Shown here piece after piece: positions 1 to 64,000 of a stretch of DNA of 64,000 bases. Each line of letters opens with the position of its first letter. Position 1 is the stretch's first letter. A program made the position numbers and the translations under genes. This stretch comes from Nemopilema nomurai (taxonomy: Eukaryota > Cnidaria > Scyphozoa > Rhizostomeae > Rhizostomatidae): assembly GCA_003864495.1 (NCBI GenBank), contig ML133463.1:62001-126000 (forward strand), read 5' to 3'. The notes below the pieces were generated by a model. That model was not told where the DNA came from and did no database searches. It saw only the letters and a list, made by a program, of their open reading frames with translations.

Positions 1-250
1 AAAAATAGGCTGGAGACAAAATTTTAATTTCCAAACAACTTCCCAGACGTCAGTCTTTATTGAGTCTCCAACATTGTGTCTCCTTCGCGTTTTTGCGATG
101 AAATGCAAATTTAAAAATTTTAACCACAACAGGGGAAATAGCTAGTGCTCAACAGCACACCAGAAATGTTTGGTGGTGCACACCGGCACACCAGGCTTTT
201 TGCTCGTGCACACTGGAGATCTCGTCGAAAAGTGCCATACCCTGCAGACC
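1..250. repeat. Dispersed repeat, copy 1
   Basis: This stretch aligns by eye with 12530-12840, which lies inside a DNA transposon. Both share the phrases cagtctttattgagtctcc, gaaatgcaaat, ttaaccacaacag and gtgcacaccggcacaccag, and similarity stops after gcagacc. The two copies differ by scattered substitutions and by an insertion carrying a G-run in the other copy. It could be a fragment of the same transposon family or an older element nested in it. No terminal repeat is visible here because the copy starts at the window edge. Confidence 0.8.
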
Positions 251-850
251 GGCCTGGGCCTCCCTCCACACCTCTACATCCCTGTTTTGCAGCTCTTGCT
301 ATAACTGCTGCATGGTGATGTACAAGTAGGCAAAAGGTCTATAACTATTTAGGATCTTAAATGGTGGTTTAGGCCGCTGTGCCATTTCCTAAACTTGCAT
401 AAAAATTGTCAACCGGCGTATTCTTTTGTGATGCAAAAACGTACACACGCAATTAAACAAACACAACCAAAACAAAAGGTAGAATTCAGCATGACTTTTA
501 GTCCGGGTACACAAACGCATGGCAATTTTGGTTATGTATTAACTGTGTTCCATTTGTAACGAATTATGTACCCTAAGATCGCACCATGAGAAGACGACAC
601 GATTTGCAACTCATTGCGTTTAACTTCTAGTTACATCGGCAAGAAATTCATACTTTTAGATCAATATTCACAGCCTTTTTAAAGCAACAGTTTACAACAA
701 AATCGAGACTAAATTATGAACTGACTCAAGGAACTGATATCGACTCAGGGATAAACGTACTGTTATTTGAACCATCAGTTACAAGATTTTTTACGAAGCA
801 CTTTTATTCTAACAAAAGCCAAACATTAGATCGATTCAAAACAAACTCAC

Positions 851-1072
851 GTTGCCAGGAACTCCCCTATGGTCTGTGCTGCCTTGCCAAAATCTCCGCA
901 TAAACCCAGTTATATATCCACTGACCTTTCTCGAATATGGGAAATTTGTTTTCCAAATGAGCGAGCCGTACCCGAAAATCCAAATTGATTCATCGTCTGC
1001 AGTATTTGTTTGTGAGGTGTCAGTTTGAACACTTTTAGTTGAGTCCCAGATAGGCTCGTCTGTGGGTGGCAT
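851..1072 (-). CDS. ChaC-family gamma-glutamylcyclotransferase, first exon only
   Basis: Enzymes of the ChaC family degrade cytosolic glutathione to 5-oxoproline and Cys-Gly. The 74-residue exon begins with a short Ser/Thr-rich leader ([11 protein letters not shown]) and then carries the family N-terminus: [11 protein letters not shown], the glycine-rich loop that holds the gamma-glutamyl group, then [15 protein letters not shown]. The last motif is closer to CHAC2 than to CHAC1 as I remember them. The ATG at 1072 is the nearest upstream Met in frame. The exon stops in phase 0 at a good donor (gtgagt on the minus strand, 845-850). The next exons, which would hold the catalytic Glu, are not visible down to base 1, so the gene runs out of the window. 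Family assignment is firm; paralogue assignment is not. Confidence 0.88.
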
Positions 1073-2799
1073 GATGTGAAGTTTACTTGGAGAAGAAACG
1101 CAAAAGTGCTTCCAGCCTACCCTTCTTTCGTTCAGCTCGTGTTTAGGCCTACCAACAACATGTATTATCCCTTCCCAAAGCGACTTGCTCAAGCCATGAA
1201 TAACTCTCCTTTGGTTGTGGATAAGAGAGCACGTTATTGTCATGAAACAATCAAATAATGGCGGCGGTTTAACCGAAGAATCTTTGCAGAGTTTAATTGC
1301 ATTGCTATTATTTACAGGCCAAAGATCATGGAGGCTAGCCACCAGTGACAACGTGAAAGTCACATGTCCACGCAGAAATGACGTAATCGGAGGGGCGGAA
1401 ACTTGTGGTGGGGCAGAAAACCAGACAAGGTTATGGTAACCACGTTTTTACCCATATTTGAAACCCTCTTTCCGTCGCTCTCGCAGGTACAACTAGATCT
1501 ATCATACAATCCAGCGGAAGACGCAAGATAAAAGTCCGGTTTTATCTGGCTGTTGGATTGCAAGCTTTTTTCTAACTTTACTTATTCTGCACATTCTATT
1601 TTACAATTCAACGACCTTGTTATTTCAAATTTATTCATTTGATGGCGCAAGGAATCATTTGACCAAAGGGGCATTAACCTCCCAAAAATTTCGACGCAGC
1701 ACCCTCCTAAATTATTTATGCTTGGTAGAGGGCTCGTACCCTCAGGTCCCTTATCCTTTGCGCATGCGTAGGCAAAATTTAATAGGCAGTGGGTGCTTCG
1801 CAAGGGACTCGTGTGATTATTATTTAGAAAAAATGACGACAATTTTAACCCTTAATAAGAGGCCCTCTGCAGTCAGCAATCTTCTAGAATTAACCATGTT
1901 TAAAATCTGCAGGGATAAGCAGTGATTTATAAAGGGGACCGAGCAGCCAAGTGACTTTCTATATAAAATTGAGTCGTAAAATATAACTTGAAAAATAAGT
2001 AATGCAAATTATGGATGGCAATTGAGTAAACAATAACTACAATAGTTGATTAATTTAATTTCACAATTGCGAGAAACTGTGTAACGATGATTTTAGCATT
2101 CTAAGGTACTTTTATGTTTGGCACTTCATAAATTTATCTCCATTATCTTTCTTGAAGTACTACCGCTGAAGTTTTGGCTCTGGTGAATATAGGCCTTATA
2201 TAGCAAGTTGATGCAGCTTGGGGAACAACAAGGCACAATAAATCGCGAATTTTCGGGAAAAATTAAGAACAAAGACAGCCACCAGCACCAAAAATTTACA
2301 ATCTAATTTCTACAAATGCTCCCCGCCCCCTTAGGTAGAGACAACGAAAATAAGACCAACATGCCACACCATATAGTTTTTGCAAATCAAATATAAGCCT
2401 AGAATTACAATACATTTAAATACATTTTGTTTTATATTCAATTATGACAATACCACTCAATTGGACTAGCGAATTCACAAGAAATAACTAATGTTATGAT
2501 AGAAATTCTCTCCTAAGGTTAAGTGCATTTAAATTTCTATACTGGAATNGTCCGTGACTTTGACGAACGAGTCGACAGCTTTCTCTTTGTTGCGACTGCG
2601 ACGCCTAATCGAGGCTATTGTTGAATCTACCTTACACAATCACACGTTTAAAACGATTGTTCTTACTATTTTGTTCGTTGTTTAATTCGATCTTAGCATG
2701 TATTAGTATCAGACTATTAAATGGCACTCAGGCGAGACACGTGTTTCCGGCGATATCACCATGATCATCCCCCTTCCCCTCATTCCATCGCTTGCGCCC
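1073..2799. other. Upstream region of the ChaC gene, no further gene seen
   Basis: This holds the presumed promoter and 5' leader of the ChaC gene on the minus strand. Short open stretches exist on both strands but lack splice-consistent neighbours or recognisable motifs. One ambiguous base (n) sits at 2549. Confidence 0.5.
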
Positions 2800-3110
2800 C
2801 TCTCCGCTCCTTACCTCTCCGCTCCCTACCTCTCCGCTCCCTACCTCTCCGCTCTCTACCTCTCCGCTCCCTACCTCTCCGCTCTCTACCTCTCCGCTCT
2901 CTACCTCTCCGCTCCCTACCTCTCCGCTCCCTACCTCTCCGCTCCCTACCTCTCCGCTCTCTTCCTATCCGCTCCCAACCTCTCCGCTCCCTACCTCTCC
3001 GCTCCCTACCTCTCCGCTCCCTACCTCTCCGCTCCCTACCTCTCCGCTCCCTACCTCTCCGCTCCCTACCTCTCCGCTCCCTACCTCTCCGCTCCCTACC
3101 TCTCCGCTCC
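2800..3110. repeat. 15-bp minisatellite, about 20 copies
   Basis: Tandem copies of ctctccgctccctac run with very few substitutions (ccc to ctc variants, one altered unit near 2960-2980). The plus strand is almost purely pyrimidine. Since the period is a multiple of three, all frames are open and give artificial Leu-Arg-Ser or Tyr-Leu-Ser-Ala peptides; I see no reason to call it coding. Confidence 0.95.
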
Positions 3111-4299
3111 TTTAACACATGATCCCAGGCACGGAGTTCCCACCAGCAGTGAGTTAGATCACCAAAGCCGTCCAGTAATTGTCTAATAACCTTTTGTCCA
3201 GATCCTAGATAGGCCATGTTGTGGTGCCAGGATTATTGCGAATCCACAATGTTGTCTCGCCCCGGTGCCTTAGAATTAGCAACCAATTTCTGAAACATAG
3301 CATATTCCTATGACAGCATTTTTTTTGAAATTCCGTGAAGTTTACCTATCATTGCCGCAATCTACAAGCTACAGCCCCCCTTAAAGGGCCGATGCCCTTT
3401 TGTCAGCTCTGTTGCCCCGCTGCGCCTGTAGGCAGAGCCTTGATGCAACGGTAGGCAACAGAGCGCCCCTTCCGCAGTCGAGGAGCAACGCATCGCCCCT
3501 CGCTAAAAGGAATGCCTTCTTTGCCAAGTAAATCATAGCCCATTTTATGAACAGCAGTGAAGAAGGATCGTTGGCTTGCCTATCGCACGAGAAGCAGAAT
3601 GACGTAGGGAACCCATCTTTACTGCCAAGTCAAGCTTTCAGAGGTCGTGCACTTTATAATTGATGGCGAACCATTGTGTGGAGTGGGATGCAAAATATGG
3701 TGGGGAGGGGGGCTGTAGTGCTTGGAAGTGTCACGAGAAATAGCTAGTACAAGGAACCCTTTAAAGATTTATCGAATACACAAGTGTAGCCAATGTGCGT
3801 ATTCGCAATACGTTTATGATGATGATGTTGCCATTCACATGAGGTCGTGCAGCTTTCTGTGTGCTCCTTCTTTTTGTGGGCAATGCGACATTCCTTGTTT
3901 TGTCATCAGTAAATTAATTGCCGACAAATGTTAAAAAGACTACTCCTCTACGCTTGGCATTACATAATCCAATCCATGATCAAAAATAAGATTGTTAACA
4001 TCGAAATCGTACAAACCAACAGTAGCAGAAAAAATATGCTGAAAATCTTGCTCCAAAAATATGGCTGGATAGGATAGCGAAATTTGATAAAGCATGGGTA
4101 CGTCATTGGATCAGATTAATAGAATGATCTCTACATCAAAACGCAGAGGCATATAAAAAACTAATTCTTGAGAGACTTGAGAGGAATAAAACCTTCAACA
4201 TGTCAATTTTACGTAAAAAGCTGACAGTTCTCTTAGTATCTCACGTTGGCCTATTAGAACTATTTAATGTATATGCAGAGCTACAAAAATGGCTGAGAG
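3111..4299. other. Intergenic, no gene recognised
   Basis: Mixed-composition DNA with a GC-rich patch around 3370-3510. No coding exon, tRNA or repeat family could be supported. Confidence 0.5.
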
Positions 4300-7080
4300 G
4301 CGTTATGAAAAGTAAGGCGAACATCAAATAGATCTCATTTTTGAGCGACATAGAATTTTGATGGAAAACTGAATATTTTCCCTGTAAGTCACTTTAGTTT
4401 ACTTGAACTATTTTGTGATTGCAAGGTGTTATGTATGATGTCTGAGAGCTTTCATGGAGAATTTTGGTCATGTCATGTCAATCTCATATTTGAGCGACAT
4501 AGCAAGAGAGCTTTCTTGAAGAATTTTGGACATGTCAAGTAAATCTAATTTTTGAGTGTAACAGCAAGACTGTATGTGTGGAAAATGTCGATTTTGAGGA
4601 AAAACCTATTTATTCGTGTTTTACATCACTTGCAGTCATTTGAGCTGTTTTTTACTGTAAAGTCCTACATATGATGGCGAAGAGCTTTCATGAAGAGTTT
4701 TGGGTATGTCAAGTAAATCTAATTTTTTAGCAACATAGGAAAACTATAGCCTGTGAATAGGTCGATTTTGATGGAAAACTAATTATTCTTCTCGCACGTC
4801 ACTTTCATTTGTTTGAACAGTTTTGTGATTGCAAGGTGTTATATATGATGTTTGAGAGCTTTCATGAAGAATTTTGGGCATGTGAAATAAATCTAATTTT
4901 TGAAGCGACATAGCAAGAATATAGCCTTGAAAAATGTCGAATTTGATGGAAAACTAATGATAGGTCTTGTAAGTCACTTGCAGTTACTTGAGCTGTTTTG
5001 TACTGTAACGTCCTACATATGATGATGTCTGAGAGCTTTCTTGAAGAAGTTTGGAAATGTCACGTAAGTCTCATTTTTGAGGAAAACTATAGCATATGAA
5101 AAGGTCGAATTGGATGGAAAACTAATTTTTCGTCTTGTACGTCACTTCCACTTGTTTGAACAGTTTTGTGATTGCAAGGTGTTATATATGATGTTTGAGA
5201 GCTTTTATGAAAATCTTGGACTAGTCAAGTAAATCTCATTTTGGAGCGACATAGCAAGACTATAACCTTGGAAAATGTAGATTTTGATGGAAAACTAATT
5301 TTTCCTCTTGTACGTTAGGTTCAAATATTTAAACAGTTTTGTTATTGCAAGGTGTTATATTTGATATCTGAGAGCTTTTATGTAGAATTTTGGGCATGTG
5401 AAATAAATATCATTTTTGAGCGACATAAGAAAACTATAGGGTTGGAAAAGGTCTATTTTCATGAAAAACTAATTATTCGTCTCGTATGTAACTTGCAGGT
5501 ATTACAGCTGTTTTTACTGTAAAGTCGTACAAATGATGTTTGAGAGCTTTCTTGAAGAATTTTGGACTTTTCAAGTAAATCTAATTTTTTAGTGACATGG
5601 CAAGACTGTATGTGTGGAAAAGGTCGATTTTGATGAAAAACCTATTTATTCGTTTTGTACGTCACTTGCAGTTATTTGAGCTGTTTTTACTGTAAAGTCC
5701 TACATATGATGGCTGAGACCTTTCATGAAGAATTATGGACATGTCAAGTAATTCTTATTTTTGAGCGACATTGCAAACCTGTATGTTTGGAAAAGTTTGA
5801 TTTTAATGGACAACGATTTTTTCGTCTTGTACGTCATGTTTAATTTTTTTATCAGTTTTGTGATTGCAAGGTGTTATATATGATGTTTGAGAGCTTTCAT
5901 GAAGAATTTTGGGCATGTGAAATAAATCTCATTTTTTAGAGACATAGCAAAACTACAATCTTGGAAAAGGTCGATTTTGATGGAAAACTAATTATTCGTC
6001 TCGCACGTTACTTTCACTTGTTTAAACAGTTTTGTGATTGCAAGGTGTTATATATGATATTTGAGAGCTTTTATGAAAAATCTTGGACCAGTCAAGTAAA
6101 TCTCATTTTGGAGCAACATAGAACGACTGCATGTGTGGAAAAGGTCGATTTTGAAAAAGACTGATTATTGGTCTTGTACATCACTTGCAGTTATTTGAGC
6201 TGTTTTTTACTGTAAAGTCCTCCATATGATGGCTTAGACCTTTTATGAAGAATTTTGGAGAAGTCAAGTAATTTTAATTTTTGGGCGACTTAGCAAGACT
6301 ATAACTTTGAAAAGGTCGATTTTGATGGAAAACAATTTATTCGTCTTGTAAGTCACTTGCAGTTAATGGAGCTGTTTTGTACTAAAAAGTTCTACATATG
6401 ATGGTGGAGAGCTTTCATGAAGAATTTTAGGCATGTGGAATAAATCTCATTTTTGAACGAAGTAAGAAAACTATAGCCTGTGAAAAGGTCGATTTTGATG
6501 GAAAACTAATTTTTCGTCTTGTTACGTTACTTTCACTTGTTTGAACAGTTTTGTGATTGCAGGATGTTATATATGATGTTTGAGAGCTTTCATGAAGAAT
6601 TTTGGGCATGTGAAATAAATCTAATTTTGGAGCGACATAGCAAGACTATAGCCTTTGAAAAGGTCGATTTTGACAAAAACTAATTTTTCGTCTCGTACGT
6701 TACTTTCACTTGTTTGAACAGTTTTGTGATTGCAGGATGTTATATATGATGTTTGAGAGCTTTCATGAAGAATTTTGGGCATGTGAAATAAATCTCATTT
6801 TTGACTGAAGTAAGAAAACTATCTTGAAAAGTCGATTTTGATAGAAAACTATTTTTTCGTCTTGTACGTCACTTGCAGTTATTTGAGCTGTTTTGTACTG
6901 TAAAGTCCTACATATGATGGCTGCGAGCTTTCATGAAGAAATTTGGACATGTCAAGTAAATCTAATTTTTGAGCGACGTAAGAAAACTATAGCCTGTGAA
7001 AAGGTCGATTTTGATTGAAAACTAATTTTTCGTTTTGTACGTCACTTTCAGTTACTTGAACTGTTTTTTACTGTTTACGG
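4300..7080. repeat. Satellite with about 172-bp monomers, two monomer classes, about 16 copies
   Basis: The phrase gagagctttcatgaagaat recurs roughly every 172 bases. Each monomer also has a box reading approximately gcgacatagcaagactatag, ccttggaaaaggtcgatttt, gatggaaaact. Two classes are told apart by the segment after the cgtcttgtacgtcact stretch: class A has gaacagttttgtgattgcaa, class B has gagctgttttgtactgtaaa followed by gtcctacatatgatgg. The order is A B A B A A B B A A B B A A B B. A truncated monomer junction lies near 4500. Divergence between monomers is substantial, so the array looks old. The short open frames inside it are not genes. Confidence 0.92.
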
Positions 7081-7431
7081 TTTTACTGTTTTTTAGAAGC
7101 GTTCAAATAGGTTCTAAATCCACTTTTGTTGTCATATTCTTGAATTCTGATTGGCTAATTAGGTTTGCAGAATTTTGGTCGCTCAGCACTCAAAGACTTG
7201 GAACCCATGCCTTGATAAGCATGATTAGAATGATTTATTCGATTTCTAGAGAAAGTGAGGGGTTTTTAATGTGCTACTTAGCTCTCCTTCGATTCACATG
7301 CTGATGGTTGTTGAAGGCTTGACCTATGTTTGGCTACTGTGTTCATGTACCTGAAAAAATTCTTCTCGCCTCGAAGTAACTGTTTCTTAAAGTCTCATCA
7401 AACTCTTGCTGAAATAAGTTATTATTAGGAC

Positions 7432-7689
7432 CTTCAAGGAATAGAAACTTTTTGTGAAAAATTGTTTTTTGAAGGAGTCTCCCAATTCTGGTTTCATGGA
7501 GACATGGCTGTTGCGTTCAAGTGTCGAATTAAACACATTTCCGATGCTTGTGGGTACGACTTTTTCCCTAACGCCAAAGTAATTGAATGATGATGAAATT
7601 GCACTCCGTTGCACTACATTGAGCATTTCTATTTCATCAGTAACCGTTTGATCTATTGTCAAGCCCTTTACACCTTCTTTTGAAGTGTC
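7432..7689 (-). CDS. Unassigned possible coding exon
   Basis: An open segment of exactly 86 codons on the minus strand is flanked by a plausible acceptor (tgttag, 7690-7692 side) and donor (aag followed by gtcc at 7431). It starts DTSKEGVKGL and ends FTKSFYSLK, with a central stretch SSFNYFGVREKVVP. I do not recognise it. It lies downstream of the candidate last SANBR exon and upstream of the satellite, in the same orientation as SANBR, so it could belong to another minus-strand gene or be chance. No partner exon was found. Confidence 0.25.
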
Positions 7690-7953
7690 CTAACACATCC
7701 AGCCTCGCCTAGTCAACCGCCCTCAGCCAATATTGCCAGGCATGTTATTGGCTATATGTCTGCTTTCAAAGCATATCTATGTTTCAAACACACCTTACAA
7801 GAGAGAATCTCCTTGACAGGTAGTTAAATATAACAGTCGCTCGGTAAAAACGGAAAAAGACAAGTAAAACCGACGATATTCACAAACAGACCTTATTTTC
7901 GAATGTTAAATTAGGCTCAAATGAACGAAAAGCAAAACATGTTCGTGAACACA

Positions 7954-8097
7954 TCACGCCAATCGAACTTGGCATTGAATACATGGGCTGCTTCCTGAAC
8001 TTGAGTTGGACATGAGTTGGACATCACTTGACGGAGGATGTCCTGCCCTGTCTTGACCTGGAATGACCGGAGCATCAAAGGTGCGCTTGCTATTAAC
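7954..8097 (-). CDS. Candidate last exon of SANBR
   Basis: A phase-0 open segment of 47 codons plus TGA begins after an acceptor (gtcag) and reads VNSKRTFDAPVIPGQD, then a Ser-rich tail SNSSSGSSPCI. It would follow exon 9237-9134, which also ends in phase 0. The vertebrate C-terminus is likewise Ser-rich, but the conserved IYSRLEAQ block expected between them was not found. The link is therefore only positional. Confidence 0.3.
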   Translation of the reverse strand, partial: VNSKRTFDAPVIPGQDRAGHPPSSDVQLMSNSSSGSSPCIQCQVRLA

Positions 8098-9133
8098 CTG
8101 ACGTACATGGACAATACAGTAAAGCAAGAACTTGTTCGAAGAAGCTTTTCAAACATCTCTTTATGCCATTTCACTCTGGCAAAAAACAATTGGCAACAAA
8201 GATAAGAGCCTTTTGACTGTTTGTTTAACCTCAAGAGTTGTTTTCAATCAAAAGCATTTGGGCCTTTCAACAATAGCCCTTCTGGAAAAATGTATACCTT
8301 ATGTCCATCAATTTTCCCAAATAAACAAAATAGAAAATTGATCTTTATCCATGCATCAATAATCGGCCCAAAATCTTTACATTAAGTGAGGAGAAGGCTT
8401 TTGAGTTAGAAATGTAAATCACGCCACCACGTGATGGCTATGCGAACGTACCCACATGACGAAGACGAGCTGTTGACGTTCTGGGCGCGAGACGACAGAA
8501 TCAGCGCACGGAGTTGCTGCTCGATTCGATGGTATGTGCCTGAGCTAGCCACCTGGAAAGATTATCATCAAAGAGGTACGGTGAGAGTAGGCACTGTGAG
8601 AGTAGGCACTGTGCAAGGCAAGCGACTTCAAAGACATGACAACGAAGGGGCTCCTATTTGCTCGGCGCGCCGCTTCTACGATTGACCCACGAGGATAACA
8701 ACCGAATCTTAATGATCAATGTCGAATGTCAATGACGGAAGTCACAATCATTCCAGAGCCACAAAGACTATCTGTCAGAAACGGAGGTTTTTTCAAACAA
8801 TCTGACAATTTTGGTCGCTCTGGCTTAAAACAAATTCCAGTGGTTTAAAAAACCTTCATAAGGTGCAATAATTTTGAGGTTCTACAAAATTCATGTTGAT
8901 GATATAATAAAAAATTCGAGCTGCTTTTGAACTTCCCCGTCACCGGTTTTTAGGATATTTTATTGAAGTACATCTGTACGTACACTGGTGAAACTCTTTT
9001 GAATACGACATGATGGGGTCATAAACTGCTCTGACTCAATTCTTTCACTGAAATTTGTTAAAGTTTCAACAGCTATGGTAGCATAAAGCCTCTAAACGAT
9101 GCGATATTTATAAGAAGCATATCGATTCATCAC

Positions 9134-18802
<9,669 letters not shown>

Positions 18803-20263
18803 ATTTGTGAGCAATCCTCCCATTTATCTGACTTATGAAAACAGCCATGTTGGCATTCTTATGCACTAAATAGAAATATTCATCAAAATGCATTATTTAG
18901 TGACCACCTTTTTCTCTAAACTGAATGAATTTAAGTATCTTACATCAAGCGAAAAATATTTAATACAAGCTGAGAATAATAAAAAACTGTGTCTGTAAAA
19001 AAATGAACCCACATCCATGGTCTCATTAGTGTTGTCTGAATTTGCAGGGTTTTGCTTTGCATAGATTGGTCTGCAAAAAAAAAAACTATATCACTTCAGG
19101 CTTGAAAGTGATAGTTACACAAACTATGCATCATTCATTTGAACAAATAGTAGCCTGAAAACTCATCTATAATAGGCAGTCACAAGCAACCCAATAAAAG
19201 CATTAGATATTTCAAACTTCCAGCAATACAGGAATGCACTCACACTTTTGAGACTGAAAGCAAACTGTCTTGGTAATGTGTCCCTTTTGAAGCCATTATC
19301 AAATTATTATTCAATGAAAAAATTCAGAGAGTTCACTAGAGCCTTGGAAAATGAACCGATTGTGCGCATCTCGGTGGTGAACATCAAGCCAAATAAAATT
19401 CCCTACTTAAAAATTAATGAACATGCGAGCAAGCGTGTTTATTTTGAAATCGGCGAAGTTCAAGGCAACAATTAGATTACTGGTCTTATTAATGATAAGC
19501 GAACATGTGCAAACTCTCTCCAACCGGCGAGCCCAGGGAAACAGCAAGGAGTGATAACTGCAAACAGAACGAATGTCTATGCATTTTTAATGGGCCTAAT
19601 CATGTTAGTGCTGGTGGCAGCAATAGATTTTCAGAAACGACCTGTCTGCTTTAAAGCCACATATGACTGCCAGATTTATGTTTTGTTCAAAATCTACACA
19701 TCATGCGACAAAGTGTATCTGGAATTCTCATTTTATCTCTCCGCATTCAAATGGTAAATTCTCGGTGTTAACCGCCATGTCGACCTCTACATTAGAAACT
19801 GCAGTTTCAGAGACAATGTGTCCATTTCTCACCATAAGCTTTGTTGTCCGTTATGCTTTACTTTCTAGCAAACCGACAGAAAATGAATGCGGCTCAAAGG
19901 ATTGGAGACCCAACATTTCATCTTTCCTTGCTTCTTCCCCAGCTCGTTTATGCCGTTTTCTGTTTATAGTTGTTGTTGCTGTGCGGATGCATCTGCTCCG
20001 GCAGCAAGCCAGGCCTTAACGTAATCCAAGATTTTTGGAAGTCAAGTCAAACTCAAGCTCAAAACACTTTTTTCAGCAAATGAATTAATCAATTACACGT
20101 TACGTCACTTTATTGAGTTACTCGAAATTCAATTATTAAATCTAAAATTACAATAACAACATTAAGAAAAAACCTTATATACAATTCAAGGTCAGCTGAC
20201 GGACGATAGAGCTAGCAATGTGTCCGGTTGATGTAATTTGACGATCAGTTTACAATTCATTTT
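18803..20263. other. Region upstream of SANBR, no gene resolved
   Basis: Presumed 5' flank of SANBR on the minus strand. A candidate acceptor followed by an open piece near 19010-19075 (minus) has no clear donor. Plus-strand open stretches near 19250-20020 lack splice partners or motifs. Confidence 0.4.
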
Positions 20264-20772
20264 TATGGCGTGCATATACCGCCAAAAATAGCCCTTTCTA
20301 AAATTTCAGCACAATGTTTAAAAGTTTAGTGATCTTCTAAAAGTTCACTTGCTCTGCATTCTCATGTAAGGCTAGTCTTAAAATTTCATTCATTTCCAAA
20401 GTTTCAACCACCGTTCAACATTTTCTAAAATTTCAACTACTTAAGCAACGTTTCTAAAATTCCAATCGCTTGCTCTGCGAGATTTCTAAAATTTCAGTCA
20501 CTTCCAAAGTTTCAACCACCGTTCAACATTTTCTAAAATTTCAATCACCCTAAAGTTTCAGTGGCGTCTCCAAAATTTCAATGGTGAATGTTGATAACCT
20601 CTTCCTGAACTTTGCCAAGCAGCCTCCTTTTGTGCTCCAACACAAGGAAAGTCATGGCGGAAGCTTCTCTGCCACAACGATGGTCCGCTGCTGATTTGCT
20701 TTGTGACATGATCAGGAGAATAAGAATTGATTGCGAAAGATCATCATTAAATGACGAAAACATGGCAGATTC
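20264..20772 (+). repeat. Left arm of a long inverted repeat
   Basis: This arm is the reverse complement of 21326-21726. It starts tatggcgtgcatatacc and ends gattc. It is about 100 bases longer than the right arm because it holds an internal duplication: the phrase tttcaaccaccgttcaacat occurs twice (near 20401 and 20505) but once in the right arm. Many short aaaatttca motifs are spread through it. The inner end carries an exon-like frame, MAEASLPQRWSAADLL followed by CDMIRRIRI, present in both arms. Confidence 0.9.
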
Positions 20773-21325
20773 ACTGCAGCGCCGTTACTACCCAAGTGAA
20801 AGGCTTTTGTATGTTCGGAAATCCCCTTCTGACAAGTAGTGTTTATCAATTCGGGCTTTGCCCTTGATAGCAATTTCCGCAGAAGGGCCTAATGTTTTGG
20901 ACTTGGGGGTTTGTGAAAAATTATATGACATTTGGCGAAAATGTTGTTGAGATTTGAACTTCAAATCGATAAATGCTCAACCCACAGAGAACTGTATTTT
21001 GATTTCACAGGCCTACTTGTCCTAACCTGCAGGTCGGCCAGTAATTTATTAGTTGGTGGTGTTAACGCTTTCTTCCATGAAGGTTAATACGCCGAAAATA
21101 ATCGCAGAATGGAATAAAATTCAGTTTTGGAAAAGCTGGGGGTAAATATTCAACGAATAACATCACCTATTCTAGACGCCCGTATATGTCAGAAAAGCCC
21201 GTATATGTCACGCCCGTATGTGTCAGGTAACGTTACTAACTCCCCTCAGATTTGAAGTTTGGCCAGGAACAACATCTTCGTACCTTAAAATTGTATGAAT
21301 AAGGTAGTCAATCCTAAAATGAATC
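20773..21325. other. Spacer of the inverted repeat
   Basis: A 553-base unique spacer with a short direct repeat of cccgtatatgtca / cccgtatgtgtca near 21180-21225. No gene recognised. Confidence 0.6.
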
Positions 21326-21726
21326 GAATCTGCCATGTTTTCGTCATTTAATGATGATCTTTCGCAGGCAATTCTTATTCTTCTGATCATGTCACAAAGC
21401 AAATCAGCAGCAGACCATCGTTGTGGCAGAGAAGCTTCCGCCATGACTTTCCTTGTGTTGGAGCACAAAAGGAGGCTGCTTGGCAAAGTTCAGGAAGAGG
21501 TTATCAACATTCACCATTGAAATTTTGGAGACGCCACTGAAACTTTAGAGTGATTGAAATGTTAGAAAATGTTGAACGGTGGTTGAAACTTTGGAAATGA
21601 ATGAAATTTTAAGACTAGCCTTACATGAGAATGCAGAGCAAGTGAACTTTTAGAAGATCACTAAACTTTTAAACATTGTGCTGAAATTTTAGAAAGAGCT
21701 ATTTTTGGCGGTATATGCACGCCATA
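21326..21726 (-). repeat. Right arm of the long inverted repeat
   Basis: Reverse complement of the left arm, with a few substitutions (for example Asp to Ala in the shared frame) and without the internal duplication. It ends gtatatgcacgccata. The sequence outside the arms (about 20263 and 21727) is unlike, and I found no convincing target-site duplication. Confidence 0.9.
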
Positions 21727-23764
21727 CATTTTGATTTGAATAGAAGTAAGATGAGATAGTAGAAATGTTAATAAAATTCAAAAACAGCCAAGGGAAATCA
21801 GTAAAGAAGAAAACACTACATTAAAGTTAAAAAAATTTGAAATTTAGGTTCATAACATTTGCTGGTATTTTCATCATGTTCGATTAGGTCAAACCTTTTA
21901 AAAGGCAATTTTTCATTTTATTTTGAAAGATACTTTGTTGGCGTTGAAAGATATTTTTAAGAACAGAACGCATAATACATTCATATGGTTGGAAGAACAG
22001 AATGCTAAGATGCGTTCAACTCAGTGTTTGGCAAGCGTTGAAATTTCAATGAGAGTAGAGACAATATGCCGTTGCAGTTAATCGAGGAAAAGGTAGAAAA
22101 AAGGTTTAATGGATTGGGTCTTGAGATTTCAGTTATGTTCTGATTCCATAGGAGAGCAGATTTCTTAGGGACTTGATAACCTGATCCGAAGGGCATATCA
22201 CTAGGAAAAGATCTATGAGATTTTAGTGATTTCGAAAGTCACAATATTTTTCTAGCGGTTTTTGTGATTTTTGTAGATAACATGACTTTTTGTTACTTTT
22301 TTGTTTTTTTGTGATTTTTGCTTGACTTTCTTTTGTAACTTTAGAGATTTTTCTTGCCTTTTTTAAGTTTTGCATTAAAAATTTCATTTTACGAGTCGTG
22401 AATGTTTGAGAAAAAATCCGTGAAAAAATTTAATTAAGAACAAACCATTAAAGACTGAATATTCTGAAATACAATGTAACTTTTCTGTCACATGCAAAAT
22501 TTCGAACAAAAGCATAGCTAAATCAATGAAAATAGTCTCTTATCGATAAGTCACTATGTGGAAAAATTGATCTTGACTTCACAGTTACTATTTCCTTTTA
22601 ATTATTATTATTAAAATTATCATTATAATTGTTTTCAATATAATTAACATAATTATTAGAATTATTTTGCTATCATGGATTCAATCTCTTAGGACCTCCG
22701 TTTTCCTTTGAGCCTTTTTCTCAATTAAAAGACCAGAGCAGTTATTTGGCGTATGAAACCTTCAGCGAAGTAAATGGTCTCATTTAGCACGAAATGCAAA
22801 AGGCTTCAACTGGAATATTTCAGGGACCTTGGGGCATACTTCCATGATGGCTCATTCTTCTCGATCTTAAAATGCATTTGGAACAGTACATCATATTTGA
22901 TACCCACTGCACTGTCTTACCATCATATCGCTGACAACATACAACTTCTTATCTCTAGCCTCTATCTCCGATTTAAAACCTTCATCATAACAAACCACTA
23001 CTCCTGCTTTTCAGTCCGTTGTGTTGTTCGTAAGGCGACTGTCTTGGTCCTCTACTGTTTCATCCATTCTCTTCATAAATTACATAAATCTGAAAAATAG
23101 AAACATTTAGGTTTCTCCCCACATGGTTAGAACGACCGTTTGTCTCAACCAGTCCATTGGTCTCCATTTGCAGACGATGCTGCCGACTTCTGCCGAATTG
23201 TTTCATTCGCCAATAGGCTTACATGATCACACGTGTCGATAAGTGCACCACTTCTAAAATGGAGAAATTTTCCTTACTTTCTCTTAAGTATTAACCAAAG
23301 CTTTTCATAAACATCAAATCTCGGTCCTCATTTTTACTTTGAAATGACAAACGAAGAACATAGATCTAATCCTTTTATCATCACGGTCAAACATGTTCAA
23401 AAAAATCGATTCCCAGTCTCTTCATGCAAAAAAGTAAGCTGCGTCTTTATCATTACTTGGTTCATTCTAAAGTCTCTTGGAATCTCACTGCAGCAGATCA
23501 TTCAAAGAAGTGAATAGTCTCATATCCAAACACATGTGTCAATGGTTCGACCTCCAAATTAATCTCTCCACAACCAAGTTTGGACTCAGTCCAACTTCAT
23601 CATCGGCCAAATTCCTACTGTGTCAAACTGTTTTGCGCAAAGCATTGAAATATTAAAGAAACGACAACATTTAATCTTTATGAGAAAATAAAAGTAGTAT
23701 CGCAAATATACAGAATGGCATATATAAGAATACGAGGGATGCATTCCTCATGCATTCCAAGCAA
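21727..23764. other. Intergenic, AT-rich, no gene recognised
   Basis: Mostly AT-rich low-complexity DNA (ttttgtg runs at 22260-22380, att runs at 22600-22670). A 108-codon open stretch at 22774-23100 has a weak resemblance to reverse-transcriptase remnants but in the wrong motif order. Confidence 0.45.
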
Positions 23765-25740
23765 GTTTGCTCGATGTTATGCATACACAAATGCTGCAAG
23801 GACAAACAGAAAGATGGTGTCGCTGCACTTTGTTTGAATAATGCATAAAGTTTCCGATGTTATGGATGTACAAATGCTGAGAGGAAAAACGAAAGATGGT
23901 CTCAGTTACACTTTTTTTGAAATAACCCATAAAAATACATCGATGTTATGGATATACAAATGCTGAGAGGACAAACAGAAAAGGATGGTCTCGGTTGCAC
24001 TTTTTTTGAAATAACCCATAAAGTTTCATTGATGTTATGGATATACAAATGCTGAGAGGACAAACAGAAGAGGATGGTCTCGGTTGCACTTTGTTTGAAA
24101 TAACCCATAAAGTTTCCTCGATGTTATGGATATACAAATGCTGAGAGGACAAACAGAAGTGGATGGTCTCGGTTGCACTTTGTTTGAAATAACCCAAAAA
24201 GTTTCATTGATGTTATGGATATACAAATGCTGAGAGGACAAACAGAAGAGGATGGTCTCGGTTGCACTTTGTTTGAAATAACCAAAAGTTTCTCGATGTT
24301 ATGGATATACAAATGCTGAGAGGACAAACAGAAGTGGATGGTCTCGGTTGCACTTTGTTTGAAATAACCCATAAAGTTTCCTCGATGTTATGGATATACA
24401 AATGCTGAGAGGACAAACAGAAGTGGATGGTCTCGGTTGCACTTTTTTTGAAATAACCTAAAAAGTTTCCTTGATGTTATGGATATACAAATGCTGAGAG
24501 GACAAACAGAAAAGGATGGTCTCGGTTGCACTTTGTTTGAAATAACCAAAAAGTTTCCTCGATGTTATGGATATACAAATGCTGAGAGGACAAACAGAAA
24601 AGGATGGTCTCGGTTGCACTTTGTTTGAAATAACCTAAAAAGTTTCTCGATGTTATGGATATACAAATGCTGAGAGGACAAACAGAAAAGATGGTCTCGG
24701 TTGCACTTTTTTTGAAATAACCCATAAAGTTTCCTTGATGTTATGGATATACAAATGCTGAGAGGACAAACAGAAGAGGATGGTCTCGGTTGCACTTTTT
24801 TGAAATAACCTAAAGTTTCTCGATGTTATGGATATACAAATGCTGAGAGGACAAACAGAAGAGGATGGTCTCGGTTGCACTTTTTTTGAAATAACCCATA
24901 AAGATTCCTCGATGTTATGGATATACAAATGCTGAGAGGACAAACAGATAAGGATGGTCTCTGTTGCACTTTGTTTGAAATAACCCATAAAGTTTCCTTC
25001 ATATTATGGATATACAAATGCTGAGAGGACAAACAGAAGAGGATGGTCTCGGTTGCACTTTTTTGAAATAACCTAAAAAGTTTCCTTGATGTTATGGATA
25101 TACAAATGCTGAGAGGACAAACAGACGAGGATGGTCTCGGTTGCACTTTGTTTGAAATAACCCATAAAGTTTCCTCGATGTTATGGATATACAAATGCTG
25201 AGAGGACAAACAGAAGAGATGGTCTCGGTTGCACTTTGTTTGAAATAACCATAAAGTTTCCTTGATGTTATGGATATACAAATGCTGAGAGGACAAACAG
25301 AAAAGGATGGTCTCGGTTGCACTTTGTTTGAAATAAACCATAAAGTTTCCTTGATGTTATGGATATACAAATGCTGAGAGGACAAACAGAAGAGGATGGT
25401 CTCGGTTGCACTTTGTTTGAAATAACCTAAAAAGTTTCTCGATGTTATGGATATACAAAGCTGAGAGGACAAACAGAAGAGGATGGTCTCGGTTGCACTT
25501 TGTTTGAATAACCTAAAGTTTTCTCGATGTTATGGATATACAAATGCTGAGAGGACAAACAGAAGAGGATGGTCTCGGTTGCACTTTGTTTGAAATAACC
25601 TAAAAAGTTTCTCGATGTTATGGATATACAAATGCTGAGAGGACAAACAGAAGAGGATGGTCTCGGTTGCACTTTGTTTGAAATAACCTAAAAAGTTTTC
25701 TCGATGTTATGGATGTTCAAAAGCTGAGAGGACAAACAGA
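23765..25740. repeat. 88-bp satellite, about 23 copies
   Basis: The unit begins gatgttatggatatacaaat, continues gctgagaggacaaacagaag and ggatggtctcggttgcactt, and ends tgtttgaaataacccataaa plus gtttcctc. Lengths vary from 84 to 90 bases through small indels. The first two or three copies on the left are the most diverged; the interior is nearly uniform. The minus strand shows overlapping open frames of up to 171 codons, but the period is not a multiple of three and the frame changes each unit, so these are artefacts. Confidence 0.95.
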
Positions 25741-27025
25741 AGAAAGGTAATCGCTTTTAAACAGTTTCTAAATTGTGAAATGAAATTTCATTCGTAGTGA
25801 TAATAAAGACGTGTTAAATTACTACATTAAGAACCAGATTTATTTATGGCTAGAAATTATTCGATTTTAATCAATGCCAAATTGCTTTGTAGCTGCAAGT
25901 AACAGGAAAGGTAAACAACACTTTCCTACATGAAAGCTTGATAACTTAATTTGAATTAGTGCAAGGTCTCCCTCTTGCATATTATGAAACTTTCAAGATT
26001 TTCAATAGAATAGAACCAAGATATCTTTTTGCCCAAAAGAGAATTTAACCAGTTGTCCTTTCTTTGACAAAGTTTGGTATCAAAGATTTGTTGCTATCTA
26101 ACGAAAGGTAACCAGAACTCTCCCAAACTAAATTTAATCAAAGATTCTTAAGACGCTACTTGAAATTGGAACAAATACCAATTTAATAAAGATTTATTTA
26201 TATATTTAATCTATGACTGAATGAAAGTATTTGTTCATAATTTAAGAGATCATAACTTATAAAAATTCTGTTCATGACTATTGTACCTTAAATCGAATGC
26301 AGATTTGGAAATTTCAGAGCATCCTGAATATATTTTTATTACATCTTATTTAACTTTCACGTGAAATTGTACAATAGATGTTTTTGATAATTCCTAGAAA
26401 TTTTGAAGTTTGTAATGTGATATTTGTAAGTATTTTCAGTAACATTTGTTTTGACTTTTAAACACTGTCTATTATTTGAAACAAGAGACTACATGCAGAA
26501 AAATTTTGATCATGCAAGGTTCTGAGCAACATAAGTAATACATGGTGGTCACACAAAGTGTTTAACTCTAAGTGCTAGCCTAGAACCATTAAACATAAAC
26601 TTAAACATTAAAAAAAAAGTTCAGCACATAAATACTGTTTTCAGAGATGGAAAATTTTAGTGGATTTGACATCAGTTGGTCCATAAGTCATTCTGTTAGG
26701 TGAAAATCCCTTGTGAAAATTAGGGTCCAAAATTTAACCATTCACAGGACTTATATATTTTACAAATTTTTTTAGGATAATTTCTAAACCTTAAAGAAAA
26801 AAGCTTCCCATAGCTTTTTCACCTATAATATCAAATTTAGTAAAAATAGAAGATAAAAACTCCAGTTGTCATTCCAGGCCATGAAAAAAATCTTTACAAT
26901 GTTGCATCTTAAAATCCCAAATATAAAGAAAGTGAGCTACTTTCTGTAGAGTGTTGAATATTTTCTTGAAAATAATGATGAGGATGGATTAATCCATTTC
27001 AGAGCATAATAGTTGTGGATAATTA
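25741..27025. other. Intergenic, 3' flank of POLR3K
   Basis: AT-rich DNA with no exon, repeat family or RNA gene that I can support. The 3' untranslated region of POLR3K must begin at its right end. Confidence 0.5.
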
Positions 27026-28034
27026 TCATTCTTTCCAACGGTGTCCACATTCAGCATTACAACATTTATAAAAAGTTGTCATCGGCTCATCAGCTGACCT
27101 TGTTTGAATCTGCATAAAGTATGCCTTTGGATGTTCACATTTTGGACATTTTTCTAAACAAAAAATCCTTAGTTAGAAGAGAAAAAGAAAAGATAAGCTA
27201 ACTTAAAGTCGGCTCTGCCACAGTTCTCACATAGATATGAGGAATTAGAAGAATCATGCTGTTATTTCTGAAGCGGCATGAAAACAAACTAAGAAATTTA
27301 TCAAGATCAAATATATAATTAATCAAGTGAAATATTAGTAGGCATGGTGTAAGAAATAAAAAATGACATAAAGTGAAGGTAATCCATAATAAAGTGTTTA
27401 CCTTGCGTTGAATCCACATTTTCCCATGCTGCTGAGCCACCAAGAACGTCATCAACCTCCTTCAGTTTGGGGTACTTCTTGTCTGATATCTGAAATCACA
27501 AATCCAAACTTCCATAAATTTATTCCATAAAGTCAACTCCCAAAGACTTATAATATTTTCACTGTCCCTATGACATACGATGGTAGTACATGGGTGATTG
27601 GTTGATCTCCATCAGTGTGATGCCTTATGGGTCTTACTGATTAAGATGTATATGTAGATATGATCACATGCTTGTTTTGACACACAAAATAAATTGAGAA
27701 TTTCCTACTGGTCGCATTAATACTAAAATGGTAATTAATCTTTCGTTTATCAACTTGACTCAGATTTCCGGCTCCGTAAATTTTGCATATAAGTAATAGT
27801 ATACTGAACTAATTTAAAAAACTTTTTATGTGCGGGATTGTGTCAGTTGTAATGAAGCACATCAGGTCACATAGCGTACGCATTTAAATTAAACAACGGT
27901 CATCTGTTCAAAATTACCTTTCTGTTTATATCATAGATAAACGGGCATGTCTTGCATGCAAATCGAAAGGATGACTTCCCAGCACTTTCTTCTACGACCA
28001 AGACATTTGCACATACAGGACAGAACAGCAACAT
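27026..28034 (-). CDS. POLR3K: RNA polymerase III subunit RPC10 (POLR3K, C11)
   Basis: This small Pol III subunit is needed for transcript cleavage, termination and reinitiation in the nucleus. Three exons on the minus strand (28034-27918, 27489-27402, 27153-27026) join without phase conflict to 110 residues, against 108 in human. The N-terminal zinc ribbon shows CPVC and CKTC. The middle has [20 protein letters not shown], and the C-terminal TFIIS-like ribbon has [11 protein letters not shown], the acidic hairpin [12 protein letters not shown] with the Asp-Glu pair used for RNA cleavage, and CGHRWKE before TGA. Start ATG at 28034 gives MLLFCP, as in other animals. The gene faces LRRC9 head to head. 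All key cysteines are present, so it is almost certainly functional. Confidence 0.97.
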
Positions 28035-28799
28035 TTGCACATTTATGAAATGATATATGAAATGATGTGTTAGGCCTATGCTTCGAGCCTCATTTTGAAA
28101 CTGTTGCCGCGCAGCATCAAATTATTCAACTTTCGCAATAATTTTGAGTAAACGCAAAGCTGTAAAACATCCTCAAAGTTTCAGAAGAATTATAAAAATC
28201 GGAATTCCTGTCTAGACTCACAATCAAAACAATCAATATATGATCATTTTCAATTCCTTTATAAACAATGAGAGGTCTCAAATGGAGCCTCTTTTTGATG
28301 TCTCGCCTTAGCGCCAAAGAAACCAAAACAGATTCACATTGGCAACAGAAAAGGGTGAAAATAAACATGGCGGTAAAAATAACAAACTTGATAGGTATGT
28401 ATATTTGTAATTTTTAGCTGACAAGAAGCAATGAAATTTCTGATTGTAACACTTTGGATTGTTGGCATATTTGCATATGCATGCCTATCTAATATTTTCA
28501 AGACGTTTCAACTTAGTTGAATAGATACAAGACATGACAGCTTTTCATTGGCTCAGATAAACGGGGAACAAAGCAAACAAACTGTTTGCATTACTATAGG
28601 CTTTTGTGTGACACCTAAATATTGACCTAAATATGATATTGGGTTGTTTGAGATTACGATTCTTTTTGTTTCTTTTCAGTCTCTTTTTGTTTCTTTTCCA
28701 GTGGATTTTCATGACACTGGAAAGAATTCAGAAGCATGGAGTCAAATATTCCCAATCATAATCAAATGTTAAAGCTGTGAACCAATGTTATTGACAACT
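28035..28799. promoter_or_regulatory. Shared interval between divergent POLR3K and LRRC9
   Basis: The two start codons are 765 bases apart on opposite strands and no other gene lies between. Both 5' leaders and promoters must lie here unless an untranslated exon is further away. No clear TATA box stands out. The bidirectional role is inferred from layout only. Confidence 0.5.
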
Positions 28800-31700
28800 A
28801 TGGAAAATGAAGAAGATGGTAGGCCAAAGCTTAAATCTCTCAGTGCGGAGGAAAAGATGTGCCTTGAAGAAATAGTAAGATTATGGATTATACATTTGTC
28901 AATTTACTTCCTATCCATCAATCTATAAAAGTTTTTTAAGAGTAGAACTCTGTAGAAATAATTCTGAATTACAATTTTTATTAATGTTAGCAAATAGTCC
29001 TCAATGGATTTAAGGTACAATTTTGAGATAAGTTTAGTGCATCCCCTTCTGTTTTTTTTTATTCTATCCTTAAGAAAAGTCAGACCACTGCCAACCATAA
29101 TTTTGCTTTTCAACACTTTGAATAAAGAAACATTTGAACCAGTTTGCTGATGTGCCACTTCATATAAAAATGCATACACAATGTGATCCTTTTTTCAAAA
29201 TAACCATTATTTTATAGTTGATCATGTGTCACCAGGAAGTAATTCTATCTTCAGTATATCATGCCTTTGTTGGCAGATTGTTTCCACAGCTCTCTCTACT
29301 TGTCACAATCCTGTTCGTTTACTGCTTGCCTTCTTTTCAATGTCATTTCTCCACCTTATTTTTGGCCTTTCTATTGCTTTCTTTCTGTCCAATGGGGTCC
29401 ATTCTGTCATTTTCTTAGCCCATTCATGACACCCATTCCTTTTGTTCTTGCTCTTAATTCTTGGTTCCTGATCTTATCTCTTTTTGTGATACCCCATATT
29501 GCTCTCACCATACTTTTTTGGGTGATTGCCAGCTTGCCTTTTTGCCAGTTGGTAAGTGACCAAGTCTCTGTCCATATGTCATGCCTGTAGTATGACAGTA
29601 TCCACAATATTCTCTTAAGAACATGCTGAACTGCCGAAATCTCTTTGAGGCGACTGTTATCCACTTATCAATTTCTCTAGCCATCTCACTTCCTGGTGTC
29701 AGCACTCTTTCCAAATACTTGCATTCATCTACCCCTTCAAGTTTTTCTCCTTCTATTGATATTCCATTCCATCAGTGTTTCCTTGCTTTTTTCATTGCAC
29801 ATGACTTGTCTTTTTGTTTTAAGAAGTAATTATGTTGGTATTTGTAGGCCAAGCTAGTGCATAAAATGCTTCTTAATTCTAAAGTAATGTTGTAGATATG
29901 TGGCCTGCAGACTGTATTAAGACTGGCCTGCAGACTGCAGACTGTATCACCTGCATCTGTATTTCTTGACTTTTAGTGTACATCAAATGGACTTGAATTC
30001 TCTGAAAGGACAATTTACAAACATACCCTTGAAGTTGAGCTTTTTCTAAATGGAATTTCAGCTATGCCTCCAATGAGACAGTTTCCTGCCCTTGTGAAGT
30101 TGCATTTAATAGGCCATCAAATTTCTAAGATTGAACATTTAGAAACCCTGATTAATCTGGAGGAGCTTTGGATTTGTGAATGTAGCATAAAGGTGAGAAA
30201 TTTGTTTATCTGTGCATCAAGACAATGCTCATTAGTCTTCTATATCTTCTGTTTGCTTTGGTAAAAGAAGCTCAAGTTATAATGAATTCAAACTGAAGTT
30301 GAAAAACTGTGCAGTAATTTGTTGAGCTAGGTTAATTTCTGATTAATGAAATGATCCCAAGATTTTGAAGCTGTTAAGAATACTCAAAGATTATATATCC
30401 AGTATTAGTAATCTTTCAATTCCAATACATTTATATTGGTATTAAGATGTGTTTTACATAATCTTAAGCTTTTTACTTTTGACAAGCTCTAGCAAAGTCA
30501 TAGGTTTCATGTGTTTGTGACATTCGTTCAATATGTGTTTCCTTGATTTTAGATACCCTTGCTATATCCATCTTTTCATTTAGTTTTTTAGACTATCATC
30601 TAGGCTCTTGAAAAGGTTCATTGCTTTTCATCAGTTTCAAATCTTTGAATTTTAATAAGCATCTTTTTATTATATGTTATAGGTCTTGGAAAATCTGGCT
30701 CGGAATAGGAGTTTGAAGAAACTGTACCTTTATGAAAATGAAATAGAGAAGATTGAAAATATTTCACATTTGAAGTTTCTTGAAGTTCTTTGGCTAAATG
30801 GAAATAGAATAAGCAAAATTGAGGTACTTTGAATTATTGTTGTTGCAATTACATTTTGAGGTTGGATTAGAATTATGCATTTATACCATATTTGTTAAAA
30901 TGGAGCTTTGTTCTTGTCTTTTTCCTGTGAGATAACTTCTTTTTAATGTTGCAACAACCTGTTAGTTTTCCTGTTATATTAAATGGTAATCCATTCAAAC
31001 TTTGATTGAATGAAGAAGATTTTTAATGTAGCTCAAACTTAGCCTGTGTACTAAGTCAGACTTCTAAGAGACTTTTTGATATTTGTGCTGCTAACACTGA
31101 AAGTCTTGCAACAAGAAAACTGATACATCATGCATTTTTCACTTGGTACAAATGAATTATCTCTATTTCACCATTTTCAATATTTTCAAAGGGTATTAAT
31201 GCTCTCGAGAATATAAAGGATCTAAATCTCAGTGAAAATTGCATTACTACAATTGGTAAGTATGTTGTTTTTAAATTATGTTTGAATGTGTCAGATTTTG
31301 ATTTTTTGAAATTTCTTTTGCCTTGCTGTAGCCCTGATATTTGTTTATTTAAAATCATTGCTATCAATTGGATTTAGTTTTGATATGTCAATGACATTTA
31401 TCTCTCGTAAATAGGTAATTGCTCAAGTAGTTTGGTCTTAATGTGACCTAATTATTTGCTCTTTCAGGCCGGTCTTTAGAAAGCAATCAAAAGATTGAGA
31501 TTCTGAACCTGTCTGGTAATCCAATTTGTTCTATAAAGGTGAGTTATTGTTAGTGTAACGATAAATGCTTTAGATCTTAGATCTTATATTTTAGTCTAAG
31601 AACGTCAATTTCTTTTTGGTTGTAGACAAATTTTGAAAATTAGGCAAATTGGTACAGAAACAGAGTAGTATTCAATGTTGAGTTATTCGGTGTTAATCTG

Positions 31701-31952
31701 AATTTCCTTTTGGTCCTTATGTCAGATTATGTAATTCTATTGCATTTAAAGCTACTTTCTCCTCCACAGGACGTTACAAATTTGAGCTATTTGCTTAAGT
31801 TGAAATCGCTGAGTTTCAAAGACCCCTTGTATTCGCCCTGCCCTGTAGCTCTTCTCTGCAATTATGCACTCCACGTGCTTTTTCATCTCCCTGCTTTGAA
31901 CACTCTCGACTCACATGACGTCTCTATCAAGTCTTTGAAAGAGATGGCAGAG
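28800..31952 (+). CDS. LRRC9: LRRC9 exons 1-6, first LRR block
   Basis: Exons 28800-28874, 29977-30192, 30683-30823, 31192-31255, 31468-31538 and 31770-31952. Several SDS22-type repeats are visible, for example LVKLHLIGHQISKIEHL, KLYLYENEIEKIENI and ILNLSGNPICSIK. The block closes with a cap-like segment CPVALLCNYALHVLFHLPAL, as in vertebrate LRRC9. Intron 1 is 1.1 kb and holds a LINE fragment. Confidence 0.95.
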
Positions 31953-34701
31953 GTATGTCGAATTATAATAGTTTGGTTTCTTGTTCTACCGGACATAAAT
32001 CTTTTTTATCTGCTCTTAATCTCATTGCCTTACGTAGGAAGTAAAACCTGTGAAAGTGATAACGGTTTTTCAATCCAACCACCAATTAAAAGAGTTTATA
32101 GTAGCTGAAAGTACTCAATGAACATAAGGAAGTATCAGATGAAAATTGGTTAAGAGCTACCAACAAAATTTGCAATTTTTATTATAAGTATTAATATCTT
32201 ACTCATTTGAGAAAAATTGCCCCATTTTCCAAATGGTTAGCTAAGCTACTGATTACCGCAATCCAGTTTTATGCTTTTCTTGTTGCACTGATCTGTGGAC
32301 TGCTGTTCAATTGGTTTCAGTTTGCTGTATACCCTTACTTTCTTTCCACATCACCATTCCTCGTGAAGCTTTTTGAAGCCAGCTGTCTTGCAGATAAATT
32401 TCAGTTGGGTTAAAAGGCAACACATTTCCAGTCGATTGGCCACGTGACTGAGATTCACAGCTAGAGGGTCTTCTGTCAAAAATGATCATAACATTATGAA
32501 TATTCATATAAATAATGCTTCATTATAACTGTGAATCAGAGCACATCCCAACTGAATTTAGAGAAGCTCTTGATCATCACAATATTACGTAATCCAGCAA
32601 AAGCTTGGGCTTGTTTTGATAGCACTTTGATTTTTTCAGGCAACCGTCTCAAAGAAAATAATGTATTACAAAATGAAAGTCAAAACCCTGGATCGAGGAT
32701 TCAATGTAACCAAGAGATTGCTAGATGACACGAAGCTAAGGCTGCAGTCTGTCTCTTTTGGCATACAGCGGAAGCTTTGGTTTGCAGCAAAAGAGGTATC
32801 TTATGTTTATATTGACTTGGAACACTGGATTTATTACCGAGGTGTCGCTGATAAAGCCACATTACGCCCTTTATTGCTAGAAGCACTTTGCCGAGGAACA
32901 GAACGTCCCTCAGCTGCCTTATGATTCATGAACGGTGATAATATTCTGTTTCTCCTGCATGGCTAGCTTTCATGTGTCTTCGATTCCGTGGCAGTTCGAA
33001 GCTTTGTTGCTAATAAGCTGTACCTAAAAGTCGAAATGTTGACCGATTTGATCAAAAGACATGTGGATCTACCTTAATCAAAGACAGGTGGAATTCTGCA
33101 ATGTTATGTTTTATGGTAGAATATTCCTGCAAATAAGAAACCAGATTTCTGAGGAACATTGGTCTAGTGTATGGATACCTTTCGCAATATGAATTTAAAT
33201 CCCACAGACAATTGTTCTCAGTAATCGAGTACCCTTTGTTATGTCATTATGGATACCCTTGAGATGGACCAGTTAAGACTCTTTAGACTATTTAAAGTTT
33301 AAAATCAGGATTTCGCAATCACTCTGGATACTGGTAGCAATAATAGGCCAGTTAAACTTAGTATGAAAAGTGAGCTAAGCAATGCGGAATAGGCATTTGA
33401 AAGGCGTCACACGCTTTCGACATAGACTGCATTCATGAAGTACTTAATGTAAAACGGTCTTTGCAGGTTGAGCGGGAGCTTGATGAGCTGAGCGTACCCT
33501 CCAAGGCCATGAGCTTTGCTGTTTGTGAAACTAAAGGTATTGACATGAACCTTATAGCTTTCTTCTAAGGGAAGAAGATTTAGGCCTATTTGAAAGGAGG
33601 AAAATGTGATCGAGGGGCACTAGTTTTCATTTTTTGGAAATTTGCACACGTAATTCTATAACTGGAACAAGTATATTTCCAAATTGTTATCTGACACAAA
33701 TTTTGTAAATTAACTTAGTTCTAAGACTTTTTGCACTTTCGAAGAGAGTTAATGGAAAATTAGAGAGACTTTAGATTGAAAGCTACGCTCATATTAATTT
33801 AAAGCTAAAGCTAAGCTATTCTATTTTGGATTAAATTGTTAAATGGATATGCTTTCAAATTTCGATTTTTAGTTCTAAATGTGCTCATGAAAGTCTTTCG
33901 AAATTTTCAGAAAGTAAGTCCAACTGTCCGGAAGCGGACAAGACTTCAAGTTCGGACGCTGGCCCGGAAGGAGACGATGCGGCCGGGTATGGTTCAGAGG
34001 ATTCCTCCAGTGCAGATGAGTTGGAGGAGCTTCTCGAAAGAGTCGATTCCAGGAAAGAAAAACTGAAGTCGAAGCTGCACGCGCTGCAAGAGAGAATGTT
34101 ATTCTGGGATAGACGAGATGAATGGTAAGAAAATGTGCGTTTTTAGGCTGAGAATAAGTCGAGTAGAAAAACAGGTTTGCCAAGTATCAAGGAAGGACCA
34201 AAAGCTCTGAATGTGCCTAAATGCTTTTCTTGCTGTCAGAACACACAATTTTAGTGACACCACGTTGTAACAGTTTGATAGTATTTGCCATCGTGTAAGT
34301 TTTTTGAAAAAAGCGTATTTGTACTTTCGTATAGGTATAATCTTCGTCTGTTTAATTCAAGCAAATAGATCACCCGAAATCCTATTTTAGTCGAATCTGT
34401 AGGTTTCGTTGCTCCAAATTAAAGCATCACTTTCTAATCTATTCAGAACATTTAAAATTTAGGCCTTGGTTTATTCTTTGCCCTTCGTTTTTATGGTTCC
34501 ATTCTTTATAATCGGCAGGTAGGTCAGTTTATTTCTACGTTGTTTTTCATTCTGTAGCATTGAGGTCTCGTGTAAGGATGTTTGTCTGCAAGCAAGGCAT
34601 TTCACTGACCAGCAAATTGAGCGGATGGTGATGGAGCTGGAGACGGCCGGCAACGTCAGGTTTGAAGAAGGAGGCCCAACGGAACCTTGGTTTGTTGATC
34701 T

Positions 34702-34734
<33 letters not shown>

Positions 34735-37700
34735 TCATCGTCTTTGGAATCGGAGGATTCTAATATTTATGCTCTCTATATTTTGAAGATTTTAAGTTCA
34801 CAATGAACACAGTCACAGCTATAGGGGCTTACTGAAGATGGAAGCTATGTCCTACGAAGCCATTATGATATATCATAAGTTTGATTTGTGGTTTTTTGTA
34901 AACTCCCTTTCTCTTATATCAAGCCCAATTTTTAACCATAATATGCTGGCTTGATTTTTTCTTAGGCACAAAGCTGTTCATGATCTTTTCATGTCTCGTT
35001 TCACGGAACTAGATTACAGGGTAAATATCTCCTCCATCATTGTGCATTTCTCGTATGATACTTCTCTGTTTTTTCTTTAAACACTCCAGGTCTGCATTTA
35101 TGGCAGGCACGATTTTAAGTCATAACTACTAGTTCTATATATTTATATCAAGCTAAAACCCTTTTTCGTACTCTGTCAGTCATGTTAGTATATTTGTTGT
35201 TTTTATGGTTCTAAAACCCAATGCTTATGGAGGACACTTTTCATAACCAGGCTTTGTTTTTATTGCACAGTAAGGGTTTCCAACGTCACTTTTTATAGTT
35301 GTGATCTTTGTTATTGAGAAGACCCTCCATCCACCCTGCCAATTCCGATTGCTGAGTTGCTAATCCTATTTCTGATCTAGGAACTTCCAATAACATCTGT
35401 CAAAATCCAGAGAATCCTTCGAATATATAATAGAAATCTTCACATGAGGTTTGATAGCAAGTTGGAACAAATGTCCGACAGAGATGATAGCGTTCTCAGT
35501 GTAAGGTTAGTCCTGAGGTTTGCAATATATCTAGATTCTTTAAAAGGAGCCATATCTAAACTGACGTATATTTCTAGTTGACACTATTTGACTTAGCTAA
35601 ACAATTTGCTTTTAATTTAGCTCTTGTAAGACTTCTTGGTGACAACGGAACGTGATTTATTTGCTACTCTTTATAGATCACGTGAGGTGCCTACTAATTT
35701 GATCGTATTATGCTTTTTTACATAAGTATCAACATCAATAAGTGTTCACTATCAAAATTGCATTATGTCGTCAATTTTGCTTTGTATCTTTATAGAGAGG
35801 AAAGCAGAGAGTTGGATTACCTTTACAACGTCTGGGATCACTCGCAAATTGATAACAAAAAAGATTTCATGCTCAAAGTTGAAAATGGATTTGAAAATGC
35901 AAGTGTCTTGTTTGCTAAGACCTATTTTGTTATAAAGTGATGTCTTGCCATGCAATTTTTCTTTGTTTTGTCCAACATCAATTGCAAGTCGGATTTTCAC
36001 GTCTGGTTTTTACATCCTCTAGACCTAACGGGTGATTTAGTCAAAACATATCCATTTTCATTATTACTGCAATTAGTTAGCAGGTAGAAGTGAAAACCAG
36101 TTTCAGTGTTTTATTGACAGCATCAAATGAATATTAGTAGTTATGTCCACGTATATTGATTGTAAACCTAGCAGCTGAACAATATATAAAGCTTTTCGTC
36201 AGTCTTTTCTACCCTGTGTGAAAATTTTTGATGATCAGATATGTTTTGACTACATCTACCGATCTTTTTCATTTGTTTTTCTATTTTATTGTTATATGAC
36301 TTTTATTACTTTTCCAGAACCCCAATGGTGCCATTCATCTTACAAACAGTCTTGGTGTTGCTGACAAGTCAAGAATCAAATGCATTCTGAAAAGAAATTC
36401 TGAAAAGAACGCAGATAAGGAAGATTTTCGATATGGTAGGAAGCTCACATTTCAACCTTGCAAGGCCGTTTGCTCGTTCAGAGAAGCCACTCTGATATTT
36501 TACATGCTGATCCATTTGTGAGGAAAATGTTCCTTTTTGGATATGATCATCAACCTTTGTCGATATATCAGGGTGTAAGCAGATGCGAATTTTAGATAAT
36601 GTTTCAAGTTTCTTGAATATCACATCTAATATATACTTCGCATCAGATGGTTTGGTTAGGTACTTAGATATAGCAGTGATTGCATCATATGAAAAATTAC
36701 ATCATTTCCACGATTTAAAGGGATAAAGTCTAACTTTATGTGTTTCGGATTTATTAATTAAGTGGTTGGTTTTAGAGTTCGCTCTATATAACAACTGAAC
36801 ATTTTCTATTTTGGTTTTTGCAGGTCGTGTGCTAGTGTGTAAAACATTTCTTGGTCGTACCTGCAAAGTAACAAAAGGCGATAAAAGGTAGGTTGACTAC
36901 GATCTCTTATTTTAAGAACAAAACAAAGCACTGTCCGTATGATTATTCCAAATAAATGAATTATATATTTCTCTTGTTGGAAAGGCTTTTGTCAAATTCA
37001 ACTCTGAAAAATCGTGTTTTGAACTGTCAGACGTAATTCAAATATATGAAAGGTGTATTTTGTCTCGAAGACAGACATAGTAATTGAACTGATTGTTAAC
37101 TGCAAGTTTAGCTTAGAAGCGTAATTTTATACTGCAGGGGTCAAAACATGTCAGTACTTTTGTTTACATTATAACGAAAGTGGTTCTGCCGATCTCATAT
37201 GTCGATCTTTTTGCGAACATATGACCTCACCTGCCTGTGTTACGATTTATGATTGCGCATGCTCACTGTCATTCATTTCTCTCCTAATTTCAAGAGTCAC
37301 CAAGCAGCAGTACCAGAATTACGATGCAGCCTATTTGACGAGAAGGCATGCCATTTGCCCAACAAAGGCCAAGAGCAAAAGCACAGTCGGTATAGCCGAG
37401 CTGTGCGACTGTACGCTGCGGAGGTGCACTTGGCACGTGTTCAACGCCGAACTTGTGCTTCCAGAGTATATGGTCGAATTCGAATATGTTACGAGGGTAT
37501 GTATAGAGGTAGAAGAGAATAAACACAAAGATTATTTTGGGAGAAATGACGTCACGATGAAAACAAACGAGCTGTTTTTATAATGGCATGTTTGGCTGCT
37601 TTCTAGGCCTAAAATGGACAGCCTTAAGTGCCTTTACAACACATAACTACAAGGTAAATCGTGAAACAACCCTAGTTGGATATGGTGGCGGGTAATTCTT

Positions 37701-40700
37701 GTTTATGTATCAAAAATCTTCAATCAATCGTTGCAAATTTCATGAAAGATATTGTGATATTTGTTAGCCTAATACGGCAGGACAGGACATCAGTTTTATG
37801 TTACGTTTTGTAGGAAGCTCTCATCGCATTATTGCATTAATTTGTTTCCAATACCTTTGGCTAATTTGTTTGCATATCTTTCTAAGCTAGTGCACTGAAG
37901 CAAATTTATTTTGATTTTTTAATATATTTCACTATTAAGGCAGATGTATTCTGAGTTTGGGTGGCCACTTGTAATGCCTGCGTTGTTTTGTTACAGAATA
38001 CGGAGCCACTGCAAGCGAAGCTGAGTGAGATCTTGCTGGGAGGCGACAAGTCCAACGCGGCCAACCCCCACATCGAAAACGCCGCAGCCGCAGACGCGAC
38101 GTTGACGGAAACAGACCTGAATGTCATCAATTTAGAGCCGATGATCAAGGCCAGGCCCAGGTATCAAAGCTGCTTTGCTGTTCTGTTGAAGCTGGCACTG
38201 TGTGCTGTGATTGGTCATTGGGGTACATCACGTGTAATCCCCTCCTTTGTTTATTATAGTCCGATCGCTATATTGGTCAACCTAATGCCGTATGACGTCA
38301 TGTTCAAGTTAAGTCGTATATCATTCGAACAGGCACTTTCCCGCAGCTAGCTAGGTATAATAGATTTCTCATCATTCTTGCAACGGATGAAGCCACGTCA
38401 AGCAGAATTCATCACAAGCTTACTGGACTCATTAGTTTGATAGATCCTTGGGAATAAACAGCCTATACCGGAACAATATGGAATGCCTACTTGCATTTAA
38501 AATTAAGTTCCTTTTTTATGTACTATCAGCACTTATCATGGTTATCCTGATGTCTGATTGACTTTGTGATCTTTTCTGTGTTGAAATTAAATTGATCGAT
38601 GCTATGGAATCCTTTTCACTTAATTGTTTTTATGATCCAAGTTAATGACTCCTTTGAACCATGTCATTGCAGACTGACTGTCCTTACTGAAGATCTCCTG
38701 TTGAAGCATACAGGAGCCTCGTATATCAATCGCATCTCTGTGAGTTTTGAATAGCCAGTGCGATAAACCTGTTCTATTGTGCAGCCAGATTCATTTGTAT
38801 ACATTGTGCAATTAAAGTAGACTTATCGTTCACAAAGTAACTGAATTTTTGTATATACTGCGTTGTAATAATATCTCATTTTGTCTTAAAATTTCAAAGT
38901 TATCAGCCATCACAGAATTTTTGCCATATTGTTGTCAAATTGCATTGCGTAGATAAAAAATTAACTACTGTTTTGCTGCAAGATATGCTATTCCGAAAAT
39001 ATGCTATACACTGCATGATTGTAGTATTTTATAGACAGGCTCTCTTATCCTACCTCTTACTTTGAAGTTTTTTTTCAATTCTAACAGAGCCTTAATCTGA
39101 ATGGCAGTGGGTTGACCAAGCTGAAGCTTCTATCGACACTTTCAAACCTAAAAAAGCTGATTGTCAGTTTCAACGAATTGACATCTCTTCAAGACCTTTC
39201 AGGGATGGTATGAATACTTGTGTTTTGACTTGCAGAATAATACTCTCTGTCAGTGGGATGTTCTGTTGAATCCTTGAATTGACATAACGAGTGGCCGCAT
39301 TGGCGATTTAGCAGCTGTTCAAGAAGCTGTCAAATAAATGTCACCTTTTTTGCCTCAAAAGTTTAATTTTTTTAGTGAATTATATCAGTATTTTGGTAAT
39401 CATCTTCTTGGCTGTGTGTATCACGGCGCTGCATCCTTCGCTCACGTATCCAGCGTGTAGAGGCCTTTCGGTTTACTTGATAGTAAATCAACTAGAAGCT
39501 ACCTGTTTTGTTCACAATTGATGGTCTTATTTTCTGCTCTTGTAGAAGCATTCTGCGTCGGTGATATTTTCGTAATGTCATTTGTAGGAATATCTTCTAA
39601 TTTATCTTGCAGAGTAGTCTCGAATACTTGGACGCAAGTTTCAATAAAATAGCGTCAGTTGATGGATTTAAGGTGTGAATAGTCGGTTATTTTGTCTGTT
39701 ATACCGTTTTCTTCGTAAAAGAATCCATTTCGAGTGGAAATAGTTTTTATTACACCCGTGGCGCAGGACCAGCAACTGATTAAACGAACTTAAGCTTTAT
39801 CTTTCAAGCAAGAAAGAAGGTTTTTATATTTTTTATATTTGTTTTGATTATAAAGGTAATTGAGAATACTTTTTGCTGTTATCTATATTCTGTAAGCCGG
39901 ATATGACGTTATGAGTAATATCAAATTGATTTATTCGCTTCACAAAACTACCAGGATTAGTTTTAATAGATCATAGCCGTCTTAGAAACAATGCATAATT
40001 TTTTTTGTCTAAACTTTGACATGGCTCTGTTTATCCACAGGGATGCATCCATCTTGCACATTTGGATCTCAGTTGGAACCGACTGCATTACACCCGCGAG
40101 GAAGTCGGCTTGATTAGGAAGTATCTGCCTGCGATCAAGACCCTGATTTTGAAACACAATTCGTTTTTAAAGGTTAGAGGGTACTTTCTGATAATTTGTA
40201 GTCTAGACCCGTGTTAACGTTGATTTGTGATCCTTCATTGTCAACAAATTGTTATGAACCTGCAAGAGCGTTTTATCTTTGTCCCATGTTGTGACAAGAA
40301 TATATTTTATACATTTGCAAGGATTCATATCAGTTGTCTCTGGAAAGCACAACTGGAAGCTCTCTTGAAGCCACGGCTCTATGAGCTCAGTTTGATAGAA
40401 ATATTTGCATTGCTTTACAGCCTGAAACTCTTCGGCTGCGCTGTATTGGCCGACTGCGTAACCTCAACGTGTTGAATGGCGAAGAGGTAGCTGAGGAGGA
40501 GACAACGCTGGCTATAAGAATGGCAGCTTGTTCCCGAATCGCCTACGTCACCGTCCTTGCACATTCAAGGACAGACACGTGTAAACCACGGACCCTCAGC
40601 TTGGAATCCACCTGTAGTGTCATCATGGCTAAAAGTAAACACAAACCGGTCAAGCTTTACGAAGATGACAAAAAATGGTTTTTCAAGGTTCATCTGAGAC

Positions 40701-43700
40701 TTTTTCGCATTTCGCATGGTGCCGCTTCATGGCCAGTCTAATTTGTCCCTCCAGAATACTATTCGGCCTCATTTAATTTAATACAATGCTGTCTAGTTTA
40801 CGACCAAGGTACTTCAGGACACCTAGGTTCTAATTCTGTCCATGATTGAATCTGATTGTTATGTTTGCAGGAAAGACGTATCTATTGACACAATATACAT
40901 AAATGTATACATACATTGCGCTCTTTTTCCATTTACTTCCAAAATTTTTACACATGAAAAGTGTTAGATGCATGTTTGCTCATGTATGTATGTCCTTAAG
41001 AGCTTATGGAAGAAAGTTTTCTCACACAATATTTTCTCAATACAACAGATTGACACATCTCCGTCTCTTCCAGGTCACGTGCCTCCAATTAGACAACCAG
41101 CACTTGAGCAAGATTTCAAACTTGGAGCATCTGGATAACCTCAAGTATGTTTCATTCAACAACAATGACATCACCAAGATAGAGGTAGGCCTTATTGTTT
41201 TCATTATCGATCGCCTCACTTTTGCCTCATGCAAATGCAGAACATTGTTACCTGTAATCTGTTCTGAAAGTCTACAAACCTCATTTGGTAAGTTTCTTTT
41301 TCAGAGCATGATGATTTGCATATTGGTAGCTTTAATCGTGTTTTTAATTTCTTTTTAGGGTCTTGAAAGCTGCCCGCAAATCGAAGAACTTTCTCTAGCT
41401 GGCAACTGTATCTCAAAGCTGGAAGGAATTGACCACCTTCTGAAGTTACAATCCCTCAATTTGGATAACAACAATTTGATGTCAATTGACGCCACGAATT
41501 TCGAAAAACTGACCGAACTTAGACATCTTTCACTGGAAAATAATTTCATATCCAGAATCAGGAGCCTTCAGGTTTGAGAAAATACATAGCGAGAATGTTG
41601 CAAAGTTACTTGTTCGTCTCCGTTTTGTTCCTTTTTTACAGCCTTGGTGAAGTTTTGGGCTGGTTGCGTTTCAAAGTAGCTTAAAAATCAATAAAGCATT
41701 AAAAATCAGTCTTCTAGCACTGACCCTGTTTTTTGGTTTCGGATACTGTGACAGGTAGGCAAATGATCATTGTGCAAGGAAGAAGGCATTCTCTATTTCC
41801 CTGTCAACTTTAATTACCTGCTAGTACTTTCTCTCTCGCATGTATTGAATTCTGCTGAAGAAAGCAAAAGCTTTTACAAGAAATTCGTTCTAGTTATTCT
41901 GTCACAATAGCGTTTGGAATCTGTCCTTACGGCTTTATGATCAGAGGTCGGTTATCAAATGGACTATTGGGATAAAGTCTTCGTTAGTTATCTTTAGTGA
42001 ACGAAACAACTTCTGTTACTAGAGGACCTCATTTAGAATGGAATCTTTTCTGTTTCAGAAAGCAACGTCTCTACATGATGTATTTCTTGGTAACAACAAG
42101 ATTACAAACATGCGAGAATTATTCCACCTGAAAGTATGATTTTGAAGCTCTCATTTTTTTTTGATTGAGACAAATGCCACACATGTTGCAGGAATATTTG
42201 GCATACCTTGCGATGTTTTTTATAATCAAAAAGTGATACTGGAGTGACTCTTGATATTGGATGCGAAACATATACAACTTGCATAAATTGAAGCCAAATA
42301 TTCTCTATTCTTTTAATATAATTGAATCATCACTTTTTAATTTTTATCTAAAATGCCATTTCGTAATTCTGATAGCAGTTATTCTAACCCTGTACGCCAT
42401 AACTCTCATCATTTCTATTCTTGACACAAATGGGTTTTGATCAGCTGATTTGAATAATTTGATTTGAAATATCCGAACCTCCTTTGGTATAGAACATCCA
42501 GTGCTTGGCAATCCTTGATCTGATTGGCAATCCAATCGCAGATGAGTCGCCGGATTACAGAATCTTCATCATTTACCATCTCCAATCATTGCGCGCGCTG
42601 GATGGCAAGGCTGTTGATCAAATGGAAGAAACTATCGCCAAGGATACCTACGGAGGCCGCTTGACTCAAGATCTTGTGGCGGAGAGACTCGGTCACTCCA
42701 ACTTTGTCGATGTTTGTGAGCTGGACCTGCCCAACCAGGGACTAAGAAGCATCGACCTTGGCAATGGAGATTCGTTTAGCTACTTGACAAGGTCTGCTGA
42801 CTCTTTTCATGTTTTCTCCATAACAATGGTAATGCCATAAACTTTCACTTGAGATATCATATTTGTCATTTTATATATACCAGCGAATCATGTTTTGTGC
42901 CGAGACATGTTGATAGCGACGTTTCATTGCAGTGTAAACTTGGAGCATAACAGTTTGACAAACTTCGGAGGACTGATTCATTTGTCAAATTTAAAGGTTT
43001 GTAATTTTCTTACTGCAACTGTTGGTTCTAAAGAACATAAGAAGCTTCTGATTTAGCTGTTGGTAGGCAGAGCCTCTTTAGTTATGTATATATATACATA
43101 TATAGCTTTTTTACTTGTGTCATGTCTATGAGCTAAAAATATTGCATGCAGAGCACCTCTACCTGATCATCAAGATGTTTTTGACCCAGGACGTTCTCAT
43201 CTCCTTAAGGTCCTGTGTCTGAACTTCAATCACGTGGATAGTATTGTTGGTAAGCCAAAGGTGACACAGGTGCCAACAAATCCTTCGCAAAAGGTCATCA
43301 GTGAGCTGACCAACAGTGAATACCACACGCCTGTTCTGGACAGACTCGAAGTGCTGCATCTAGGGTGAGTCTGTCAATAATTTTTCGTCCTCTCCATTTC
43401 AAATTTACGTCAAAATCAGTTGTATTTTATAATGACACTGTAATAATCATAAATATGGCTTTTTGCCTGAAACAGAAGTTTATGTTGATACCTACAATTG
43501 TTATTGAAGGACTGCATTCTCATTTCTGCTCCTATGTAAGTGGAAAAGCTTTTATCCATGGTCCTGATCGGCAGAACAGCCTGATTTCCAATGCCCGAGA
43601 CAGGTTTACGCATGACAAAGTGTTATTTTGAAGCTCGCTTAATGCCCTTCCTTTTTATTGCCATAGCGATGCATTTCCAAGCTTGCATACATAATTCGCT

Positions 43701-46700
43701 ATTATTTTCAGTTATATTTAACACGTAAAATCGGCTCTTTTTTGTGCTTTGTCTCGATGACTGCAGATGTATCATTTCTACTCAGGTTTAACGGGATAAG
43801 CAATATACCCGCTCTTCAACTTGGAAGATTGAGAAATTTGAAAACGCTGTTTCTTCAAGGTTATCTTTTTACCCTAATTTCTATTATATGATATATGTTT
43901 ATATCTATGTACCGAATGTTTGTTTGTTTATATATCATCCCATTTTTTATTGTGAGTTCTTTTTTGTGAGGGAAATCTCTTTCCTGTTTATTTATCTAGA
44001 CTTTCAATTTATGCAGGGGAGATATACCAATTGCTTTTATCATAAACTCACTACAAAGCTGCTCGATCAGGGTCTATGTCCTGTTCGAAAAATAATCGAC
44101 ATGGACATGTATTCTTCCTTGAATACTGCATATTAATAAGTATTTTATTTTAGGAAACGATATATCCAAGGTTGATGGTATTGAAGGACTAACAGAATTA
44201 CGAGAATTGGTTCTTGACAAAAACAAAATAAAGGTAGTAAATGACCAGTTGTTCATCCCAATCATTAAGAGCACTTTTGATATTGCGTTTTTCTAAGCTA
44301 CTTCCACCGGGATATAAGCTTGAAGTTAACTGACTTCGTTACTACCTTTCTATTTCTACTGAGTACAATTTGCAGTGTCTGCTACATTTTGCTCTGCATG
44401 ACATTATGTTTGCTATCTGGTACAGCTGAAAACCTCTTCACTGCTGCTTGCTGCTTGATGGAAGAAGTACTAAAAGCATAGTCTTAAGCTACTTTGGATG
44501 CTTAAAACTGAAAGGTGTTAATAAACAGCTATGCCATAGCCAAAGCCGCTTTCCTCAGCAATGTAGCAAGCAAGCTTTGAGGCATATTGGCCCCAGTTGC
44601 CTTTCTCAGTGTTTATTCACTACGTTTCACCTAACAAGCTGAAGTATCAGATTCTCACCAATTTTAATTTTTCGTCTGCCAATATTTTAGAGTTTTGGAG
44701 AGTATTCATTTGCGAGCCAATGGAAACTCACTGAATTACACTGTGAAGAGAACAGGTCAGGGTTTATGAGAGTTTTGGGGTCTACATATCCCCCTTTTAG
44801 TTGGAAAGCCTGATTTTACTTATTGTAAATTGTTACTGTAATTATTACTTATAATGCTGAGATAGTGAAATAGAGACTTTTACTTCGAGAAACGCTCGAA
44901 ATGTGTGTATGTGAATGTCTTTTGAATTACCAAAATCAATACTAGAAATTGGCAACAATAGATTTTTGTTGCGGATAAGAATGTTGGGGATTATGTCAAT
45001 ATCTTCTTCTCTAATATCAATTCTATTGAGATACCTTGACAGAAGCACCTGTAGGCATTTTTAAATCGCATCTCTCACTATCATTGTCACTTGTGTGTTG
45101 TATCAGTTGATTTTCAATTTAATTTGCACGTTGATGATCTTTTGTTTTGCCATGTTCCAGGATTCGTGAACTTGCGAACTTAGAGCAACTCACCAACCTG
45201 CAGAGGCTGTTCCTTGGCATGAATAGAATACAGGTACCGTTATTGCAAATGGTAGTGCTCAAATTGACAGCTCAACTAGTTTTCTTAGGCTCAGGTGTGC
45301 ATTAAATGGAGAAAAGCTGCAGCGGCATTTCACCCTCGCTAGCACACAATACTTGTCTAATAACGCAAAAAGCATAGGAACATCAAATAATTTTCGTCAT
45401 CAAGTTGGGAGAGGTTGTTGACTTTGTTTATAAAATGAGGTGTTATTGAATCTAAAGCAATGATTTGCAATGCGAAAGAACACTTTTGTCGTCATACTTT
45501 CAAAATCAATTTGCCTTGAGGACTAAACAGGTTGTTAAATAATGTCATTATTGCCCGGAAGCTATTTGTTCATCTTGCTTTTACTGGTGCAAATCAGGGG
45601 TTTCACAATTTTTTTGCTTCATTTAGGAGAGTGCCGAAATCGAGCGACTAGAAGGTCTTTCAAATCTAATTGAACTGTCAGTTGTTGGCAACCCAGTAAG
45701 TATGTCCAGAACACCTTTGCTCTCTTTGTCAACAGAAATGTAGCATTGAACACAATAGGAAACTTGGATATACTTTGCCACAAGGGTATTGTGTTCCACT
45801 TGTGTCACTTGCTGTTGGATGTTCGCTGAGTTTATACATTATATTTCAACTATTGATATAAAATCCTTGATAAGGATGATATTTTTTCACATCAGATCAT
45901 ATTGCATTTATAGCTACTGATTTCTTCATTCGATTAGTAATTTTCATCATCTGCTACTCGCATTTATTTTACGAGTTGCTATATACCATGTTAGCCTTTT
46001 TGTGTACTGGCTAATGTTTTCAAAAAATGTTTTTGTGTACTGGCATCATATTTGATGTTAGTTGCTTTTATCCACTACATTTAAGCTACATATTTCTGCT
46101 GTAAGCTCTATCCCTATGTGATATCCGTCTCTCTATATTGTATCTATCTGTCTATCTCTCGGTTTTCGCGTTTTAAGTTATTCCAATTCATTGTCATATA
46201 TCAATTTTCTTTTAGTAATATTGTATAGCGTGTTATTTAGTAATATTGTACCAGTTATTTTTAAATGCAGTTTCAAATAATGGATAGAAGCAGCAAATAT
46301 TTACTGCAGTCTTCAGTGCGTGTTGATATTCATTTGATTTTAGAAAGTAAGATACAGATGCCATTAGTAAACCGGTGCTCTCGAATGATAATGCTAAATG
46401 TTGCCACCCTGTGCACACAGATATCCCGTCGACTGATGCATCGACCGATGCTCGTGTTTCGCCAGCCGAACCTCATGAGTATCGACGGCATGCCAGTTAC
46501 GAACGAAGAGCGAACGAAAGCCGAACTCTACTTCTTGGAGCAACAGGTACCCCCATACTAGTTGTTATCGCCAGCTTTCGCAATGTTCATTCCTGGAAGA
46601 ATTGTGCTCACCAGAAATTGCACCCAGTGTCTTCTGGGCTGAAGGTTGACTTCCTTCGATTTCTCTTTAGATCTCTTTTTTGCTCAAAATAAAGTTGGCT

Positions 46701-48743
46701 CATATATATGTATTTTTGGTACAGTCGAGTATCTCCAAGTCCTGTTCTTGAAGACTCAGGCTCTCATTTCGATTAACGTTGGGGAATTCGTTCTGAATAC
46801 GTGTTACCCTCGGTGGGTCGGCATCTCGTTCAATCATCTAGATTCATTGTTTGCGTTAAGCGTATCAATGTTCTTCTTTTGCGTATTGCGAGCATCCTGC
46901 TATTAGCATCAAAGTCATTAGTTGCATTCCCAATGAAGAATGTAGTTCGGCTCTGGAAGAATTCATTCCTCTCTGAAAGGACTGCTTTGCAATTTAATAA
47001 TTTGGCCTATTTCATGTGAAATCCTGGTGTGGCCAGATCTTGGCACTTCTTATTCACTTATTACGTCACACTGTGGCCTTCGCGTTAGGGTGGTGTGCAA
47101 CTACTGCAAACATTGGCTGGTGCCGCCAACATCTCTTTGCCTGGAATAAATGTAGCTTCCACTAAATCAACAGCACAAGTTCCCTTGAAGGTAAGACATT
47201 AAGCAGTTAATCTTGCTTTGCCATTCTGTCGGTTAACAGTTTTATTCTACATTAAGTTGCGATATTCTGTCACTGCTCGCTTCCAAATTCAGCCTCTTCA
47301 TCTAGGGACCTTGTCTTCAATACTGATGTTCAGCTTCCTTACCTAAGGAACCTTGTATTTGATTCCAATTATGGATTTGTGACCTAGGGACCTCAGTACC
47401 TTCAACTGTAGTTTTAAAAAATAAGCACTTATTGTCATGAAGATTTAGTTAGTCTATATGTTGGCCAGTTTGAGAGGACGTGGAACCTCTTTTCTTAAAC
47501 AATAATTGTGGCGAACAACGATAGTTTGGTCAGTGCAGGAAAATAGTGTCGCCCAGTCAAATTGAAACAAACGACCCTCTGACGGTTTACTGGCTAGGCT
47601 TGGGTTATGGCCGAGGCCTGCCAAGCAACGAACATATCCAATTGAATGATGAAATTGTTTGAAAATAATACGAGTTTCTTCTTAATACGATTTAGCTTTA
47701 TTCATATGAAAGTAACTTTTAGGTGTCTTGAAGACGAGTGCTTGTTGACATGCATTGCTGTCTTTCCTTCGATGCACTTTACTTTTCGTTTTGCATCCTT
47801 TTCTCCTTTTTTCACAGGTCACTCAGGTCCAGCTTAGTGGCAACAACCCGGATTATGCCTATCAGCTCGGGCAGCGAATTTACAGTCTCGATCGCTTGCA
47901 AAACACTACTCCGCCACCGTATCTTGGTAATGATACCTATGATCATAGCAAAGGTAACTGGGTAATTGCTTAAAGACGATCCATGAAAATGGCAGGCTTG
48001 TAATTTTGCAGATTAATTTTCAACGCTTGTAATTTTGCAGATTAAATTCTATCATTTTAGAAATTTTCATTTGTAGTTCGCCTTCAAATACTTCACATTT
48101 AGCCTTAAGAGTGACACTTTGTTCTAGAGATGTCGCTCAGATATTATATCATAGAAATGTTCCTCTAAAGCTGTCTTTTCCTTGGATGTTTGAGGTGTTA
48201 ATTTTCATCCAAGGGTCAAGAAGTGGTCGCAAAAACCAAACAAATGGCAGTCGTAAGTCAGGCGGTCGTCAAGACAATTCGTATCAAGAAAGGTATGTGC
48301 AAGATTCCATTGTAGCCAATTTCAATCCCAAAAGGTGAAGAAAATATATTGACGCTTTTTCATGGTCAAGCTACGTTCTTTGCGTTGTGTTTACTGCAAA
48401 GTTAAAGAAGTCTTAATGCCATTCGGAGCAAGACAGTGTGATGTGCATGCACCGTAGCGACAGGTAGAGTGACGTAGCTTAATTGGACTGTGACGTAATG
48501 CAACCAATACTGATGAATCGCGGAGCAACTCGTGGTGCTGCGCAGCTGCACGTAGCCGTATTCCGCGTCCTCATGACGTCATTGGCGATTGACTCTCTGA
48601 AACCTGCCCGATTTGAGCATCTGCAATCAATTCTCTGTCTTTTATTATACTGGTGAAGTGTTTTTTGCATAGCAGAAGCCGACTTAATGTCTTTGTCAAG
48701 TATATAGCTGATCATTTCTTGCAGGTCGAATTCAAAACGATGA
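28800..48743 (+). CDS. LRRC9: Leucine-rich repeat-containing protein 9
   Basis: A complete gene of 38 phase-consistent exons encodes about 1512 residues (human about 1450). LRRC9 is a large LRR protein conserved in animals; its exact role is not well defined. The order is an N-terminal SDS22-like LRR block, an acidic and coiled-coil linker, a central module with ELVLPEYMVEFEY, a second long LRR block, and a basic Ser/Gly-rich tail ending QERSNSKR. The best matching signatures are LEELWICECSIK, LKKLYLYENEIEKIENI, EVLWLNGNRI, the LVLPEY motif, LEVLHLGFNGI and LRELVLDKNKI. No frameshift or stop interrupts it. The start ATG at 28800 gives MENEEDG and is the first in the exon. Exon coordinates are in the six segment entries that follow. 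Confidence 0.96.
29220..29830 (-). mobile_element. LINE (non-LTR retrotransposon) fragment, 3' part of reverse transcriptase
   Basis: In LRRC9 intron 1, the minus strand shows the post-catalytic region of a LINE reverse transcriptase split over two frames. One frame reads DIWTETWSLTNWQKGKLA and SMVRAIWGITKRDKIRN, equivalent to the family text YGSETWSLTK...MERAMLGITLRDKIRN; the other covers the preceding part (REIDKWITVASKRFRQF, then FLREYC). Further downstream WTEW- and RPKIRWRNDI-like text continues. It is frameshifted, lacks the catalytic half and is inactive. Confidence 0.8.
32640..35898 (+). CDS. LRRC9: LRRC9 exons 7-13, linker
   Basis: Exons 32640-32795, 33467-33536, 33911-34124, 34558-34689, 34966-35020, 35381-35505 and 35796-35898. 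The segment starts VSKKIMYYKMKVKTLDRGF (vertebrates have a very similar phrase), passes through an acidic Ser-rich patch (SEDSSSADELEELLERVDS) and reaches LETAGNVRFEEGG. Exon 13 ends GFEN; the phase-correct junction uses gcaagt, a GC donor. Exon 9 is clearly more GC-rich than its surroundings. Confidence 0.92.
34702..34733 (+). repeat. (GTT)n microsatellite next to a splice donor
   Basis: About ten GTT units begin 12 bases after the LRRC9 exon 10 donor (34690). Confidence 0.9.
36318..38739 (+). CDS. LRRC9: LRRC9 exons 14-18, central module
   Basis: Exons 36318-36435, 36824-36887, 37295-37496, 37997-38160 and 38673-38739. They encode AIHLTNSLGVADKSRI, RVLVCKTFLGRTCKV (compare the vertebrate LLVTKVFLG), a Cys-containing stretch CDCTLRRCTWHVFNAELVL leading to PEYMVEFEYVTR, and a Glu/Ala-rich piece. 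The LVLPEYxVEFEY motif is the strongest single identifier of this gene family outside the LRRs. Confidence 0.93.
39088..42791 (+). CDS. LRRC9: LRRC9 exons 19-26, second LRR block, first half
   Basis: Exons 39088-39207, 39613-39672, 40041-40172, 40421-40687, 41074-41184, 41359-41571, 42059-42133 and 42493-42791; all but the last are exact multiples of three, as is common where each exon carries whole repeats. Repeats include LNGSGLTKLKLLSTLSNLKK, YLDASFNKIASVDGF, ISNLEHLDNLKYVSFNNND and LSLAGNCISKLEGI. Exon 26 has YRIFIIYHLQSL-type capping text (read DYRIFIIYHLQSLRALDG) and GRLTQDLVAERLGHSNF, as in vertebrates. Confidence 0.95.
42933..46546 (+). CDS. LRRC9: LRRC9 exons 27-34, second LRR block, second half
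   Basis: Exons 42933-42996, 43210-43364, 43786-43859, 44154-44233, 44691-44755, 45161-45233, 45627-45695 and 46421-46546. Repeats include NLEHNSLTNFGGLIHLSNLK, VLCLNFNHVDSI, LKTLFLQGNDISKVDGI, QRLFLGMNRI and LIELSVVGNP. The LRR cap reads LVFRQPNLMSIDGMPVTNEE, the usual end of an SDS22-like block. Exon 28 uses the acceptor cttaag at 43209, chosen because it restores the vertebrate-like VLCLN start. Confidence 0.95.
47089..48743 (+). CDS. LRRC9: LRRC9 exons 35-38, C-terminal tail
   Basis: Exons 47089-47190, 47818-47953 (an earlier donor at 47926 is equally in phase), 48214-48292 and 48725-48743. The tail is polar: GGVQLLQTLAGAANISLP, SGNNPDYAYQLGQRIYSLD, then GSRSGRKNQTNGSRKSGGRQ and QERSNSKR before TGA. 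It is less conserved than the rest and was assigned by phase. No AATAAA was found close behind the stop. Confidence 0.8.
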
Positions 48744-50740
48744 CAATCACTACAAATATTCCATAGAAGGACTATTTATTTAAAACTACAGAAATTTATC
48801 CTTTTGTAAATACCTAGAGCAAGGATTGTAAGCTAATTTAACCTTTCATTTAGTTTTGGATAAATGGTGTGTATTTTATTCATTTATAACTTTGATGATG
48901 CTTGAATAGAATTTCAGGGAAATTTCGAGGTCTTTCTCTCACGTGATTTTTACTGCCCAAGCTTCTTCCCCTTTTGATTGCGTTTACCGAAGCATCAACA
49001 TCGTGGCTCTCATGACATTACTGACTTTGAATATTCAAGAACTATTTGGAAATCTATAGGCACCATTTATAGCTGTATGACCCCTCCATTGAAGAATCCC
49101 TTGATATAATCATTTGAATGAATGTTTCATACCACAAAACTTCAAAATAACACAATACATCAGATCCTTTTAAATGCTGTGTAAGTGGACGCTGATTGAT
49201 CAGTAGACAGCCAATCATGTGATCGTTCTCACAAGTTTGAATCTGCAACCGGCTATTTATTTTTGGCATTTTCCGTTGTTTTCATACTGTGAGGAGTGTC
49301 TTATGAACAAGTATTTTATGTACGCGAAATAATTACGCGTTATCAGAAGTTGGCACTTAAGGACGTATGTACATTTTTGAGTTTTACTCAAAAGCTAGGG
49401 GCGTAGTCATGATAGGCAAGCCGCTTTCTTCTTCAAGTCGTTGCCATTGGCTGCTTGATCCATGAATATGGATACATGAGGCTGCAAATAGTCTCTCCTT
49501 TCGCGTTGCACCGTTACCCAGTGTGCTGTGAAAAGTGGGGCATTGCACAAGTGGATTACCCTTAGCAAGGTCATGAGATGATGCAACAAGATTGCACACG
49601 TAGCTTTTTATAAGAGAAAATGTTCAGCGCTTTTGCTTCCCTAAACCCCCATCCCCTACGCACTTAGGCCCAACAAAACTTTGGCCGAAGCAGCTGAAGC
49701 TACCTCGAGGAAGCAGTTAATCAACAATCATCGTTCTTTTAATTTTTCATGCCTCATTTTATAAGCAGGTCGCGCTCTTATCGGTATATGTGAACCGAGA
49801 ATTGCTTTTCAGCGCGCATTCATAGTACCGAGTGTAAATTAAAAATCTTAAATCCGAGACTATATCAAATAGGCCCGTGGAAGAAACGCCCGTGAATTCT
49901 CAATCAATGCCATGTATGTACGTTTGACAATATACCGTGAATAAACGCTGCGATACGATGGCTTCTAAAGTCAATACCATCGCAACCTGCCTTAATTTTT
50001 CACCAAGACCTAGCTTATAGAAGCCGTCATGATAGAATGACGTGTTTGCCTGGTGCATTTGTTTATGTTTTTTAGGTCGACAAGTTGCTTTACTAATTTA
50101 AACCATATTGTGATTTGCAAGCCCTCATTGGTCGCAGCAAGCTGCTAACAGTGTCCTCTAATGTGTCTCTCTATGTCAACTAACTTGAGATTCAATTAAA
50201 GGAGTGATAGTGAAAGTGTATATACTTGGGCAAGTAGCATCTCCATATCCTAGCTTCTTTGTTCACAATTAAGCGTAAAGTTACTTGAGTTTTCATCCCT
50301 TTAGAATGTGAAAATGTTTTTCGTAAAGCCTCCAAAGCCTCATTGCAAGTCTTTTAACCCCGTCTAACGTTAAATATCTCCAAAGATTTTATTTCTGCAA
50401 CTTTTTAGATTGCTTTTACCAGTCACTTCTTTTTTTAAAAATGATTCTAAAAAGCTCATATCATTTTAAATAGATTCAAATTTTGAGACTTAGGTGCTAA
50501 CTGTAAGCTATTTCCTTTGCATGCTAACTGTAAGCTATTTCTCTTGCAGTAGCTTCCTCATAAATTAATATTAATTCCACCTGCCTAATGTCATGTTCGT
50601 AGAATAATTTTGCATGAGGTAGCACAAGCTTGCTCGCTTCCCACTTGATCTGTGATTGAATAGATTTGCATAATTAATGCCCGAATTGAGTTTCCCGCGC
50701 AAGTCAGGCAGCCTGTGGCTCTGTATAGACGCTACTGCCA
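48744..50740. other. Intergenic between LRRC9 and the lipoxygenase gene
   Basis: No exon or RNA gene was supported. An AATAAA occurs at about 49941, too far from the LRRC9 stop to be assigned with confidence. Confidence 0.5.
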
Positions 50741-51116
50741 ATTCGTGTTCAGTGTCAGGCTCAGAGAGGCAAGAAGGATGTTGTAGCCCTTGAAGAAGTA
50801 GAAATTGCCATGGGAGAAGAGTTTCAAGACGGCATCGTAATCAGGAGATTTGCAAACTACAGACTTCAATCCAGAAGGAGCTTAACGATGCAGAGAACAC
50901 TTTGGACAGAATTTTCAACTGCAGAATCTGAACAGTTCACGAGCATCTAAGTCTGAGGATCATCACAAAAAGTCTTGGAACGAATCTTTACGGTTTAATA
51001 ACTTAGTTCATTCGAACGTGCACCAATTACAGCATCTTAGAAGATTTGCAGGGTAATTAGTTTGTTTAGATTTCTAAACTTAAACAGTTTTAACATTTTT
51101 TGTGTTGCAATTTAAG
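50741..51116 (+). promoter_or_regulatory. Probable 5' leader of the lipoxygenase gene
   Basis: The stretch just before the ATG has no LRRC9-type exon and contains a possible donor at 51053 (ttgcagg/gtaatt) and an acceptor-like aatttaag directly before the ATG at 51117. If used, a 64-base intron would end exactly at the start codon. This is a guess from signals only. Confidence 0.3.
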
Positions 51117-51623
51117 ATGGGTCAAGGAAAATCCTCTTGTCTCGAGTGTTTCGATGTTCCGGACTTTATAGTCGGCATTAAGACGGGTGACACGAAAGGG
51201 GCTGGCTTGCACAACGCAGTGTACGTTACTTTTGTCAACGAAGAAGGCGAGAAGTCGAGAGAAGTGCACCTGAACGGTTGCTGTGTAACTGTGTTCAAGA
51301 AGGGCCGCACCGACGAGTTCAACGTGTCGCGACTGTCCGGGTTCGGAAATATAAAGAGCATCGTCCTGCAACAGCACGAAGAGCAGGGCGACGTGGACTG
51401 GTACGTGGACAAGGTGACCGTCCGGCACACCCACGACGATGCCAACGGCAAGGTGGCTGTCTTTCCGGTCAACCGGTGGATGCGGCCTAACAAACCACTG
51501 GCCATCAGCGCCTTCGACAGCTCGCTGCCGCAGTTCGACGAGCACCCGGAGCAGCGCAAGAGCGAGCTGATCCGGAAACAGGCCGCCTATGGATACCACC
51601 GGGTTAGGGACTTGCCAGCCCAG
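51117..51623 (+). CDS. Lipoxygenase-like protein exon 1: PLAT domain
   Basis: The exon encodes 169 residues from MGQGKSSCLECFDVP. The beta-sandwich runs from FIVGIKTGDTKGAGLHNAVY, through GRTDEFNVSRL and DVDWYVDKVTVRH, to VFPVNRWM, as in other animal lipoxygenases where this domain binds membranes and calcium. The MGQGKSSC start is a possible N-myristoylation and palmitoylation signal (Gly2, Ser/Cys nearby), which is not typical of the family and would tether the protein to membranes. The exon is noticeably GC-rich from 51240 to 51600. Other open frames over the same bases are shadows. Confidence 0.9.
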
Positions 51624-54600
51624 GTTCGTCAAATTCAAGTTAAACCTTTATTCTAAACATCCTCATTTTATGAAATGTGTTGTGTATAGTTCTCATATAA
51701 CTGAAATTTCGACTCTTGTATCCAAAAGATCAAACACAGGACATATGGAGTATCGAAAATCCATGCACTGGACTTGGAAAAGACTGAAACCTCTATTTTC
51801 ATAGAAAACCGGCTGGATTTTTTTCCATTTTCTGGCAACATACCACCTTACGATCCCTTTGTGCACTAACCGGCATTGTGCTTAGGCCGGTAGGGGCAAT
51901 GAACTTCTTACATATGCAATTTAACCACGATTCTACGCTCAAAACAAATATAAGTGGGGCTATACTTTAATGCCTGGCTCGGTTTGTTTGCTGTTTGTAT
52001 TTCACTTGTGACGTCATGGCCTCGGATACATTGGTATCGCCATTCCCGCATCATGCTGATGTGCCTTGCACCAATAAGGGAAACTGGACTAGATGCAGAA
52101 GCCACTGGTTTTGTTTGATTTGTGAGTAATTCGGAAAATAACAGACAGCACAATTATTACTCTGCTGCCACAGTTCACAATGCAAGTTAACAATGGAAGT
52201 TTGCGTTGCGCAGGCGCAAATATTCTTATATATGCTAGAACAAGATATCTGATTTGTGAATTCTCTGTGATAGATACGAATGCTTCCAAGAGAGGAAATC
52301 TACAGCAATTTTCACAAGGTGAATATGTTTCTTTTTGGATTGCTCTTTAAGTAGTTTCTTTACATTATATGTGGAGCCAGAGTTTGAATTGGAAATACAT
52401 ACAGCTCTGATAAGGCTTTCAAATGGTCCATCCCAAACGATCTTCTGTGGGATGGACCATTGTTTTGCTAGGAGTGGCTGCTTGAGCTCAGCATGTATTG
52501 CTCTTTTGGGTATGCTTTGTTTCCATGTGTTTTTGCGTCGTTTATAACGGTGCGTTTCTTGTTAACAGTTCGACATAAAAGCCAAGAAAGCAACCTTCCT
52601 CAATACAAACGTCAGCTAGTGGTGGAGCCAATTTCTTGGGAATCAATCGAGGAATTAGAAAGTCTTTTCAAAGAAAAGGGAAAATTATCACGTCCATCCG
52701 TAAGTGTTGAAACACGCTTAACCTGTTTTTAACAAGCTTCTAAATTCAAAGCCAGACAGTATAGAAGATATATATGACAAGTAAATTACACATACATAGC
52801 ATATCTTGTTTATGTGCTGTAAATGTTTTAAAAACTTTTACTTTTTCAAGAAAGAATTGAATCTGCTAGCGCATGACTGAATGGGGCTTCGATAGCATCT
52901 ATAGCAATAATTACATTTTATAATGCTTTAAATAATGAGTATTTGATAATACTCGCAATATCATTTTGATTGTTTCAAGTGTTATCAGCATTTTTTCACC
53001 GATATCATTTCAATATTTCTATGCAATGATTAATGAAAACCTCACATCAATTTAATGCTCATATTTCTAGATAACATTGATTATTAAATGTTTACGTTTA
53101 AAGTCGTGTAATCTCTGATGCCATTTCTAATAACATTGCAATTGTCTAGTGTATGGATGAATGGAAGTCTGACATTCACTTTGGTGAACAAAGGATAATT
53201 GGATGCAACCCAAGATCTATTCAACTTTGTAAAGAGTTACCCGAAAAGTATGTTGAATATATTTCAACCTCACTTCATGACTTAGAAACGAAATCAGAAG
53301 AATGTTATGTTAATTTGTAACTCAAAGTGGAATTATGTTAGCCAAGATAGGTTGATAAATCCTGACTAGAACCTTGGAATGCTGAAAATAATATTTAATT
53401 ATTTTCGTTAAAGGTTCTGAAAACTTCTTTCCTCTTTACTGTATCGATACCCTAAAGGAACAATTGCTTATCTTTTCTAAGTTGTTTTTGCTGAATTAAG
53501 GTCACATTGAAAAATAGACGCTTTGTATACCTGTCTTCTGTCTTGATGGCTTATGCAAACCTTTTAATATTGAATGCACCTATAAATGGATTCTTCAATT
53601 ACAGGTGTAAATGAATCATGCTCATTGAAATTTTAAGGCCAAACTTTCCAGGGCCTCTGACAAAGGGGGGGCCGGGGGGCCATGTCCCCCGCACTTTGTT
53701 GTAAAACAATAGAGCTTTTCCAAATATCTTTTGTTATAATTGTTAAAATTTTCCTTGGCCCCTCCACTTTCAAACCTGCGTCGGAGCCTATGTTTTCCCT
53801 CTATATTCCAACCGTGTAATGTTTTACAATTTGAGAAACGCGTTTTTGAAGGACGTTTCGCCAGCTCTTTCTTATTGAAGCTTTTCTCAAAATGATTTTA
53901 TTTGAATGTTTTCCAATAGTTTTGGTGCCGATAGTGGCGAGCTGGAACAGTTCCTCGAAGGAAAGAAGTTCAGTGAAGCGATAGAGAGCAAGAAGATATT
54001 TATAGTAAATCATAAAATTCTCGACGGATTTTCCGACATACAAAACAATAACAAGGTAAGCCAATTTGAGGACACAATCTAAAGAAAAGTTACAAATCAC
54101 TTTTTACAAAGACTTTGTTTGGTGGCTATCCGGAATCGCCGGAACTAGTTTAAAGAGTAGAGAGCGCGAAGAGAGAGTTGAGTTTGGGGTTGGTTGGGTG
54201 AGGAAAGTGACGAATTAATGTCGTAGAAAATAGAAAAGATTGGAGTCAGATTTTATTTTTAGTGCTACACCCCTTCGAAGCTTCATCTTTAAGCAAGCAA
54301 AATATTCGGAGTATGCATATGTCATTGCAGTGTAAATAGCTGGTTTTCAAAATAATTTGTTTCTGTTCCCATACTTTTGACATATAATATTTTCCTAAAT
54401 AATCATTAACATTTTTATTTCAGATACCAAGTCCTATTGCATTATTTTATTTAAACTCGGAGAACCACTTGACGCCAATTGCTATCCAGCTGTATCAGGA
54501 GAAGACGGAGAACAACCCAGTAAGATATTTTTACTTTGTTAGTCAATATATTTACCGTTCTTTTCCATTTTATATCAATATACATAAACCGCGAACCATG

Positions 54601-57600
54601 ATTATCGAATCAGTTTTATATGAAGAAATTTATGACGGATTTATGTCGATAATGTTTTCTTTCAAACTGACCAAAAGCATTTTAACTTTTGAACAATGAA
54701 TTTATTAATATTTACTTTATTAAGTCGAATTTCGAAAACCTCGTAAGATGATTATTACAGTTTTATGTAGAAGAACTTATGACAGATTAATGCCTTATAG
54801 GTGCTCTTTCCAGCTGACCAAGAGCATTCTAACTTTTCATCAATGAATTTATTTATATTTACCTTTTTAGATGAAATCACCAAAACATCGTACGATTATT
54901 ATTAAAGTTTTTATGTAGAAGAACTTATGACGGATTAATGCCTTACAGGTCTTCTTTCCGACCGATCAAGAGCATGTCTGGTTGGCTGCTAAAATGTGGT
55001 TCAACTGTGCCGATTCAGCATTTCACCGGTCCTGTTTGCTTTTCGGTAGGCATTGCCTCCCACTTTGTGTTGCAAAGCTTCATGTTTTAAAACGAGTCAT
55101 ACCTTTGTCGTGAAAAGGTTTGTTTTGGTCTTGCATCTAAATGTGCATAAGCCAATCACGTGCTCCAGATTGATAACAATGTTAGCAATTGGCGTAACCG
55201 ATAAAAAAATTTTCTGAACACTGGATGCAAGTTTTAGGAACAATGTTGGTTTTTTAATACCCAGGTCATGATTTTTATTTATTCTCATTTGGCTATATCT
55301 TGGCCAAGTCTACTTAAAAGAGTCAGTCATCAACGCCTCTTCTCAATAAATCAAGAATTACACGTCTTTACTCACAACATTTTGTGATCTATGAATAACT
55401 GTCGGTTGAATTTTGTCTCTGTTTTGAAATATTACATGTCATGCTCTTCAAGCTCTTCATTGGTTTCAGCGGGAACTCATATGGTCCTTGAAATGGTCGC
55501 AATTTCAGTGCACCGTCATTTGTCACCATCGCATCCCATCTTCCGCCTACTTGGACCATACCTTCGATACGTGCTTTCGATCAATAAGTAATTAATCCCT
55601 TTCTGGTCTCTTCTCCAGCTATCTGTTTTGAAAATAGCTCAAGGCATATTTACTAGAAAATAGCACATTATATATATTTGCCTGAAATTTTCAACATTCC
55701 CATAGATATCTTATGCATATTTCAAATTTGTTTTTTTTATTCTACTTTTTTAATTCTGCCTGATCAATTAGCAAATTTAAATATCATTTCCAAATAGCTT
55801 CGTTTGAAGTTGTTAATTTTACGTAAAAGGTTACTGAGTCTAAAATTGAACTAACAAAAGAAAGTAAAACAAGGCGTAAATAATTTTTTGTTTGCTTCTT
55901 TTTGTGTGAAAATGCAAGTCATAAGATATTTGCAAGAGATAAAACACTACTTGTGATGGGTGCCTTACCCTTAGATTACATCTGTTTTGCATAGTTGAAA
56001 AACAAGCATCCTTCCCATTATTAGATTTGAATAGCCAGACCCTCTGGGCCATATCTGATCTTTCATTTTGTCACTTCAGTTTTGAGATGAGCTTTTTGTC
56101 TGCCCCCGGAGGATGGATGGACTACGTAACTAACATCGGAGTTAACGGAATGAACGAGCTGATTAAGAGATAGTATGTCTAGTTTGGTCCTTATAATGAC
56201 GAGAAAGGCGATGCAGCCTTGGTGTTACAGAATGATGTTTTGTTTTAAAATGCTTGCAATTTAGAACTCTAATTGACCTAGGATCATTCTGGTCAATGGA
56301 AACGAGTGTAAATTGGAAACTGATGCTTCAATGACATTAATATCCAATGAGGAAACATTTTCCGAAAGAGCCTTGTCTTCCCTTTTGATTCTTGTACCTT
56401 CGATTTCTTGGGCATCGAGAATGAAGTTTGATCCAGGCTTTTTGACTAAAGTAATTATAAATGAAATTAATGGTTTTTGTTTTGTTTGACTCTCTTTGCA
56501 GATGCATCTCAGATCTCGACTTATTCCTTAGAAACTAGTTGTTAACGATAGTTGGTGCAGTGTGTTCTGTGACATAAAATGTTTTTCAGTATGAGTGAAT
56601 GGCGCTTAGATCTTCATGGCTGTCTTCCTAAATTCCTGGAAGCAAATGGCGTAAGTTAAGGATAATATTATACTATATCATATTGAATTGTGGCTTGACT
56701 TAATTCACTATTACGTTTTATTATCTGTTACATTTTATGCATTTTCTTGTATTCTGTATAATGTTTACAGCAATCTGAATTTTCTTTTCTTGTTTTGCTT
56801 GAAATTAAATTTTACTTTACAATGTTTTTTTTAAACGATACAGGGTTAAATTGTGTTTTTTCCAAGCGTGTAGTATTTTGTGTGTCATTAAGTTGCTTTT
56901 CATCAAATAGATATTATATAACATTATAGTCATGATGCTCATTATACACCTGCTTTTTCTGACATTACTTTTTATTGCTTCTCGCTACCTTAAAACTATC
57001 TAGCTTTCAAGAGTCTATATTTTTGAAAATCTCTTTTTAATTTAAGGTGGCTGACCCTGAAACAATCCCAGATTACCCCTACAGAGATGATGGCTTGCTT
57101 TTACATGAAGTCATGGAAAAATATGTAACAAGCATTGTATACGGAAACTATGGTACGTAGCTTTTTTAGTAATTCCTTTTTCTAAATAGAATAGTGTTTC
57201 GTACAAAATATTATATTAACAATTTAACGTTATAGAAACTATATTTTTTATACTATTGGAACATTTATATAGTTACTGTTATAACGTTATTTCTATAACT
57301 ATTGGCAAATATGATTTCCTCATCTACTCAACTGAATCTCATTTTACATACCAGAAGATAATTCCGTTATTTTTTTAAATTATTCTAATATATTTTGTCA
57401 ATATAATATAAGTTTTATGTTGTTCTCTATTATAATTCAAAGTTTAAACTTAGAATTTGAACAAAATTCAAGCGCAATCTGCTTTGTGGTGAAGACATCA
57501 TTTGATAGATGTTGGAAATAATTTCTCTTTGCATCAAAGTTTTAATGCAGATTTCGAGCAGAAATTAAAGCGTTATTGGTTGCTCAATTCATTAGTCATT

Positions 57601-60600
57601 TGGATGCAGTAACTGCGATCTTCTAAGTAGAACAAAAGTTTGCTTGATATACAGACGACAGGAGGTTCCGAGTTGTTCATCTCATGTGATTGTGATACGT
57701 CTTGGCACAATAAATGCTTTCTAGACAATGTTGTTCAATTTTAGTACCATTCTACTATGTTTATGTTAGTACCATTATGTTTATGTCACATGTTGTGTTT
57801 GGTGGTGTGACCAAAAACTGGCATTGACATATTTATATTTTATGTTTAGCTTTGGAAAGCTTACCAACCCGATGATAATTCTCAGAACCTCCCTGAAGTG
57901 AAAAATGTTATACGTTAATCGGGAATTTATGTTTACTTTCCAGATAGTGAAGAGAAATTGCAAAATGACTACGAGATTCAAAATTGGGCCCAAGAATTGG
58001 TCAGTGAAGATGGCTGCAGCCTGAAGGTGAGAAATCCATTTTTCTTCGACGTTGAAAGCATTAAGACAAAACAAAAGCCATTAAAGGATTTAAACGGAGA
58101 ACGTTTGCCGCATGCTTTGTTTACCAATGTTGCTGTTTCTAACAGTATGCTTTTTTCGGAGTGGGAGTACATTCTAATGGCATCAGGTATAGGCTTCGCC
58201 GGGGGCTTCAATTGTACGACTTAGGTCTTCCGTTTCTAGTTGTGTCAAATAGGGTGATGACAAAGAAAAGTTTGTTCCTTGCTAGTAAATGTATTTGTGA
58301 CTACAAAAGATCATCACTATGAATATAACAGTATGGTTTTATACACGCAATAAGCATTTTCTGAACTGAATCGCAAGAAGTCGTGTAAAAGGTTGCAACA
58401 TCAGGTTAGGAGCATTGATAAAAGTTGGAACATTGTCAAGGATTATAAGTCAAGGATTACAAAATATTTCATTTTCATTTGAATGAAGCATTTGAAATAT
58501 TCGTATTTATGTTTTATCCTCTGTTTTATCCTTATTTGGCCACCTTGTCATCCATCTTATGCCACTATCAGCCAATAGGGGTACCTTACGAGTTTTCTTT
58601 CAACATAGGGTGTCCCAGGTGATGGCAAGTTTAGTAATACAAGCCAGCTTGTGGAGACGCTTACCTCCATCATATTCCTAAGCACGGTGGAGAACGCGGC
58701 CGTGAACCTGCCAACTTATGACGAATGCGCCTTCATCCCCAACTACCCCATGGCCCTTAGAGGGGCTCCACCCAACTCAAAGGTATGACTTCTTTATTGC
58801 AACAATCGCCATCTTGTATCGGCCAGGTTAAATCTTTTTAAACACTCAATGGCTTTCATACAAGGAAGTTCAACAGACATTTGGCAACAGAGACCCAAAC
58901 TGCATCATAATGTTATATGGCAAACATATTCATAACTATACGAAATAATTCGATTTGGGGAAAGCAAATCTTAAAGATATCATAAAGCAACAATGTTTCG
59001 AAGAAGGGAAAAATTTGCTTCTGATTTTTAAAAGATTCAAAAGTACTGTCAACAAGAAAGCTCTATTTAAAAACTGAGCTCCGTTTTGCGATATATATTA
59101 GGCGCAAGACAAGACAAAAAGCAAAAGACAGCAGCATCTTTTACCAGCAAAAGGCTTGAGTAAAAAGAATCATGAACTTACTTTCCTTGCAACGCAACAC
59201 ATGTGACCTAAGAGTAGATTAAGCTTCTCCTGGGATCACTTGAAGATGGCTCATTATCTGTAGCGGGTGCCTTATCAGTGTCTCGGAGTCATGTTTTGAA
59301 CGTGATTGCTAAGTGCACACGAATGGCCTCTGACCCCTGATTATAACCTTTGATCGATTTGTCCTTTGACCTTTATCACTCTATCAAAATAAAGGATCCG
59401 TTGAGCATGTCATACATTATCGACTGTCTACCAATGAAGCACACAACGGCAGAAATCATAGTTGTCAACAAACTTGTTAGCGAAAGAGAGACGAGCGGAA
59501 TGGCCGACACCAGATCTCAGTTTCAACATGACCCGATCTCGGTTGCAGCTAAGCACAGGTAAGCACCGTCAGTGGACCTTCTTTGCAATCTAGTCCCTCT
59601 CGTTATCTCCCTCTCGTTATCTACCTCTCATTATCACCGTCTCGTTATCGCCCTTTTGCTATCAGCATCTCTTGCTACCGCCCTCTTTTTATCGCCATCT
59701 TGCTATCGCCCTTTTGCTACCGCCCTCTTGCTACGCCCTTTTTTATCGCCCTCTTGCTTTCAGCCCTTCTGCTATCATCCTCTTATTTTAGCCTTTTTGT
59801 GAACAGCTCTTACTGTCTCTCTCTTGTTATCGCCCTCTTGCTATCGCCCCTGTTTATCGCCCTCTTGCTATCGCCCCTCTTTATCGCCCTCTTGCTATCG
59901 CCCCTCTTTATCGCCCTCTTTTCATCGCCCTCTTGCTATCGTCCTCTTGCTATCATCCTTTGTTAACCAACCCCCCCCTCCACGTTGCTATCGCCCTCTT
60001 CTTAGCACCCTATCCTAACTGTAAATAGCATTTAGTGCACCATCATAGCAAGCATCAAATGAGGATGCTAGCACCCCTTTTTTGTAAGCATCATGTAGTC
60101 TATAACAAACATTCACAAACATTGCTGTAAAATAAGCTATTAGTAATAACTCAGTTGATTGCAATTCGTTGACCCATTTCTTTGCTCCCAGTTACCCTTA
60201 AAAATTTTCATTGCAAGAATGCTTCCTTTATTACTTTGAGGAACTGTTTTCGTATCCATGATACTTATGTAATCAGCAGTTATTCATGTGTAGCATGCAA
60301 ACACTTATTTGGCTTCCCTCCATGTTTCCATCTCTAACAGAATCTTTTATGCAAACCAAATTGGTAAAATGTTTATGGAACCAAGTTAAATTAAAAAAAA
60401 CCTTCAAATAAACAGTTTGTTTATAAGCACTTTGACTCTTTAATATTCTGTCTGGGCAGATCTCTTCTATACTTTTGTTTATTATAGGTTTCTTGGCTCA
60501 TTGAGAGAGGCAGCTTCAAAAATAAACATGCACAATAAAAGGAGAAAGTGCGGGTATGATTACCTAAATCCAGGCATTCTGCCTCTCAGTCAACCTGATG

Positions 60601-60611
60601 CGTTCATGTAA
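51117..60611 (+). CDS. PLAT-lipoxygenase family protein, predicted catalytically dead
   Basis: Active lipoxygenases oxygenate polyunsaturated fatty acids with a non-haem iron held by His, His, His, Asn and the C-terminal Ile. Exons: 51117-51623, 52569-52699, 53150-53247, 53920-54055, 54424-54519, 54949-55045, 55470-55587, 56080-56172, 56590-56650, 57047-57152, 57944-58026, 58609-58782, 59395-59558, 60488-60611; about 662 residues, normal for the family. Family text is clear: PLAT domain, PSPIALFYLNSENHLTPIAI, SHPIFRLLGPYLRY, PYRDDGLLLHEVME, YDYLNPGILP. Of the five ligands only the first His (55024-55026) and the Asn (58705-58707) remain; the others are Leu, Asn and Met. Exon 1 ends in phase 0 while exon 2 needs one more base, so the gene is a base short unless a weak donor is used. 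All other junctions agree. It may be a pseudoenzyme or a young pseudogene. Confidence 0.92.
52569..52699 (+). CDS. Lipoxygenase-like exon 2, out of phase with exon 1
   Basis: The good acceptor (gttaacag) is followed by a frame that starts FDIKAKK, like the coral phrase GNIKAKT, but this frame soon hits TAG. The frame that continues into exon 3 reads SNLPQYKRQLVVEPISW. The two meet if one base is added in the run of four A at 52576-52580. Alternatives are a weak donor ttc/gtcaaa after exon 1 or a true frameshift. Confidence 0.75.
54600..54985 (+). repeat. Three tandem copies of the exon 6 splice-acceptor region
   Basis: Units of about 140 bases start near 54603, 54750 and 54888. Each contains a form of ttttatgtagaagaacttat, gac-gatta-tg and then ctttcc--ctgaccaagagcat. 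Only the third is the real exon 6 start (ttacag at 54948); the first two lie in intron 5 and decay towards the left, and their frames stop soon. Confidence 0.85.
54949..55587 (+). CDS. Lipoxygenase-like exons 6-7: first half of the iron site
   Basis: Exons 54949-55045 and 55470-55587. The long helix that carries two iron histidines reads AKMWFNCADSAFHRSCLLFA, then GTHMVLEMVAISVHRH. The first His (CAC 55024-55026, about residue 349) aligns with human ALOX5 His367. Five residues on, where His372 must stand, there is Leu (CTT 55039-55041). The Thr-His pair and SHPIFRLL beyond it align without gaps, so the replacement is not an alignment slip. The codon differs from a His codon (CAT/CAC) by more than one trivial read error in the same phrase (HRSCLL for HQxxTH). 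Confidence 0.9.
58609..58782 (+). CDS. Lipoxygenase-like exon 12: second half of the iron site
   Basis: The exon reads TLTSIIFLSTVENAAVNLPT, then YDECAFIPNYPMALRGAPP. In active family members the phrase is SAQHAAVNFGQYD, with His550 and Asn554 (ALOX5 numbering) binding iron. Here the His is Asn (AAC 58693-58695, about residue 538) while the Asn is kept (AAC 58705-58707). The surrounding AAVN and YD text is intact. Confidence 0.92.
59395..60611 (+). CDS. Lipoxygenase-like exons 13-14: C-terminus
   Basis: Exons 59395-59558 and 60488-60611. Text such as IIDCLPMKHTTAEIIVVNKL and SLREAASKINMHNKR corresponds to the family regions ending at the last helix, but the usual LG-Y motif and PEEHF text are not recognisable. 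The end reads YDYLNPGILPLSQPDAFM and a TAA (60609-60611). The terminal residue is Met, where the family has Ile that binds iron through its carboxylate. Confidence 0.88.
59590..60010. repeat. Imperfect 14-16 bp pyrimidine-rich minisatellite in a lipoxygenase intron
   Basis: Units such as ctcttgctatcgccc repeat from 30 bases after the exon 13 donor, with variants (ctcgttatctccct at the left end, gcccctctttatc further on). It is strongly pyrimidine-biased and gives false Leu/Ser/Tyr/Arg-rich frames. Confidence 0.9.
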
Positions 60612-60629
60612 TAATCATCAGGCAATTTG

Positions 60630-60635
60630 AATAAA
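60630..60635 (+). terminator. Polyadenylation signal of the lipoxygenase-like gene
   Basis: AATAAA lies 19 bases after the TAA stop, on the coding strand. Its closeness supports 60611 as the real end of the coding sequence. Confidence 0.6.
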
Positions 60636-61214
60636 GTATTGAGCCAGCAACAATGTCAATTATGGAAATTATGAAGTTAGAGGTATTAGTTAATGATCGC
60701 AAGTGGTTTTATCTCTGGTTGTCAAGAAAGTCTTGTCTCTCTCCCTCTGAAAAATTTTAACGTGTAATCTGTAAATTTCTTTCTCTGGGGCGAAAACATG
60801 TTTTTGTCGAGAAGGCACCTAGATAGAGTATGGAATGCAGTTTGATTTTGCTGTCTACGGATTTTTTCATACTCTGGGTCTATAAACGTACATAGGACAT
60901 GAATTATCATTAAATCACTTATATAAACTTTTACTATACACAAAAGTACAACTATGAGCAGTGAAAACTATGAGCAAATTATTAAAAATCAAACTTAACC
61001 TTTTCATTAGGCCGCTTGTTACTCTAAGATTGACAAAAGTCAAAAGTTAGAAAGAAAAATTTCACGATAAAAAAGTATGGAATGAAACATAAGAGCTAAA
61101 TCTTAGCAGTTAATAAAACACATATGGTAATTTTAAAGAAATTAGCTTTCCATGAAAGTATTTTAATCAGCTGCAGGAAGTACGAAAAAAAATGGTTGGG
61201 GAGGATTGGGCTAG

Positions 61215-64000
61215 AACACTAAGGCTATAACTTTGGAAAACTAGCTTGTTTCGATAGAAAATTATTTACTTAATACAATCCACGCTAGTGAAATACAATA
61301 GAGTGCCACTTGAGTATGATGCAAGTGACCCTTACGTTGGTTGGGTCCTTTACTAGGGTTGAAATAGTCCAGTTATGTGCATTTCAGCAAATAAAGGCAT
61401 GTGGCCAAAGCGCGACAAAACACTAAGGCTATAGCCTTGGAAAAAGAGGCATTTTTGATGGAAATTTTTTACTTCCAATTCATCCCAGACTGCTAGAGTA
61501 TGATGCAAGTGACCCCTTACGTTGGTTGGTCCATTACTAGGGTTGAAATAGTCCAGTTATGTGCATTTCAGCAAATAAAGGCATGTGGCCAAAGCGCGAC
61601 AAAACACTAAGGCTATAGCCTTGGAAAAAGAGGCATTTTTGATGGAAATTTTTTACTTCCAATTCATCCCAGACTGCTAGAGTATGATGCAAGTGACCCC
61701 TTACGTTGGTTGGGTATTACTAGGGTTGAAATAGTCCAGTTATGTGCATTTCAGCAAATAAAGGCATGTGGCCAAAGCGCGACAAAACACTAAGGCTATA
61801 GCCTTGGAAAAAGAGGCATTTTTGATGGAAATTTTTTACTTCCAATTCATCCCAGACTGCTAGAGTATGATGCAAGTGACCCCTTACGTTGGTTGGGTCC
61901 ATTACTAGGGTTGAAATAGTCCAGTTATGTGCATTTCAGCAAATAAAGGCATGTGGCCAAAGCGCGACAAAACACTAAGGCTATAGCCTTGGAAAAAGAG
62001 GCATTTTTGATGGAAATTTTTTCACTTCCAATTCATCCCAGACTGCTAGAGTATGATGCAAGTGACCCCTTACGTTGGTTGGGTCCATTACTAGTGGGTT
62101 GAAATAGTCCAGTTATGTGCATTTCAGCAAATAAAGGCATGTGGCCAAAGCGCGACAAAACACTAAGGCTATAGCCTTGGAAAAAGAGGCATTTTTGATG
62201 GAAATTTTTTTCACTTCCAATTCATCCCAGACTGCTAGAGTATGATGCAAGTGACCCTTACGTTGGTTGGGTCCATTACTAGGGTTGAAATAGTCCAGTT
62301 ATGTGCATTTCAGCAAATAAAGGCATGTGGCCAAAGCGCGACAAAACACTAAGGCTATAGCCTTGGAAAAAGAGGCATTTTTGATGGAAATTTTTTCACT
62401 TCCAATTCATCCCAGACTGCTAGAGTATGATGCAAGTGACCCCTTACGTTGGTTGGGTCCATTACTAGGGTTGAAATAGTCCAGTTATGTGCATTTCAGC
62501 AAATAAAGGCATGTGGCCAAAGCGCGACAAAACACTAAGGCTATAGCCTTGGAAAAAGAGGCATTTTTGATGGAAATTTTTTCACTTCCAATTCATCCCA
62601 GACTGCTAGAGTATGATGCAAGTGACCCCTTACGTTGGTTGGGTCCATTACTAGGGTTGAAATAGTCCAGTTATGTGCATTTCAGCAAATAAAGGCATGT
62701 GGCCAAAGCGCGACAAAACACTAAGGCTATAGCCTTGGAAAAAGAGGCATTTTTGATGGAAATTTTTTCACTTCCAATTCATCCCAGACTGCTAGAGTAT
62801 GATGCAAGTGACCCCTTACGTTGGTTGGGTCCATTACTAGGGTTGAAATAGTCCAGTTATGTGCATTTCAGCAAATAAAGGCATGTGGCCAAAGCGCGAC
62901 AAAACACTAAGGCTATAGCCTTGGAAAAAGAGGCATTTTTGATGGAAATTTTTTCACTTCCAATTCATCCCAGACTGCTAGAGTATGATGCAAGTGACCC
63001 CTTACGTTGGTTGGGTCCATTACTAGGGTTGAAATAGTCCAGTTATGTGCATTTCAGCAAATAAAGGCATGTGGCCAAAGCGCGACAAAACACTAAGGCT
63101 ATAGCCTTGGAAAAAGAGGCATTTTTGATGGAAATTTTTTCACTTCCAATTCATCCCAGACTGCTAGAGTATGATGCAAGTGACCCCTTACGTTGGTTGG
63201 GTCCATTACTAGGGTTGAAATAGTCCAGTTATGTGCATTTCAGCAAATAAAGGCATGTGGCCAAAGCGCGACAAAACACTAAGGCTATAGCCTTGGAAAA
63301 AGAGGCATTTTTGATGAAATTTTTTCACTTCCAATTCATCCCAGACTGCTAGAGTATGATGCAAGTGACCCCTTACGTTGGTTGGGTCCATTACTAGGGT
63401 TGAAATAGTCAGTTATGTGCATTTCAGCAAATAAAGGCATGTGGCCAAAGCGCGACAAAACACTAAGGCTATAGCCTTAAAAAGAGGCATTTTTGATGGA
63501 AATTTTTTCACTTCCAATTCATCCCAGACTGCTAGAGTATGATGCAAGTGACCCCTTACGTTGGTTGGGTCCATTACTAGGGTGAAATAGTCCAGTTATG
63601 TGCATTTCAGCAAATAAAGGCATGTGGCCAAAGCGCGACAAAACACTAAGGCTATAGCCTTGGAAAAAGAGGCATTTTTGATGGAAATTTTTTCACTTCC
63701 AATTCATCCCAGACTGCTAGAGTATGATGCAAGTGACCCCTTACGTTGGTTGGGTCCATTACTAGGGTTGAAATAGTCCAGTTATGTGCATTTCAGCAAA
63801 TAAAGGCATGTGGCCAAAGCGCGACAAAACACTAAGGCTATAGCCTTGGAAAAAGAGGCATTTTTGATGGAAATTTTTTCACTTCCAATTCATCCCAGAC
63901 TGCTAGAGTATGATGCAAGTGACCCCTTACGTTGGTTGGGTCCATTACTAGGGTTGAAATAGTCAGTTATGTGCATTTCAGCAAATAAAGGCATGTGGCC
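61215..64000. repeat. 186-bp satellite, about 14 copies, running off the window
   Basis: The phrase ggctatagccttggaaaaag recurs every 183-188 bases (61427, 61611, 61794, 61979, 62167, 62353, 62539, 62725, 62911, 63097, 63283, 63467, 63650, 63836). Units are nearly identical and differ mainly by one- or two-base indels in homopolymers. The first unit (about 61215-61410) is strongly diverged. Each unit also contains cgttggttgggtccattact and gcatgtggccaaagcgcgac. The 60-codon frames on the minus strand repeat with the unit and end in a stop within it, so they are not genes. Confidence 0.97.

Follow-up and report, generated by a model that had tools for sequence, protein, structure and literature searches.

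Is a lipoxygenase whose iron site has been lost a gene in decay, or can such a protein be kept by selection for another use? This question is raised by a locus of the jellyfish Nemopilema nomurai, located on the plus strand at 51117-60611 of the 64,000-nucleotide stretch of DNA analysed here (the window), in which an earlier note had recognized a PLAT-lipoxygenase of normal length with iron ligands missing. That part of the reading holds: the locus is a full-length PLAT-lipoxygenase gene, its translation matches the Pfam families PF01477 (PLAT, E 6.2e-13) and PF00305 (lipoxygenase, E 1.2e-56), and the lipoxygenase-domain sequence and fold follow behind the PLAT domain. A 2026 review describes the terminal carboxyl and a set of three fixed histidines as features that all lipoxygenases share (PMC13059375), a rule that is broken by the clade of coral, sea anemone and medusozoan-type cnidarian proteins described below. 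We propose that the gene is probably the jellyfish-type representative of a pseudo-lipoxygenase long established in cnidarians and that it very likely encodes a conserved protein without lipoxygenase activity.

The gene has 15 exons and not 14 as first read, the 45-nt exon 2 (52274..52318, IRMLPREEIYSNFHK), which is also present in the orthologue P0001 and in a second copy of the gene on contig C77, having been overlooked. Exon 1 (51117..51623) encodes the PLAT domain and the start MGQGKSSC, the same start as in P0001. The reading frame of exon 3 (52569..52699) is broken near 52610, the window copy being one base shorter than the intact C77 copy. In a 14-exon model exon 3 is open only through a weak alternative donor; this model is contradicted by P0001, and the C77 copy shows the true reading. 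Exons 4 (53150..53247), 5 (53920..54055), 6 (54424..54519), 10 (56590..56650), 11 (57047..57152), 12 (57944..58026) and 14 (59395..59558) agree with the C77 copy, and exon 15 (60488..60611) encodes a C-terminal tail that is degenerate and lacks the PNxI motif. Separately, a Pfam search of seven upstream open reading frames gave leucine-rich-repeat matches in three (two of them below the Pfam cut-off) and none in the other four.

At the positions of ALOX5 367, 372 and 550 the window and C77 proteins both carry Leu, His and Asn, i.e., the set of three histidines is incomplete. Leu takes the His367 site in exon 7 (54949..55045) at 55039-55041, the His372 ligand is kept in exon 8 (55470..55587) at 55478-55480, and in exon 13 (58609..58782) Asn occupies the His550 ligand site at 58693-58695 and Asn554 is kept at 58705-58707. 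The earlier note was right about His550 and Asn554 and had the other two interchanged, with His372 given as lost and His367 as kept. Other replacements are Arg at the site of Gln363 (exon 7, 55027-55029), a second-sphere residue, Tyr at the site of His399 (exon 8, 55559-55561) and Glu at the Coffa site, ALOX5 Ala410 (56084-56086 in exon 9, 56080..56172).

The earlier note had suggested a search for orthologues with the same loss, and these exist. Our protein set comprised 289 sequences, including the best 120 of 165 and the best 120 of 162 matches, from which rows were hand-picked for gene trees of 54 and 74 rows. In the 54-row tree, with the trait columns masked, the proteins that have lost the first histidine form a single clade of 14 rows with a support of 100/100; it covers corals, sea anemones and medusozoan-type cnidarians (P0013 is presumably from Clytia) and comprises an anthozoan branch and the branch holding the window protein. 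Because the replacement at the first ligand is common to a clade, it is not chance. Both branches lack His367, the PLAT calcium-ligand positions and the C-terminal ligand tail, and both have Arg363 and Glu410. All counts refer to rows with letters at the sites concerned. The missing first histidine is mostly replaced by Leu (in P0191, which stayed in the trees, the start is unaligned upstream of the ligand, which makes its Phe367 and its missing letter at 363 unreliable), His372 is invariant in all 14 members, and the Coffa site holds Glu, neither Ala nor Gly, in 14 of 14. Arg363 occurs together with Glu410 in all 13 members that can be read at both positions and in 0 of the 276 other proteins of the 289-protein alignment. 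The same pocket residues are fixed in 13-14 members, which range from corals to the lineage of the window. His550 is also replaced in the window protein, P0046 and P0207 (all Asn) and in P0005 (Ser).

The canonical C-terminus has been lost as a whole. In lipoxygenases the fifth iron ligand is provided by the main-chain carboxylate at the C-terminus, and a Met side chain alone, counted in the earlier note as a lost ligand at Ile673, therefore does not amount to a ligand loss; moreover, the two assembly copies end differently, as ...GILPLSQPDAFM in the window (...DAFM) versus ...GILPSQST in C77, the last exon being one base different in length between them, which alters the protein end. P668 and N669 are found in 37 of 37 canonical rows, hand-picked from the 289 proteins, whereas no clade row that has a tail shows the pair (P0001 and P0008 have no comparable C-terminus). 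The window protein does not carry a terminal Ile (rarely Val) on a PNxI tail; P0005 does end in Ile, on a tail shorter than the canonical one. A confident structure model was obtained for an orthologue, with low confidence in the tail, which poor alignment there may partly explain.

The PLAT domain is altered as well. In the calcium-ligand region (51207..51299, plus strand) the ALOX5 positions T17, D18, N43, D44 and E46 are Leu, His, Thr, Val and Lys, and T43/V44/K46 recurs in every one of the nine clade members with a PLAT domain (P0005, P0013, P0046, P0191 and P0227 are without one), i.e., the acidic calcium ligands of calcium-dependent PLAT-lipoxygenases of the 11R-/8R-/5-LOX type (N43, D44 and E46 in 5-LOX) are missing. 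MGxxxS/T at a protein start is an N-myristoylation motif, and the MGQGKS start of the window protein and P0001 fits it as a motif match. The impression of an acylated start is plausible; it is neither special nor constant. Among 190 near-full-length sequences, iron-competent ones included, 102 start with MG and 57 fit MGxxxS/T. Within the nine PLAT-bearing clade members MG is the start in six, lies at residue 37 in one and is missing in two, and the full motif fits four, one of the four being internal. Acylation as a distinguishing feature was rejected, the motif being widespread in canonical lipoxygenases and variable within the clade.

Catalytic-domain identity across the two branches is 0.443 for the clade versus 0.574 for canonical lipoxygenases, and relative pocket protection is likewise lower, 0.546 versus 0.785 (P0191 left out of both comparisons); by these sequence measures the clade is evolving faster than canonical lipoxygenases. 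P0002, P0003, P0004 and P0007 are uninterrupted frames of 668-713 aa, the longest of their contigs being only 2.3-3.1 kb, and for a gene with 15 exons this points to spliced transcripts.

How should the broken frame in the window be read? It may reflect allelic variation or a mistake in the assembly, and we consider it quite probable that the window carries a null allele, or that the break is such a mistake, and that the gene of the species works, a question that concerns this copy and not the family. From 25745 to 64000 the window and C77 are colinear and about 97% identical, except for a 600-base piece at 91%, which fits the expectation for two haplotypes, and the assembly (213 Mb, 255 scaffolds) is described as built from PacBio and Illumina reads (PMC6441219). 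Against this, the C77 match stops at a tandem array at 25745; to the left of it a comparison with 90 kb of C77 gave no match longer than 400 bases, and test pieces have other copies on C53, C91 and C79. A misjoin or a rearrangement is possible, as is a duplication spanning 38 kb or more, and a clean haplotig pair across the whole window was discarded because the partner contig switches there.

If the frame break is instead taken as a sign of decay, the gene would be a pseudogene whose iron site was lost together with its use, for which the one-base difference in the last exon and the additional replacements of His550 might also speak. However, exon 3 is open in the C77 copy, pN/pS between the two copies is 0.024, far from the relaxed constraint of a pseudogene, and indels number 2 in 2033 coding versus 59 in 11087 noncoding positions. 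The fixed pocket residues and the uninterrupted orthologue frames also count against decay, which we regard as very improbable; at the level of the clade, a simple pseudogene was rejected on the shared pocket residues, the supported clade and the constraint between copies. The earlier note's alternative of a decaying paralogue is not supported at that level, and its suggestion of a well-kept fold with a broken iron site as a class of its own is supported by the orthologues, the tree, the constraint and the structure model. Another reading is that the protein is still a metal enzyme, in which Fe, Mn or Zn would be coordinated by solvent, Asn554, His372 and His550 (or the Asn replacing it) and would serve lipoxygenase-like or hydroperoxide chemistry. 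The invariant His372 favours it, and clade members may, to judge from their residues, bind metal weakly, since His550 and Asn554 are both retained in 8 of the 13 that can be read at these two positions. On the other hand, the window protein has lost two side-chain ligands and the tail, the ligand rule of the review covers all lipoxygenases, and a charged Glu occupies the site facing the substrate pentadiene; we consider a metal enzyme unlikely, though somewhat less so than decay.

The family looks like an old, selected, non-enzymatic use of an enzyme fold and not like a dying gene. We suggest that a duplicated cnidarian lipoxygenase gave rise to the clade, and that buried Arg363 and Glu410, with the retained His372, would fill or close the place for iron and substrate pentadiene. 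With the pocket filled in this way, the protein would hold no iron and oxygenate no fatty acids. It might act as a scaffold, a lipid sensor or a regulatory partner. The simplest partner would be the catalytic paralogue with which it co-occurs in a species, a role suggested by this co-occurrence, and we consider it rather doubtful. In the lineage of the window the N-terminal MG motif, which fits fully in four of nine members and is common in canonical lipoxygenases, perhaps holds the protein at membranes without calcium. A broader proposal, which we put forward tentatively and at somewhat less than even chance, is an iron-free fold reached repeatedly: Arg363 would stand in for the charge of the missing metal after the first histidine goes (Leu in cnidarians, Ser in chelicerates), and in cnidarians the fixed Glu410 would putatively pair with it, giving a sealed or lipid-sensing core and a calcium-independent oxylipin regulator, membrane-tethered in some lineages and older than the coral-jellyfish split.

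With new residues fixed in its pocket, in place of random change, the clade offers a natural experiment that shows what the fold is capable of once iron is gone. In the open-licence literature searched, mostly at the level of titles and abstract openings, no iron-less lipoxygenase clade of cnidarians was found. Clade entries in Acropora and Actinia carry database names such as ALOX15B-like and arachidonate 8S-lipoxygenase-like, and cnidarian counts of oxylipin-making genes may be inflated as a result. If the protein does regulate a catalytic paralogue, it would offer a handle on lipoxygenase control in cnidarians, animals in which eicosanoid synthesis responds to wounding, according to one study (PMC3925239).

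The canonical cnidarian lipoxygenases (Nematostella P0208, Acropora P0209, Hydra P0122 and the Aurelia-type P0119) stand in the same gene tree as the clade and, like the coral 8R- and 11R-lipoxygenases (PDB 2fnq, 3vf1), share its PLAT and catalytic domains, length and fold. They also share the MG start, found in 11 of 12 canonical cnidarian proteins and at residue 4 in the twelfth. In contrast to these and the coral enzymes, the clade is altered at the iron site, Gln363, the Coffa residue, the PLAT calcium-ligand positions and the C-terminal tail. Human 5-LOX (ALOX5; PDB 3o8y, 3v98) has all five ligands, whereas the only side-chain ligand kept without exception in the clade is His372. A trio of chelicerate lipoxygenases (P0162 from Centruroides, P0173, and P0176 from Ornithodoros) has, like the clade and independently of it, lost the first histidine, here to Ser, and changed Gln363 to Arg; unlike the clade, it has Met or Ile and no Glu at 410, keeps the PNSVSV C-terminus in two of three, and occupies a separate place in the tree. 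The clade resembles pseudoenzymes in general, in which the fold is kept under purifying selection, the catalytic residues are lost and an active-type paralogue is present in the same genome.

The PLAT-lipoxygenase gene lies on the plus strand at 51117-60611 of the window (bases 62001-126000 of contig C97; the assembly comprises 212.9 Mb in 226 contigs). A 14-exon model of 663 amino acids was dropped, because P0001, the closest orthologue (84-89% identity, its sequence truncated at 440 amino acids), has additional residues that place a 45-nt exon at 52274-52318 on the plus strand, flanked by AG and GT, and because the start of the next exon had been misframed; the gene has 15 exons rather than the 14 claimed in the earlier note. 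In this corrected gene, the reading of exon 3 is broken near 52610 in the window copy. A 147-bp tandem repeat at 54612-54975 runs from intron 6 into exon 7 and duplicates that exon's acceptor and 5' end, which creates decoy exon starts before the lost-ligand exon.

When the window protein is aligned to lipoxygenases, Leu stands at the position of ALOX5 His367 and Asn at that of His550, and His372 and Asn554 are retained. The earlier note had Asn at 550 and the conserved Asn554 right, but it exchanged the two others: it is His367 that is replaced and His372 that is kept. It had also counted Met at Ile673 as a lost ligand; however, the fifth iron ligand is the terminal carboxylate, mostly on Ile and very occasionally on Val according to PMC13059375, and what the window protein lacks is the whole PNxI tail.

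With exon 1 as a DNA query, two places in the assembly were matched, i.e., the window and contig C77, where a second copy of the gene lies on the minus strand at 2474005-2483448. Because C77 aligns colinearly with window 25745-64000 (~97% identity, except for 600 bases at 91%), the two copies are most likely haplotypes. The match ends at a tandem array of 89-bp period at window 25745; to the left of it, no C77 match longer than 400 bases was found in the 90 kb of C77 compared, and the two test pieces taken there have other copies on C53 and on C91/C79, so that a misjoin, rearrangement or duplication of at least 38 kb at this point is possible. Exon 3 is open throughout in the C77 copy. The last exon is one base longer in C77 and the protein ends therefore differ (...GILPLSQPDAFM in the window, ...GILPSQST in C77); each single-base length difference between the copies is either an allele or an assembly error. 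Over 1986 bases compared, 11 synonymous changes and one replacement separate the copies (pN/pS 0.024; binomial probability under neutrality 3.2e-7), and there are 12 differences in 2033 coding sites with two gaps versus 245 in 11087 noncoding sites with 59 gaps. The lipoxygenase-like gene is under constraint.

Around the gene, a 186-bp satellite array (61312-64000, 14.5 copies, 98% matches) begins ~700 bases on the 3' side and also occurs downstream of the C77 copy. Upstream, ORFs at 29977-30261, 40903-41355 and 42493-42837 match leucine-rich repeats (LRR_4, LRR_9; one above the cut-off, two below) and are perhaps exons of a single LRR gene. Other tandem arrays lie at 14844-15468, 23763-25743, 4506-7073 and 2799-3110 (periods 28, 89, 173 and 15, respectively); those at 2799, 14844 and 23763 create long, spurious-looking ORFs.

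Protein searches, two of whose listings are the best 120 of 165 and the best 120 of 162, gave 289 proteins, which were aligned with the C77 protein in 290 rows. A group without the first iron histidine (H-less), the window's gene included, makes up 14 of the 290, with 12 Leu, one Asn and one Phe (a fragment with a doubtful start) at this position, against 268 His, seven another residue and one gap in the other 276 rows, which are relatives retrieved by the searches and no census of all lipoxygenases. Its members include proteins whose source records name Oculina patagonica (P0006), Acropora millepora (P0008), Actinostola sp. (P0207) and Actinia tenebrosa (P0227), and P0013, which bears names of Clytia style. 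A tree was computed from 54 proteins after masking of the ligand and pocket columns. In it, the 14 make up a single clade (100/100) that splits into an anthozoan subclade of five and a subclade of nine with the window gene (each 100/100), and its sister is a canonical cnidarian clade of nine rows (81/92); a quick tree of 74 rows, 12 of the 14 among them, is consistent with this. The search for orthologues proposed in the earlier note has found the first-ligand loss in the other members of this clade.

Both kinds of protein are present in Acropora and Oculina. In the genome studied here, canonical-gene exon pieces on C129, the majority with 80-90% identity to P0119, a canonical cnidarian lipoxygenase, have the ligands His-His-His-Asn. 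C11, C12 and C88 carry other lipoxygenase pieces, whose first-ligand exon reads H....H; near C22 1429216-1429431 (L023), one weak alignment gives a lipoxygenase-like piece in which Ser and Asn seem to stand in place of the first two ligands. Since the H-less clade is well supported and canonical paralogues stand alongside it in Acropora, Oculina and this genome, the histidine would most simply have been lost in a single event that followed a duplication and predated the anthozoan/medusozoan split.

Thirty-seven hand-picked canonical sequences define 99 columns at least 95% conserved. In the H-less clade 64 of these are intact, 22 are partly kept and 13 are lost; the lost columns (367, 368, 399, 400, 405, 547, 555, 668, 669 and 671 among them) belong mostly to the iron site and its shell or to the C-terminal tail. 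Glu occupies the Ala410 (Coffa) site in 14/14 members and Arg the second-sphere Gln363 site in 13, the fourteenth being without a usable letter. An Arg/Lys plus Glu/Asp pair at 363/410 occurs in none of the 276 other rows (30 of them without a letter at 410), and Arg363 alone in four. Because Gln363, His372 and Ala410 all contact the active-site inhibitor NDGA in 5-LOX (PMC11311652), an Arg-Glu-His372 cluster is likely at the former meeting place of iron and substrate. For 27 pocket columns from the 5-LOX contact lists of the same paper, with P0191 left out, agreement between anthozoan and window-side members is 0.546 (0.443 in the remaining catalytic domain), and that of H-less members with canonical cnidarian proteins is 0.416. 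In the canonical clade all regions are better conserved, the pocket disproportionately so (0.785 against 0.574 for the rest of the catalytic domain), which speaks against full functional equivalence of the two pockets.

In 5-LOX, calcium is bound by PLAT positions 43, 44 and 46. These are Thr/Val/Lys in all nine clade members having PLAT versus mostly Asn/Asp, Asp and Glu in non-clade rows; Trp102, a PLAT-catalytic contact, is retained in all nine. The acylated-looking start pointed out earlier does begin with MG, but MG is neither specific to the clade (102/190 near-full-length sequences, clade rows counted in) nor constant within it (six of the nine with PLAT, one more with MG at residue 37, two without), and MGxxxS/T fits four of the nine.

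At the level of sequence, the clade has lost iron-ligand and calcium-ligand positions, has fixed new pocket residues and is under constraint. Such a protein would hold no iron and would not carry out oxygenation; more speculatively, it could serve as a scaffold, a lipid sensor or a partner of a catalytic paralogue, perhaps tethered to the membrane via the MG start.

Open-licence literature, searched mainly at the level of titles and abstracts, yielded no description of a cnidarian lipoxygenase clade that lacks iron. Independent of the cnidarians, P0162, P0173 and P0176 (Centruroides, Ornithodoros and one other) have Ser at the first ligand and Arg at the Gln363 site, and two of the three retain a PNSVSV tail. 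Lone lipoxygenase-like proteins with changed iron ligands (P0018, P0060, P0166, P0175 and P0061) come from Saccoglossus, Tubulanus, Haliotis, Antedon and Amphibalanus. Iron-ligand loss is recurrent across animals. We rate the H-less group as a putative pseudoenzyme clade within the lipoxygenase family.
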